From Polychytrium aggregatum (taxonomy: Eukaryota > Chytridiomycota > Chytridiomycetes > Polychytriales): 64,000 nucleotides of DNA. The notes beneath the pieces were generated by a model. That model was not told where the DNA came from and did not search any database. It worked only from the letters and a program-made list of their open reading frames with translations. This document shows positions 1 to 64,000 of this stretch, piece after piece. The stretch spans positions 1-64,000 of the forward strand of contig NW_026516270.1 of NCBI RefSeq assembly GCF_025602895.1, read 5' to 3'. The stretch's first letter is position 1. Each line of letters starts with the position of its first letter. The translations under genes and the position numbers were made by a program.

Positions 1-2179
1 GTGACCGGAGACGGTGGTGGCGACTCGAGGCAAGCACAAGTCCGTCCTCGGCTCGGAGCAGTCCAGGCAGGTCGTCAATGTGGGCACTGAACAGAAGGGG
101 ACTCAGGACCGAGCCTTGGATGAGACCCTTCTGCAGCCACACAGGCTGCGACGTGCGGCCCTTGCTGGCGACGCGGACAAGAGTGCGGTCGAACATGGCC
201 CTGAGGACCCCGACGGCGACCGGACCAGCACCTCGGGTGGCGATCTTGTCCCAGAGGCGCTCCCGCCAGACAGTGTCGTAGGCGGCCTTGATGTCGAGGA
301 AGACCAGGCTGTACTCGTCGTCGCGGATCTTGTTCATGCGGACAAGAGCGTCGAGCGAGTACACCTGGTCGAGGGTGCCTCGGTCCGGGCGGAAGCCTCC
401 CTGGGCAATGTCCATGATGCCGATCTCGCGGGTGAGGAACGGCAGCAGGACTCGCTCGGCGATCTTGCGGAGGACCTGGGTCAACCCGATGGGCCGGTAC
501 ATGGCCGGATCGAGGATCGAACCCTTGTTCTTGTAGACCGGGTGGATCAGGACAGTGTTCCACTCGGTCGGGACGACGGAGGCCTTGAGGGCGGCCAGCA
601 GGATGGCCCGGAGCCAGGGAGCGACCACGGGAGCGACAGGGTGCAGCATCTCGGCCTTGATCTTGTCCGGGCCGGAAGACTTGCGCTTGGGGGACTTGAC
701 GATGGCATCGGCCACCTCGTCCGACGACAATCGGGGAATGGAGCGGTCCTCGGGGAGCAGGCGCGGAACAGTGTCCAGGGGTCTTGGGCCGACGGTCCGG
801 TCAAAGGCGGCACCGGGGGTGTCCTGGGAGTGCGAGGAGACCTTGCCGTAGTGGACCACAAGTCGCTCGAGGGCCTCGTCCGAGTTGTCAAAGTGGAAGG
901 CGTCGTCGAGCTCCTTGCGCTTCTTCATGGCGGCCAGGGACTTGGCGACCTCGGAAGCGTTGAGGGAGTGCAGCTTGTTCATGGCCAGGGTCTCGGCTGC
1001 TCGGCGGGACTGGACGATGAGGTTCTTTTCTTGTTTGCGGACAGCGCGGAGTTCGGCGCGCTTGTCCTCGGCGACGCGGAGGGAGAGCCCGGGCAACTTG
1101 AGCTGGTAGATGAGATCGCGGCGCCTCTCGCGAAGCTGCCGCATCTCGGGGATCAGGGCCGGGTCCTTCCAGACGGTCTTGATGGAAGCCTTGCCGATGG
1201 TGGAGTCGGCAGCGGTGGTGATCAGGGCGATCATGATGGACCAGGCGCGGTCGATGCAGTCCTGGGCCGCACTCTCCGAGATCGGAATGACCGATCCCCT
1301 TGAGATTGGCCGGAGTGCAGCCTGGATGCGCTGCAGACCGCGTTCGCGCTCGTCCAGCAGCGCCAAGAGGTACTGGGCGCGGACGGCAGGATCCTCGAGC
1401 TGGGCGATCTTCCACTGCCATTGGTCGACCTTTGGGTAGTACTTTGGCTGTACCCGCAGAGTCGCCCAGATGGGGAAGTGGTCGGACTGGCCACGGAAGG
1501 CACCGGCAGTGTCGACCTGCAGCAGCGGGTCGTTGTTGGCCTGGCGATGCGACACAAAGATGTAGTCGATCGTTGTCCAGCTGGGACCCCGCTGCCGGGT
1601 GTGGGTCGGGATCACAGCTGGAGGCACAACGCGGAGACCGGCGCGGGAGACAGTGTCCTCGAGGATCTTCTCCCTGCCACGGAGCGGCGTGGGCAGTCCG
1701 CTCAGGGCACTGAGGTGGGCATTGAAGTCACCCACCACAATGACCTGGGCGTCGGGGAGGGCGGCCTTGGTGTGGATCGACTGGAGGGCCTCGCGGTAGT
1801 CGTCCAGCTTGAGGCTCGGGGACAGGTAGAAGTTGCCGATGTGGATGACGTGTTTGTATGTCACCCACATGGCGTCGCCCTTGTCGCTGACTTCAATGTT
1901 GGTGAAGTCGTGCGGGTCGATCCTGGCCGGGTTGTAGAGGATGGCGATGCCTCTACCGGCGCGGCAACGGGGACCAGGGACCTTGACGGCATAGCCACAG
2001 AGAGGGCTGCGGGGTTCGAGGTCGGCGAGGGTTTCTTGGACACCGACAAAGTCGATGTCGTTGGTGTCGATGAGGTTCTTGAGTTCAACGTCGTTGACGT
2101 TGATGCCACAGACATTGAAGGAAGCGACGGTCAGGGATGTCTGGGCCCTGCCGCCTCCCTGCGAGGGGTGTGGATTCAT
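1..2179 (-). CDS. LINE ORF2: APE endonuclease + reverse transcriptase, cut by window edge
   Basis: ORF2 of a non-LTR retrotransposon. The frame starting at ATG 2179-2177 is open for about 726 codons to the window edge, so the stop is not seen. The first ~235 residues are an AP-endonuclease-like domain: SFNVCGIN near the start, VQET, VVGDFNAH, TIDYIFVSHR and the terminal SDHFPI, i.e. the catalytic Asn/Glu/Asp/His set. After a basic linker the reverse transcriptase begins (YRPIGLTQVLRK, FLDIKAAYDTVW, GLIQGSVLSPLLF). The catalytic YxDD and any RNase H lie beyond position 1. I see no frameshift or stop, so the copy may be intact. It overlaps ORF1 by 4 nt. Clade not assigned. Confidence 0.88.
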   Translation of the reverse strand, partial: MNPHPSQGGGRAQTSLTVASFNVCGINVNDVELKNLIDTNDIDFVGVQETLADLEPRSPLCGYAVKVPGPRCRAGRGIAILYNPARIDPHDFTNIEVSDKGDAMWVTYKHVIHIGNFYLSPSLKLDDYREALQSIHTKAALPDAQVIVVGDFNAHLSALSGLPTPLRGREKILEDTVSRAGLRVVPPAVIPTHTRQRGPSWTTIDYIFVSHRQANNDPLLQVDTAGAFRGQSDHFPIWATLRVQPKYYPKVDQWQWKIAQLEDPAVRAQYLLALLDERERGLQRIQAALRPISRGSVIPISESAAQDCIDRAWSIMIALITTAADSTIGKASIKTVWKDPALIPEMRQLRERRRDLIYQLKLPGLSLRVAEDKRAELRAVRKQEKNLIVQSRRAAETLAMNKLHSLNASEVAKSLAAMKKRKELDDAFHFDNSDEALERLVVHYGKVSSHSQDTPGAAFDRTVGPRPLDTVPRLLPEDRSIPRLSSDEVADAIVKSPKRKSSGPDKIKAEMLHPVAPVVAPWLRAILLAALKASVVPTEWNTVLIHPVYKNKGSILDPAMYRPIGLTQVLRKIAERVLLPFLTREIGIMDIAQGGFRPDRGTLDQVYSLDALVRMNKIRDDEYSLVFLDIKAAYDTVWRERLWDKIATRGAGPVAVGVLRAMFDRTLVRVASKGRTSQPVWLQKGLIQGSVLSPLLFSAHIDDLPGLLRAEDGLVLASSRHHRLRS
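2176..2179 (-). promoter_or_regulatory. ATGA stop-start overlap coupling LINE ORF1 and ORF2
   Basis: On the minus strand the four bases read ATGA: TGA ends ORF1 and ATG begins ORF2. No other in-frame ATG lies between this one and the conserved endonuclease SFNV motif. Such overlaps are known in some non-LTR elements and viruses to support termination-reinitiation by the same ribosome. The overlap is seen; the mechanism is inferred. Confidence 0.7.
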
Positions 2180-4461
2180 TGGAGTCGTGCAGCGCTGCTG
2201 CTGGCCCGGGGGCCCTCTCCTTCAGAGTCAGTGTCCATGACGGACAGCGGGACTCTGTAGGCGGGGTGAGGCTTGCTGGGCTTTGACGAGGCACCAGCGG
2301 CGGGGGCAGCAGCAGCAGCGACAGCAACGACAACGGCAGGGGCAGCGGTAGCGGCAGCGGCAGAGGCAGACGACGAGGCAGCGGCAGCGGCAGAACCAGG
2401 GACCTTGGGGACGGCGGTGATGTCCGCCCGCTTGACCTCCTTGCCGGATAGGGCCTTCTTGAGGAGCGAGTCGTACTCGTCGCGGTACTCCTCGGGGATG
2501 CGCATCTGGATGCAGCGGCGGACAGGGGCGGTCTTGGCCTTGGCTGCCTGGCGGAGGGACTTTGCCATAAAGTTCTTGATGGCATCGGATCGGGACAGGG
2601 CCAGTCCATGGTGCTTGAGACCATGGATGACGTCGTAGGCCGGTACGACCCTGACCCTGCCATGTGTGGACGACAGCGACTCCAGACGGGCACCAAGGTC
2701 GGCCTTGTTGGATTTGTCGCGGACAAGGACCTCCATGACCGTGGCCTCAGGGAAGTTGATCTCGGCCAACTCCCTGGTGTCGATGCCGCATCGCTTGAGG
2801 TTGCGGCGGACACTGCCGAGGTCGCCACAGCGGATGCCCTCGACGTACAGCCAGTCCATGTTGGTGACGGCCTCCCTGAACTTGTCGTTCCGGAGCTCAG
2901 AGTTGGCGACCGTCCCGGGGACAAGGACTGGCTGGCGGTGCTGGTTGGGCTGGATCGGCTTGGAGGAGCCTGGCATTCGGCCGGTGGTCAGCATCCTCTT
3001 CCATTCGTCGAGCTGGCTGGCCTCGGACATGCGGCCGACACGGCTCTCGGCCTCCCGAACGTTCTTCAAGAGAGCGGCCTTGTACGAGGGAGACGGGGCG
3101 GAAACAGGGGCAGAGCCAGGGAGGGAGCCGGAGGACTGGGTCTTGGAACCGGGGGACTGGGTCTTGGGGGTGGCAGTCTTGTTGGCAACAGACTTGCGGA
3201 GCTGCTCCGTGGCACGGCTGATTGCCACATTGGACTTGGCGATCTTCTGGACCATGGCCTTGGTGGCAGCATCCATGTTGTCGGCCACGAGTGCCTCGAA
3301 CAGGATGGACTGCACCCGGTCAGCCTCTCGCTTGAGGATAGCGAGGGCCTCCTCGGGTTTCATCGCAGGGACGGGAGCCTGGGACGGAGGAGGGGTCTTG
3401 GCCTTGACGACGGGTCGGGGCGGAAGGACGGGCCTGGCCTTGGGGACAGGGGACGCAGTGCCAACAGCATCAACAGCTCGACGAGCTGGATCGACGGGGT
3501 CAGCAGTGGAAGCAGGGGCTGCTCGAGGGGCGCCTTCAGAGGCACCACGGGGGACGGCGCGCTGCTTGTCCATGGTCTTGAGGCCGCACTTGGTGTGGAA
3601 GTTCTCCTTGAACTTGTCCGAGAACGCATCCACAAACAGCTTGCGGGACTCCTTGGTGGTGCGGCTCATGTGGGCCCAGAACTGGAAGGCCGACATCTGG
3701 CCGGGGCAGGGTCCGTCCTCGAGGGCCTGGGGACACTTGAGCTGGAGCTCGTCCTTGCCGTGCTTGACGACGATCCAGGGATCGGCCGAGGCGAGCTTGC
3801 ACTTGCGGCACAGGACAGTGCACTGCAGCTTGGCGGTCACGGCCATCCACAGCTGGTTGTTCATCTTGGTGACGTCGATGATCTGGGTTGCAGCCTTCTG
3901 ATCATCGACGTCGGACGAGGCGTGCCACTTGCGCCAGAACTCGTCGCGCCAAGGAACCGAGACGACGTCGGCACTGGGCTGGACAACAATGTCCATGGCA
4001 CAGTGGTCTTGGTGGGGAGCGGCGGAGGAGGACACGGGAGCCAGGGACTCGGCAGGGTGGTCTTGGTCGGCACAGGAGGACGAGGGCTCAGCGTCAGGCT
4101 CTTGGTCCGGGCTGAGGTCTTCTTCGACATTGATGTCCTCCAGTTCATCAATGTCGACGGCGGCACGGGCGGCAGCGCGGTCCAAGGGCGGGAACGAAAA
4201 GTCGGGTTCGGCCGGGAACCTGAACTCGGGCGGGGCCGGGAGCCTGGACTCGGGCACGGACACGGACGGGAACTCGGACTCGGGGAGACGCTCGTCATGC
4301 TCCGGCCTGGGGAGCATGGTCATTGCGTCGGGCAAGGACAGGCGACGCTTGGCGGGGGAGGAAGGGGTGGCCACGGGTCGCTCCTTGCGCTTGAAGATCA
4401 AGCTGCCGACAGCGATGGTCGAGGCCGGGAGAAGGGACTGCTGGGGTCTGTCCTTGGACAT
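2176..4461 (-). CDS. LINE ORF1: gag-like RNA-binding protein, 761 aa
   Basis: First ORF of the same non-LTR element, 761 codons, immediately upstream of ORF2. It is proline/serine-rich at the N terminus. It has a cysteine cluster around residue 220 (LCRKCKLAS, then LKCPQALEDGPCPG) that could be a zinc ribbon, a long basic Ala/Pro/Lys-rich middle, and a low-complexity Ala-rich C terminus (A/S runs near 2290-2400). It lacks the CCHC knuckles usual in many LINE ORF1 proteins. By position it should bind the element RNA; that role is inferred from LINE organisation, not from a recognised domain. The long opposite-strand ORF here is a codon-bias shadow. Confidence 0.75.
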   Translation of the reverse strand: MSKDRPQQSLLPASTIAVGSLIFKRKERPVATPSSPAKRRLSLPDAMTMLPRPEHDERLPESEFPSVSVPESRLPAPPEFRFPAEPDFSFPPLDRAAARAAVDIDELEDINVEEDLSPDQEPDAEPSSSCADQDHPAESLAPVSSSAAPHQDHCAMDIVVQPSADVVSVPWRDEFWRKWHASSDVDDQKAATQIIDVTKMNNQLWMAVTAKLQCTVLCRKCKLASADPWIVVKHGKDELQLKCPQALEDGPCPGQMSAFQFWAHMSRTTKESRKLFVDAFSDKFKENFHTKCGLKTMDKQRAVPRGASEGAPRAAPASTADPVDPARRAVDAVGTASPVPKARPVLPPRPVVKAKTPPPSQAPVPAMKPEEALAILKREADRVQSILFEALVADNMDAATKAMVQKIAKSNVAISRATEQLRKSVANKTATPKTQSPGSKTQSSGSLPGSAPVSAPSPSYKAALLKNVREAESRVGRMSEASQLDEWKRMLTTGRMPGSSKPIQPNQHRQPVLVPGTVANSELRNDKFREAVTNMDWLYVEGIRCGDLGSVRRNLKRCGIDTRELAEINFPEATVMEVLVRDKSNKADLGARLESLSSTHGRVRVVPAYDVIHGLKHHGLALSRSDAIKNFMAKSLRQAAKAKTAPVRRCIQMRIPEEYRDEYDSLLKKALSGKEVKRADITAVPKVPGSAAAAASSSASAAAATAAPAVVVAVAAAAAPAAGASSKPSKPHPAYRVPLSVMDTDSEGEGPRASSSAARLQ

Positions 4462-4570
4462 CGCTCAGCAGTGGGGAAGGGGACAGGGAGTGTGGGAGCG
4501 AGGGCGGGGAACTGGAGGGGCAGAGCTGGAACAAACACAGAGGTGAAAGCAGTGTGGTGCAGGCCACACG

Positions 4571-4710
4571 GTGCAGCAAGAGCAATACAGGTGCAGCAGG
4601 AGCAGGACAGGTGCAGCAAGAGCAGGACAGGTGCAGCAAGAGCAGGACAGGTGCAGCAAGAGCAGGACAGGTGCAGCAGGAGCAGGATAGGTGCGGCAGG
4701 AGCAGAGAAC
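4571..4710. repeat. 20-bp tandem repeat, seven units
   Basis: Seven back-to-back 20-bp units beginning at 4571, 4591, 4611, 4631, 4651, 4671 and 4691, consensus GTGCAGCAAGAGCAGGACAG. The outer units diverge most. The array lies 110 bp upstream of LINE ORF1, so it may be 5' UTR promoter monomers of the element, or a flanking minisatellite. There are no spacers, so it is not CRISPR. Confidence 0.9.
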
Positions 4711-6270
4711 TCGATGTGCGATGAACCTGTGTTTCACGATCCGATCCCGCGTTGGCGATCCGAAACTCGCATTGGCGATGTCAGTCAAGCTGGTCTTCCT
4801 CGCTGCCGTATTTATCGTTTCCCAGTCTGCATCGCCGCCAGCGTCAACGATCGTGGGAATCGCCCCAACCAGACTTATCTGCCATCGTGATCGACCATCG
4901 TGATCAACGTCACAGTCTGCGCACCGATATCGCACGAATCAGCATCGACGATGACCAATACCCTCCCCATCCATGGCCAAACCTTACGCATCCACGATGC
5001 ATGGATGATGCAATTCACATCCCATGACACCCCAGACGCAGCTTTCCCACGGCAGATACGCCCTCGGATACCCCAATCTGAGTCGGTTTGGGGGAGATAC
5101 GAACCCGATGATCGGAGTGTGAGGTCGGAATGGCATGTGGGATGCCCCATCAGACTCATCATCCATGAGACAAGTGCATGGAGATGCCATGATCCATCGC
5201 CGAGTCTCAACCCTGGCGAAGACCATTGGTTCATCCACCGTTCATGACAAGTCGATTGCCAATGCACCAGTCATGCATGCGTCATCGTGGATGCACTGTC
5301 TGCCCCAAAGCATGGAGTTCCCACGATCCCAAGGTCGAGACTACTCCTCAGAGCACCTTGCGTTGACTAGTCATAGAGTCAGTATGATATGCCATTGTGT
5401 CCATCCTCTGGCATACCACTACCCCAACCAATGATGGCAGGGTAAGGTGGCATTATCTCGAAGGCCGATTGCGTCATGCATCGGACTCTGGAAGGCATCA
5501 GACGCCGTTGAGCACTATGAACTCGGACTTGGACATGGTACCAGGCATCGCGACATCATTCACTGAACACATGCAGGGAAGGACAGTGATGGTGGCAGTA
5601 TGTGGCGATGGCAAGAGAGTCACACATATCAATCAAGGGTCAGCATTGGTGTTATTGCAGTTATGTAGTGATATCAGTGATGGAAGAGCGGAGGGTACTC
5701 AGCGAGTAGTCAAGACACACTCCCACTCAAACCAAAGGCCAACAGGCAGAGCATGTAGAGGGAGAGTGGACAAGTGCTGCACCCTGAGCCTAAACCCTCT
5801 AAGCCTAACCAACTCATGCTAAGCCTGCTGTGATACTGTTGCCAAGATGTGGCAGTGGGGTGGACATGATTGATTTTGTACCATCGGCCAAGGCTTGGAG
5901 CCTCCCCGACAGTGTGTTTTTATTGAACCAATACATCGACAACAGAAAGAAAAGTCCAGCCATAATCGCAAGAGTAGAATGGTCAAACAAGAGGGTACTG
6001 AAGAAACGTACTGAATAAGTTGAATAGTGAATATCAGACTCAAAGAACGGATCAACAACTGGAGACTCAGACCCGGCTACAGAGTTAGTCGGAAACCCAA
6101 GTCTGACAACTGGATCTACACTTGAAACCTCGACTCATGAAAACAAACAACCTCAATAGTGTCTCGAATATACAACAAACCGTCGAGAAGAAAGGAATGA
6201 TACTGTTCTACATCAGCAGCACTAATCAGCTGCCCCAACAGCCTCGGTAGTTTCCGTAGTATCCTGGTGT
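4711..6270. other. Non-coding interval, no gene recognised
   Basis: About 1.56 kb between the LINE 5' side and Gypsy A copy 1. It is lower in GC than its neighbours and has no long ORF with recognisable protein features. TGATACTGTT occurs at about 5830 and again near 6197, which hints at an eroded LTR or solo element, but I could not find convincing ends or a target duplication. Confidence 0.5.
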
Positions 6271-6579
6271 TGTAACGTCCACTACTGGGACGTTGGGGCA
6301 AGACGGGGAGGGAGGGGGTACAAGACAAGACAGGACGGGGCAGAACAGGGCGGTGCTAGGCTACTCTAGCGGACGGGTGAGCTCGGGGAGCACTTACGTT
6401 TATTCACGATAAAACCGAACTCCAGACAAACGGGGGGAACGGGGGCAACCCGCAGGTATACCCTGCGGTGGCCTGCCTGCGGTGCGTGAAAACGCAAAGC
6501 GCAGCACAGGTCACGACCCACTGCGCCGCGCAGTACGCGCAGTACGCGCAGCACAGCGTCGGAGATACCATCTCCTACA
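6271..6579 (-). repeat. Element A 3' LTR, copy 1 (309 bp)
   Basis: Bounded by TG...CA (minus strand TGTAGG...GTTACA) and repeated at 11429-11737, 30727-31035, 35885-36193 and, inverted, 11917-12225. Each end is a small hairpin: near the 5' end GGAGAT/ATCTCC with a 3-nt loop, at the 3' end AACGTCC/GGACGTT with a 7-nt loop. AATAAA occurs inside (minus strand) and could serve polyadenylation. Confidence 0.93.
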
Positions 6580-6588
6580 CTCCCACAC

Positions 6589-9500
6589 TTAAGAAGGCTT
6601 CCTGCGAGGAGCCCTGCGTGTGCTCTTTATTTGGGGCTCCTCGAGGTGTTTACCGTATTTACTCAGCTCCTCGGGTGCATGGGACAAGTCCTCCAGTGTT
6701 TGCCATGTGTTGCCCGAGTGTGGGTAACCAACCCACTTGACATAAAACCGAAGTGACCCATCAGCCACTTTCTTGTGCCTCACGATCCTTTCGACTTCAT
6801 ATTCTTGAGTATAGTATTGTCCGAGGTCGTCTTCCAGTGGTGCGTCGTCCGGGACACCTTCGTCGGCGTCGGGGAACTGTGCTGGACTGCGGGTCGTGTG
6901 GCGACGCAGCTTGGACACATGGAAGACAGGATGGAGCTTGCTTCCAGGTGGCAAGTCCAACAGGTAGTTGAGGGGACTGGGTCGGGCCGCTATCTTGAAC
7001 GGTCCTCGGTACTTGGGCAACAACTTCTTTGACTGGGCTTCGGGGACCTTGATGTTGTCGGCGTCCAGGTAGACAAGGTCTCCAACTTCAAAGGAGACAT
7101 CCTGGTGTCGGCGGTCGTAGTACTTCGCCATCACTTGTTGCGCATCCGTGAGCGCGTCGGCGATCATCTTGTGTCGGACTTGATGATCTTTGACAAAGGC
7201 ACTTGGTTTGGGAGGCAATCCAGCCGTGGACTCGGTCAGTGTCAAGGAGGTGGGAACATCAGGCTGGAATCCGTAGAGCGCCTCAAAGGGGCTCAAGCCA
7301 GTTGTGCTCGACTTGGCGGTGTTGTATGCAAACTCTGCATGACTCAGCTGTATGTCCCAGTCGTCTTGGCTGGTCGAGGCGTATGTCCTCAGGTATTGCT
7401 CGAGGGTGCGGATCGTCCGCTCGGACTGTCCATCCGTTTGTTGGTGGTGCGAGGTTGACATGTTCAGCTTGGTGCCGAGATGGTCGAACAGACTTGTCCA
7501 AAACAAGGAGGTGAATCGGGGGTCTCGATCACTGACGATGGACTTTGGGAGGCCGTGGTGCTTGAACACATGCTTGAAGAACAGCAGTGCAAGGTCAGGC
7601 GCGGAGCATGTCGTCTGGCACGGCACAAAGTGTGCCATCTTGCTGAACCTGTCGACAAAGACAGCGATTGCATCGTGGTCCAACTTGGTCGTCGGTAGAT
7701 GCGTGATGAGATCCATGGACATGCTGGTCCAGGGGCGGTCGGGAACAGGCAGGGGTTGCAGCAATCCTTGCTCTCGGGTCGTGCGTGACTTGACCATCTT
7801 GCAGGTATGGCAGGACTCGATGTACTTCTCGACGGTGCGCTTCATTCCAGGCCAGTATGCGACTTTGGCCAGTCGGTCGTATGTCTTCTCGACTCCAAAG
7901 TGTCCAGCGAGGGGCGAGTCGTGGACCTCTTGGAGCAACTTGGTCTTCAACGACGGAATGTCCGGCACACAGACACGGCTGTCCTTCTTCAGGAGGAGCA
8001 GGCCATCACGCACTGTGTACTCGGATGATTCGTCGTCCTTGGGGAGCTTAGACACCTTTCGGAACAGTTCTCCGAACTGTTTGTCGTTGGCGATGTTGTC
8101 TCGGACAACATCCAGCATCGTGTTGTCGACACTGACAGTCGACTCGTACAGTGACGCCAATTGGTAGTCGGGGCGTCGGGACAGTGCGTCAGGCACCACA
8201 TTGAGTTTGCCTTTCTGGTATACAACCTCGTAGTTGTACTCGGCGAGGAACTCCATCCATCGCGCTTGGCGTCGGCTCAGGTTCTTCTTGGTGTCGAGGT
8301 AACGCAGTGACTGGTGGTCCGTCACAATCTTGAAGGGCTTGGCGGTACCGTGGAGGTACACTCGGAACTTCTGCAGCGCGTAGATGATCGCAAGCTGCTC
8401 CTTCTCGTGCACGGGATAGTTGATCTCGTGTTGGGACAGTTTGCGCGACTCGAAGGCAACGGGCCTTCCCTCCTGCATCAAAACAGCTCCCACCGCAAAG
8501 TCGGAGGCGTCGGTGTGCACGGAGACATCCGTGTTCGGGTCGAACACAGCGAGGACAGGAGCGTTCGTCAAGGCGTGCTTGAGGGTCTCGAACGCTTGGC
8601 GTTGTGGGTGGTCCCACACGAAGGGGCACTCTTTGCGGAGTAGGTCTGTGAGTGGACCGGCAGTGCGCGCCAGATCGGGGATGAATCGGCGGTAGTAGTT
8701 GACGAGACCGAGAAACGACTGCACGTCAGAGACGCATGCGAGCGGCGGCCACTCGACCACAGACTTGACCTTGGCGGGGTCGACTTCGATTCCTCTTCCT
8801 GAGACAACGTGTCCCAGGAACGGGACTTGATTCTTGAAGAACTCACACTTGGACAGTTTGGCATACAACTTGTGCTCGCGTAGCTTGGCCAGCACGCGGG
8901 CGACATGACCTTCATGGGTCGCTTCATCCTTGCTGTACACAAGGATATCATCCAGGTACACGATGACAGAGTTGTCGAGCTCTTGGCGGAACACATCGTT
9001 CATCAGCTGCATGAACGTGGCAGGTGCGTTCGTCAATCCGAACGGCAGCACTAGGAACTCGTACAGTCCGTAGCGAGTCCTGAAGGCGGTCTTGTGGACA
9101 TCATCCTCGTGGATGCGGATCTGATGGTAGCCTGAGCGGAGGTCTATCTTGCTAAAGACCTTTGCTCCACTCAGACGATCCATCAACTCGTCGATCCTGG
9201 GCAACGGGTAGGTGTTCTTGATGGTCTGTTTGTTTAGTGCGCGATAGTCGACGCACATCCTGAGATCACCTTCTTTCTTCTTGACAAAGAGCACTGGTGC
9301 ACCATACGGTGACTGGCTCGGGCGGATGAACCCATGGGCGAGGAGGTCATCCAACTGGCGCTTGAGTTCGTCCATCTCCGTCAGCGACAGTTGGTACGTC
9401 GGTCTTGACGGAGGCGACGAGCCTGGTTCGATGTCGATGCGATGATCGACGGTGCGTTGGGGTGGCAGGCATTGTGGCAACTGGTCGGGGAATACGTCCT

Positions 9501-10521
9501 TGTACTCGTCGAGCAGCTTGGTCACCACAGGCGGGGGACCGGGACCGGCTTGGTCGGTGTCGTCGACCTCACGCACGACACAGAGGAACGACGTGTCCTT
9601 CTTGATCAGCCTCTTGAATTGCATGGCTGAGAGGAGAGGTGGCATGTTGGGTGAGGCCATGCCCTGCAGGACAATGTCAGGGCCAACACGGACAGTGCGG
9701 CCTTTCCAGTCGACGACTGGAGTCGGCTCGGCACGAGCAAGCCAGCTCATGCCGAGGATGGCATCGAACTTGGTGTCGATCACTTGGAACAACAGGACAG
9801 GATGGTACTTGGGATGGAGGGCCACTCGCAGGACCACTTGGTGTGTGCACTGCTGCACACGATCGTCTGCAAGCGCCACACTCATCGGCGACTTCTTCTT
9901 GGTTGCATGTATGTTGAGCTCCTGGAGCAAGCGTCTGCTGACAAAGTTGCAGCTTGCTCCAGAGTCCACCATCATTCGGACGGTGTGACCTTGGACGGTG
10001 GCAGGGAGGTACAGCAGGGACTCTTCATGGTCCTCCTGCACAGCCTCCTGCACCATGACTTGACTTGGGGGAACGGGCGACACTTGGTCTTGGTTGGCTT
10101 CATCACGGCCACTCGGACATTTTGGATAGGGTTCGGCCATTGCGGGGGCCTGCGGCGTCAGCACGCCATTGCACACGACGTCCACGGCTTGCGGACACAT
10201 GTCGGAAGCATCCGACACACACGACTTGACAGGGGTGAGGGCACAGGCGGTCCTGTCCCTCAAGGGTTCTTGATTTTCTTTTTTGTTTTGGTTTTCAATT
10301 TTGGTTTTCTCTTCACGTTCGTGGAGAGGCAGGCGGCTTGCGCCACCATGCACCTCTCGCACGACGCACAACACTTGGTTTGTTTCTCCTTCGGGGGAGG
10401 GGGCGAGGTGAACTTCCTCTGGAGACGCGTGGACTGCATTGAGCAATCCACGGCGTTGGTCTCCTACTAGGGCTCCAGAGCCACCTAGTAGGGTCGGCCG
10501 TTTCCCGACTTCATGGGGCAC
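6589..10521 (-). CDS. Element A Pol polyprotein (PR-RT-RH-IN-chromodomain)
   Basis: 1310 codons from the -1 frame overlap with gag to a TAA 9 bp before the 3' LTR. Order: aspartic protease (VDSGAS near residue 185), reverse transcriptase (VDYRALNK; catalytic YLDD near 521), RNase H ([10 protein letters not shown] near 670), integrase with an HHCC zinc module (CHTCKM) and DDE core ([31 protein letters not shown]), and a chromodomain at the end ([22 protein letters not shown]). The chromodomain should guide integration to histone-marked chromatin. Translation probably needs -1 frameshifting at 10500-10506. No inactivating change seen. Confidence 0.96.
10463..10506 (-). promoter_or_regulatory. 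-1 frameshift signal of element A, copy 1
   Basis: Read on the minus strand: heptamer G GGA AAC (10506-10500) in the gag frame, 7-nt spacer, then a hairpin with arms CCTACTAG (10492-10485) and CTAGTAGG (10470-10463). The interior GGCTC/GAGCC forms an inner stem. The gag TAG stop lies in the 5' arm. Slipping back one base continues directly into pol. This fits the textbook X XXY YYZ plus stem-loop layout; function is not shown by sequence alone. Confidence 0.85.
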
Positions 10522-11306
10522 TCCTTGGCCTGGTGTCCCGGTCGGTGACAGAAGAAGCAGGAACCATGGCGGAGGTCCTCCTGCTTCTGTCTGTCCTTGG
10601 GGGAGACAGTGGCAGCTTGCTGGAACCGGGAGCGGGGAGGGCCACGAGCCTCCATGGCGTTGACGTCAACGTCCATGGGCTCAGGCATGGGTCTTGCGGG
10701 CGGGGCCGGGCGAGGCGGACGGGCTGGGACGTGATGAGACCGATGGCCGCCTGCCAGCTGCGGGTAGAACTGGCGGCCATGGTACTGGACGTTGTCGAGG
10801 TTCTCGGCAACGTCCATCATCACGTCCAGGGACTTGCGGGCATCAGGGTTGCTGGCGATGTACTCTCTGATCTTGGGCTTGAGGCCCTTCTGGAAGAGGT
10901 ACATCGCATCAGCAGAGCCCAGCTCCTCAATCTGGGAGGAGAGGTCTTCAAACTCCTCGATGTAGCGGGTCACAGAACCACGCTGCACGAGAGAGTATAG
11001 CTTGTCACGGGCAATGAGTTCAGCATTGGGGCTGCCGAAGCGGCGACGGAGGCGGTCCTTGAAGTCGTCAAACACACCTTCGCTCTGCTCGTCGAACCCT
11101 TGGCGGCGGTACCAACGGTACGCCTGGTCCTTTAAGCAGAGCTTGGCGGCGACGATGTGGTGGGTGGGGGCGACTTGGGCAGCATCGAGGTAGTCCTCGA
11201 GTTGCTGCAGCCAGTCCTCCACCGAGGAGGAGCGGCTCTTCCCAGTAAACACTGGGGCACGGAAGGTCTTGAGGAAGGCTTCCGGAAGTGGGCGGGGGTT
11301 GCTCAT
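10485..11306 (-). CDS. Element A Gag (273 aa)
   Basis: Capsid-like retrotransposon Gag domain (about residues 10-190: [39 protein letters not shown]) followed by one CCHC zinc knuckle ([14 protein letters not shown]) that binds genomic RNA. The ATG at 11306 gives the conserved capsid start. The last codons include the slippery TCG GGA AAC. Overlaps pol by 37 nt. Confidence 0.93.
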
Positions 11307-11410
11307 GGCAGGGGCAGGCTCCAGGGACAGAGAGGAGAGTCGGTCGGCAAGAGAGGCGGGATCCAGCTTGAGGATCTAGAAAGAGGACAAACAGGACGAA
11401 AACAAGACGA

Positions 11411-11428
11411 GGATTTCCGATGCTACCA
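11411..11428 (-). other. Element A tRNA-type primer binding site
   Basis: Directly after the 5' LTR the minus strand reads TGGTAGCATCGGAAATCC, i.e. complementary to a tRNA 3' end ...GATGCTACCA. TGGTAGC is also how initiator-Met primer sites start in yeast Ty elements. No complement of this stretch is present in LTR A, so self-priming is unlikely. The tRNA identity is an inference. Confidence 0.6.
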
Positions 11429-11737
11429 TGTAACGTCCACTACTGGGACGTTGGGGCAAGACGGGGAGGGAGGGGGTACAAGACAAGACAGGACGGGGCA
11501 GAACAGGGCGGTGCTAGGCTACTCTAGCGGACGGGTGAGCTCGGGGAGCACTTACGTTTATTCACGATAAAACCGAACTCCAGACAAACGGGGGGAACGG
11601 GGGCAACCCGCAGGTATACCCTGCGGTGGCCTGCCTGCGGTGCGTGAAAACGCAAAGCGCAGCACAGGTCACGACCCACTGCGCCGCGCAGTACGCGCAG
11701 TACGCGCAGCACAGCGTCGGAGATACCATCTCCTACA
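11429..11737 (-). repeat. Element A 5' LTR, copy 1 (309 bp)
   Basis: Same 309-bp unit as 6271-6579, apparently identical by eye. It should hold the promoter and transcription start; no clear TATAAA is visible. Its outer edge at 11737 abuts the inverted A fragment. Confidence 0.93.
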
Positions 11738-12225
11738 GGTCACTTCGGTTTTATGTCAAGTGGGTTGGTTACCCACACTCGGGCAACACATGGCAAACAC
11801 TGGAGGACTTGTCCCATGCACCCGAGGAGCTGAGTAAATACGGTAAACACCTCGAGGAGCCCCAAATAAAGAGCACACGCAGGGCTCCTCGCAGGAAGCC
11901 TTCTTAAGTGTGGGAGTGTAGGAGATGGTATCTCCGACGCTGTGCTGCGCGTACTGCGCGTACTGCGCGGCGCAGTGGGTCGTGACCTGTGCTGCGCTTT
12001 GCGTTTTCACGCACCGCAGGCAGGCCACCGCAGGGTATACCTGCGGGTTGCCCCCGTTCCCCCCGTTTGTCTGGAGTTCGGTTTTATCGTGAATAAACGT
12101 AAGTGCTCCCCGAGCTCACCCGTCCGCTAGAGTAGCCTAGCACCGCCCTGTTCTGCCCCGTCCTGTCTTGTCTTGTACCCCCTCCCTCCCCGTCTTGCCC
12201 CAACGTCCCAGTAGTGGACGTTACA
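11738..12225 (+). mobile_element. Inverted 3' fragment of element A (chromodomain end + LTR)
   Basis: Plus-strand copy of the last ~170 bp of A pol (chromodomain; stop at 11905-11907), the polypurine stretch and a complete LTR (11917-12225). It faces the minus-strand 5' LTR of copy 1, so two 309-bp LTRs lie as inverted repeats 179 bp apart. The right end is an exact LTR terminus cutting into LTR B, so this copy probably integrated into B and then lost its 5' part. The fused ORF starting in the neighbouring LTR is accidental. Confidence 0.9.
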
Positions 12226-12550
12226 CTATATTACGACTTATCAGATAACAACAAGAGTTGTTCGAACTGAAGATACAAAATGGGTGCAAGAAAGGAGGGG
12301 CTTTATAGCCAAGAGGGAAACCGAAGGGCGAAAGTGGGCGAGAAGGGTGGAGCGACAAACGAGGGACGAGAAGGGGGTGCGAGGGAGGCGGAGCATCCAG
12401 CGAGAGGGGCGAAGCACAGCGCAGTCGGAGGCGAAGTAAGAGTCATCGGCGCCAGCCAATCAGGGAATACACGCCAAGACAAACAAACATGACTCACGGT
12501 GCATCACGCGCAGCAGTCCACACGTGTTCCCAACGTGCATGATCATCACA
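12226..12550 (-). repeat. Element B 3' LTR, truncated (325 of 385 bp)
   Basis: Starts on the minus strand with TGTGATGATC right after the pol stop, and matches 17766-18090 except for one base. It is cut at 12226 by the terminus of the inverted A LTR, which removes the 60 bp that would end in TCACA. Confidence 0.9.
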
Positions 12551-15500
12551 TCATCCCCTCCCCAAACTACGGCCACTCCTACGAACAATAAGTCCAGGCT
12601 TGTCGGGGTACCGGCGGTGGAAGTCGGCTATCTTGTCGGGAGCGTTAACGTAGTTGGCGGGCTCCCAGCTGCGATGATCAGTCGAGTAGCCCTTCCAATC
12701 AACGAAATAGCTCAACTTACCGCGGACCAGCTTGGAGTCGAGGATCTCCTGAACTTCATACTCCAAGTGGTCGTCGACGCGGACTGGCGGAGGAGGGTCT
12801 TGGATGCGGCCGGGGAGGGTGTTCGACTTGTGGGGCTCGAGGAGGGAGACATGGAACACCGGATGGATCTTGAGATCCTTGGGAAGGTCGAGGCGGAAGG
12901 CGAGGGAACCGATGGCTTCGACGATCTTGTAGGGTCCGATGCGCTGGTAGTCCAACTTCTTGCTTGGACGGGTGGTCTTGATGTTGCGTGTTAGGACCCA
13001 GACTTGATCGCCAGGAGCGAACTTGGGAGCGTCGGACTTGTGGGCATCCGCAAAGCGCTTGTAGTCCGCCTTGGCCTTCTCGAGGTTCTCCTTCAGCAAC
13101 GCCAAGTTGTGCTGAAGGTGTTCGACTCGGTCGGTCGCGGAGGGGACATCGAGGCTGGAAGGAAGGACCGGAGACTCGAATCGAGGGTTGAAGCCGTAAG
13201 TCGCCAGGAACGGGGAGGCCTTGGTCGAGGTGTGCTCGAGGTTGTTGTATGAGAACTCGGCGAGCGGGAGCAGCATCGCCCAGTCATCCTGCTGGTACGA
13301 GGTGTAGCAGCGGAGATGCTGGTTGATGACTTGGTTGACCCGCTCAGTCTGTCCATCGGTTTGGGGATGGAACGCCGTGGACAGACTGGTCTTGATGCCG
13401 AGTTCCGAGCACAGGGCCTGCCAGAACCGCGAGGTGAACTGGCTTCCTCGGTCCGAGACGATGTTGTCCGGGAGACCGTGGAGGCGGAAGATGTTGTCGA
13501 GGAACAGCGACGCTGTTTCCTCGGCACTTGGGAGGGACCGACAGGGAAGGAAGTGGGCCATCTTGGTCAGGCTATCGACGACGACAAAGATGCAAGTCTT
13601 GCCGTTGGACTCGGGGAGGTCGGTGATAAAGTCCATCGTCACCAGAGACCAGGGTCGCGATGCCGTCGGGAGGGGCTGCAAGTATCCAAACGGCTTATGT
13701 CGAGGGACTTTCGAGCGTGCACAAGTGTCGCACGTCGAGACATAAGCCTGGACATCCTTGCGGATCGAGGGCCACCAGAACTGCCTCGAGATCAGTGCTC
13801 GGGTCCGCCGAATGCCAGGATGTCCAACAGCGACAGGGTCGTGGCATGACTTGAGGACGGGGACTCGACACGACTCTGGCACAACGATCTTGTCCATGAA
13901 GGTGAGGAGATCATCCTTCAGGACATACTTGGGATCGTTGCGGAGCTGGTCCAGGGACGGGTCCTTTGGTTGCTCCTCGGCAATGAGCTTGAGCAAGTCC
14001 ACAGGGCGAGTGGAACTTGCATCCGAGGAGCGACGGACGGCACAGGCGAACGCCGAAGGTGGCAGCAACGGGGGAGGCTCCTTGGACACAGGTGCGGACG
14101 GAGGGACGTAGTCCGGGCGGCGGGAGAGAGCGTCGGCCTTGCCGTTCTTTGGACCGGGGAGGTATTGAATCCGGAGGTCGAACCGAGACAGGAACTGCGA
14201 CCACCGGGCGTGTCGCTGGTTGAGGATGCGGGCCGACGCCAGGTATTCCAAGTTCTTGTGGTCGGTAAGGACTTGGACTGGGTGTTGGGCGCCTTCGAGG
14301 TAGTGTCGCCAGACCTCGAATGCCTCCTTGATGGCCAAGAGCTCCTTCTCATAGATGCTGTAGTTGCGTTCAGCATCCATGAGCGTGCGGGAGTGAAAGG
14401 AGCACGGGTGCAGGTGGCCATCGGAGCCGCGCTGGGACAGGACGCATCCGATCGCAAAGTCTGAGGCATCAGACTCCACGACAAAGGGCTTGGATGGGTC
14501 GGGGTGCGCAAGGACGGGCTCGGAGACGAAGGCTTCCTTGAGGGACTGGAAAGCCTTGTGGGCGTCGGGGGACCAGCGGAAGACCTGGGACTTCTTGAAC
14601 AGGAGCGTGAGCGGACCGGCGATCTTGGCATATCCGTCAATGAAGCGACGGTAAAAGTTCGAGAACCCAATGAAGGAGCGAAGGTCGGAGACATTGCGGG
14701 GGACGGGCCAGTCGACAATGGCGGAGAGCTTTGCTCGTTCCATCTCGATACCCTTGGGCGAGATGACGTAGCCGAGGAACGAGACCTTGTCCTTGGAGAA
14801 CTCGCACTTCTCCAGCTTGCAGTACAACTTTGCAGCCTGGAGCTTGGCCAGGACCTGCTTGACGTGATTTGCATGCTGAGTGGGGTCAGCGCTGTAAATC
14901 AAGATGTCGTCAAGGTAGGCAATCGCAAAGTTGTCCAGCTCCTCACGAAGGACATCGTTGATGAAGTGCTGGAAGGTGGCCGGAGCATTGGTGAGTCCAA
15001 AGGGCATCACCAAGTACTCGAACTGGCCGTAACGAGTGCGGAAGGCCGTCTTCCACTCGTCGCCTGCGCGGATACGCAGCAGGTTGTAGGCCCCGCGGAG
15101 GTCCAGCTTCGTGAACACCTTCGCGTCCCGGACTCGGTCCAGCATCTCGTTGATCAACGGTAAGGGATAACGATTCTTGACCGTGATCGTGTTCAATGCG
15201 CGATAGTCCACGCAGAGACGCAGAGAGCCGTCCTTCTTCTTGACGAAGAGGATCGGGGAACCGGCGGGAGAGGACGAAGGACGGATGAACCCTTTGACGA
15301 GGTTGTCGTCGAGGTATTCACGAAGGGCCTTGAGTTCGGGCTCTGACAGGGAGTAGAGTGGTCCGAACTTGGGGGTCTTGCCGGGCTCCAGGTCGATCGG
15401 GCAGTCGTACGTCCGGTGCGGGGGCAACGAGTCGGCTTCCTGCTTCGAGAAGACTGAGCCAAACGACTTGTACTCCTCGGGGATCGACGTCGAGAGGGGC

Positions 15501-16619
15501 GTCGGATCCGGATCGGTGGCAGGAAGGACGAGGACTTGGAACACAGTCAGGGGGTCGGGGCTAGACTGTGTGTCGAGGACGGACTGCTCCAACGACTTGT
15601 ACCTGATCGCTTGGACACGGACAGGAGCGGGGCTGGGAGCAACGGGACCGGGGAGACCAGGACGGACGGAGACGAGACCGGAGGGACCAGGACGAGCAGC
15701 ACAGGAACAGGGCACCTCACTCGGAACACAATCAGAATAACGTTGAGCGATCACTTTATTCTGATCATCTTCGCGAGTACAAACGGTGCGAGGCGAAGAA
15801 GCGAGCACCACAGTGGTGTCGGTAGAGGCACGAGGGAAAACATTGGGTGTGTCGCCAACAAGAGGAAGGGGAGAAGGAGAAACGGAAGAAACGGAAGGGA
15901 GGGAAGAGGCATCCACAACCTTGAGGATGTGGCTTGCAGGACGGGGAAGGCAAAGGAGTCCACGAGCCCAGTGAAGCCTGGGTTCGATGGACTGCAGCCA
16001 GGGATAGCCAAGGATAACGGGTTGGTGGGGAGACTTAATGACATCAAAGGAAAGGTGTTGAGTGTAGTCCCCAAGAACAATCTTGAGGGGTTCCGTCTCA
16101 AAAGTGATGGGGCCGGAAGAAAGTGGCTGGCCATCGACACCTTGGACAGGGAGAGGAGTGGATTTGGAAACGAGGGGGACCGAGAAGCGGTCAACAAAGC
16201 TCTCGTCGATGAAGTTGCCCGGAGGCACCAGAATCGACGAGAAGTTGGCAAGAGAGGGAGCGACCAGAAGGGAGAACAAGAGAAGCGGAGAAAACGGGAG
16301 AAGACGAAGAAATCGAAGAAACGCACGAAGAAGGCTCGGAGCAGAGATCAGTGTCGGCAGCATGGTTCGAGCAGATGACCAAGTTCGCAGGTGGTGTGGA
16401 GATCGGGAGCTCTGTCAAAGACATCTGGGAGCCAGATGTGCCCTTAGAAGAGGCGGTATTGACAGAGTGCGATCCACCACCGACTACATTGATCATTCCA
16501 CACATAGCCATGCGTTCGACACTTACCTCATGCTCCTTACCATCGACGCTTGCTTCTGGAGGAAGGGGGGACGGCTCCAGATCTAAGCCTCCACTTAGAT
16601 CTGGGCCTGGTCGTTTCCC
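12551..16619 (-). CDS. Element B Pol (frameshift in protease)
   Basis: A 1270-codon frame (12551-16363) carries RT (VDYRALNTITVKNRYPLP, YLDD), RNase H (VESDASDFAIG), integrase (CDTCARSK; VVVDSLTKMAHF; VSDRGSQFTS; HPQTDGQTE) and a chromodomain (YEVQEIL, YFVDWKGYSTDHRSWE). Upstream, the -1 frame that leaves gag at 16613-16619 encodes the protease active site LLVDSGAS, but near 16220 a one-base difference throws it out of frame with the rest of pol. The polypurine tract GGGGAGGGGA is itself coding, and the TGA stop touches the LTR. The gene is damaged, or the assembly has an indel. Confidence 0.85.
16577..16619 (-). promoter_or_regulatory. -1 frameshift signal of element B
   Basis: Minus strand: heptamer G GGA AAC (16619-16613) in the zinc-knuckle frame of gag, 8-nt spacer, then a perfect 11-bp hairpin, arms CCAGATCTAAG (16604-16594) and CTTAGATCTGG (16587-16577), 6-nt loop. 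The gag TAA (16597-16595) lies in the 5' arm. The -1 frame continues into the protease. Confidence 0.85.
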
Positions 16620-17584
16620 GACTCGAAGTGTTCCTCCTCACCATCATCGTAGACGATGGTTCGGACAACCTTCGAACGGGGACGGGAGCCGGGAGCCTGA
16701 GGACGGGAGCCGGGGAAGCGGGAACCAGAGGCGGGAGCACGGGAGCCGGACTTGAGGGGGCAGGACTTGGCGACGTGGCCGGGCTTGCCACAAGCGGAAG
16801 CAGAGGCGCTCCTGGAAGCGGCGATTCTTCTCCTCGGGGGTCAGGCGGCTGACGACGGCGGCGTCGATCTGCATCGGCTCGGAGTAGAGGAACCGGAGGC
16901 TCCTGGGCGGGCGGCTGGAAGGACGGGGTGCGGGAGTTGAAGGCCTGGGTGCCGAAGGAAACAGGGCCAGGTGTTTCGGAGCTCGTTGTTGAGCTCGATG
17001 ATGCGTGCAGTCGATCTTGAGGCAACGCTCGACGAACGGGACCAAGCGGAGAGGGAGAGGGTCGATGAAGGAGAGGACGCTGCTTGATCTCCCTCGACAG
17101 GCCACGGCGGAAGGCGGATATCTTGGCTTCGTCGTTCCAGGGAAGGTCGGCGGCAACGCGGAGGAACTCGGAAGCGTAGTCCATGCACGATCGGTTGCCC
17201 TGTGCCATGGAGGAAAGGAGCAGCTCGGCAGTATGGGTGCGGTCGGGATCGTCAAACGCTTGGCGAAAGCGTTCCATGAACGAGTCGAACGAGTGCAGGA
17301 TTTGATCGTTCGACTCGATCAAGGGAGTCGCCCACTGGAGGGCCGGACCAGTGAGCAAACTCAAGACGTAACCCACCTTGACTTGCTCGGACGGGAACCT
17401 GGATGCCTGAAGCATCATGAGCAGGCGGCACTGGTTGACGAAGGGGCGGAACTTTGACCTGGTGCCGTCGAACTTGTCCGGGGTCGGCATGTGGGGGAGC
17501 TGCGGGGCGGCGGAAGAGTGTGTGGTCCGGAGGAGGAACCAGTTCCTCCTGGAGGGCAACGATTTGGGCCTGGAGTTGGTCCAT
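16595..17584 (-). pseudogene. Element B Gag, several frameshifts
   Basis: Gag homology starts at ATG 17584 (MDQLQAQIVALQEEL, coiled) and continues through capsid motifs (PDKFDGTRSKFRPFVNQC, LQWATPLIE, ASEFLRVAADLPWND) and a CCHC knuckle (CGKPGHVAKSC). These pieces fall in three frames, with shifts near 17500-17530, 17080 and 16787. The 340-aa ORF starting at 17559 is only the middle piece. Because the LTRs are nearly identical, either the copy was moved by another element's proteins or the assembly holds uncorrected indels. Confidence 0.8.
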
Positions 17585-17692
17585 GTGGGATATGAAGGGG
17601 CGGGGGGGAGAGTGCAGAGAAGACAACAGAGAATAGAAGGATGAGGGCAGCAACGAAGCCTCAGCCAAGCAGGTGGTCAGACAGAGAGAGGG

Positions 17693-17703
17693 AGTTCGAA
17701 CAA
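17693..17703 (-). other. Element B self-primer site
   Basis: Two bases after the LTR end, the minus strand has TTGTTCGAACT, the exact complement of AGTTCGAACAA at 17808-17798 in the LTR. That LTR segment starts 39 nt after the first T of TATAAA (17847), where the mRNA should begin. The pattern is that of Tf1-type self-priming. Confidence 0.7.
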
Positions 17704-17705
17704 TA

Positions 17706-18090
17706 TGTGAGGACCACGACAAGCAACGACACTGGACGACCAGGTGCTTGGCGAACAACGATAAGCTATATTACGACTTATCAGATAACAACAAGTGTTG
17801 TTCGAACTGAAGATACAAAATGGGTGCAAGAAAGGAGGGGCTTTATAGCCAAGAGGGAAACCGAAGGGCGAAAGTGGGCGAGAAGGGTGGAGCGACAAAC
17901 GAGGGACGAGAAGGGGGTGCGAGGGAGGCGGAGCATCCAGCGAGAGGGGCGAAGCACAGCGCAGTCGGAGGCGAAGTAAGAGTCATCGGCGCCAGCCAAT
18001 CAGGGAATACACGCCAAGACAAACAAACATGACTCACGGTGCATCACGCGCAGCAGTCCACACGTGTTCCCAACGTGCATGATCATCACA
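17706..18090 (-). repeat. Element B 5' LTR (385 bp)
   Basis: Terminal inverted bases TGTGA...TCACA on the minus strand define 17706 and 18090. It contains a TATAAAG box at 17847-17841. The boundary at 17706 is chosen from the terminal repeat and the following primer site, because the 3' LTR copy is truncated. Confidence 0.8.
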
Positions 18091-18653
18091 GGTATCTCCT
18101 CGCTCGGGGTAGTGCCCGTGGGAATCGAAGGCGTGCCCAATCCCATGGGGTTTCCATCTACTGACGCGTCGCGCACCGAGTTGACCCCGTGGGAAACTAT
18201 GGAACCAAGCTGCCAATCCACGGCAGGGTTACACTCCTGAAGCCATGGGAAACCCAAAATAATGGCAAAGTGGGGGGAGTTACAAGGGAAAATATCAAAG
18301 ACCATAGCGTGGGAACGGGGGAGAGGATGGACGTCAAGATCACAGGGGTACGTCTCGTCTGTGATCAGTTGGGTAGAGGAATTGTCTGCGAGGTAGACTC
18401 TAAGGGGCTTTGGTTTCTTTCTAATAGGAATGTGGCGATGCTGAACAAGGTTGGAATCGAGGAGGTTACACGAAGAGCCCGAGTCAATAAGGGCGTTACA
18501 CAAGATTGTGCTACCATGCAAGTGAAGTGTAACAGGGACAATGAGGCTCCTTGGAGCCTTTCGAGAAGTAACAGTTGCATTAAAGAGAGTGGGGGCCGCA
18601 GAGGTATCGTCCAGGGTTAGGCCCCTTACTGTGCCTGGACGCTGAAGTTTGGG
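18091..18653 (-). pseudogene. Element D protease fragment of Pol
   Basis: The -1 frame leaving D gag at 18647-18653 encodes an aspartic protease (ALIDSGSSCNLL, later ILGFPWLQ) and stops being D sequence at 18090, where element B is inserted. The 173-aa ORF reading on to 18000 is a fusion with LTR B. No RT or integrase of D remains in the window. Confidence 0.85.
18608..18653 (-). promoter_or_regulatory. -1 frameshift signal of element D
   Basis: Minus strand: heptamer C CCA AAC (18653-18647) in the gag frame, 5-nt spacer, then arms CGTCCAGG (18641-18634) and CCTGGACG (18615-18608), a perfect 8-bp stem. The gag TAA (18628-18626) lies in the 18-nt loop. The -1 frame runs into the protease. Confidence 0.8.
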
Positions 18654-19555
18654 TGGCTCTTGTTGGGGCAGGTCTTGGCATGGTGACCCGGTTCACCACA
18701 GTAGAGGCAGAGGTTCTCTCTTAATCTCCTCTCCTTCTCCTCACGCGAGAGTGGGCCCTTGGGTAGGGTGTGAACGGCATCCACCTGCATGGGCTCATAG
18801 CGCGTATCATGGAGGGTGACAGGTGGCCGCCCGTGTGGTCTGGGTCCGTGCCCACCTGCCGCCTTCTCCATGCGCCGAGAGAACTGTCTATTATCAAGCT
18901 GGATACACAGGATCATGAAGCGATCCAACTGCTGCGGAACATCGAGGGTCTGGGCCAGTGCATCCTTGATGGGATCACTGAGCCCATCGTAGAAGTGCTG
19001 GTAGAGGGCTTCCTCGTTGTAGCCCGACTCGAGGGCGAGCTGCTTGAAGCGCGTCGTGTACGCGACACAAGGTTGCCTGCCTTGGTTCAGGGTCTTGAGC
19101 TTGGACCTTGCACTCCAGACGGAGTGGGGATCCCCGAAGGTGTTATTCAGTTGAAGCCAGAAATCTTGGAGGGTCACCGGCACGTCTTCAAGGGTCCGGA
19201 ACCACGATAGAGCTTGGTCCGAGAGGAGCGTTCCCGTGTAGAGGATCTTGACGCGCTCGTCCGGGAAACGCGTGGGTTGAAGCGCGATGACGTTGTTGAC
19301 GTTCGCGATAAAGTTCTTGATGTCCTTGGCGGCACCAGAGAATTTGTCCGGGCAGGGGACCTTGGGCTCTCTGAAGACCACGTTGTGCTCCTGGGGCGGG
19401 GGAAGCTGAGGCACTTGGACTTGTTGAAGCATCTGGAATTGGTGATGCTGGTGCTGCAGTTGGCGTTGAAGCTCAAGGATAGTCTCTTGCTGCTGCTGGT
19501 TCTGAGTAGTCAGAGCAGCCAGCTGTTCAAGGACGGCCTGGATGGGGTCAGCCAT
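18626..19555 (-). CDS. Element D Gag (309 aa)
   Basis: Starts at ATG 19555 (MADPIQAVLEQL), six codons inside the longest ORF; this start is preferred because it follows the primer site directly. A Gln-rich coiled coil (about 10-45) is followed by the capsid-like region (PCPDKFSGAAKDIKNF, LSWFRTLEDVP, FYDGLSDPIKDAL) and a CCHC knuckle (CLYCGEPGHHAKTC). The frame is intact although the rest of the element is gone. Confidence 0.9.
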   Translation of the reverse strand: MADPIQAVLEQLAALTTQNQQQQETILELQRQLQHQHHQFQMLQQVQVPQLPPPQEHNVVFREPKVPCPDKFSGAAKDIKNFIANVNNVIALQPTRFPDERVKILYTGTLLSDQALSWFRTLEDVPVTLQDFWLQLNNTFGDPHSVWSARSKLKTLNQGRQPCVAYTTRFKQLALESGYNEEALYQHFYDGLSDPIKDALAQTLDVPQQLDRFMILCIQLDNRQFSRRMEKAAGGHGPRPHGRPPVTLHDTRYEPMQVDAVHTLPKGPLSREEKERRLRENLCLYCGEPGHHAKTCPNKSHPNFSVQAQ

Positions 19556-19582
19556 GGTAGTAGGACAAGGCAAGGGGGGTGG

Positions 19583-19592
19583 AGTGAATTAT
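19583..19592 (-). other. Element D self-primer site
   Basis: Two bases after LTR D the minus strand has ATAATTCACT, complementary to AGTGAATTAT at 19768-19759 in the LTR, 41 nt after the first T of TATAAATAG (19809). Confidence 0.6.
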
Positions 19593-19594
19593 GA

Positions 19595-19960
19595 TGTCAG
19601 GAACGAGGCGTGGGAAACAGGTGTCAGCAGACCGAGTGGGTTCTTGACGGTGCAGACAAGGCGTGGGAATCGGAACGAGGGCAAGAACAAGGAGCAGGGG
19701 CAGGGAGCAAGGGCAAGGTACGAGAGAGTGATGATCTTATATTCAGAAAGGTGATAAGATAATTCACTGGGTGTGATTTCCTTCTGGCCCCTGAGCTCCT
19801 CTATTTATACCTCGACCATCTAATCTATCATGTCATCGAGCTCAGCCACAGGATAAGCCACTCTGTGATCAAATAAAGTAAATGAATGAACTAATCTAAT
19901 GCATGGTGCAGGAAGGTTCTAGACCGTCGCCAGTCCCGGATGCTCATGAGTGCCATGACA
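19595..19960 (-). repeat. Element D 5' LTR (366 bp)
   Basis: Minus-strand ends TGTCA...TGACA. TATAAATAG lies at 19809-19801 and AATAAA-like sequence is present. The right end at 19960 is inferred from the terminal inverted bases only, since the 3' LTR of D is missing. 24 bp further right lies the broken integrase of E. Confidence 0.65.
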
Positions 19961-19984
19961 ATGCGCTGCGCCACAACGCCAATC

Positions 19985-21173
19985 ATGGTACGCGTTCATA
20001 ACAATCTTGAGGCGGGTCAGGACGGCTTGGAAGAACTTGGAGGCAAAGGTAGATCCTCGGTCTGAGACGATATCGTCTGGAAGACCGTGCTTGGTGAAGA
20101 CATGCTCGACAAACATCCGAGCAGTGTCTTCGGCGTTGGCCTCGTTGCTTGACGGGACGAAGTGGGCCATCTTGGTGAATCGGTCGACAAACACACAGAT
20201 GGCTGTGTGTCCGGAGGATTCGGGGAGCTGGGTGATGAAGTCGACCGAAACAGAAGACCAAGGGCGATCGGGAACAGGGAGCGAAGCCAGGAGTCCGTAG
20301 GGCTTGTGACGGGAGTGCTTGTTCCGCTGGCAGGTGTCGCATCCGGAGACATACTCCTTGATGTATCGACGCATGGTCGGCCAGTGGAAGGTCCGGGAGA
20401 CGAGCTCGAAGGTCTTGGCGACGCCGAAGTGGCCGGCAGTCGGCGAGTCGTGGCACTCGACGAGGATCTTGCGCTTGAGCTCGGGGACATCGGGGACGCA
20501 GACGAGACCTTCAAAGAGCAGGAGGTCGTTGTCGACGGAGTAGCCGGGACAGGAGGCAGGGTTCTTGAGGACTTGGGACAGGATCGGACCAAAGGTAGAG
20601 TCCTTCTTGAGGTTTGACTTGATGAGGGCGGCGATATCCTCGGACTCGGGGGCAACGGGAACGGCTCGGAGGGCGGAAACGAAGAGTTTTGGTGGCAGCA
20701 GGGTCTGGGTGTTCGGGGAGCTACGGGAGTCACCCCCCTCCTTAGGGAACTTGTCCTTGCGGGAGAGGGCGTCGGCGGCATTGTTGAGGGTTCCGGGTCG
20801 ATACCTGATGACGAAGTTGTAGTCGCCAAGGATCTCGGACCAACGGACTTGGCGACGGCTGAGGTTGCGGGAGGTCTGGAAGTATTCGAGGTTCTTGTGG
20901 TCGGTGACGACCTCGGTGGCTTGGGAGGAGAACTCGAGGTAGTGTCTCCATTGCTTGAAGGCTGCGACGATGGCGAGAAGTTCCTTATCATAGATTTGAT
21001 AATTCATTTCCGCATCGAGCAGCTTCCGGGAGTAGAAGGCGACGGGGTGCAGGAGGCCTTCGTCGTCGCGCTGACTGAGAACAGCGCCAAGAGCATAGTC
21101 AGATGCGTCGGCTTCGATGACGCACTGACGCTCGGGGTCGAAGTGGCGAAGGACAGGACCGGTGCTCAGGCAT
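19985..21173 (-). pseudogene. Element E Pol, downstream half (RNase H, integrase, truncated)
   Basis: Continues the pol frame after the C insertion: RNase H (IEADASDYALGAV, YDKELLAIVAAFKQW, NLSRRQVRWSEIL), integrase zinc module (CDTCQRNKHSRHKPYG) and the first part of the DDE core (VFVDRFTKMAHF, IVSDRGSTFASKF). Homology ends near 19985 just before the expected YHPxTDG stretch, so the catalytic Glu, the chromodomain and the 3' LTR are missing. Confidence 0.92.
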
Positions 21174-21964
21174 TGTTAGGGATAGCTTCTGCTTGTTCTC
21201 CACTTTGACTGCACACTTGGCTGTTCTTTTGCCTTTCTGTTTGTTTGTGTGTAGCTTTGCAGTTCCCCTCCAATTTTCCGCCTTTTGCCTGCCATTTCCG
21301 CTCCTTCCGCACTTCCGTTTCCCCGCGCTGCTCCGCTTCCTTTGTCTTCTTCGCACGCGCCGGTTTGTTTGTGCACGCGCCTTGCTGCGATTGGTTGCAA
21401 TTCGGCTGCCGGTCATGTGTCCCACCACCGGTGACTCATGACCTGCCTGACCGCCCCGATCTCTTGTTCATCTCGCATGCATTTGCCCCAACCTTATACT
21501 TGACCAATCCGCTTCTTGGACGTTGAGTCACATTGCTTCGCCTTTGCACGTTTCTCCTGCCAGGTGCTTCGCTTTTGCTTGCGCCTCCCTCGCTTTGGTT
21601 CTCTGCCTGTCTCGGTGGTCCTTCTCGGCCCTCGTTCGTGCATCGCCCCCTTCGCCCTGCTCGATCGCCCACTTTTCCCTCCCTTGGCCGCCCTTCGCTG
21701 CCAAGTCCGGACTTGTCTATAAATAGCCTGACCCCCGCGATGTGTAGTCGAACCTCAGCGTTCAAAATAGGACTAAATAAAGTGCCTTCTACTTTATTCT
21801 CTGAGTGTTCCTCACGTCTCATTTCGAGACTAGTCTTATCTTGAACGGATCTTTGCTTCCCTCGCTCCCTCTCCGAGTCCACTTCGGACTTTACCCTTGC
21901 CTTCCCTGAGCTCACTTCGAGCTCACTTCTTCTTTTGCCGTTGAGTCCCCTTCGGACTCTAACA
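21174..21964 (+). repeat. Element C 5' LTR (791 bp)
   Basis: Ends TGTTAG...CTAACA. TATAAATA at 21718 and AGCGTTCAAAAT at 21757-21768, 39 nt downstream, mark the promoter and likely mRNA start; AATAAAG follows at about 21776. The same LTR recurs at 26787-27577 and, slightly diverged, at 37588-38378. Confidence 0.95.
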
Positions 21965-21966
21965 TC

Positions 21967-21978
21967 ATTTTGAACGCT
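21967..21978 (+). other. Element C self-primer site
   Basis: Two bases after the LTR, ATTTTGAACGCT is the perfect 12-nt complement of AGCGTTCAAAAT (21757-21768) in the LTR, at the expected 5' end of the transcript. Tf1 of fission yeast primes minus-strand cDNA from exactly such an RNA-RNA pairing. Confidence 0.75.
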
Positions 21979-22035
21979 CCCTCTTGGCTTCCCGGCCTTT
22001 CTTCTTCTTTCGCCTCTCTTTCCCTCGTCGATCCG

Positions 22036-22989
22036 ATGGCTGAGCCTGCTGCACCCCCTGCAGACCTCAACGCGTATCTGGCGCGCATGGAGGAGCGTAT
22101 GAACGCCCTCATGACCCAGAACGCTGCTCTCCATCGTCAGATCCAAGATCTGCAAGCTCCCGCCGCCGCTCCCCGCCAGGTCTACCAGGTCAACAAGCCC
22201 AAGGAGTTCCTAGGTTCCCGCGATGAAACGACGGCCTTCCTCGCCCAGTGCCACCTGGTTTTCCTCGCCGATCCTGCCTTCTTCGCGCCCGAGCGCCAGA
22301 AGGTCCTGTACGCCACCTCCTTCCTCCGCGGTGAAGCCTTCAAGTGGTACGAGGCCGCCTTCTACATGGCCAACCGCTTCCCGGCTTCCTTCGCGGATTT
22401 TGAAGTTGCCCTCAAGTCGACCTTCGGTGAGGACACGGCCTCCTCGCAAGATAAGGCCTTGAACGACCTCAAGCGCTTGGTCCAGCTCAAGTCCTGCCAA
22501 GCCTTCGCCACCCGCTTCGTCCAGCTCGCCGCCCGCGTCCAGACTGATGAACCCACCAAGATGCACTTCTTCAAGGAGGGTTTGAAGTCTGAGGTCAAGT
22601 TCCACCTCATCGGTCTCCGCCCCGCTCCCGCTTCCCTGCCTGAGTTGATCAAGGCAGCGGTCGAGTACGACGATGCCCTCCATCGTCTCAAGATCTCCTC
22701 CCGTTCCCAACCTCCTCCTCCTTCTTCTCGCTCTGCTCCCCATCACCACCATTCTCCCGCGCATGTTTCTTCTTCCTCCTCTTCTGCACCCACTCCCATG
22801 GACCTTGACTCTGTCTCGGTCCGCCCTGCTAAGCTCTCCGACGTCGAGAAAAAGCGACGTCGTGAGCAGGGTCTCTGCCTGTACTGCGGGGAAAAGTCTT
22901 GTCCCGGCAGTCGCGATGTTCAGCAGTGCCCGGTTCTGGTCAAACGGAACTCGGGAAATGCCCACAGCCGAGCAGCACCTCGCAAGTAA
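22036..22989 (+). CDS. Element C Gag (317 aa)
   Basis: ATG 22036 gives MAEPAAPPADLNAYL, a short coiled coil, then the capsid-like domain (PKEFLGSRDETTAFLAQCHL, GEAFKWYEAAF, FATRFVQLAARV) and a Pro/Ser-rich tail. The nucleocapsid motif is atypical: CLYCGEKSC...CP, with Cys where CCHC knuckles have His. Ends at TAA in the loop of the frameshift hairpin; overlaps the pol frame by 124 nt. Confidence 0.92.
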   Translation: MAEPAAPPADLNAYLARMEERMNALMTQNAALHRQIQDLQAPAAAPRQVYQVNKPKEFLGSRDETTAFLAQCHLVFLADPAFFAPERQKVLYATSFLRGEAFKWYEAAFYMANRFPASFADFEVALKSTFGEDTASSQDKALNDLKRLVQLKSCQAFATRFVQLAARVQTDEPTKMHFFKEGLKSEVKFHLIGLRPAPASLPELIKAAVEYDDALHRLKISSRSQPPPPSSRSAPHHHHSPAHVSSSSSSAPTPMDLDSVSVRPAKLSDVEKKRRREQGLCLYCGEKSCPGSRDVQQCPVLVKRNSGNAHSRAAPRK

Positions 22990-25900
22990 GCGAGGTGGTC
23001 TGTTCGGCGATACGAACATCTTCCCCCTCTGACTCGTCATTATCGGACGATAAGCTTCTTCTTCCGGCCACCCTTGTCGTCATGAGTCTTTCTGGCCCGG
23101 TCTCCATCTCCCTTTCTGTCTTTATTGATGATGGATGCACCGCTCTTGCCCTCATTGATCCTGCCTTTGCGGATCTCCATAAACTCTCTCTTATCCCTCT
23201 TTCTACTCCCTACTCCGTTTCCCTTGCTGATGGTTCTTCGGCCGGTTTCATTCGTTTCCAAACCGTTCCTGTGACGTTGACCATTGGTTCCCACACCGAG
23301 TCGATTTCTTTTCTTGTGACTCGACTCTCCACCACTCCCATCACTCTTGGTCTTCCCTGGATGCGCTTGCATAATCCAGTTGTCAATTGGAAGTCCCTCT
23401 CCCTTTCGTTCTCCGATCCCTCTTGCCTTGCTGATGGACACATCCTCGCGGATGTCTCTGCTTCCTCCTTGGACACTTCGTCCCCTTCCGGCTATTCGCC
23501 TCCCCCTTCGGGCACTTCGCCTTTGACTCCTCCCTCCGGTCCTTCCCTTACACCGGTTCCCTCCTTTGGCACTTCGCCTTCCCTTTCTTCCCGCCTTGAC
23601 TCTGCTTCGCTTTCTGAAGAGCCAACGGCTTTATCTTCGCCCGACATTGAGCTCGTTAATGCGGCGAGTCTTCTCCGTCTTGCACGGGAAGACAAGCTCG
23701 ACATTTTCGCTGCCCAAATGGATATCCGTCCTCCTTCGCCGGAGACGTATCCTACGGTGTCGATAAGGTCCGTGCTCACGACGAAGGTGTATGCCGAGTC
23801 TGGCACCCCTGTTGACTCTCGAGGTGTCCCGCTCAAATACAATGAGTTTGGCGACGTTTTCAGCCTCAAGTCTGACCCTCCTTCTTCCTTGCCTCCTCAC
23901 CGTCCGTATGACTTGTCTATTGAGTTTGTACGGACCGAGGATGGAAAGGAACCTCGTTTGCCAAAGCCGGGGAAAGTCTATCCTTTGTCCCCGGCCGAGG
24001 AATCTGCTCTTTCGGAGTATCTGACCAACGCCCTCGCACGTGGTTGGATCTCCAAATCCTCTTCTCCCGTTGGTGCTCCCTGCTTCTTCGTGAAGAAGCC
24101 CAATGGTGGTCTTCGCCTTTGCGTCGACTACCGGGGCCTCAATGCCATCACGAAGAAGAACCGCTACCCTCTTCCCCTCTTCCAGGATCTTCTGGATAAA
24201 CTTTCTTCTGCCCGCGTCTTCTCACACCTTGACCTTCCTGATGCTTACCACTTGGTTCGTGTCAAGAAGGGCGATGAGTGGAAGACTGCTTTTGTTTGCA
24301 AATCTGGCTCTTACGAGTACAATGTTATCCCCTTTGGTCTTTCGAATGCCCCCGCTGCTTTTCAGTTTTTTATGAACGACATCTTCTCGGACCTCCTTGG
24401 TGTCTGTGTTGTCATTTATCTTGACGACATCCTGATCTTCTCAAAAGATCCCCTGGAGCATGAGGAGCATGTTAAGCTTGTTCTTTCTCGCCTTCGTGAA
24501 CACTCTCTTAAGGTCAATCCGGCCAAGTGTTCTTTTGACCTTTCTGAAGTTGACTTTCTCGGCATGATCATTTCTGCCGATGGCATTAAAATGGACCCTG
24601 CCAAGGTCGAGGCCGTTTCCCTTTGGCCTGTTCCCTCTTCTGCTCGCGACATCCAAGTTTTTATTGGTTTCGCAAACTTTTACCGCCGCTTCGTCAAGGA
24701 CTTTTCCGCACTTGCTCGTCCTTTGACTTCACTCACCACCAAATCCTCCACCTTCTCTTGGTCTCCCGAGGCCCAAGAGGCTTTTGATTCTCTTAAACGT
24801 TCATTCACTTCCGCACCTATTCTTCGTTACTTTGATTTCTCCAAACCCGCTGTCATCGAGCCCGATGCTTCTGACTTTGCTCTGGGTGCCGTCCTTTCCC
24901 AGTTTGACCCTGACGGCGCTCTTCACCCCGTTGCTTTTCACTCTCGGCAATTCCGTCCCGCCGAGGTGAATTATGACACCCACGACAAAGAGCTCCTTGC
25001 TATTGTCGATTCCTTTACTGCCTGGCGTCATTACTTGATGGCTGCCGACCCCGATCATCCCACTCTTGTTTTCTCTGATCACCAGAACCTCACCCGGTTC
25101 ACTTCCGCTTCCCAACTTTCTCGCCGCCAGTTCCGGTGGGCCCAATTCCTTTCTGATTTTGCTTTTCGCATTTACCACCGCCCTGGTCGCCTCAACACCA
25201 AAGCCGATGCTCTCAGTCGCCGTTCTGACTTTGAGATAAAGCCTGGTGACTCCCTCCACTCCACCAACTTCCTTCAGCTGTTCGAGTCTATTTCTCTCGA
25301 CAGCATCACCGTTATCGGCTCGAACCCCGATTTTCTTTCCGAGATTCGAGCTGCCACCCTTTCTTGTTCCCTTCTTTCTGACTTCAACGCCAAACGTCTT
25401 GATGGCGATTACTCCTTCCGTGACGGTCTCCTTTACTTTAAAGACCTGATCGTTGTCCCTTCCCCCGAGCTCCAGCTCAAAGTGTTTGAGCAACGTCACT
25501 GCTCCGCTGCCGCTGGTCACTTTGGTCTTGCCAAGACCGTTGAGCTCATCTCCCGGGACTTTCACTGGCCCCGGCTTCGTAAGTCTGTGCGTCGCTTCAT
25601 TGCTAATTGTGAAGCGTGCCAGCGAGCCAAGCCGTCCCGTCACTCCCCTTATGGTTTACTTCACCCTCTCCCCGTTCCTTCCGAACGTTGGTGGGACCTG
25701 TCGATGGACTTCATCACGGATCTCCCACCTTCGAACGGCTTTGACTCCATCTTCGTGGTTAAGGACCGCCTGTCCAAACAAGCACACTTTGTGCCCACCA
25801 CGAAGACGGTTACAGGCGAGCAAACCGCCGAACTCTTCCTCTCCCACATCTTCCGCTTGCATGGTTGTCCCCGGTCTATTGTTTCGGACCGAGGAACTCA

Positions 25901-26774
25901 GTTTACTTCGGCCTTCTGGAGGCGCTTCAATGAGCTTCTGAAGACGAAGATTTCCCTTTCTTCTGCCTTCCACCCCGAGACCGACGGTTCGACCGAGGTT
26001 CTCAACCAGGTCATCGAGCAGTATTTGCGTATCCATTGCAATTACCTGCAAGACGACTGGACCCTTCACCTTCCCCTTGCCGAGTTCACTTACAACAACT
26101 CGGAAAACACCTCCACTGGCATGACTCCCTTCTTTGCAGTCCATGGCCATCACCCCATTTTTGATCCCTCCATCATCCGTGATCCTTCTGTTGTGCCCTC
26201 TGCCGAAGAACGTGTCGACCGACTTCAGACCGTTCTCGAGGATCTCAAGGCCAACCTCCGGGTTGCCCAAGAGTCCTACACTTTGCAGGCCAACAAATCC
26301 CGTCTCCCCACTCCCGACATCTCCGTTGGCGACCTCGTTTTTCTTGATCGTCGCCACATCCGCACCCTTCGTCCCTCCAACAAGCTTGATCAGAAAAAGC
26401 TTGGCCCCTTTAAAGTTCTTCGCCGCATCAACCCCGTTGCCTTTGAACTTAAACTCCCTTCCACACTCAAAGTCCACCCCGTCTTTCATGTATCCCTCCT
26501 TGAACCCCGAACGAAGGACATTGTTCCCGAGTTCACCCAACCCGAACCTCCACCCATTCTTGTTGACTCCCAGGAAGAGTTTGAGGTCGAGACTGTTCTC
26601 GATTCTCGGCTCTTCCGTGGTCGCTTACAGTACTTGGTTCAGTGGAAGGGCTATTCCGAGACTGACCGGTCTTGGGAGCCCGCTGCCAATGTTTCCCACG
26701 CCACTGATCTTGTTGCTGACTTCCACCTTCGCTATCCCTCAAAGCCGAAGGCGACGCCCGGAGTTCGTCGCTAA
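22866..26774 (+). CDS. Element C Pol polyprotein
   Basis: The -1 frame relative to gag is open from 22866, entered at 22953-22959. Protease with an unusual FIDDGCTA in place of D(S/T)GA; RT (VDYRGLNAITKKNRYPLP, IYLDDILIFSKD); RNase H (EPDASDFALGAV, YDTHDKELLAIV); integrase (CEACQRAKPSRHSPYG; VVKDRLSKQAHF; VSDRGTQFTS; HPETDGSTE); chromodomain (FEVETVLDSR, LVQWKGYSETDRSWEPA). Stop at 26772-26774, 12 bp before the 3' LTR. Intact. Confidence 0.95.
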   Translation, partial: AGSLPVLRGKVLSRQSRCSAVPGSGQTELGKCPQPSSTSQVSEVVCSAIRTSSPSDSSLSDDKLLLPATLVVMSLSGPVSISLSVFIDDGCTALALIDPAFADLHKLSLIPLSTPYSVSLADGSSAGFIRFQTVPVTLTIGSHTESISFLVTRLSTTPITLGLPWMRLHNPVVNWKSLSLSFSDPSCLADGHILADVSASSLDTSSPSGYSPPPSGTSPLTPPSGPSLTPVPSFGTSPSLSSRLDSASLSEEPTALSSPDIELVNAASLLRLAREDKLDIFAAQMDIRPPSPETYPTVSIRSVLTTKVYAESGTPVDSRGVPLKYNEFGDVFSLKSDPPSSLPPHRPYDLSIEFVRTEDGKEPRLPKPGKVYPLSPAEESALSEYLTNALARGWISKSSSPVGAPCFFVKKPNGGLRLCVDYRGLNAITKKNRYPLPLFQDLLDKLSSARVFSHLDLPDAYHLVRVKKGDEWKTAFVCKSGSYEYNVIPFGLSNAPAAFQFFMNDIFSDLLGVCVVIYLDDILIFSKDPLEHEEHVKLVLSRLREHSLKVNPAKCSFDLSEVDFLGMIISADGIKMDPAKVEAVSLWPVPSSARDIQVFIGFANFYRRFVKDFSALARPLTSLTTKSSTFSWSPEAQEAFDSLKRSFTSAPILRYFDFSKPAVIEPDASDFALGAVLSQFDPDGALHPVAFHSRQFRPAEVNYDTHDKELLAIVDSFTAWRHYLMAADPDHPTLVFSDHQNLTRFTSASQLSRRQFRWAQFLSDFAFRIYHRPGRLNTKADALSRRSDFEIKPGDSLHSTNFLQLFESISLDSITVIGSNPDFLSEIRAATLSCSLLSDFNAKRLDGDYSFRDGLLYFKDLIVVPSPELQLKVFEQRHCSAAAGHFGLAKTVELISRDFHWPRLRKSVRRFIANCEACQRAKPSRHSPYGLLHPLPVPSERWWDLSMDFITDLPPSNGFDSIFVVKDRLSKQAHFVPTTKTVTGEQTAELFLSHIFRLHGCPRSIVSDRGTQFTSAFWRRFNELLKTKISLSSAFHPETDGSTEVLNQVIEQYLRIHCNYLQDDWTLHLPLAEFTYNNSENTSTGMTPFFAVHGHHPIFDPSIIRDPSVVPSAEERVDRLQTVLEDLKANLRVAQESYTLQANKSRLPTPDISVGDLVFLDRRHIRTLRPSNKLDQKKLGPFKVLRRINPVAFELKLPSTLKVHPVFHVSLLEPRTKDIVPEFTQPEPPPILVDSQEEFEVETVLDSRLFRGRLQYLVQWKGYSETDRSWEPAANVSHATDLVADFHLRYPSKPKATPGVRR
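22953..23007 (+). promoter_or_regulatory. -1 frameshift signal of element C
   Basis: Heptamer G GGA AAT (22953-22959) in the gag frame, 8-nt spacer, then CCGAGCAG-CACCTCGC (22968-22983), a 6-nt loop holding the gag TAA, GCGAGGTG (22990-22997), a 2-nt bulge, and CTGTTCGG (23000-23007). That is 16 paired positions including one G-U. Confidence 0.85.
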
Positions 26775-26786
26775 GGAAGGGGATGA

Positions 26787-27577
26787 TGTTAGGGATAGCT
26801 TCTGCTTGTTCTCCACTTTGACTGCACACTTGGCTGTTCTTTTGCCTTTCTGTTTGTTTGTGTGTAGCTTTGCAGTTCCCCTCCAATTTTCCGCCTTTTG
26901 CCTGCCATTTCCGCTCCTTCCGCACTTCCGTTTCCCCGCGCTGCTCCGCTTCCTTTGTCTTCTTCGCACGCGCCGGTTTGTTTGTGCACGCGCCTTGCTG
27001 CGATTGGTTGCAATTCGGCTGCCGGTCATGTGTCCCACCACCGGTGACTCATGACCTGCCTGACCGCCCCGATCTCTTGTTCATCTCGCATGCATTTGCC
27101 CCAACCTTATACTTGACCAATCCGCTTCTTGGACGTTGAGTCACATTGCTTCGCCTTTGCACGTTTCTCCTGCCAGGTGCTTCGCTTTTGCTTGCGCCTC
27201 CCTCGCTTTGGTTCTCTGCCTGTCTCGGTGGTCCTTCTCGGCCCTCGTTCGTGCATCGCCCCCTTCGCCCTGCTCGATCGCCCACTTTTCCCTCCCTTGG
27301 CCGCCCTTCGCTGCCAAGTCCGGACTTGTCTATAAATAGCCTGACCCCCGCGATGTGTAGTCGAACCTCAGCGTTCAAAATAGGACTAAATAAAGTGCCT
27401 TCTACTTTATTCTCTGAGTGTTCCTCACGTCTCATTTCGAGACTAGTCTTATCTTGAACGGATCTTTGCTTCCCTCGCTCCCTCTCCGAGTCCACTTCGG
27501 ACTTTACCCTTGCCTTCCCTGAGCTCACTTCGAGCTCACTTCTTCTTTTGCCGTTGAGTCCCCTTCGGACTCTAACA
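26787..27577 (+). repeat. Element C 3' LTR (791 bp)
   Basis: Starts after the polypurine run GGAAGGGGATGA and ends CTAACA before the target duplication GGCAT. Appears identical to the 5' LTR. Confidence 0.95.
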
Positions 27578-29466
27578 GGCATTCCTTAAGCTTCAGGAAT
27601 GACGTTTGAGCCGAGGGAGACCAGGAGAACTTGATGTCCTTCTTCAGGAGGTCCGTCAGCGGGGTGGCGATCTTGGAGTAGTCCTTGACGAACCGACGGT
27701 AGAAGTTCGCCAGGCCGAGGAAGACTTGAATGTCGTGGGCAGATCGGGGGATCTCCCACTCCTGGATGGCCTTGACCTTGTCGGGATCCATGGAGATTCC
27801 ATCGGGCGAGATGATGAACCCGAGGAAGGCGACGGAGGACTGGTCGAACTCACACTTTTCAAGCTTAAGTGAGAGTCCGGCGTCTTGGAGCTTGGTCAGG
27901 ACTTTCTTGACATGAGCGTCGTGCTCGGTAGGATCGGAGGAGTAGATGAGGATGTCGTCCAGGTAGACGACCACGAACTGGTCAAGGTATTCACGGAGGA
28001 CATCGTTGACGAAGGCTTGGAACGAGGCAGGAGCGTTGGTCAAGCCGAACGGCATGACGTTGTACTCGAAGTGGCCGTAACGGCAGCGGAAGGCCGTCTT
28101 CCACTCTTCACCTTTAGCGATGCGCAAGAGGTTGTATGCGCCTCGCATGTCGAGCTTGGTGAAGATCTTGGCCTTGCCGAGGTTGTCGAACGTCTCGGCA
28201 ATCAGGGGCAGGGGACAACGGTTCGGCACGGTGATCTTGTTCAGGGCCCGGTAGTCGACGCAGAGACGGAGGGAGCCATCCTTCTTCTTGACGAACAGGA
28301 CTGGGGCACCGGCAGGGGACTCGGAACGGCGGATGAAACCCTTGGACAAGTTCTCTTGGATGTAGGTGTGGAGGGCGTCCATCTCCGGCTTGGAGAGGTT
28401 GTAGACGGGCCCAAACGACGGAGACGCACCTTCGACCAACGGGATCGTGTGGTCGTAAGGGCGGTGCTGGGGGAGCTTGTCGGCCTCGGACTTGGAAAAC
28501 ACCTTGGCAAAGGACGAGTACTTGGAGGGGACAGAGGGCTCGGCCTTGGGCTTGGCTCCAGCGTCGACGGAGCAGAGGGACAGGACTCGGGCAGCATCCA
28601 AGAGGAACACTTCCAGGCCTTCCTTCTGGACGGCGTGCTGGAAGGGGATGCTGCCGATCAGGCTGACGCTGGGCAGGGACTGGGTCTTGGTCTTGGTCTT
28701 TGGGACGGCAGGAGGCAAGGCAGGACTGGGCTTGGGCACGGCAGGAGGCAAGGCAGGGAGGATCTCGGGCTCGGCTGGGGACTCGGCAGGAACAATCTTG
28801 GACTCGGGCAGGGACACGGCAGGCTCGGCGGGGACCTCAGCAGGGGACTCGGCAGGCGGCTCGGCAGGGCTGGACCTAGAGGACTGTGGCTCGGGAGAGA
28901 ACGGGGAGGCCAAACTGTGGATAGAGGTGCAAGGCAAGAAAATAGAGTCATGGTGCCAGTCAAAGTAGGGTTTATGTTTCTTGATCCAATCCATACCCAA
29001 GATGATCGGGTATGAAGCCAAGGGAATCAGCGCGAACGAGATTTGTTCATAGTGGCTGATGCCTGTGATCATAGAAACACAAACTCCAAGACTAGACTCC
29101 ATCGAAGAACCATCGGCAAGAGTGATGACGAAAGAAGTTTCAAAGGTGGGGAGAGCGTGGGTTGCGGCGAATCCAGTGTCCATAAACGAAGTAACCGCGC
29201 CGGTATCGATCATGGCGGTTGCCCGTATGGACTCTGGACCGCACAGCAGAGTCACAGCGAGGGAGGGCTGACGTTGGATGTCAGGCTCGGGAGGCGAAGA
29301 CGAAGAAGCAAGAGCGGTGGAAACGGTGGCAATGGTGACGGGGGCAAGATGGCAAAAGGCAGAAGAGTGATTTACCGTGGAGACATTTACAGGAGGAAGA
29401 TTTATGACATGATTGACGCCTAGGAAAGCTCCTCCGACCTTTTCTAGGCAGAGAAGTTTTCCTGGT
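27578..29466 (-). pseudogene. Element E Pol, upstream half (protease, RT)
   Basis: The -1 frame relative to gag opens just upstream of 29462. Protease active site [11 protein letters not shown]; a Pro/Ala/Glu-rich linker of short PAESPAE-like repeats; RT with [26 protein letters not shown], and the catalytic [12 protein letters not shown]; connection [16 protein letters not shown]. The frame is cut at 27578 by element C; the apparent ORF end at 27525 is LTR C sequence. Confidence 0.92.
29418..29462 (-). promoter_or_regulatory. -1 frameshift signal of element E
   Basis: Minus strand: G GAA AAC (29462-29456), near-canonical because the P-site triplet re-pairs as GGA through a G-U; 6-nt spacer; hairpin arms GCCTAGAAAAG (29449-29439) and CTTTCCTAGGC (29428-29418), 10 of 11 paired, 10-nt loop. 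The gag TAG lies in the 5' arm. Confidence 0.75.
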
Positions 29467-30682
29467 CGTCAAGTTTATTCACCTCAACAGCAGCCAAAGA
29501 AGCATCGATGACAGCCAAGCGGGAGGAGGTCTTATTGGGGCAGCGAAGGGCAATGTGCCCTTCCTGCTTGCAATAAAAGCAGCGGTTGGCAGCACGGAGG
29601 GCGGCCTTGTCCTCGGCGGTCAGCCTGCGAGCGGAGGCCTGGCTGAGGTCCATGGGCTGTGGAACGTTGAAGGCTTGAGCGGGGCGAGGAGGAGGAGCAG
29701 GAGCGAAGGGACGAGGAGCCGGGCGGAAAGGGAGAGGAGCCGGACGAGCAGGAGCAGGAGCAGGAGCGGAGCGGTGGTTGGGACGGCGGGAACGTTGGTC
29801 CTCCTGGCGGTTGTCGATGGCGATCGCCGCTTGCATGAGATCTTCGAGGTTGTCGAAGGAGCGGCGGGAGAGTTCGTCTTGAACCGAGGGCTTGAGTCCA
29901 CTCTCGAAGTGGAACATGAGAGGGTCTTGGGACCAAGTGACGAGGTGGACGGCTTGGCGGCGGTACTCGGCGGCATAGGCGGCGGCGGAGGTGACTTGGT
30001 AAAGCCTGACCATCTCGCGAGCAGCGGCGATGGTGGGCTGGACCTGGCCAAAGGCAGCACGGAGCCACTCGGAGAAACCGGCAAAGTCACGGATGGCAGG
30101 GGGAGAGCACTCGGGGTCTCTCTCCAACTGATCGATGTACGGCTGCATGTAGTCTGCAGCAGTACCATCGAGATAGGATAAGGCGTAGAACACCTTATCC
30201 CTTTCAGTCTGGAAGAGGGGAGGGTTGGACACGAAGGCCAGTCTGCAATGCGAAAGGAAGGCATTGCAGCGGCTCGGGTCCTTACCAGAGAAGCGGTCGG
30301 GAGGACCTATCTGCCTGGTGGCAGAGTTGCGGCCAGCAGAGTGGTCCTCGGGGTCTTGGGCAGGATCATCGACGTCGTCAGGAACGCCGAGGTAGGGGCG
30401 ACCTGCGCGACGGATCGGGGCGGGAGCGGGAGCAGGAGGAGGTAGCTGGGCCTGGTAGCTGCGGAGGGCCTCCTGGACACTGGCGGCGACAACTTGGCGG
30501 ACATCCTCTTCACGGCGAGCCAGGACCTGGTCCATACGATCGGTGATGCGGTTGAGCGCATCATCCTGATCGTGGAGGAACTTGGAAAAGTCCTGGAGAG
30601 AACGGGCGTTCTCGGCGGACTGGATAATGACCGCACGGATGGCCTGGAGCTCGGGCTCGGAAAGGCCCGAAGGGGAAGCCAT
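29444..30682 (-). CDS. Element E Gag (412 aa)
   Basis: True start is ATG 30682 ([15 protein letters not shown]); the longer ORF begins inside LTR A copy 2. Coiled-coil N terminus, capsid-like domain ([51 protein letters not shown]), Pro/Ala-rich linker, CCHC knuckle [14 protein letters not shown]. Intact. Confidence 0.92.
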
Positions 30683-30726
30683 TGGTAAAAGATATAGCGA
30701 AGAGGACGGGGCAAAGGCAGGGCAAG

Positions 30727-31035
30727 TGTAACGTCCACTACTGGGACGTTGGGGCAAGACGGGGAGGGAGGGGGTACAAGACAAGACAGGACGGGGCAGA
30801 ACAGGGCGGTGCTAGGCTACTCTAGCGGACGGGTGAGCTCGGGGAGCACTTACGTTTATTCACGATAAAACCGAACTCCAGACAAACGGGGGGAACGGGG
30901 GCAACCCGCAGGTATACCCTGCGGTGGCCTGCCTGCGGTGCGTGAAAACGCAAAGCGCAGCACAGGTCACGACCCACTGCGCCGCGCAGTACGCGCAGTA
31001 CGCGCAGCACAGCGTCGGAGATACCATCTCCTACA
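30727..31035 (-). repeat. Element A 3' LTR, copy 2
   Basis: 309-bp LTR as in copy 1, ending against the E leader with target duplication CAAG. Confidence 0.93.
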
Positions 31036-31044
31036 CTCCCACAC

Positions 31045-34000
31045 TTAAGAAGGCTTCCTGCGAGGAGCCCTGCGTGTGCTCTTTATTTGGGGCTCCTCGA
31101 GGTGTTTACCGTATTTACTCAGCTCCTCGGGTGCATGGGACAAGTCCTCCAGTGTTTGCCATGTGTTGCCCGAGTGTGGGTAACCAACCCACTTGACATA
31201 AAACCGAAGTGACCCATCAGCCACTTTCTTGTGCCTCACGATCCTTTCGACTTCATATTCTTGAGTATAGTATTGTCCGAGGTCGTCTTCCAGTGGTGCG
31301 TCGTCCGGGACACCTTCGTCGGCGTCGGGGAACTGTGCTGGACTGCGGGTCGTGTGGCGACGCAGCTTGGACACATGGAAGACAGGATGGAGCTTGCTTC
31401 CAGGTGGCAAGTCCAACAGGTAGTTGAGGGGACTGGGTCGGGCCGCTATCTTGAACGGTCCTCGGTACTTGGGCAACAACTTCTTTGACTGGGCTTCGGG
31501 GACCTTGATGTTGTCGGCGTCCAGGTAGACAAGGTCTCCAACTTCAAAGGAGACATCCTGGTGTCGGCGGTCGTAGTACTTCGCCATCACTTGTTGCGCA
31601 TCCGTGAGCGCGTCGGCGATCATCTTGTGTCGGACTTGATGATCTTTGACAAAGGCACTTGGTTTGGGAGGCAATCCAGCCGTGGACTCGGTCAGTGTCA
31701 AGGAGGTGGGAACATCAGGCTGGAATCCGTAGAGCGCCTCAAAGGGGCTCAAGCCAGTTGTGCTCGACTTGGCGGTGTTGTATGCAAACTCTGCATGACT
31801 CAGCTGTATGTCCCAGTCGTCTTGGCTGGTCGAGGCGTATGTCCTCAGGTATTGCTCGAGGGTGCGGATCGTCCGCTCGGACTGTCCATCCGTTTGTTGG
31901 TGGTGCGAGGTTGACATGTTCAGCTTGGTGCCGAGATGGTCGAACAGACTTGTCCAAAACAAGGAGGTGAATCGGGGGTCTCGATCACTGACGATGGACT
32001 TTGGGAGGCCGTGGTGCTTGAACACATGCTTGAAGAACAGCAGTGCAAGGTCAGGCGCGGAGCATGTCGTCTGGCACGGCACAAAGTGTGCCATCTTGCT
32101 GAACCTGTCGACAAAGACAGCGATTGCATCGTGGTCCAACTTGGTCGTCGGTAGATGCGTGATGAGATCCATGGACATGCTGGTCCAGGGGCGGTCGGGA
32201 ACAGGCAGGGGTTGCAGCAATCCTTGCTCTCGGGTCGTGCGTGACTTGACCATCTTGCAGGTATGGCAGGACTCGATGTACTTCTCGACGGTGCGCTTCA
32301 TTCCAGGCCAGTATGCGACTTTGGCCAGTCGGTCGTATGTCTTCTCGACTCCAAAGTGTCCAGCGAGGGGCGAGTCGTGGACCTCTTGGAGCAACTTGGT
32401 CTTCAACGACGGAATGTCCGGCACACAGACACGGCTGTCCTTCTTCAGGAGGAGCAGGCCATCACGCACTGTGTACTCGGATGATTCGTCGTCCTTGGGG
32501 AGCTTAGACACCTTTCGGAACAGTTCTCCGAACTGTTTGTCGTTGGCGATGTTGTCTCGGACAACATCCAGCATCGTGTTGTCGACACTGACAGTCGACT
32601 CGTACAGTGACGCCAATTGGTAGTCGGGGCGTCGGGACAGTGCGTCAGGCACCACATTGAGTTTGCCTTTCTGGTATACAACCTCGTAGTTGTACTCGGC
32701 GAGGAACTCCATCCATCGCGCTTGGCGTCGGCTCAGGTTCTTCTTGGTGTCGAGGTAACGCAGTGACTGGTGGTCCGTCACAATCTTGAAGGGCTTGGCG
32801 GTACCGTGGAGGTACACTCGGAACTTCTGCAGCGCGTAGATGATCGCAAGCTGCTCCTTCTCGTGCACGGGATAGTTGATCTCGTGTTGGGACAGTTTGC
32901 GCGACTCGAAGGCAACGGGCCTTCCCTCCTGCATCAAAACAGCTCCCACCGCAAAGTCGGAGGCGTCGGTGTGCACGGAGACATCCGTGTTCGGGTCGAA
33001 CACAGCGAGGACAGGAGCGTTCGTCAAGGCGTGCTTGAGGGTCTCGAACGCTTGGCGTTGTGGGTGGTCCCACACGAAGGGGCACTCTTTGCGGAGTAGG
33101 TCTGTGAGTGGACCGGCAGTGCGCGCCAGATCGGGGATGAATCGGCGGTAGTAGTTGACGAGACCGAGAAACGACTGCACGTCAGAGACGCATGCGAGCG
33201 GCGGCCACTCGACCACAGACTTGACCTTGGCGGGGTCGACTTCGATTCCTCTTCCTGAGACAACGTGTCCCAGGAACGGGACTTGATTCTTGAAGAACTC
33301 ACACTTGGACAGTTTGGCATACAACTTGTGCTCGCGTAGCTTGGCCAGCACGCGGGCGACATGACCTTCATGGGTCGCTTCATCCTTGCTGTACACAAGG
33401 ATATCATCCAGGTACACGATGACAGAGTTGTCGAGCTCTTGGCGGAACACATCGTTCATCAGCTGCATGAACGTGGCAGGTGCGTTCGTCAATCCGAACG
33501 GCAGCACTAGGAACTCGTACAGTCCGTAGCGAGTCCTGAAGGCGGTCTTGTGGACATCATCCTCGTGGATGCGGATCTGATGGTAGCCTGAGCGGAGGTC
33601 TATCTTGCTAAAGACCTTTGCTCCACTCAGACGATCCATCAACTCGTCGATCCTGGGCAACGGGTAGGTGTTCTTGATGGTCTGTTTGTTTAGTGCGCGA
33701 TAGTCGACGCACATCCTGAGATCACCTTCTTTCTTCTTGACAAAGAGCACTGGTGCACCATACGGTGACTGGCTCGGGCGGATGAACCCATGGGCGAGGA
33801 GGTCATCCAACTGGCGCTTGAGTTCGTCCATCTCCGTCAGCGACAGTTGGTACGTCGGTCTTGACGGAGGCGACGAGCCTGGTTCGATGTCGATGCGATG
33901 ATCGACGGTGCGTTGGGGTGGCAGGCATTGTGGCAACTGGTCGGGGAATACGTCCTTGTACTCGTCGAGCAGCTTGGTCACCACAGGCGGGGGACCGGGA

Positions 34001-34977
34001 CCGGCTTGGTCGGTGTCGTCGACCTCACGCACGACACAGAGGAACGACGTGTCCTTCTTGATCAGCCTCTTGAATTGCATGGCTGAGAGGAGAGGTGGCA
34101 TGTTGGGTGAGGCCATGCCCTGCAGGACAATGTCAGGGCCAACACGGACAGTGCGGCCTTTCCAGTCGACGACTGGAGTCGGCTCGGCACGAGCAAGCCA
34201 GCTCATGCCGAGGATGGCATCGAACTTGGTGTCGATCACTTGGAACAACAGGACAGGATGGTACTTGGGATGGAGGGCCACTCGCAGGACCACTTGGTGT
34301 GTGCACTGCTGCACACGATCGTCTGCAAGCGCCACACTCATCGGCGACTTCTTCTTGGTTGCATGTATGTTGAGCTCCTGGAGCAAGCGTCTGCTGACAA
34401 AGTTGCAGCTTGCTCCAGAGTCCACCATCATTCGGACGGTGTGACCTTGGACGGTGGCAGGGAGGTACAGCAGGGACTCTTCATGGTCCTCCTGCACAGC
34501 CTCCTGCACCATGACTTGACTTGGGGGAACGGGCGACACTTGGTCTTGGTTGGCTTCATCACGGCCACTCGGACATTTTGGATAGGGTTCGGCCATTGCG
34601 GGGGCCTGCGGCGTCAGCACGCCATTGCACACGACGTCCACGGCTTGCGGACACATGTCGGAAGCATCCGACACACACGACTTGACAGGGGTGAGGGCAC
34701 AGGCGGTCCTGTCCCTCAAGGGTTCTTGATTTTCTTTTTTGTTTTGGTTTTCAATTTTGGTTTTCTCTTCACGTTCGTGGAGAGGCAGGCGGCTTGCGCC
34801 ACCATGCACCTCTCGCACGACGCACAACACTTGGTTTGTTTCTCCTTCGGGGGAGGGGGCGAGGTGAACTTCCTCTGGAGACGCGTGGACTGCATTGAGC
34901 AATCCACGGCGTTGGTCTCCTACTAGGGCTCCAGAGCCACCTAGTAGGGTCGGCCGTTTCCCGACTTCATGGGGCAC
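31045..34977 (-). CDS. Element A Pol polyprotein, copy 2
   Basis: 1310 codons translating to the same protein as 6589-10521: protease VDSGAS, RT YLDD, RNase H, integrase HHCC and DDE, C-terminal chromodomain. Entered from gag by -1 slippage at 34956-34962. No inactivating change. Confidence 0.96.
34919..34962 (-). promoter_or_regulatory. -1 frameshift signal of element A, copy 2
   Basis: Same heptamer GGGAAAC (34962-34956), 7-nt spacer and CCTACTAG/CTAGTAGG hairpin (34948-34919) as copy 1, with the gag TAG in the 5' arm. Confidence 0.85.
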
Positions 34978-35762
34978 TCCTTGGCCTGGTGTCCCGGTCG
35001 GTGACAGAAGAAGCAGGAACCATGGCGGAGGTCCTCCTGCTTCTGTCTGTCCTTGGGGGAGACAGTGGCAGCTTGCTGGAACCGGGAGCGGGGAGGGCCA
35101 CGAGCCTCCATGGCGTTGACGTCAACGTCCATGGGCTCAGGCATGGGTCTTGCGGGCGGGGCCGGGCGAGGCGGACGGGCTGGGACGTGATGAGACCGAT
35201 GGCCGCCTGCCAGCTGCGGGTAGAACTGGCGGCCATGGTACTGGACGTTGTCGAGGTTCTCGGCAACGTCCATCATCACGTCCAGGGACTTGCGGGCATC
35301 AGGGTTGCTGGCGATGTACTCTCTGATCTTGGGCTTGAGGCCCTTCTGGAAGAGGTACATCGCATCAGCAGAGCCCAGCTCCTCAATCTGGGAGGAGAGG
35401 TCTTCAAACTCCTCGATGTAGCGGGTCACAGAACCACGCTGCACGAGAGAGTATAGCTTGTCACGGGCAATGAGTTCAGCATTGGGGCTGCCGAAGCGGC
35501 GACGGAGGCGGTCCTTGAAGTCGTCAAACACACCTTCGCTCTGCTCGTCGAACCCTTGGCGGCGGTACCAACGGTACGCCTGGTCCTTTAAGCAGAGCTT
35601 GGCGGCGACGATGTGGTGGGTGGGGGCGACTTGGGCAGCATCGAGGTAGTCCTCGAGTTGCTGCAGCCAGTCCTCCACCGAGGAGGAGCGGCTCTTCCCA
35701 GTAAACACTGGGGCACGGAAGGTCTTGAGGAAGGCTTCCGGAAGTGGGCGGGGGTTGCTCAT
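34941..35762 (-). CDS. Element A Gag, copy 2 (273 aa)
   Basis: Identical to the copy 1 Gag: capsid-like domain and one CCHC knuckle, overlapping pol by 37 nt. Confidence 0.93.
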
Positions 35763-35884
35763 GGCAGGGGCAGGCTCCAGGGACAGAGAGGAGAGTCGGT
35801 CGGCAAGAGAGGCGGGATCCAGCTTGAGGATCTAGAAAGAGGACAAACAGGACGAAAACAAGACGAGGATTTCCGATGCTACCA

Positions 35885-36193
35885 TGTAACGTCCACTACT
35901 GGGACGTTGGGGCAAGACGGGGAGGGAGGGGGTACAAGACAAGACAGGACGGGGCAGAACAGGGCGGTGCTAGGCTACTCTAGCGGACGGGTGAGCTCGG
36001 GGAGCACTTACGTTTATTCACGATAAAACCGAACTCCAGACAAACGGGGGGAACGGGGGCAACCCGCAGGTATACCCTGCGGTGGCCTGCCTGCGGTGCG
36101 TGAAAACGCAAAGCGCAGCACAGGTCACGACCCACTGCGCCGCGCAGTACGCGCAGTACGCGCAGCACAGCGTCGGAGATACCATCTCCTACA
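35885..36193 (-). repeat. Element A 5' LTR, copy 2
   Basis: 309-bp LTR; followed on the minus strand by the primer site TGGTAGCATCGG at 35884-35873. Confidence 0.93.
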
Positions 36194-36213
36194 CAAGTGG
36201 GGGGTTGTTGAAG

Positions 36214-36222
36214 GTCTTGCCA
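36214..36222 (-). other. Element E self-primer site
   Basis: Two bases after LTR E the minus strand has TGGCAAGAC, complementary to GTCTTGCCA at 36395-36387 in the LTR. That segment begins 39 nt after the TATA-like CATAAATAG (36434). Only 9 nt pair, so this is the weakest of the four by length, but its spacing matches B and C exactly. Confidence 0.6.
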
Positions 36223-36224
36223 AG

Positions 36225-36805
36225 TGTCAAGACTGGACAACGGGGCAAGCAGGGAAGTGCGCAAGAGTCCTAATGCAAGACTCGAACGTAGGGAGAGGAG
36301 CGGGGACTGGACTGGGACACAGAGTGTCAAGTGTGAAGCCAAAGTTTTATTCTAGATCCAAGGCTTAGGATACTAAAAATACAAAGTGGCAAGACGAAGG
36401 CAAAAGACAGAGGCTGGTCGGAGGGCTATTTATGCGAGCGCCAAGGATCGACGCTGCAGAGCGAGGGGGCAGGAGCGAAGCAGCGGCGGGGAGGGCGAAG
36501 CAGCGAGCGAAGCAGGTGGCGGCCGTGACTCGGGATCCGTGAGTCAGCGGGCGTCAGTGGCGGCGGCATGGCGGCGCCAAGGCGTCAGGCGGCGTCGAGG
36601 CGGCGTCGTGGGCGTAACCCATGACCAACAGCAAGGAAGCGGGAACGGAACACCGACAGCGCGCGTGCTGGCGGTAAGACAACGAGGCAGCACAGCGCGG
36701 GAAACAAACAAACAGAAGGAAGGGAAAGCACTAAGGCAGGCAAACAGAAAGGAAAGGGCAAAGGCAAAGGAAGGAAGTGGGCAAAGGCAGAGGGTGTTCA
36801 TGACA
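36225..36805 (-). repeat. Element E 5' LTR (581 bp)
   Basis: Minus-strand ends TGTCATGAAC...TTGACA (TGTCA/TGACA inverted). TATA-like CATAAATAGC at 36434. The 3' LTR is lost, so the boundaries rest on the terminal bases and the adjoining primer site. Confidence 0.7.
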
Positions 36806-37443
36806 TCCGCACCACAAACTTCACTTTCCGCACCATCCCCATCCATTTTGGTCGCTCCCCGGTCCCTCGAGGACCTTTCTTGCACTCCGAGGTCCCTTCT
36901 CGCTTCCTCTCGCTCCCTCTCGCTCCTCCCTGCTCCTCCCGGTTTCCCACACCCCGTCCCATCCGTTCCCGGAGTTTATCCGGTGTTTACCCGTAGTTTA
37001 GCCGCCCTTCCGTTCACCCGGCGCCAAGCCGGAACCGTTCCGATCCCTCCGTCCTCCTGCGCACCAGTAGTTTCCTTGCACGTCTTTTGTTTATGCTCGT
37101 GGCTGACCGCGTGCTTTTGCCTCGCCCTCTGAGTGGCTCCCAACGGCGCCACCGGGTAACACATGCCGCTGGGCTGTGGCAAGCCTCTCTCGCTTGCACC
37201 TCGCCTGTCCTCGCACCCCCCTTCTCGGTCCTCGGTGCTACACCGCCCCCGTCGCCCGCCGGAGACCGCTTCCGCCCACCTCGTCCCCCGGAGGTGCCCC
37301 CGGTCTATAAATAGGCCTGCGTCCGCCAGTATGTATCACACTCCAGTCAGAACAATAAACAGTCTTCCTTAACAACCTCTTCTACCAAGCACCTGGTCAG
37401 GTGTTCTCCCTTGCACACACACACTCCCCATCGCTCCCTCACA
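36806..37443 (+). repeat. Partial LTR of a sixth Gypsy family (F)
   Basis: Plus-strand LTR-like segment with TATAAATA at 37306, AGTCAGAACAAT 39 nt downstream at 37345, AATAAA at about 37355, and an end TCACA at 37443 followed by a C-like fragment. The left part is missing, presumably because E inserted here. The position-39 motif resembles the AGTTCGAACAA of B, so F is probably related to B and self-primed. Confidence 0.55.
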
Positions 37444-37587
37444 GGGAGGCGAAGAGCCAGAAGTGGACGAAGTGTCCAAGGAAGAAGCAGAGACATCCGC
37501 GAGGATGTGTCCATCAGCAAGGCAAGAGGGATCGGAGAACGAAAGGGAGAGGGACTTCCAATTAACAACTGGATTGTGCAAGCGCAT
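37444..37587 (-). mobile_element. Fragment of a C-like element (pol, protease end)
   Basis: About 144 bp closely matching the reverse complement of element C around 23358-23501 (the stretch encoding MRLHNPVVNWKSLSLSF and downstream), with scattered substitutions. It is an older relative of C in the opposite orientation. Confidence 0.8.
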
Positions 37588-38378
37588 TGTTAGGGATAGC
37601 TCCTGCTTATTCTCCACTTTGACTGCACACTTGGCTGTTCTTTTGCCTTTCTGTTTGTTTGTGTGTAGCTTTGCAGTTCCCCTCCGATTTTCCGCCTTTT
37701 GCCTGTCTTTTCCGCTCCTTCCGCACTTCCGTTTCCCCGCGCTGCTCCGCTTCCTTTGTCTTCTTCGCACGCGCCGGTTTGTTTGTGCACGCGCTTCGCT
37801 ACGATTGGTTGCAATTCGGCTGCCGGTCATGTGTCCCCCCACCGCTGACTCATGACCTGCCTGACCGCCCCGATCTCTTGTTCATCTCGCATGCATTTGC
37901 CCCAACCTTATACTTGACCAATCCGCTTCTTGGAAGTTGAGTCACATTGCTTCACCTTTGCACGTTTCTCCTGCCAGGTGCTTCGCTTTTGCTTGCGCCT
38001 CCCTCGCTTTGGTTCTCTGCCTGTCTCGGTGGTCCTTCTCGGCCCTCGCTCGTGCATCGCCCCCTTCGCCCTGCTCGATCGCCCACTTTTCCCTCCCTTG
38101 GCCGCCCTTCGCTGCCAAGTCCGGACTTGTCTATAAATAGCCTGACCCCCGCGATGTGTAGTCGAACCTCAGCGTTCAAAATAGGACTAAATAAAGTGCC
38201 TTCTACTTTATTCTCTGAGTGTTCCTCACGTCTCATTTCGAGACAAGTCTTATCTTGAACGGATCTTTGCTTCCCTCGCTCCCTTTCCGAGTCCACTTCG
38301 GACTTTACCCTTGCCTTCCCTGAGCTCACTTCGAGCTCATTTCTTCTTTTGCCGTTGAGTCCCCTTCGGACTCTAACA
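37588..38378 (+). repeat. Element C-type solo LTR (791 bp, diverged)
   Basis: Same length and ends (TGTTAG...CTAACA) as the C LTRs, with TATAAATA and the AGCGTTCAAAAT motif, but several substitutions. No gag or pol on either side. Flanks (CGCAT left, GCCGG right) do not match, so it arose by recombination with loss of one flank. Confidence 0.88.
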
Positions 38379-38515
38379 GCCGGACAGCCAGGTATAAAAG
38401 GCGGTTCCACGCTTGTCCTTTTGGGAGGGATTGGTAAAAATACGGGACCCGCTGATACCACAACAATTGTGCACGTGTGGAGGGGTGAGTCCGTCGGTGA
38501 CCGTCTCCCTCATCG

Positions 38516-40366
38516 TCACACCTCCTGGGTGAACTGCATGCTTTGGAAGGCATTGTCCGGACCAAACACAGTCGATCGTAGCAGGGGCTGCTTCCCACCA
38601 GGCGTCATATTCATCTTCTCGGCTCGAAGGGCGTCAATTGCCCATGCTCGATGATTGGCGGAGTTGTCGAATTGGAACAGAGCAACACAATCGGGATGAA
38701 GGGACTCAAATACTGGAATCGCCCGCTGCACTTGCTCGAGCATGTCATCGCTCTTCCAGGAAGTTTGATAATCTGGATCAATGATCGTAGTGGCGTCGGA
38801 CGACTCATTCTTGAGGACCCCGTGACATTCACATAAAAACGCACTGACCATGACAGTTCGGCCTGCCCCTTTGGGTTTTGGCTGGCCATAGTCGCACTCT
38901 TCGAACCATCCCCAACCAATATCGTCATTTGCGTAAAAAATACTTTCATCGTGCGAAACCAGAACAATTCTTTTCTCATCTTGGTTTCTGGGCTCTATCC
39001 CGATCTCCATGCTTGATCCTTCAAAGAACTTCATTCGCTCTTCGTAGACTTTCATCTGAGCAAGATACTGGGTGCGATCCTTGACAACATCCTCTCGCTC
39101 ATGCCCATCTACGTATTGACCCTTTTGATAGCGCCTGAATTTGAAGCCAAAGAGACGCAACGCTCGTCGTGTTGTAGATATGGTAATGGATTTTGGAGTC
39201 TGGCGACGAGATGACTCGTTATCGGACCGAAGCTTGGGAATCAAGTGGTCGTCGATAAATTTCTTGAAGGATCGTGGTGTTCGATTTGGATTTCGGCGAA
39301 GAAAACGGACACACTCTTCCATGACATCTTCGTCACGCAGAATCGAGAGTGTCTTTCGATGCTTGCCAGTGTTTGTCAAGGGAAGGCTCCCATGAAGGAG
39401 GAAGTGCCTTGCCCATTTTCGGATCAAGACACTGAAGTGTCTCAAGCTGCGTTTCATAAGCACGGTTTTGGCAAGTTGTTGGCAAAACTTTGAGTCGCTC
39501 AAGGATTCACCATTCAACTTTTTCTGGAGATAGAGGAGAACAGCCTCGTAACGGCGGGCATTGAACCTTGTCAGGGTTTCTCTTTGGACTCTGTCAGTGC
39601 GTGACTCACGAAGAATTCCTCAGAGCCTCAATACAGCTCGCTCCATGCTGTTTCTTGCGAAAAGATCAACATCAGATACATGGCCAGCCGGGATATCGAC
39701 AGCGTGTTGGGCAGCGGAGCTCGCAGTCGAGTTGGTCTTGGGGATGACTGGGAAGTAGCTCTTGATTCCAGGTGAGGCATGCGACGCCATTGCCTCGCGA
39801 CTCTCAGCACGCTTGCGTCGCTTGTTGCGCTCGGAATCACCGATGTAAGCTCGCTTCTTGATTTTTGGAGGAGTAAGGCTCATCGAGGAGGGGAGAACTG
39901 GGTCGAATGGGACCTGAGCGACGGGTGCTACTGTCTGAGGAGGTTCGCAAAGGGCTTGTGGGTGAGAAGCACATGGGAATGGCTGTTGGGATATAGCCAG
40001 ATGCTGACCCTCGGGCAGCGAGTGAGTCGCCTGGGTGCTCAATACGCCGGCCACATCGGTCGAGTCGGGGTGGAGAGAATCTGGGTCGTCAGCAACCCTA
40101 TCGTCTGGGCCGGGGTTGGCAGTTGTCCCAGGGCAGTCCGGGCTGCTGGCAACACGTGCGAGGCGAGCAAGATTCGCAAGCTCAGCCCTCCTCTGGGTTG
40201 CCTTGGCCGTTTTGAGTTGATATAACTCAAACAAAAATGAATTTAACCCAACCAAACTCCGTGAGCAAATAGCGAGACCAATTTCCGACAGATTCACGGA
40301 GTTTGAGGTTCGCATGAGAAAAATTGAAGAAATTATTGGAGATGGGCCAAGGGCACAAATTGTCAA
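38516..40366 (-). pseudogene. DDE (IS630/Tc1-like) transposase, broken
   Basis: One frame from about 40366 to 38516 interrupted by an in-frame TGA at 39622-39620. The upstream part has a Lys/Arg-rich segment (KKRAYIGDSERNKRRKRAE); the downstream part has SHDESIFYANDDIGWGW (first Asp), KPKGAGRTVMVSAFL, and FQFDNSANHRAW (second Asp) with MNMTPGGKQPLLRST. These motifs match a DDE endonuclease family common in fungal genomes. It ends before the third acidic residue. Stop plus truncation mean it is dead. The first ~70 codons may be terminal-repeat DNA rather than protein. Confidence 0.8.
40211..40310. repeat. Inverted repeats upstream of the broken DDE transposase
   Basis: TTTGAGTT/AACTCAAA with a 5-nt spacer at 40211-40231, and AACTCCGTGA (about 40255) inverted as TCACGGAGTT (about 40293). 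They could be subterminal or terminal repeats of the transposon that carried the transposase; no partner at the other end was found. Confidence 0.4.
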
Positions 40367-40369
40367 TGT

Positions 40370-40762
40370 TACACTTTACTCAGGGGAAATGGGACACCTG
40401 CCCACAACCCATTCGTCAGCGTTGTATGCGATGGAATGCGTCTAACTATGTCATAAGAAATGTAATAGATTACTTTGGCAGCCTCCGAGTGAAGACCACC
40501 GGTCGCTCTCCGGTCTCCACAGTCGACCTGCACACTGGTCTCGGATTGCCAGCGGTGCATGGTGCTCTTGGACAGACTGAAGATGGTGGCGACCTTGCGC
40601 AAGCTGCGGAACAGCGAGTAGCATCGCAGTGCAGCAATGCGGAAATCGAGGGTGCTGTGTTTGGCCATGATCGCAATGAGTGGGTGGGTGTATTCAGGTC
40701 CCAGAAAACCCCACTATGATGGCTCAAAACGGGGTGTCCCATTTCGTTTTGGAAACGCTGTA
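40370..40762 (-). mobile_element. MITE-like deletion derivative 1: IS630 transposase start + Fanzor tail
   Basis: 393 bp between imperfect terminal repeats: TACACTTTACTCAGGGGAAA at the left and, reverse-complemented, TACAGCGTTTCCAAAACGAA at the right; both run into a perfect GAAATGGGACACC core (40386-40398 and 40733-40745). TA at both ends fits Tc1/mariner target choice. On the minus strand it encodes the first ~41 residues of a transposase (LRKVATIFSLSKSTMHRW, helix-turn-helix) joined to the last ~21 residues of a Fanzor (ETGERPVVFTRRLPK) and its stop at about 40476. Not functional alone, but the ends look mobilisable. Confidence 0.75.
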
Positions 40763-41066
40763 AGGTGTCGCGCACCATAGGCCTTGGCTCAAGAAGCTTC
40801 GGGTGCATATCGACTTCCGCCTTGGCAAGAAGACTCGCCACCATCGATTCACAGGCCACAAGAGGCGCCAAGTGGCGGTTGACAGGATGTGCAAGGCCGT
40901 CCTGAAGCACTCCCCGATACGGACCGATGTGGTGATCGCCTTTGGCAATGCGTCATGGCGACAGGGCAAGGGCTATGCATCCAGCCCTCGGAGGCAGCGC
41001 TTTGCTCGGTACTTTGAGCAATTCAAACCCCACCGTCGCCACCCACGTCGCCCTTCATATGACTAA
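40763..41066 (+). pseudogene. Fanzor (TnpB-like) fragment
   Basis: Open frame from just after a TAA at 40761: WLKKLRVHIDFRLGKKTRHH, VVIAFGNASW, KGYASSPRRQRFARYFEQFK. The KGYASSPRRQRFA segment is nearly identical to the Fanzor remnant at 50716-51066. It is the middle of the protein; the zinc finger and last RuvC motif are absent. Derivative 1 sits at its 5' edge. Assignment to Fanzor rests on this shared segment. Confidence 0.65.
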
Positions 41067-41305
41067 GCTTGACGGAACCTCATCACATAGTACATGTTCA
41101 CGGAAGCGGCTGTGGTTTCCTTTTTTCTGGATAGAGTGGACACCTGGTATCTGATGGTCTCGGCTTTATTGATTACTCTCGATGGACATTTGATCCATAT
41201 TTCCTTGGCGCTGTCAACACGACGCGGCGGCTTGGCTGTTCATATCGACTCACGAAATCCGTTGTCTTCAATTACGAGCCGTATTGTTACTATCGTCTGG
41301 GGATA
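41067..41305. other. Short interval, boundary of transposon nest and gene-rich DNA
   Basis: No gene seen. On the minus strand it is the 3' flank of CDC24; scattered GT/AG pairs exist, so an extra 3' exon cannot be excluded, but no PB1-like peptide is convincing. Confidence 0.4.
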
Positions 41306-43923
41306 TTAAGGCCCGCTTGCAGTTTCAATAGCAAGCTCCGATTGGAGTAGCTCGAGCTGAAGTTGCTGCTGCTGGAGTTTAGATATCGACTGATGCTTTG
41401 AGGCTCTTGAAGCGGTTTCCATCGCCTCACCAACTACAGGATTCTGAGCAAGCATTTGGCGGATAGCTTCCCCACCGTGCGCTACCCCGCCATTAAGCGA
41501 GTTCGTTAGGTTGGTTAGGCCATTGGGTATTTGCGGGCTCCTCATTCGCCGACTGGCGGGATTTTCATCAACCGTGTTCAAGATCGATGTCGAAACAAGG
41601 ACTTGTCGGGCAGGGGCTTTGATGCTCTGGCGTCGCACGGGAGGGGATGAACTGATACCGAGCGCTGAAAAATCGGCACCGGGCGGTGAGCCGATCAAGC
41701 CAGAGAAATAATCACCGCCCCCCTTTGTCGAAGGCCGTCGGGATATCGGTCTTGCCGAACGAGAGCCTTGTCGCGCTAAATTGATGCCCTCGAAGGAAGT
41801 TGAAGACGAGACGGTCGGAGAGGAAGGTGCCTGTATCGCAATCGGAACTGCCGCCGATGGCCGTGGGGTCCCTTGAGCCCGCATTGAGCTGGCACGACCA
41901 AGCACTGGCGATAAATATGAGGCTTCGGGCTGTGTCGTGCCGTTTGTCTGTCGATCCCAGCTCGTGTTTGAAGGTGCCAGGGGATCACCGCTCGAAGGGC
42001 GAAGTCGATCGCCGCTTGAGGAACTGCTCGGGCGGGCAGTTGGTGTTGTTGATGCCGAGTAGCCAGAATCCCGTGCACTACCATTGCGGAAGCGCTCGAG
42101 CAGCTGCTCCAACTGCTCCTTCCACTGGCGGTACTGCTCCTGGGAGCGAAGCTTGAGAACAAACATTTCGCTGTCCCGCTCGTCTCTCCAAAACACTTTG
42201 ATCCTGCTTGCATCACTCCGAGAAACATCCTGGACCACTTGGATACAGCTGATGTACACGAGGCCGACCAAAACCAAGGCCGCTTCCTCGCGCTGACCGA
42301 CTCGAATTTTGCGCCCAGGGTTATCACGGAATCCCAGAAGGGCATTGTGGAAGAGATACAGACTGGCTGTTTCATCGACTCCCTCGATAAAGATTCGATT
42401 ATGGAGCAGAAGCTCGCCCAAGTCGCTGAGTTGCAATCCCTGAAAGCGATAATCAAATTTGAATGCGCTCTCATGAGAAGGGTGCTTTTTAGAGGTGCTC
42501 GGATGACAAGAAAGGATGCGCTGTCAAAACATGGCAAGAAAGGGCGCGCTGTCAAGACAATCGTGCCTACCTTCCAGTCGTCGACGAGCTCAACCAACTC
42601 TGTCTTGATGTGCTGAAGCTCTTGTTGACGCTTGATCTCGTTCACTTCCTCGGCAACCTTTGTGACGGATTCATAGCCCTCATTCAACTCAGAGAGATAC
42701 AAATAGGAGCTGCTCTCGGAGAGCTTGTACAGCTCCTTGAGCAGGAGCGGATAGCGGCATATGCGCTGGATAGGCTTGATCAAGTAGGACTGGATATCTT
42801 GAAGGGACGTAAATGTTTCGTGGGGCAGCTTGGAGAGCGCTGGTATTTCCTCCATGAGGGTATTTGAGGCAAAGTCAAAGTTTGAGCAGTAGGTGCCATA
42901 GAATTGAGAAAAGTGTCCCGCATTTTGGATGAACACAAGACCGATACGATGCTCGTCACCGAGCGCGATCGTTGTCTCCATCCACATTAGGATGCGCCGC
43001 TGGAAATCCAAGAGATCAATCAGGTTGCCAAAGAGGATGTGAGCCGTGTCTTTGGAGATGACGTTCTTTGACAATAGGCTCTCGCGGTAGCCGACCAGGG
43101 TCTCGAGCTGCGCGATATAGACCCGCTCGGTCTGCAGAATCTCGTAGATGATTTTAGAGCGGTTGTCAGATAAATCGGCATCCAAGGATTGAAACGGCAG
43201 CGGACAGGGTGGAGGCAGCAAGCCTCGATTCTTGAGCATAGACAATAGGATATCGACTGTCCGGAGAATCTGAATCGGATGGAATGAATGTAAGGTATCA
43301 ACACTGATGCGACCGGTGTGCAATGGCGGCGAGTTCACATGGCGAGCAAGCAATAGGCATGGAGTTGCCCGGATCAGGAGAGTCGAAGCTTGCGGTTGGG
43401 GGAGCGGACGGGGAGCAGAATAACAGCTTGCAAAGGCTGCTGATCAGAGGATTTGCTGGCAGCAAACCACGGCTGCCCAGATCAGCGGCTGGCAATCTAC
43501 CCAACTATGATGACGAACCTTAACAAGAACATTGGTGTCGTCCTTGAATATATCCGAGACGGCGAAGAGATCACCATCGCTCAAGCCAAGGGTGATGCAT
43601 GCGACCAGAAAAGCGTAGACCATTTTCTTGCATGCATTCTGGCTTCCGAGCTCGGCGAGGGGAGGAACGACTATCTTGGGCTGGACTTCGGGAAAATAGT
43701 TGGCGAGGATGCACAGCGGACTGCCGAAGCGCAGGAACGGCCAGAGGATGTGGATGGGATTGACAATGTTCAAGGTGCCGTCCCCAAAGGTCTGTGCCAG
43801 GCCCGCAGGGAACAGGAGTGGCTGTAAAGGGGCAAAGGCGTAGAGTTGCTCGATGGTGGCAACAGATTGTTTGTAGAGCGAAGTGGTTTGAGGCAGGCCC
43901 AGGGGGCCAGGCTGGACAGACAT
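41306..43923 (-). CDS. CDC24: Cdc24-like guanine nucleotide exchange factor for Cdc42
   Basis: Three exons: 43923-43519, 42571-43269 and 41306-42439, introns 43270-43518 (249 nt) and 42440-42570 (131 nt), both GT-AG and phase 0; 745 aa. Exon 1 has the Cdc24-type calponin-homology region (SLYKQSVATIEQLYAF, LRFGSPLCILANYF, ACKKMVYAFLVAC, VSDIFKDDTNVLVK). Exon 2 is the DH domain (SKIIYEILQTERVYIAQLET, YLIKPIQRICRYPLLLKEL). Exon 3 has the PH domain (ending FVLKLRSQEQYRQWKEQL) and a long Ser/Pro-rich tail. It should activate Cdc42 at polarity sites. The usual C-terminal PB1 domain was not found. Confidence 0.88.
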
Positions 43924-44396
43924 GGCAGCGACAACAGCGAAGGCGCTCTACGTTGGTAGAAGAGTCGGGTCAAAGTGGCAAAGACGGTGAGCGAGGGAGG
44001 GTTGGAAGTCAAGACGAAGGGCGAGGGGAAGCGGGAGGCGAGACCCAACGTGCCGAGCAAGCAGCAGGAGAAGGGCCAGATGGGGAGGCCAGGTGTCGGT
44101 TGAGGGGGGCGGAGAGGACGGGCAAAAACGCAAAGAGAGCAAATTTGGGAGGGACACTGTGGAACGGCCAGCAGTGTCTGGTGGTGGGCGGGGGATGAGC
44201 GGCGAAAGGAGCCACCTTCAAGGATGAGACTCGAGAAGCACATTTGCTGCCGTAAGCGGGTGGTGTGGAGGAGCCGGCGAGGAGGGGTGGTGGTGGCCGA
44301 TGGATAGGTGGACGACGCACAGGGGGTCTGGTGGGGGAACGACGCACACCATGAGGGGGGGGGACGGACAACGTATCCCGACTGCTGCAGTGAGGG

Positions 44397-44547
44397 TGTG
44401 GATGTGGATGTGGATGTGGATGTGGATGTGGATGTGGATGTGGATGTGGATGTGGATGTGGATGTGGATGTGGATGTGGATGTGGATGTGGATGTGGATG
44501 TGGATGGGATGTGGATGTGGATGTGGATGTGGATGTGGATGTGGATG
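44397..44547. repeat. (GTGGAT)n microsatellite
   Basis: About 25 copies of the hexamer GTGGAT with one interruption (ATGGGATG) near 44505. Translated by chance it gives His-Pro or Trp-Met runs. Likely hypervariable in length. Confidence 0.95.
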
Positions 44548-44984
44548 GTGTGTCGGGGGTCTCCCGATTCGTGATCTCCAATCGGACACTCAAAATGCAA
44601 TCCTCCATCCGAGCTGCAAGCCGACTCGCTGCTCGGGTCCTTTCTCCAACACCCACGACCCGCGCGCCCGTTGGTGGTCGATGGGCCCAACGGAAACCGC
44701 AGCGCCGGATCTGCTGTCGATCGGTCTGCTCGCACATTGCCCAGGATGGAATGCCAGCCGCCCAAGCGCGATCATGTCGGAGAGCGGGCGGCTGGAAGCA
44801 CGGTGCCATCGTGACCGCCAGCCGTGGCCCGCACAAGCATGGAAAGACCACGAAGGCAACGCCACAAGGGCAGCGAAAGGAAAGCTTCAGGAGAGTGGCC
44901 AGGAAACGAGAGGGCGATGCTGTGTGGGGCTGGAGGAAAAGACCATGTTCGACCGTGCGGCATGCCTGGGTGCTGCTGAATCCT

Positions 44985-45045
44985 GGATGCTGAATCCTGG
45001 ATGCTGAATCCTGCGTGCTGGATGCTGGATGCTGGATGCAGCCAG
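44985..45045. repeat. Small CTGGATGCTGAATC repeats
   Basis: Short degenerate tandem copies of TGCTGAATCCTGGA and TGCTGGA, about 60 bp. No function seen. Confidence 0.7.
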
Positions 45046-45639
45046 GCATTGCAAACAGCCGGTCGCAGCATCACTTTCCATATCCGGTACGGAGGTCGCA
45101 CAGGGCATCGCGCGGCCCACAGGGTCTGCTGCATCTCCGTTCATTTGATCGACGCGCGGCGCGGCTGTCCCTGTGCGCCAAGCGCGCGTGCCCTGTGGGA
45201 CAAGGCTGCAGAAAACGCGAGGACGCGCTGGACCTCAAACAGCGCGGGCAGCCCGAAGCAGCGCTTGACAACACACCACACAGCGGAGCGCAATACAACA
45301 TGCAGCGCGCACAGCACAATACTCCACACCACACAGCACTCGACAATACAACACAGCACGCGCCTCGCTGCGTGGCCCCAAACAGCGCCTTGTTGCCTTG
45401 GCCCCCAACCCACCCAGCCCTTCTTCCCACACACAAGCCTCCTCCCCTTGCCCTTTCAGTCCCCAGCCTCCTGCTGCCTCATTACCCCGCACCGGCAGCC
45501 AACGGCCACTCTCCTGCTTTCTCTCCCGCGGCTCCCATCCTTCCGGGCTCACTTGCCTCCCCATTCCGACGGGCCTGGTGTATTCTCGCCCCCTCGCGGT
45601 CTTTACTCCCGTCTCCCAAGTCGCTGCGTCCTGCCCAAG

Positions 45640-47244
45640 ATGTGCTTCGTCTTGGACTCCAACTCCATCTGTGGCCCCGACTTCAACGGGTACCAGTTCT
45701 ACAGCACCGATCAGTACGCCAACAGCGCCGACTTCAACACCTACGTCTCGGCCCTCGTTGTCAGCGTCCAGAACGTCACCACCAGCTTCGTCGGCACGAG
45801 AGCGTGTCTGCCTGCCGTCTCCCAGTCCATCTCGAACCAGCTGAGATACCAGCTCTCGTCCTTCTGTGGCCGAGTTGCCTATCTTTCTTACAACGGCTCG
45901 AACGCCTGTCCCCAGACGAAATCCCCCCCGCCATTCCTCTGTCCGGACCAGTGCAAGTTTGCCTACACCACTCTGACCACCGTCTACAACGATGTCAGTG
46001 TCTGCCCAGCCACCACCAGCAGCTCGGCGATGCAGTCCCGCAACCAGAGCATCAACAACGTCATCGAGTACTGCAACAACGCCCTCACCCTCCAGACATC
46101 CAACCCTTCCGTGCAGTGCTATGCCGGCGCCCCTCTCGAGGTCAGCAACAGCGATTGTGGCTTCAGAGATCAATCCAGCCGAATTGCTGGCTGCCAGCTC
46201 ATCCCCAACGATCCCTGCTGTATGGCCCTCAACGGCAACAACAACACAAACAACGGCAACACTTCCGGAGGCAGCCCCATCGGCATCATCGTCGGCTCCA
46301 TCCTCGGCGTCCTTGCCCTTGTCGGCATCGTGGTGGCCGTCTGGATCGTCCGCCGCCGGCGTCTGCAAAAGGCCTACAACTACCAGACCGACTACACTCA
46401 GCATCAGACCTATGCCTCCACTGGCAACTCGAACAACAACATTCCAATGTACGCCCAGCGCCGAGATGTCCCGCCTCCCCAAGCACAGCCTCATATGGAG
46501 CAGCAACCTCCCGCCCAAGCCAACAAGGCCGTCAACCATCTGAGCTATGCCCCCAATGAAAACCAATTCGTCTCCACCCCTCCTGAGCGCCAGAAGGCAT
46601 ACCCAGTGCCCAGCGCCATGGCTGCCAAGACCCCCAGCCAGCAAGCTCCGCCTGCCACCCAGCAGCATTCCCAGAGTGCACCCCTCAAGTCGGCTCTCTC
46701 TTCTCGTTCCCAGCAACCAGACAGCCTCTCTGTACTCACATCCGTGGGCGCTGCTGCTGTTGCCCAGGCTCCTCCGGCCTCTAAAGCTGCACCCGGGGCT
46801 GCCGCTGCCTCCATCGAGCTCTCTCAAGCGATTCCTGGGGCCACTGCTGCCCAGAATGTCATGCGAGTCGTGCACCCCTATGCTCCCACTCTCGCCGACG
46901 AGCTCGAGCTCGAAGTCGGCCATGATGTGATTGTGATTCGATCCTTTGATGATGGCTGGGCTCTCGGACTGGTGCCCACCACTGGCAAGCAGGGCGCTTT
47001 CCCCCTCGTCTGCGTGGCCCGGCCTGAAGATGTGGTCGCCTTTGAGCTCGCCAACGGTGGCCAGCGGTTCTCGACCGCCACCTCGAGCGACATCCAGTTC
47101 AACAAGCGTATGTCGTCTCAGATCATCTCGGCCGAGGACATTGAGGCAGTCGCCAAGATGGTTGTCCAGCAGCGCTCGACGATGATCAATGCCAACGGCG
47201 AAGGTAAAGCCCAGAGCCCATTCGCAACGCCGTTTGATGAGTAG
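45640..47244 (+). CDS. Single-pass membrane protein with C-terminal SH3 domain, paralog 1
   Basis: 534 codons from ATG 45640. Cys-rich extracellular region (CFVLDSNSICG, about ten cysteines, ending PNDPCCMAL), one transmembrane helix (GIIVGSILGVLALVGIVVAV) followed by RRRR, a long Gln/Pro/Ser-rich cytoplasmic linker, and an SH3 domain (VVHPYAPTLADELELEVG, DDGWALGLVPTTGKQGAFP). Layout resembles yeast Fus1: a sensor or adhesion head linked to polarity machinery. Paralog 2 has a signal peptide before the equivalent of CFVLDS, so the real start is probably in an upstream exon I could not place. Confidence 0.8.
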   Translation: MCFVLDSNSICGPDFNGYQFYSTDQYANSADFNTYVSALVVSVQNVTTSFVGTRACLPAVSQSISNQLRYQLSSFCGRVAYLSYNGSNACPQTKSPPPFLCPDQCKFAYTTLTTVYNDVSVCPATTSSSAMQSRNQSINNVIEYCNNALTLQTSNPSVQCYAGAPLEVSNSDCGFRDQSSRIAGCQLIPNDPCCMALNGNNNTNNGNTSGGSPIGIIVGSILGVLALVGIVVAVWIVRRRRLQKAYNYQTDYTQHQTYASTGNSNNNIPMYAQRRDVPPPQAQPHMEQQPPAQANKAVNHLSYAPNENQFVSTPPERQKAYPVPSAMAAKTPSQQAPPATQQHSQSAPLKSALSSRSQQPDSLSVLTSVGAAAVAQAPPASKAAPGAAAASIELSQAIPGATAAQNVMRVVHPYAPTLADELELEVGHDVIVIRSFDDGWALGLVPTTGKQGAFPLVCVARPEDVVAFELANGGQRFSTATSSDIQFNKRMSSQIISAEDIEAVAKMVVQQRSTMINANGEGKAQSPFATPFDE

Positions 47245-48490
47245 ACCCTCAGGCTTTAACTTGTGCCACTCGGCCTGTGCAGCGATGGGGTGCAGCAAAC
47301 ACCCGTCTGCCTGTTCGGTGGTGTCGGAAGGCTGACACCCACGACATACGGGACTCTGAGTCTAACCCGGCCTTTTGTCGTCGGCCCCGCGCGCAAAACT
47401 TGGATGGCCGTAACTGAGTCGCCGACCTTCTTTCTTCTTCCATCCTCGTCCCGTAACGTGTCCCTATCTGTGGTCTGACATCTGTTGTCAATATTCACTC
47501 ATTCCCCCCCCCAACTACTCTGGTCGTGTCCTCTATCCCTGTATGCTTGTATGTCTGTCTTTGGCTTGTCACCGTTTTAGTGCGGCTCCAATAAACAACG
47601 GGGGCACCCCGGTTTTTTGAGCATTGACCGATTTTGTTTCGTTGCCCAGAGCCGGTGCATCCTTACCACAACCATTTGGCCAACCCCAGGATGCGATCCA
47701 CGCTCCTGGAACAGTGTGTCCCGAGATGAACCAGCCGATGCAGTCGCGGCCCTGCACGCCCCTCCCCGCAGCCAGATCGTATCACCAGGGATGCTCGGTG
47801 CTTCTGTCCCGACTTGGACGTGTGGTTACACCGCTCGACAGAGCAAGGAAAAGCGGAAAGGCTGCCGAAGCCTCGCCAAGCAGCCCGAGCCCCTGCCAGC
47901 ACCGTCACTGTCGTGCGGGCTGGTCTGCGCTGTTTCTCATCCTCTCGAATCATATCGCATCGCACCACATCGCATCGCATCGCATCATCGCATTGCATGC
48001 CCTGGACTGCAGTTCTCCCCAGTGCCCCGCCCGACCCGCTGCAACATTCTCTCCCAGCCCGCTGTGGCTGTGCATCCCCGAGCGCGTGAAGGCGCGTGCC
48101 GCCCTCTCCCGGCTTGTGGCCATGCACGGGTCCTTGTCGCACAGTGCTTTTGACTGTGTCGCCGAGGCCGGCTGACCCCAGGACGCGCCTGCAACCCAGC
48201 CGGCCTTGCCCCTTTCTTGCACGAACCCAACTCTCTTGCTCTTGGTCGGCGCTGCTTCCTCGGGCTTGACGAGCCTTGGCCCTCTCCATCGCTGCCTCTG
48301 TCGCCCCTGCTTCGTCTGCGTCGGTGCCCACTGGCTCGGCGCTCTCACTCGGGCCCCTCACCACTGTTCCGCGCCAAAAGACCCAGAGCTGGTCTGCTCC
48401 GAACATCTGCGCTCCGGGCTCGACTCCGAGATTCCATCCATCCTTTCCCATTTTTGTTCCTCCCTTCCCTTCCCAGCACCAATCGGCTCA
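47245..48490. other. Intergenic region between the two SH3 paralogs
   Basis: 3' UTR of paralog 1 (AATAAA at about 47590) and promoter of paralog 2. ATCGC-rich simple sequence at about 47950-47990. No gene recognised. Confidence 0.5.
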
Positions 48491-50527
48491 ATGGCTGTCG
48501 CTCACTACTTCCTTAGATATGCAATTGCAGCCGCGCTCTTCGCCGTTGCCGCCGATGCCTTCTGCCAGACCCCGGGCGCCTGCTTCCCGCTCGCCGCCAA
48601 CAACATCTGCGGCTCTAGCTTTGTCGGCTATGGCATCAACAGTCTCTACTTTGACGAGTTCCCGGCCACGGGCGTCAACACCGACACCTTCAACCAGGTC
48701 ATGATCCAGCGCTACGAAACCATCAGCGTCGTCGCCGACAACTTCATCTCCAACAAGGGCTGCTCGGCCTCGGCCTCGTCCTTCATCTCCCAAAACTTCC
48801 GCTACCAGCTCTCGTTCTGGTGCAGCGTCATCATCCGCGACAACATCATGCAGAGCAGCTGCTCGTGCCCGCCTCCGGCCGGCAGCCCCGTCCACGGCCC
48901 GGCCCTGTGCACGGCCCAGTGCCAGATTGCCACTGCGAGCGTCCAGTCGCTCCTCAACGACCCGACCACTTGTCCTGCCACCTCCAACACGACGCAGTCG
49001 CAGGGCCGGACCACGACCCTGGGCACCTTCCAGACGTACTGCTCGACGACGGCCCCGGCGGACCTGGCGACGCCGAATGGCGGGCCGTGCTATGCAGGCG
49101 TGGACCAAGACGTCCAGTTCTGTGGTGAGTTGGCTGCACAAGCAGCTCGATCGTCAAGGATGCAGGTGTGTGCGGGCAATGCCAGCGGACATGTCCGCTG
49201 TGTGTCCATGCACATGTCCATGTGCGTCGATGCATATCTGCATATTGAGCTGGAGTGCGCTCGCTTGGTGATCCCACCACCTCCGGCGCGAGCACGGCCG
49301 AGCACGGCCAGGCACGATGGCAGTGGTCTTGACCAGTTTGCCAAACTGACCACCTCGGTTGTTTCTCCAGGCTTCCTCGATGCCACGGACATGGCCAACG
49401 GATGTAGCTCGCTACCGAATGACCCCTGCTGTGCTTCCCGAGTTTCAGGCCATCCGACAAACGGCACCGGCGTCACCACATCGGCACCAACCACACCATC
49501 GCCCTCAGTCCCCAACGGAACCCCAAGCAACATTGGTTTAATCTGCGGGGTCATTGTCGGCGCCCTCGTATTGCTCGGAGTCATTGTCGGGTTCTTGGTC
49601 CAGAAACGTCGCCGAGCCTCCCGAGACCCGATGTATGTGCAACATCCCACCGAGAGCCTAACATACAGCCAGTACTTGCAAGATCAACGACACAAGCAAG
49701 ACATGGAAGCCAGCGGCACGTATTCCTCTCCAAGAGTCGACTATTCCGAAATCGAAATGGCCACCAATGGCCTCAATGACTCGCTTCGATCTCCCCTTCC
49801 AACTGCCTCTATGCATAATTCCTCTCCTGCTTCTGGAAAGCAGTCCCCGTATGTTCGACCCACCCGAGAGTACACGCCTACTCCTCCACCCCCCGCCGCT
49901 CCCCCCAAAGATGAGGTCCCCAGCCCCGCAAGCTACGGATTCCGGATCACCAGCCCGCCGCCCCAAGGGACCCCGGTCTCCAACTCAGCTGCCCCAACAG
50001 CGGTATCGACCGAGCCGCCGCCCCATCATCAAGCTGCCCGGGCCCGTCCAGCAGCGGTCGCACGAGAGCTTCCCCCGCCTGCTGCTAAACCTTACACAGC
50101 TCCACCTCCGGTCCGGATCGGCCAGGTCGCGAATTCGCCACAGCATCCCGAGCCGACTGTGGTGAAGGTGGTTCACCCATATGTCCCCAGCATCAGCGAC
50201 GAGCTGGCTCTGAGTGTCGATCAGGATGTAATCGTGATCCGCTCCTACGATGATGGCTGGGCCATGGGCCTCATCCCCAACACCGGCAAGCAAGGCGTCT
50301 TCCCTCTCATCTGCACACTCCCTCCCGAGGACTATGCCGCGCTCCTCCAAAACTCGGTGACCGAGCCGGGCTCGTACAGTTCCCTGGGCGAGCTGAGCGT
50401 CCTGAGCCAAATCTCATCGCGGATGTCATCGCGTCTGTTGGACGAGGAGGATCGTCATGCTATAGCATATTCAGGACGAAACGGCATAGCGCCCATCCGT
50501 GCTCCCTCACATCAGCCACTGCCATGA
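48491..50527 (+). CDS. Single-pass membrane protein with C-terminal SH3 domain, paralog 2
   Basis: Two exons, 48491-49124 and 49371-50527 (intron 49125-49370, GTGAGT...CAG), 596 aa. Signal peptide (FLRYAIAAALFAVAADAF), Cys-rich ectodomain with the same closing motif PNDPCC, transmembrane helix (IGLICGVIVGALVLLGVIVG) followed by KRRR, Pro-rich cytoplasmic region, SH3 (VVHPYVPSISDELALSV, DDGWAMGLIPNTGKQGVFP). The intron is 246 nt, a multiple of three, with no in-frame stop; the spliced form aligns with paralog 1 across the junction and is preferred. Confidence 0.85.
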   Translation: MAVAHYFLRYAIAAALFAVAADAFCQTPGACFPLAANNICGSSFVGYGINSLYFDEFPATGVNTDTFNQVMIQRYETISVVADNFISNKGCSASASSFISQNFRYQLSFWCSVIIRDNIMQSSCSCPPPAGSPVHGPALCTAQCQIATASVQSLLNDPTTCPATSNTTQSQGRTTTLGTFQTYCSTTAPADLATPNGGPCYAGVDQDVQFCGELAAQAARSSRMQVCAGNASGHVRCVSMHMSMCVDAYLHIELECARLVIPPPPARARPSTARHDGSGLDQFAKLTTSVVSPGFLDATDMANGCSSLPNDPCCASRVSGHPTNGTGVTTSAPTTPSPSVPNGTPSNIGLICGVIVGALVLLGVIVGFLVQKRRRASRDPMYVQHPTESLTYSQYLQDQRHKQDMEASGTYSSPRVDYSEIEMATNGLNDSLRSPLPTASMHNSSPASGKQSPYVRPTREYTPTPPPPAAPPKDEVPSPASYGFRITSPPPQGTPVSNSAAPTAVSTEPPPHHQAARARPAAVARELPPPAAKPYTAPPPVRIGQVANSPQHPEPTVVKVVHPYVPSISDELALSVDQDVIVIRSYDDGWAMGLIPNTGKQGVFPLICTLPPEDYAALLQNSVTEPGSYSSLGELSVLSQISSRMSSRLLDEEDRHAIAYSGRNGIAPIRAPSHQPLP

Positions 50528-50715
50528 GCTCGGTGATGTGTAGGCCCCAGTGAGCAAGCCGTGAGATTGTTTCCCGTCCTGGTTGTTAATCGCGTTGCTG
50601 ATGGTTTGGGAAGCATACACTTTATTCAGAAAAAAACGGGACAATATAGCCGTTTCCATGAACATGTAGTATGTGCTGTGCTTGCGTCAAGCAAAGCCAC
50701 AAGAAATAAAACAGA

Positions 50716-51066
50716 TCACTTTGGCAGCCTCCGAGTGAAGACCGCCGGTCGCTCTCCGGTCTCCACAATCGACCTGCATACTGTGATCATGTTGCGCGCC
50801 GCATTGACGTCGCGATTCCACACTGTCCGGCAGCTGGGATTCTTGCAGCTCCTGACAAAGTGGGAATTCGCAACACTGGGCGCATCGAGTCCTTCCAACC
50901 GAACTGGCTCCAGGCACTTGGAGCACACTTGCGAGGTGTTGAACTCGTTCGTCGAGACTACCTTGACGCTTCCATGATGGTGATTGGGACGGCGTCGGTG
51001 GTGCTCGAATTGCTCAAAGTACTGAGCAAACCGCTGCCTCCGAGGGCTGGATGCATAGCCCTTAGT
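50716..51066 (-). pseudogene. Fanzor (eukaryotic TnpB homolog), C-terminal ~117 residues
   Basis: KGYASSPRRQRFAQYFEQF, then TSQVCSKC, SCKNPSC (the four-Cys zinc finger inserted in the nuclease) and WNRDVNAARNM, the diagnostic last RuvC motif of TnpB/Fanzor with its catalytic Asp. Ends VETGERPAVFTRRLPK. Fanzors are RNA-guided DNA endonucleases; this fragment lacks the guide-binding and earlier RuvC parts and cannot be active. Confidence 0.85.
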
Positions 51067-51645
51067 ACATGCGATGCAGCACACCAGAGTGGTTGATGGC
51101 AAATGCCACCGAGACAGACTTGTGCTTCATGTGATTGCGCTGGCGAAGCGGAGCACCCTTCGGTGAGTATCCGTAGAGAGGGAAAATGGATCTCCTGATC
51201 CCTGTCTCGTCGACAAAAACGAGCCGTCGTGGGTCGATGGAGCGGACCTGGTCCCTGAACTGTGCCACTCGCTCATCCAGTCGCTTGGACTTGTAGAGGT
51301 GTGTTGCCCTCTTGTGTGAGAGACCTGCTCGGTGGATGGCAGTGTGGCAGAGTGAGAGTGATACTTTCCTCTGGAGGATGGACTCGAGCTTGCATCGCAA
51401 CACAGGACCAGTCTGGAACGGGTCCTGTTCAATCAGGGTGCGGATGACTGGACATGCCTGCTCGAAGAAAGTGGATCTGCGAGCTGGGACCCGGGATGGG
51501 TCATCCAGCTTGCATCCTCGGTGCCATCGATGGATGGTGCTCTTGGATACACTGAATATGGAGGCGACCTTACGCAGGCTATGGATGAGGGCGTAGCATC
51601 GCAATGCGGCGGTGCGAAAGTCGGATGTGTGGCGAATGGTCATGG
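51062..51645 (-). pseudogene. IS630/Tc1-like transposase, N-terminal ~194 residues
   Basis: Starts MTIRHTSDFRTAALRCYALI; helix-turn-helix (LRKVASIFSVSKSTIHRWHRG), linker, HxAGLSHK-type second HTH region, and the first catalytic Asp in LVFVDETGIRRSIFPLYGYS with PKGAPLRQRN. Stops at the deletion junction (HSGVLHRMY), so the second Asp and third acidic residue are missing. This is a different transposase family from the one at 38516-40366. Confidence 0.85.
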
Positions 51646-51689
51646 CCAGCGCGCGATCACATTGGGAAGCATAATATTGAATACACCCC

Positions 51690-51820
51690 GGCCGATCTCC
51701 TGTGGCGACGATCGACCGGCAAACCGACATCATGTTTCGCGAGACATTGATGTTGCACTTCGCAGTGTAGTGCATGCATTCGACCCTCAGGGCAGCGCCA
51801 TGTCGAGATGGTGTGGTCAA
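51690..51820 (-). pseudogene. Degenerate Fanzor tail (derivative 4)
   Basis: Minus strand reads VECMHYTAKCNINVSRNMMS, VCRSIVATGDRP: a decayed version of the zinc finger and RuvC-III motif (Asp replaced by Asn in NINVSRN). It directly precedes the transposase start of derivative 2. Confidence 0.6.
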
Positions 51821-51914
51821 GCGAGTTGCTCGCCATGTGTTCCGGGCGTGGTCGTCTCCGGTGACCGAAGGTGTATTCAGGATCCGAAATGGTGACGGCC
51901 CTGAGCCGATCGCC

Positions 51915-52007
51915 TTGATACCTTCCGAGTGACGACCGTGGGCCGCTCTCTGGTCTCCACAATCGCAAGGCAGCGATGCAAAAGCCTAGTGCGCGGTGGA
52001 TGGCCAT
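51915..52007 (-). mobile_element. Deletion derivative 3: transposase first 15 residues + Fanzor tail
   Basis: MAIHRALGFCIAALR (compare MTIRHTSDFRTAALR) joined directly to IVETRERPTVVTRK (compare IVETGERPAVFTRR). The same fusion logic as derivatives 1 and 2 with a larger deletion. Terminal repeats not found. Confidence 0.6.
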
Positions 52008-52054
52008 GGCCGCTGACGTTGTCGTCCATCGCAGGTGGCAGTCGACGATGGGGC

Positions 52055-52496
52055 TCAAGCCGGGGTGTCAGATGGCGAGAGACCCATTGCCAGCGCCTGG
52101 ATGCGCTCAAGACGAGTCTGGACGAGTTTCAGGGTCCCGTTGACGACGAACAGGCGCTTACGGGCGAGACTCAGCCGAGCCACGGCCGGTTCTAGCGCAG
52201 GCGGATTTGCATCAGAGAGAAAAAGCTGGAGTTCTGCGAGAAGCGAAACGAGCCGATGTGAATATGGCATGCACGACACCTTGCAAACATATCGACCATC
52301 CGAGATGTAGTGCCACACTGAACAGGCCATGCCTACCTGCCGTCAGTCGCTCAATATCCTGAACAAGCTCGCTCTGCGACCTTCGCAGCTGAAAGACACG
52401 CATATCCAGCTCGAGGAGCGATGGGACCAGAACGTCGACAAGGCTCTTGGACAGCGTCTGGGCGAGAGGCCCGCTTGGTGGTTGGACTGCCTCCAT
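52055..52496 (-). CDS. SNAPIN: SNAPIN-like BLOC-1 subunit (112 aa)
   Basis: Two exons, 52496-52337 and 52233-52055; intron 52336-52234 (103 nt, GTAGGC...GCAG, phase 1). The spliced 112-residue protein is a single helical Snapin/Pallidin domain (LSKSLVDVLVPSLLELDMRV, RRSQSELVQDIERLTAELQL, ARKRLFVVNGTLKLVQTRLE), colinear with human snapin. BLOC-1 works in endosome-lysosome traffic. The retained-intron reading ends in a different frame and loses the second helix. Shares a 366-bp divergent promoter with RQC2. Confidence 0.8.
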
Positions 52497-52862
52497 GGCA
52501 CAGCAAGGTAGGATGCAGAAGCAGGTGCCGGTGCCTGCCGAGACGATTCAGGTCGAGACGGGGGGGGGAGACGATGGATGGGCCAAGAAGAGGCTGGCCT
52601 GTTTGCCAGCAGACAAGCACCGAATGCAACCGGGGGGCCAGGCGGGGAAGCGCCCAGTGGGACAGCAAGACAGACTTTTTTTGCCGCCGCGGACACATCT
52701 CGGCCCTCGGCTCTCTGATCCGCATCTGCTCGCCAGGCTGCCGCCGATCTCCTCCAGCGCCGCCCGCTCAGCAAGTCTTCCAAGCCCGTTGCCGCTGCCC
52801 CAACACCGTCCACCTTCTATCCACATCCTCCACATCCGTCTCTGTCTGCGCCTCTGTCTCTC

Positions 52863-55800
52863 ATGAAGCAAGTCTTCTCCGCCCTGGACGTCGCCGCCTC
52901 CGTGGCTGATCTCAAGCTCAAGCTGATTGGCTTCCGGCTCCAGAACGGTATGGTCCCTCGGGCGAATGCCTCAAACACGCATTTGCTGCTGCCGACACCA
53001 TTAGCTCGCCATTTGGCCCCCAGATACCCATGGCGCTGACCCCTATTCTTGGCATGGCAGTCTATGATGTCAACCAGAAGCTCTATCTTTTCAAATTTGC
53101 CAAGCCCGATCACAAAGAACTGCTGCTGATCGAATCGGGCATCCGCATCCACACGACCCAGTTCTCGAGGGAAAAGTCGTCTGCTCCGTCGAGCTTTGTC
53201 ATGAAGCTCAGGAAGCATCTGCGCACCCGTCGCCTGTCCGACGTGTCGCAGCTCGGATTTGACCGAATCGTAGACATGCAGTTTGGCGATGGTGAATTCG
53301 GTAGGCTCCCGCATCCATGGTTCAGGAGATGATGTCCTGTGACGCTGAGGCTGGATAATGGCATCGTTTAAGCGGTGGTATCACGGACGCCGATGGCACC
53401 GATGGTGGCAGTGGTGCTGCGGACGTCATCAACACAACCGATACTGATGCCGAATCGAATCCCACACTCCCGTCTCTCTCCAAACCGGCTGTCTCCGGCC
53501 AACAGCCTACCACCTTATAGTCGAACTGTATGCATCTGGTAACATTCTTCTGACGGACCATGAGTATCGCATCATGACCCTGCTGCGTGTCGTCGAGCTC
53601 GATGGCACAGCTATACCCGGAAACAGGGCCGACGACGCCCGCTTTGCCGTCGGCGAAGTCTACCCGAACGTCTCCCGTCCATTCGAGCCCATGACTGAAC
53701 TTAAACTGCGTTTGGCGCTCGAAACGGCCGAGGCCAACGAAAACGCGGCCGCCCAGCTCGACCAGCCCGAGGACGCCCCGTCGCAGTCCGTCGAGAAGCA
53801 GGATAAGCAGGAGAAGGGCAAAAAGAAGGGAGGCAAGCAGCCGCCGCAGCAAACCAGTGCCAAGCATCAGACAAAGAAAAGACCTCAGATACTCACCCTC
53901 AAGCGGTTCCTTCGCGAGCATTTCTTGCAAATCTATGGCCCAGCGCTTGTGGAGCACGCCCTGGCAGAGTCGGGCCTGGATCCCAATCTCGCGGTCTTGA
54001 AAGACCTGGACACCGCGAGCGGGTCCGTCCAGCTCGACTCCTTGCTCGCTGCCCTTGTCAAGGCAGACGATGTTGTGCGCTCATGCAAGAACAGTCCGCA
54101 GAAAGGATGGATCATTTCCAAATCCCATGCAAAAGACGAGAGCAGAGATGATGCCGGGGAGTTCGTGACCTATGAGGAGGTATGTGCTGAGTACTTTTCT
54201 CGCTCCATCCGCAGCAGCATGGCTGTGTATACGGACAAGCTCTTGACCCCCAGCGGTATTGACGATGGAATGTCTGTCCCTCCTCATCAACGGCATGCAG
54301 TTCCATCCGGTGCTCTTCTCTCAGTTCAAAAATTCGCCGCACAAAGAGTTCCAGGGCTTCGATCACGCGGTGGACGAGTTCTTCTCAAAACTCGAAGCAC
54401 AGAAACTCGAGCTGCGCGCCCGACAGGCCGAGCAGGCGGCGGCCAAAAAACTGGCTTCCGTGAAGGCGAGCCACGAGAACCAGGTGCGCGGGTTCGAAGC
54501 TGCGCGGCAAAACAACGAAAAGACGGCGCTGGCAGTCGAGCTCAACCTGGAAAAGGTCGATGCGCTCGTCAACACCCTTCGCGGCTTCCTGGCCAGTGGA
54601 ATGGATTGGGTCGATCTTGCCGAGCTCATCAAGGAGGAGCAGAAGCGACAAAATGAGCTGGCGCTGATGGTACTGCAGCTCAAGTTGGATGTTGGCATGG
54701 TCACCATCGGCCTTCCAAACCCAGATCTGGCCGATACGTCGTCGGACGAAAGTGGAAGCTCTAGCGACGATCTGGATTCGGACGATGACGACTACGAGCT
54801 CCAACTCGCCGCCAAGAAAAAAGCTTACGAGCAGAAGCTAGCCCTGGTTAAGAAGCGGCGTGACGAATCGCTGATCAAGTTGGACGTGGACATTTACGCC
54901 TCGGCCTATGCCAACGCCTCGCGCTACTACGAAGCCAAAAAGCTCGCCATCGTCAAGCACACCAAGACGCTCCAGGTCGCTGAGAAGGCGTTCAAGTCGG
55001 CCGAGCGCAAAATTGCCATGGACCTCAAGAGCACCCAGCAGATTGTACCCTCGATCAGTAAAATTCGCAAGCCCCTTTGGTTCGAAAAGTTCCTGTGGTT
55101 CGTCAGCAGTGAAAACTACTTGGTTGTCGGCGGCCGCGACGCAACCCAGAACGAGATGCTTGTGAAGCGATATCTCCGGAAAGGAGATGTCTACATCCAC
55201 GCCGATCTTCATGGAGCCGCCTCTGTGATTGTGAAGAACACTGGCGCTGGGCCAGATGCCACCAACGCTGCCGGAAATGATGACTGTCCGATCCCGCCCA
55301 CGACGCTTTTGCAGGCCGGCACCATGTCCGTCTGCCAATCCAAGGCATGGGACGCCAAGATCGTCACCAGCGCCTGGTGGGTATATGACCACCAAGTCTC
55401 GAAAACCGCGCCCACAGGCGAATACCTAACCACGGGCAGCTTCATGATCCGTGGAAAGAAAAACTGGCTCCCGCCAATCCAGCTCGTCTATGGCTTTGGC
55501 ATTCTCTTCAAGGTCGATGAGAGCAGTGTTGGTCGACACTACTGGGAACGGCGGCCATGGGGACGTGGCCAAGACCCCGGGAACGCCCCATCTGCCAAGT
55601 CCTTGGATGGCGGAGAGCTGCCGTCAGCGACCGATGTCTCGCTTGGCCAAGAGGAGGATCGAGATGAGGATGTTGACGAGCAATCGGTGATGATTGGTGG
55701 AGGGCACGCCGTAGACCAAGATGCCCCCAATGACGACGCCGGAGACCTTGCCGACGAAACAGAGGATCCCCAAGACGAAACAACCGAGCTCGAGGCCGCT

Positions 55801-56961
55801 CAAGCGAACGATACCCTCGGGCAAGGCCAGCATACCGCACCTGATGCGGATGATGAAGCGAGCTCAGCCACCGGGACATTCCCGGTCGGCTTGGACAAGT
55901 ATAATCTTGCAGCTCTCGGCGAGAGTGCCTCAGATGACGCATCTACACAGCAGAGCGCAACGCAGTCCAAGCGATACCTGTCGGCCAAAGAGCGTCGCAA
56001 CGCCAAAAAGAAGCAAGCCCAAGGGATCGACGCCACCGATCCAGAAGACGTAGCGGATGCAACCAGTGCGAGAGTCCAGAGTAAGGCTCGCCAGGAAGCT
56101 CGTGCGACTCCGTTCGAATCCAAAGGAACATCACCGGCGTCCAAGACCCCGGTTCGCGGCAAGAAGGGGAAGGCGAAAAAGATCAAGGACAAATACAGGG
56201 ACCAGAGCGACGACGAGCGCGAACTGATGATGAAGCTGCTTGGATCCAAGGGCAAGGCGGGAACGGTAGAAGCCAAGGGCAGCCAAATCGCCAAAGCCCA
56301 GACAGCGTCCAAGGAAGGCGCGCGCAAGCAGGAACACGATCAAACCGAGCAATCTGCAGCATCCTCCCTAAACAAAGCTTCGACCGCTTCCCCAGATGGC
56401 GATGCCGACGCTGAAGACGAAAACGGAAATGAAATCGAAATCGAAATCGAAAATGAAAAGGATAACGAAACCGACGAAGAGCGCAACAGCGCCGATGGCA
56501 CCAACGCAGATGGCACCACCGCTGACCGCGACGATATCGACGAAGTCCGCCGCCTTTTGGAAGAAGAGAACGTGGCGCTGTTGGATGACGACCAGGCTTC
56601 CAATATGACGTTCCTTGACTCGCTCACCGGCCAGCCCCATCCGGACGACAATCTTCTCTACGCCATCCCGATGTGCGCTCCATGGGCCGCACTGCAAAAG
56701 TTCAAGTACAAGGTCAAGCTCCTACCGGGATCGCTCAAGAAAGGCAAGGCAGCCAAGGCAGCCATCACCTGCTTTATCGCCGCAGCAAATGAGGAGGCAA
56801 AGGGGCGCGACGATGCCGTCACTGCTGCCCTCAGCCGTGAAAAGGAATGGATCAAGGCCATCCCTGAGACGGAGTTGATGGCACAGATACTGGGCAAAGT
56901 CAAGGTGATGTCGACGGGTGCAGCGGACAACAAAAAGCAAGCCAAAGGAAAGAGAAAGTAG
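52863..56961 (+). CDS. RQC2: Rqc2/NEMF, ribosome quality control factor
   Basis: Four exons: 52863-52947, 53061-53300, 53506-54179, 54301-56961; 1219 aa; introns 113, 205 and 121 nt, all GT-AG. NFACT-N starts [11 protein letters not shown] (Asp9) and keeps the Asp-Arg pair [12 protein letters not shown] (residues 96-97) needed for CAT-tail synthesis in yeast Rqc2. Then a long coiled coil (about 345-470), NFACT-R ([20 protein letters not shown], about 590-720), an acidic/low-complexity linker, and NFACT-C ([20 protein letters not shown], about 1115-1205). Binds 60S subunits carrying stalled peptidyl-tRNA and recruits the Ltn1/Listerin ligase. Confidence 0.93.
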
Positions 56962-57493
56962 GCTTGAACAGATTGGTCGCTTCGGGCCGATCGTCGAGTA
57001 TACACGCCCGGCGCAGCAAGTTCAAGCTGCCAATCTTACGAACAGTCTCTGCGAATGAAACAAACGTTGCCAAACTTTGCTTGCAAACTGGCCATGGGAT
57101 TTGTTACAGCCCCAGCACACATCACAACACGCTTCTACTGGAGTGAGCAAACTGTGGGAGTATCGGTATCGGTATCGATATCGATTTTGGTCTTCATGGG
57201 CAATCAACAACGGAGGGTGTCAGGGCGATGCCCACATCGACAGCGGCAATGAGACGGCGCGTCTACGGGTGGCCTGCGTTTACTGTTGAGACGGACATGT
57301 ATTCAAGAACCGCGGAGCAGTAAATGCAAATCGGGGCGATAATTCTGGGATAGAGGAGTGCCCGTGCTTTGAGAGTTGGTTGAGGCTCAGCGTATCACAC
57401 ATTTACCGGTACCATGCGACCTACACACAGTATTCTCCTCCCCCCCCCCAGAGGCCGATGTGGTGCGCACATTCGTTAGCGCCCCTTGAGATG
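56962..57493. other. Intergenic region with TATCGG microsatellite
   Basis: Convergent 3' ends of RQC2 and the 771-aa gene. A short (TATCGG/TATCGA)n run lies at about 57159-57186 and a CCCCCCCCC run near 57440. No gene recognised. Confidence 0.5.
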
Positions 57494-59935
57494 CTATACA
57501 CTGATCTTCTGACTTTCTGAAGACTTTTCCATCGGTGCGGATTGGTAGTCCAAAACGTGCAGCTCCGTGGGCTTCTTAGGTATGGACTTGACAGACCGCT
57601 GTACACGGCGCTGCTGGTGAGGGAGGGTACTGTAGTTGCGCTTAGCGAAAGGAAGCCCGGGAATCCGATACGAAACGTCGCCGCCCTTCACTCCGGGGAC
57701 CACGAATGGGCGATCTGGCAGCGCGGCATGGGCACGATTCGGGGGGTATTCGTGAAGGTTCAGGGGCAGCTGGTGCGAAACCGGCAGGAGCGAGTGGCGG
57801 GGCTTCGATGGGGTCAGTGTCGAAGACCTCTTGGTGACGATAGCGAGCTCACCCGTGGCATGGCCCGCGGAGGCGACGGAGCGATTGGTACTGGATGGGC
57901 GGGTATTATTGCTGGAGGGGACTGGTGGGTAGCCCGAGCTGCTTTTAGGCTGAGCGCTGGGCTGACGGCGGCTGTATTCTTGCCAGTGGACGCTTCCAAG
58001 ATACCGATAAGTCTCGTGGCTAGGACGGGTGCCGCTGAACGAAGGAGCCAGCGGCTGCGACTCAGCGTTGGAGGAGAGTTTGGCGGTCTGTGTGTGAGTC
58101 GTGTGCTGTTTGAAAAACGACTTTGCTGGAATGGCGGTGGGGCCAAGGTAGATGGCCTCCAGAGCAAGCTCTCGCTGATTTCGAAGCTCTCGAACGAGGT
58201 GGTGCCGGCGTGCAGGCGTTTTTTGGATAGGAATGGACTCTCGAGTGATCGGAAGCGGGTGGGAGTACGGAGAAAAGTTGTCGTCAGGCGCGCGATGGGC
58301 GAACGCTGCCATCGAGTACTTGTTACGAAGCCAGATGGTCAAGGGTCTTGATTCCAGGCCAGGCAACAGTGGGCCGGGATGCAGAGGCAGCTTGGCTAGC
58401 GGATGCTGGGCAATATTGGTCTTGGTGCACAGGACAGCGTCCATTTCATCCCCAGACTCAAGCGTTGGTGTGCCGACTGGAGAGCGTCAGACGACAAGAA
58501 TGCCGTTACAACCGGAATTAAGGTCGGTATCGACAGAGAATCGCACTATCGCATCAGCAACAAGCCCGACGATGGTGGAGGGGGGGGGTAGCTCAAGCTA
58601 ACCCGGAATCAGCCGAGCGTGGTCAAGACCAGATCGCAACCCACCTTCCAAAGCAAAGCCTGTTTGTCGAAGGACTGTGAGTCGATGGCCTGCCCGCGAT
58701 TTTCGGGCATCATATTCCATGAGATGGAGGGCGTTGGAAGGGCACACCGCGGGCTTGGTAAAGGACACTGATGACGCCGATGCGGCCTTGCCTCCGCCCG
58801 TAGGAGACGCAGACGGAAGTAGATGAGAGTGGGATGTCTGGTCCCCGCCTCCATCAAGGATCCCGGTGGCACTTTTGTCCCCCGGAGTTGATGGATCCCT
58901 CTTGAGGCGAGTGACCGGTATCGGCAGCCAACTCGGCCTGCTCGTTGGTGCAGACTGCCCGGCCTGAGAGCCGCCATTGTTTAGCTTCCGAAGCGGTACC
59001 ATGGACGAAATGGGGATCGGAATCGAGCATACGCTTGGATCCCGGAATGATGGCCGCAGTGAAATGTCCTCCTCCGGCTGAGGAGTCTGAAACAGGGATG
59101 AGCTCCGCCTATCATAATCCCCGGGCTGCGAGTCGCTGGGGAGATCAGCGTTCATCGACGGTACAGGGGTATCGAGCTCGGCAGGTTGTCCAGTTGTGTC
59201 TGCTGAAGTGTCGGCCAACGCTGCGGTGGGTGGATCGTCATTTCCGCTATCTGCAACTTGAATATCATTCCATCCATATCGCTGCGGCGCATCTGTAGCT
59301 GGGATACCGCTGCCTTCATTGACCGAGGCGACTTGGTTGCCGGAACCCAGAGGCTCGGCAGCGAGAACCTCTACTGGTTTTAGTTCTGAGCTCAGATGAG
59401 GGTTTCCACTTATCGGGCTATCAACTGCGGTCAAAGTAACCTTGGCAGCTCCTTCGAGCTCACCATCGACAACTTCCCCCGAGTGCTCGGGATCGACTAC
59501 CTCCAGGTCCTCTGCGACAGGCTCGACTTGGTCGTCAACGACTTGGCTAATGCTCACGAATGATATTTCTTCTGAGCCCTCGACTGAAGACTCTCCTAAA
59601 TATCCCTTCTGTGCTGGCTGAGCTGACTGGGCTAATGCGGTGGTCGATAGCGCCTGCAATGGAGCGATGTCAGGCTGGGATGCAGTGGAGCGAACCTCAT
59701 CTGCAGACTTCCAGTGAGGCGCTGTGTGGGGCTCCCCCAGGAGCGCGGAGGCCTCGGCGTTCCCAGGGCCGTCGATGGTGCCGACCTCGGTTGGTGCAGA
59801 TTCTTCTAGCGGAGGATCTGAGGGCGCAAAATCGCCGGACCCCAACTCGTTTGGTATATACTCGACGGAAGCCTTCGGGGATGAATCGGGTGCGTCGATA
59901 TCGGTTTGTGACGAGTATGCTTGAGTCGTATCCAT
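57494..59935 (-). CDS. Unknown protein, 771 aa, largely disordered
   Basis: Model: exon 1 59935-58603, intron 58602-58477 (126 nt, GTTAGC...CCAG, phase 1), exon 2 58476-57494. The N-terminal half is acidic and Ser/Glu/Pro-rich; the C-terminal half is basic, with LVRELRNQRELALEAIYLG, ETYRYLGSVHWQEYSRRQ, SYRIPGLPFAKRNYSTLPHQ and a KKPTEL tail. I recognise no domain. The two halves could be separate genes (445 and 316 aa); joining them restores frame and removes a stop 3 nt past the donor. The donor GTTAGC is unusual. Exon 2 motifs hint at a microtubule or flagellar structural protein, but this is a guess. Confidence 0.55.
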
Positions 59936-60525
59936 CTAGGCGGCCATACAGCGACGATGCAGGCCGGGACGGTGGGAGGAGATCAAGGACTTCAATCGTA
60001 ATGCAATGCGATTCTATACGGCCACAGTGAATGACAGGGTGAGTTGCCCCAGGGCTTGCTGAGGCTGCGATCGAGCAAGTGCCGGGAGGACGCCCACGGC
60101 GGCTGCAATCGAGCCATGTCCAGCAGGGTCGCCAGAGTGGAAGCGCATCATACCCGGTCCTGGAGCCTCGGGGAGTGTGCGACCTTGCCAGGGCACTGCT
60201 CGGCGTAGCTGAACAATAGACGGAGCAGATTGATGAGGAAAGCGCCGGATTTTGCTCTCGCTGCGGGGTGCGGGGTGCGGGGTGCGAGGCAGTGCCAGAC
60301 AGCGAACTTTCCCACGGGCTGATGTCAGCATCGGCGGCTCGAGCCAGGGGCCGCGCTGGCTGCTTCTTGGCTCGAGCCGTCTGGAGCCCACACACACACA
60401 CGCATGCCTCTGCGAAAAAATTTTCTGGGCTCTGCGTTCTGTCAGATCAGCGACCCAGATCGATCTCGACCAGCGTCGGCCAGCATCGACCGGCCTCGAA
60501 CACCCCGACAAGCCCGCTCTCGGCC

Positions 60526-61095
60526 ATGCGCTTCGCCCTACTCCAGAACAGCCTGTCGCTGCTCCAGAACCGGCTGGCTCCTCAGATCCGCGAATCGGCA
60601 TCTCGATGGGCAAGCTACTCCACAGCCGCCTCGGAGCAATCCATCCGTCGGCCGGAGAGCCCAGCCCCCACCATCCCAGACACCCCTGGATCCGCCCTTG
60701 CGCAAGACCCGACCTCGGCCGATGCCTGGAACAGCCGCTACGTCGTCCACATTCTTGCCAACCGCAACAACACCATCGCCACCTTGGCCAAGCGCGACGA
60801 CGGAAAAGTCATCTGCATCGGTACGGCGGGACTTTGCGGGCTGCGAAAAGCTGCCCGAGGAACATCGGACGCCGGCTATCTGGCGGTTTTGAAAATGACC
60901 GAGTTGGCGGCCAAGAAGCTTGGCGAGGACGAGCTGAAGCGGGCCTCGTACCACCTCAAGCTGAAGATGTTTGGCCCGGGCCGAGAACAGGCCTTCCGCG
61001 CTTTGCAGAGTGTTGGCTGGAGAATCTCCCAAATCACGGATGTGACCCCGGTCCGTCACGGTGGAAGTCGTCCACCAAAGAAGCGGAACCTGTAA
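60526..61095 (+). CDS. MRPS11: Mitochondrial small-subunit ribosomal protein uS11m
   Basis: 189 aa from ATG 60526, chosen because it gives a mitochondrial presequence (MRFALLQNSLSLLQNRLA, Arg/Ser-rich, no acids). The uS11 core follows: VVHILANRNNTIATL, GLRKAARGTSDAGYLA, FGPGREQAFRALQS, ITDVTPVRHGGSRPPKKRNL, the last being the conserved uS11 terminus that lines the mRNA exit platform. Intronless. 590 bp from the divergent 771-aa gene. Confidence 0.92.
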   Translation: MRFALLQNSLSLLQNRLAPQIRESASRWASYSTAASEQSIRRPESPAPTIPDTPGSALAQDPTSADAWNSRYVVHILANRNNTIATLAKRDDGKVICIGTAGLCGLRKAARGTSDAGYLAVLKMTELAAKKLGEDELKRASYHLKLKMFGPGREQAFRALQSVGWRISQITDVTPVRHGGSRPPKKRNL

Positions 61096-61653
61096 TCAAT
61101 CATTGCTCCCTCCTCTCTACGACACAACCCTGCGCACTCTCCAAAACATTGTCTGCTGGGGTCGCCACTGCCGCGCTTGGTTTGGTGCAGCGGATGATGC
61201 AGCGGATGATGCAGCGGATGATGCAGTGGATGATGCAGCGTATTGCCCTACGATCACCGCAACGAAGCCTCTGGCACGGAGCAGCCCTCGACCACAATGC
61301 TCGATACGTGTGTAACCCATTCGCTTGCGCTGTTTTGTAATCTCACGCAATATACGATCGCCTGGGCTTTTGCATAACCAATGACGTGTATACCCAGCAT
61401 CGGGACAGTGGAGGTCGGCAAACGCATCACCTGCCACACAAAGTACACATGAAACAAGCAGAGTCGGTGCAGGGGAAGGAATATGACATCGTGTCCCGAA
61501 ACATGAACCTGTCTGTTGAAGATTCAAACAGCAACTATCATTGCCGACTGGAGTGCAGGAAACATCGACCTCGTGAGTCTGAGCGCTCATTGATTACTGG
61601 TACGAACAGCTGTCCAAGGACAACCTCCAGTGGTAAGCATAGGCCCCCGGATG
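61096..61653. other. Convergent intergenic region
   Basis: 3' flanks of uS11m and the CCDC34-like gene. Apart from the 12-bp repeat I see no feature. Confidence 0.5.
61188..61242. repeat. 12-bp tandem repeat GCAGCGGATGAT
   Basis: Four to five units just downstream of uS11m, one with GCAGTGGATGAT. Non-coding. Confidence 0.85.
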
Positions 61654-63399
61654 CTAGAGAAAAGCCCTTGACCTTGTGTGAGACACATTATGGACGGGCG
61701 GACGGCTTCGGCAAGGATCGCTGAAGTGAGCACTGCTCGGTCCGGCCATCTCACGGACCTCAGTGTCCCCGCATTCGCCATGAGGATCCGATTCGGGAGC
61801 AATGTCAACCCAGGGCTTTGGATGAGGATAATAATCCGAGGACACCGCCGGTGGCCGCTGTTTGAGTCCGGTCTTCCACTGACGATACGATTCTGTGGCC
61901 GCCTGCTGTTTCCGCGTGCGACACTCATGCTCCTTCTGTAGCTGCAACAGGCGCTGCTGTTCCTGGCTGTCCCGCAGTCCGTTCTTGTGTCTGATCCACA
62001 GCTTGAACTGCTCTTTAGCTCTTTCACGGCTCTGCTCGGCCTTTTTTGAGCTTTCGAGCGCAACCTTTTGCTGATATCTGCGCTGCTGTTCGAGCCGGTG
62101 CTGTGTACGGACCGATTCCTCCCGCTTCCGCTGCTTCCAAGCATCATAGGCGTGCAAAGACTTTTGTTTCTTTTCCAGGATCCCGGCAACAGCCGAGGAC
62201 GGGAGGTTTTCAAGCTGCTTCAGCAAACCAGCCGGGTCTCGAGCACAGTATTCGGGTGCCATCCCGCTGACCGCGGCGGGAATCGGGTCCTGACTCGATG
62301 GCAGCCTGGGCCGTGGAGCGCTGCAAGATGCAGAGGAAGGACTCATGATCTTATCCACGGGCCGCTCACCTTGGTTGGGTTGCTCGCGAAGCCCAGTCGA
62401 GCTGGTGTGGGATCTTGCTGACGACCGGCAAGCTAAGCGCTGGACCGATGCTGCCAAGGGATCGGTTTGGCACTGAGCCACAGAGCATCCGAGCGATGTC
62501 GCTGCGCCGGCCTGGACCCGCTTGGATCGGCGCCAAGCTTCAAACGCTCGCTGAGGCCTTCGAGCATCCTCGATCGATGCGTCTGCAATGTACTTGCATA
62601 AACGGTCCATGTCTTCCGAGGTAAAGCCAGCCCTGTCCTTTGGAGGGTGTGGTTTCGGATCGGCCATGTCGTCCGTGGGAACCGCCGGAGCGCGCTCCTC
62701 GCGGTGACTTGCTGCCGCTGGACCGAAGTCGCCAAAGGCATGGACGGTCGACCTGGGCGATGCCATCGATACCAGCCACTCCTTGCTGCAGCTGCGGTTG
62801 ACTGGCTTGGGGCCTCGGGTCAAGTTCGGTGGCTGCGTGGATGCGGGCGCATGACCGTGGGATGGTGCAAGCGGGCTGGTAGACAGGGGCGACTCGAGAG
62901 CCGTTTGCGATCGAGACGGAGGGAGGGAGCTGCAGGGATTGCGGGGTCCTGGTGGATCGGCATTGAAGGGAACGTCCGCGATACGAGCAGGCGGGCCTGG
63001 GTGCTGGGGTTGTTGAGGCGAGTCCACGAGGTGTTCTGCGCCAGATCCATGAAAGCCGAGGACGGCAGCAGGAGCGAGAGCGAGAGGGGAATCGGCAAGT
63101 GGAGGCTCATAGTCAAGGTCCTCGATTGCAAGCGACGGACCCTCGTCGCCATCGCCATTGCCATCGCCCTGAAGGCTGTGTTCCCAGACCGAACTATAGA
63201 GATCTTGCTCAAAGAGGCTGTGGGTGGCCCTGCAGAAGGATGCGTCCATTTCAACGAGTTGGTGGCTGGCTTGACGTGGAGTGATAGAGGATGTAGATGG
63301 AGTGGAGGATGTAGATCGTGCAGACGAAGCGGGGGGGGGTGAGAATGCGGGTGATCTGTGATGAGCCCGATCAAGATCCTCATGGCAGCGCCCCGCCAC
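61654..63399 (-). CDS. CCDC34-like coiled-coil protein, probably flagellum-associated (581 aa)
   Basis: Single ORF. Residues 1-400 are Pro/Ser-rich with one short helix (RAFEAWRRSKR). Residues ~405-517 are a charged coiled coil carrying three regularly spaced W motifs (YDAWKQRKREE, FKLWIRHKNGL, YRQWKTGLKQRPP), typical of CCDC34-family proteins. PHPKPWV follows, similar to the closing motif of that family. Animal CCDC34 is needed for sperm flagella; a zoosporic fungus would retain such genes. Family assignment is by motif pattern only. Confidence 0.6.
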   Translation of the reverse strand: MAGRCHEDLDRAHHRSPAFSPPPASSARSTSSTPSTSSITPRQASHQLVEMDASFCRATHSLFEQDLYSSVWEHSLQGDGNGDGDEGPSLAIEDLDYEPPLADSPLALAPAAVLGFHGSGAEHLVDSPQQPQHPGPPARIADVPFNADPPGPRNPCSSLPPSRSQTALESPLSTSPLAPSHGHAPASTQPPNLTRGPKPVNRSCSKEWLVSMASPRSTVHAFGDFGPAAASHREERAPAVPTDDMADPKPHPPKDRAGFTSEDMDRLCKYIADASIEDARRPQRAFEAWRRSKRVQAGAATSLGCSVAQCQTDPLAASVQRLACRSSARSHTSSTGLREQPNQGERPVDKIMSPSSASCSAPRPRLPSSQDPIPAAVSGMAPEYCARDPAGLLKQLENLPSSAVAGILEKKQKSLHAYDAWKQRKREESVRTQHRLEQQRRYQQKVALESSKKAEQSRERAKEQFKLWIRHKNGLRDSQEQQRLLQLQKEHECRTRKQQAATESYRQWKTGLKQRPPAVSSDYYPHPKPWVDIAPESDPHGECGDTEVREMAGPSSAHFSDPCRSRPPVHNVSHTRSRAFL

Positions 63400-64000
63400 T
63401 TTGCGTTATCAAGACTCTCTAGCGCAGACCCAAGGAAATAATTTGACCCACTTGGTCGTTGTTGGCCGGGTGTGATATGATCCGACTGCGCCGTGTTTGT
63501 CAGAACGAGACGATGTGTCCCATTTTTTCTTCGATACGCTGCAACGTCTGGAGCAATCCATCACCCATGAGCCCGGGCGATTCCAGCTTTTGGCGGGCGA
63601 GCCATTTTGCTCCTGATCCCCCGCCCGCCCGTTCGCAGTTCGATCGTGGATATGTTTGATGGCCCGTGCTGATCAATCCTCTGCCTGCGATGCTTGAGCG
63701 ACTGGGGCCGAATCAAGTGTTGTGGATGGCGAGCGTCTGCACCCCTCCCCCGCCGATATTCATCTGGCCCACATCGAGCCGACAGTCACCAGCCGTGAGG
63801 GACCGGAAAAAATTGATTGTGTATTCACAAACCAGAAAAAGAGAGCATCCAATGCTCGCAAAGGAGATACAGGGCTGTCCTGGTATTCTTGCGAGAGCTC
63901 TGCCCCATGTCGAAGGAGGGGAAACAAAAGACAGAAGGAGACTGTCGAAGGAAGACAAATGAAGAAAGAGATAAAGAAAAGAGGGGGGGGAGACAGCCAA
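63400..64000. other. Right-edge interval with a possible IS630-family terminal repeat remnant
   Basis: At about 63509-63545 the sequence GTGTCCCATTTTTTC...CGCTGCA resembles the terminal repeat of derivative 1 (GGTGTCCCATTTC...CGCTGTA), suggesting an old solo end. No gene recognised; the far right is purine-rich. Confidence 0.4.

Follow-up and report, generated by a model that had tools for sequence, protein, structure and literature searches.

Non-autonomous derivatives of a Tc1/mariner (DD34E) transposon that carries a Fanzor1 gene

Sequences that join the start of a transposase to the end of a Fanzor raise the question of whether they descend from one transposon that encoded both proteins. 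The initial annotation described three such scraps in the window, the 64,000-nucleotide stretch of DNA analysed here, and predicted from them a parent of 3-4 kb with the order TIR-transposase-Fanzor-TIR, possibly still intact. Elements of this kind exist in the 64.7-Mb assembly. They are 3.6-3.74 kb long and flanked by TA, with both genes on one strand in the order left TIR, transposase, Fanzor, right TIR, and their TIRs are imperfect repeats with AAAAAACGGGACA in common. The scraps in the window are non-autonomous and arose by internal deletion from a Tc1/mariner (DD34E) transposon family carrying Fanzor1. They do not go back to the single parent that had been proposed, as at least two related families, A and B, are involved, and a common parent is ruled out by the ends and transposase of family B, which differ from those of family A. 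From 20 fetched loci we extracted 16 complete copies between the same TIRs. Both frames are open in two of these 16, L025 and L035 (310 plus 789 or 790 amino acids), a proportion that is not a genome-wide rate because loci L021 to L040 were picked by transposase-end similarity.

Derivative 1 (40370..40762, minus strand) belongs to family B and is a 393-bp element with an internal deletion, its left end at 40762 and its right end at 40370. TA flanks both ends, and T precedes the left end on the coding strand. Its reading as a transposase start joined to a Fanzor end is borne out by tblastn against the intact copy, which matches the 41 codons of the N-terminal helix-turn-helix part of the transposase (aa 1-41; 40546..40668, minus strand) at 68% amino acid identity (E 3e-12) and the Fanzor C-terminus (40473-40580, minus strand) at 64% (E 1.5e-6). 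Two more copies, each reported at 100%, lie on contigs C399 and C377. Three stretches retrieved for family B contained derivatives and no full-length parent. Two exact left ends of family B were found, and in one of them the preceding base is A instead of T. The two end motifs given in the initial annotation are those of this family; the parent of derivative 2 has another left end, TACAGGCAATCCAATAAAAAACGGGACA. Next to derivative 1, at its left end and on the plus strand, lies a second Fanzor fragment (40794..41138; tblastn 88%, E 1e-41) that covers aa 618-701 and then a decayed right-end region.

Derivative 2 (50616..51678, minus strand) belongs to the 1.04-kb class of family A and matches element L025 in two parts, at 99.1% and 98.2%. 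Both of its coding parts are as described, with transposase aa 1-193 at 51065..51643 (minus strand; tblastn 99.5%, E 1.7e-128) and Fanzor aa 676-790 at 50719..51063 (minus strand; 98%, E 2.8e-68), the latter holding the displaced catalytic Glu, the C4 zinc finger and the RD motif. The boundary had been placed too early, at 51645, as DNA similarity to the parent extends to 51678. The right end is present at 50616; the true left end, the first 51 bp, is absent, and a decayed Fanzor-end fragment lies where it is lost (51655..51756, minus strand; blastn 71.6%, E 2e-8). Among 40 places scored of 1371 candidates in the genome, derivative 2 matched 16 near-complete 1.04-kb copies, including the window's own, the others being 95-98% identical, and 24 further places on the transposase side only (98-99%); the arrangement is thus not a chance one. 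The decayed derivative 3 (51908..52011, minus strand; initially placed at 51915-52007) fared less well. Its Fanzor end at 51908-51965 is real (58 bp, blastn 81%, E 4e-11), and the transposase N terminus claimed for it comes down to one weak 50-bp blastn match at 51962-52011 (74%, E 5e-4). No clear element ends were seen at 51908..52011, and the decay of derivative 3 has gone too far for it to provide independent evidence for a parent.

Both proteins of the full-length element carry recognisable catalytic signatures. The transposase has a DDE_3 domain (E 5e-24), as do all 33 of its protein relatives, and its putative catalytic triad is D145/D221/E256, with 34 residues separating the last two (DD34E). 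This DDE/D transposase and the TIRs place the element in the Tc1/mariner (IS630-Tc1-mariner) superfamily. The Fanzor matches the TNB domain (E 1.8e-9) and has the DPG motif at RuvC-I (WIGIDPGVGS, D539; PMC10711439). It also follows the signature D-X(125,275)-[TS][TS]-XX-C4 zinc finger-X(5,50)-RD (PMC3627910), with D539, TS 179 residues further on, C722/C725/C748/C753 and RD at 759-760. The displaced catalytic Glu would be E715, six residues before the zinc finger (ExxxxxxCxxC; NEFNTSQVCSKC) and invariant in all nine aligned Fanzor proteins. The same nine share T489 D490 G491, corresponding to the TDG motif of the WED domain that marks Fanzor1 (PMC10711439), which in the present protein is recognised by its sequence. 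Whereas the single sequence reached only E 0.28 against characterised Fanzor1 proteins, the nine-protein profile matched Parasitella Fz1 (E 1.2e-6) and SpuFz1 (E 1.7e-6) best, and GtFz1 at E 0.056. These motifs and the profile similarity to solved Fanzor1 proteins point to Fanzor1. A protein search with the whole Fanzor as query gave no match at E 0.001, and the C-terminal region recovered four relatives. The AlphaFold2 model built from nine sequences is poor (mean pLDDT 45), and the active-site assignment therefore depends on motifs.

The Fanzor has evolved under constraint at the protein level. L035, whose left flank is the same as that of L024, was set aside, and in 15 copies we counted 367 distinct changes, of which 176 are silent, 181 replace an amino acid and 10 create a stop, against 100, 257 and 10 expected from random placement (sd about 8, 8 and 3). 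Replacement changes are thus depleted; stop changes in these 15 copies are not, at 10 against 10 expected.

The insertion sites carry a one-sided signature. Among the matches listed per pattern, with about 290 kb of loci read, 76 of 77 distinct flanks have a T directly before the left TA, against a window background of 16% (binomial P 2e-58), and position -2 is A or T in 57 of the 77. On the right side there is no bias, since A follows the TA in 15 of 90 listed flanks, with a background of 16%. An unfiltered view of the 20 loci agrees, with TTA at all 19 left ends present and TA at all 18 right ends present. The left-only T, together with the analogy to SpuFz1, where CA plus TA gives CATA, leads us to predict that the target-adjacent motif (TAM) of the Fanzor is TTA. 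A competing explanation, to which we give roughly one chance in three, is that the strict left T comes from the transposase, as a preference in target site or end orientation, with the Fanzor having no role in where insertions are seen. Seven short paired derivatives also sit at TTA, and they need the transposase anyway; the A/T-rich position -2 likewise resembles frequent target preferences. The known target preferences of Tc1/mariner elements are about symmetric around TA, whereas here the bias is confined to one side, with A after the right TA at background. In addition, the two extra conserved left bases of SpuFz1 plus TA equal its measured TAM, CATA (PMC10432273), which also speaks against a transposase preference.

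In our reading, the transposase would move the element into TA by cut-and-paste, and the Fanzor would bind an RNA from the right end of the element whose 3' tail continues into the flank and thereby keeps a record of where the element sits. With TTA as its TAM, the Fanzor would then cut where TTA is followed by flank sequence, as on a sister or homologous chromosome that lacks the element at this site, and repair of the cut would copy the element in. The occupied site would stay uncut because the element parts TTA from the flank and its right end reads GTG-TA rather than T-TA. Deleted derivatives with a right end may rely on both proteins in trans, in the manner of the Spizellomyces 'ghost' elements. 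We hold this account of the locus as a whole to be very probable. No unfilled allele was found at 9 tested sites (40 scored of 356 candidates), and homing was accordingly not observed. One insertion within a repeat could be compared: at the place where the filled L006 has TA on each side, L039 and L036 show just one dinucleotide, which fits a 2-bp duplication, yet the two unfilled repeats, about 80% identical, read TC and not TA. A match of L036 to itself as an unfilled site was dropped as an artefact of the adjacent TIR.

In its most far-reaching form, which we advance only tentatively and consider rather improbable, a eukaryotic DDE cut-and-paste transposon would persist only where its own RNA-guided nuclease can re-cut, and Fanzor-less right-end derivatives would exploit this. 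Conversion of unoccupied alleles by a Fanzor with a TTA TAM would leave surviving insertions with TTA on one side in nearly every case, as in the 76 flanks above. In the Fanzor-less derivatives, what is left of the Fanzor gene's end would then serve as an RNA gene, and two copies that share the same flank, on C246 and C398, one full-length and one of 312 bp, could be a trace of copy-in repair.

The right end is the part that derivatives retain. All five derivative classes with a right end read here preserve at least the last 168 bp, comprising the last Fanzor codons, the 3' UTR and the right TIR, and this candidate guide-RNA template lies at 50616..50783 (minus strand) in derivative 2. The fragment at 40794-41138 is a counter-example, as its right-end profile match (41054-41138) spans profile positions 81-168 only and the conserved block is lost. 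That block, 76 bp at 40470..40545 (minus strand) in derivative 1, comprises the junction, the last Fanzor codons and the stop. Between derivative 1 (family B) and the family-A derivative L049 it is identical at 72 of 76 positions (95%), against 90/123, 47/85, 31/55 and 29/44 (55-73%) in neighbouring segments, which makes it a candidate for the core of a guide-RNA scaffold. The predicted right-end RNA folds with a z of -2.1, and covariation is weak (of 33 predicted pairs, two changed on both sides and were kept; covariation term -0.54). Over the last 25 Fanzor codons third positions vary little, though at rank 9 of 88 windows their diversity is not the lowest.

The block might instead have been kept through recombination or gene conversion between the families, or as a small fusion protein, an explanation that we find possible but doubtful. 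Open frames of 75 and 99 amino acids do exist in derivatives of families A and B, fusing the transposase helix-turn-helix to an identical 26-residue tail, and all four block differences between two copies are silent in that frame. This promise is not borne out across copies, where 17 distinct one-mismatch junction variants among the matches listed comprise 4 silent, 12 replacing and 1 stop change, as expected without protein constraint (15/46/2 for all possible changes). Moreover, L052 retains the block despite a mostly deleted transposase part.

That the transposase and the Fanzor are two separate, nested elements, a reading for which the occurrence of Fanzor1 in other element types as well (PMC3627910) could speak, can be dismissed for family A, in which both genes lie within one TIR pair, as in the 16 complete copies: 18 of the 20 fetched loci have the transposase side followed 3.1-3.2 kb on by a complete Fanzor side on the same strand (L022 ends at a contig edge and L021 retains 83 bp of the Fanzor side), and 47 of 68 listed left ends tested have a same-strand partner among the listed right ends, 40 of them at 3.2-3.8 kb and 7 short.

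A Mariner-like transposase and a Fanzor1 within one element have been described in PUl-1 of Pythium ultimum and PGv-1 of Phaeocystis globosa virus, and Mariner Fanzor elements have TIRs and TA duplications (PMC3627910); the present element is therefore a well-preserved addition to a known kind. PGv-1 has an extra GIY-YIG endonuclease and is single-copy in the virus (PMC3627910), while the present element encodes two proteins, is multicopy in a chytrid-like genome and has large classes of deletion derivatives; PUl-1 and PGv-1 are compared here by description only. Spu-1 of Spizellomyces punctatus likewise combines a chytrid Fanzor1 (SpuFz1) with TIRs, TA, additional conserved bases confined to the left side and Fanzor-less 'ghost' elements that retain the right end (PMC10432273). 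In contrast to the present element, no transposase was found between its repeats, its TAM was measured as CATA rather than predicted as TTA, and its 75-nt scaffold follows the stop codon (PMC10432273), whereas the most conserved block here lies in the last Fanzor codons. The RNA of GtFz1 is reported to overlap the last 17 codons. For IS200/IS605 TnpB as a gene drive in plasmids, it is proposed that the guide records the insertion site and unoccupied copies are cut (PMC11870625); those are bacterial insertion sequences, whereas a DDE cut-and-paste transposase would serve here in a similar logic.

Fanzor is a eukaryotic relative of CRISPR nucleases, and its benefit to its transposon in nature has been called unknown (PMC10432273). 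An intact-looking transposase and Fanzor in one multicopy fungal element provide a natural system for its role, as hundreds of end sequences, a one-sided flank signature and several deletion classes make retention and homing testable with and without Fanzor. The element also supplies a Fanzor1 of 790 aa whose predicted TAM is short. For the non-Fanzor part of a Polychytrium aggregatum gene model, 40 of 1588 candidate places in this assembly were scored and gave paralogues at 92-96%, none of them identical, so that the host is probably a close relative of that fungus. Fanzor pieces of 65% and 52% identity occur in the Polychytrium aggregatum gene models P0034 and P0035, spanning 41% and 49% of the C-terminal query region; they are annotated only within larger gene models, for which we found no description of an element.

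A derivative-2 query (window fragment 50616-51678, minus strand) against the 64.7-Mb, 418-contig assembly holding the window returned 1371 first-look candidates. The 40 scored comprise 16 near-complete derivative-2 copies, the window's own counted, and 24 places with the transposase side only. Twenty of these 24 were fetched for reading, and 18 carry a complete Fanzor side downstream on the same strand, 3.1-3.2 kb past the transposase-side start; the exceptions are L022, which ends at a contig end, and L021, which retains just 83 bp of the Fanzor side. From the 20 loci, 16 complete elements of 3602-3743 bp were extracted, running from TACAGGCAATCCAAT... to ...CTGAATAAAGTGTA with minor variants of these ends accepted, and the element of roughly 3-4 kb encoding both proteins that the initial annotation had predicted is thus present. 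Its further suggestion, that an intact parent may exist in this genome, is supported by two apparently intact loci. L025 (3742 bp) is intron-free, with the transposase at 87-1019 (310 aa) and the Fanzor at 1270-3642 (790 aa), and L035 keeps both frames open at 310 and 789 aa. In L032 and L040 the transposase is open and the Fanzor is interrupted by one stop. The reverse holds for L023, L026, L028 and L031, where the Fanzor is open and the transposase shortened or out of frame; L027, which is not among the 16, is of this second type too.

The transposase carries a DDE_3 domain (E 5e-24) with catalytic residues D145/D221/E256, the latter two separated by 34 residues. In the Fanzor, Pfam-type analysis places a TNB zinc-finger domain (E 1.8e-9), and by the motif criteria of PMC10711439 and PMC3627910 the protein also has the DPG, displaced Glu, four-Cys, RD and TDG motifs. 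Its N-terminus is basic, with a Cys/His-rich stretch found too in the metagenomic relative P0037. Against the PDB, a nine-sequence profile, built from seven element copies plus the protein relatives P0036 and P0037, matched Parasitella Fz1 at E 1.2e-6 and SpuFz1 at E 1.7e-6; searched by itself, the single Fanzor sequence reached only E 0.28. The nearest named Fanzor relatives are pieces within P. aggregatum gene models (P0034 and P0035); the non-Fanzor part of one such model has paralogues in this genome at 92-96% and others at 59-75%, which makes a host closely related to that chytrid probable.

The window itself had been read as holding three same-strand fragments, each joining a transposase N terminus to a Fanzor C terminus; the first two stand, and the third is decayed. 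By tblastn in the window, derivative 1 (40370-40762) encodes transposase residues 1-41 and derivative 2 residues 1-193, each with the Fanzor C-terminus. In derivative 3 (51908-52011) the Fanzor end is present (58 bp, 81%) and the transposase part is only weakly matched (50 bp, 74%, E 5e-4). Derivative 2 has no left end of its own, its similarity to the parent ending at 51678 beside a second decayed Fanzor end, and 40794-41138 is a further decayed fragment that has lost the Fanzor-end block. Contigs C384, C399 and C377 carry copies with the flanks seen in the window, indicating that the assembly holds more than one copy of this region.

The insertion sites share a strong base bias on the transposase (left) side. 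In an unfiltered view of 20 loci, TTA occurs at all 19 left ends present. The exact left-end pattern, which admits A, G or T but not C before TA, occurs 177 times, and the preceding base is T in 98, A in 1 and G in 1 of the 100 listed. With any base allowed and 8 flanking bases, 100 of 114 rows were listed; T precedes TA in 99 of these, or in 76 of 77 distinct flanks. The lone G flank, on contig C119, otherwise equals two T rows (C346 and C372) and may therefore be a later change. T precedes just 16% of TA dinucleotides in the window. Among 90 distinct right flanks (from 100 listed of 251), the first base is A in 15, C in 31, G in 26 and T in 18, and the second leans towards A (39/90), far more weakly than the left T. 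Seven paired short derivatives also have T before the left TA; in derivative 1's divergent family (family B), the two exact left ends are one TTA, in the window, and one ATA. PMC10432273 describes CA before the TA of the SpuFz1 element and a measured target-adjacent motif (TAM) of CATA. By the same logic, TTA is the predicted TAM of this Fanzor.

No unfilled allele was found for nine joined flanks among 40 scored of 356 candidates. Five of the nine sites (L025, L026, L031, L034 and L040) were found in two places with both flanks apart in each, and the gap is as large as a full element in 9 of the 10 places. At the L026 site, a full element on C398 (62995-66826) stands against a 312-bp insert, matching a derivative class by size, between the same flanks on C246 (75459-75969). 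For L028 no match to the left flank, which is rich in repeats, was recovered, and the right flank alone was seen twice; L032, L033 and L038 were each found in one place. The repeat into which L006 is inserted has unfilled copies, about 80% identical, in L039 and L036; L006 has TA on each side, and the unfilled repeats have a single dinucleotide TC preceded by T.

At the right (Fanzor-side) end, the derivative classes that were read retain 168, 216, 448 or 458 bp; at the left end they retain 99-665 bp. The 168-bp class has one junction common to family B and derivative 2's family (family A). Allowing at most 1 mismatch and counting duplicated contigs, this junction occurs 107 times and the Fanzor-coding sequence at its place 261 times. 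The 76-bp block of junction plus Fanzor end is identical at 72/76 positions between A and B members, and neighbouring segments at 90/123, 47/85, 31/55 and 29/44. An open frame runs through the block, but its population variants give no sign of protein constraint, arguing against a fusion protein. In L049, a common small family-A derivative, and in window 40370-40762, this frame is 75 and 99 aa long and fuses the transposase helix-turn-helix with a tail of 26 residues. A role for such a fusion as a repressor of transposition is conceivable, although the variants point to no selection on the protein. According to PMC10432273, the final 17 codons of GtFz1 are shared with its guide RNA, which fits the placement of the block at the Fanzor gene end here, and PMC10711439 gives the TIR and TSD as predicted scaffold components of Fanzor1 RNAs. 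The right-end 168 bp fold with z -2.1 (5/200 shuffles equally good), and a consensus fold of 12 sequences shows little covariation. In L044 and L045, the same right-end module adjoins left sequence that yielded no transposase, and the Fanzor end may thus be shuffled among elements.

Across 15 complete copies of the element, 367 distinct changes were counted in Fanzor: 176 are silent, 181 replace a residue and 10 create a stop. Random placement of changes of like kind would give 100, 257 and 10, with standard deviations of about 8, 8 and 3. The replacement deficit is present both in changes common to at least two copies and in those seen once, and the undepleted stops fit decay of copies after insertion. 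The transposase (first 265 codons) has a weaker deficit, 31 replacing changes versus 38 expected (sd 3.3); its low diversity partly reflects the picking of copies by similarity at the transposase end. Over the last 25 codons of Fanzor, silent diversity between pairs of copies is 0.039, about half the 0.088 of the rest, but by third-position diversity the last window is only the 9th lowest of 88. The low diversity at the Fanzor 3′ end is suggestive, though not proof, of an RNA encoded there.

Mariner elements with a transposase and Fanzor1, PUl-1 and PGv-1, are already described in PMC3627910, where Allomyces and Spizellomyces also appear as holders of Fanzor1 families; PMC11423790 gives additional TAMs. 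Among the matches listed in the open-licence literature, no prior description of this element or of any Polychytrium Fanzor element was found. We regard it as a new, high-copy and apparently intact member of a known Mariner/Fanzor1 kind, of value as a test system.

Elsewhere in the window, long reading frames of Ty3/Gypsy-type chromodomain retrotransposons lie at 6592-10521, 12554-16363 and 22899-26771 (Pfam) and probably also at 31045-34977, which matches 6589-10521 in length and ORF layout. A host-type NFACT-domain gene (54259-56958; NFACT-R E 4e-41, NFACT-C E 3e-33) lies close to the transposon cluster. Two adjacent same-strand frames (45001-47241 and 48206-50524), each with an SH3 domain near its C-terminus, may be a tandem duplicate.
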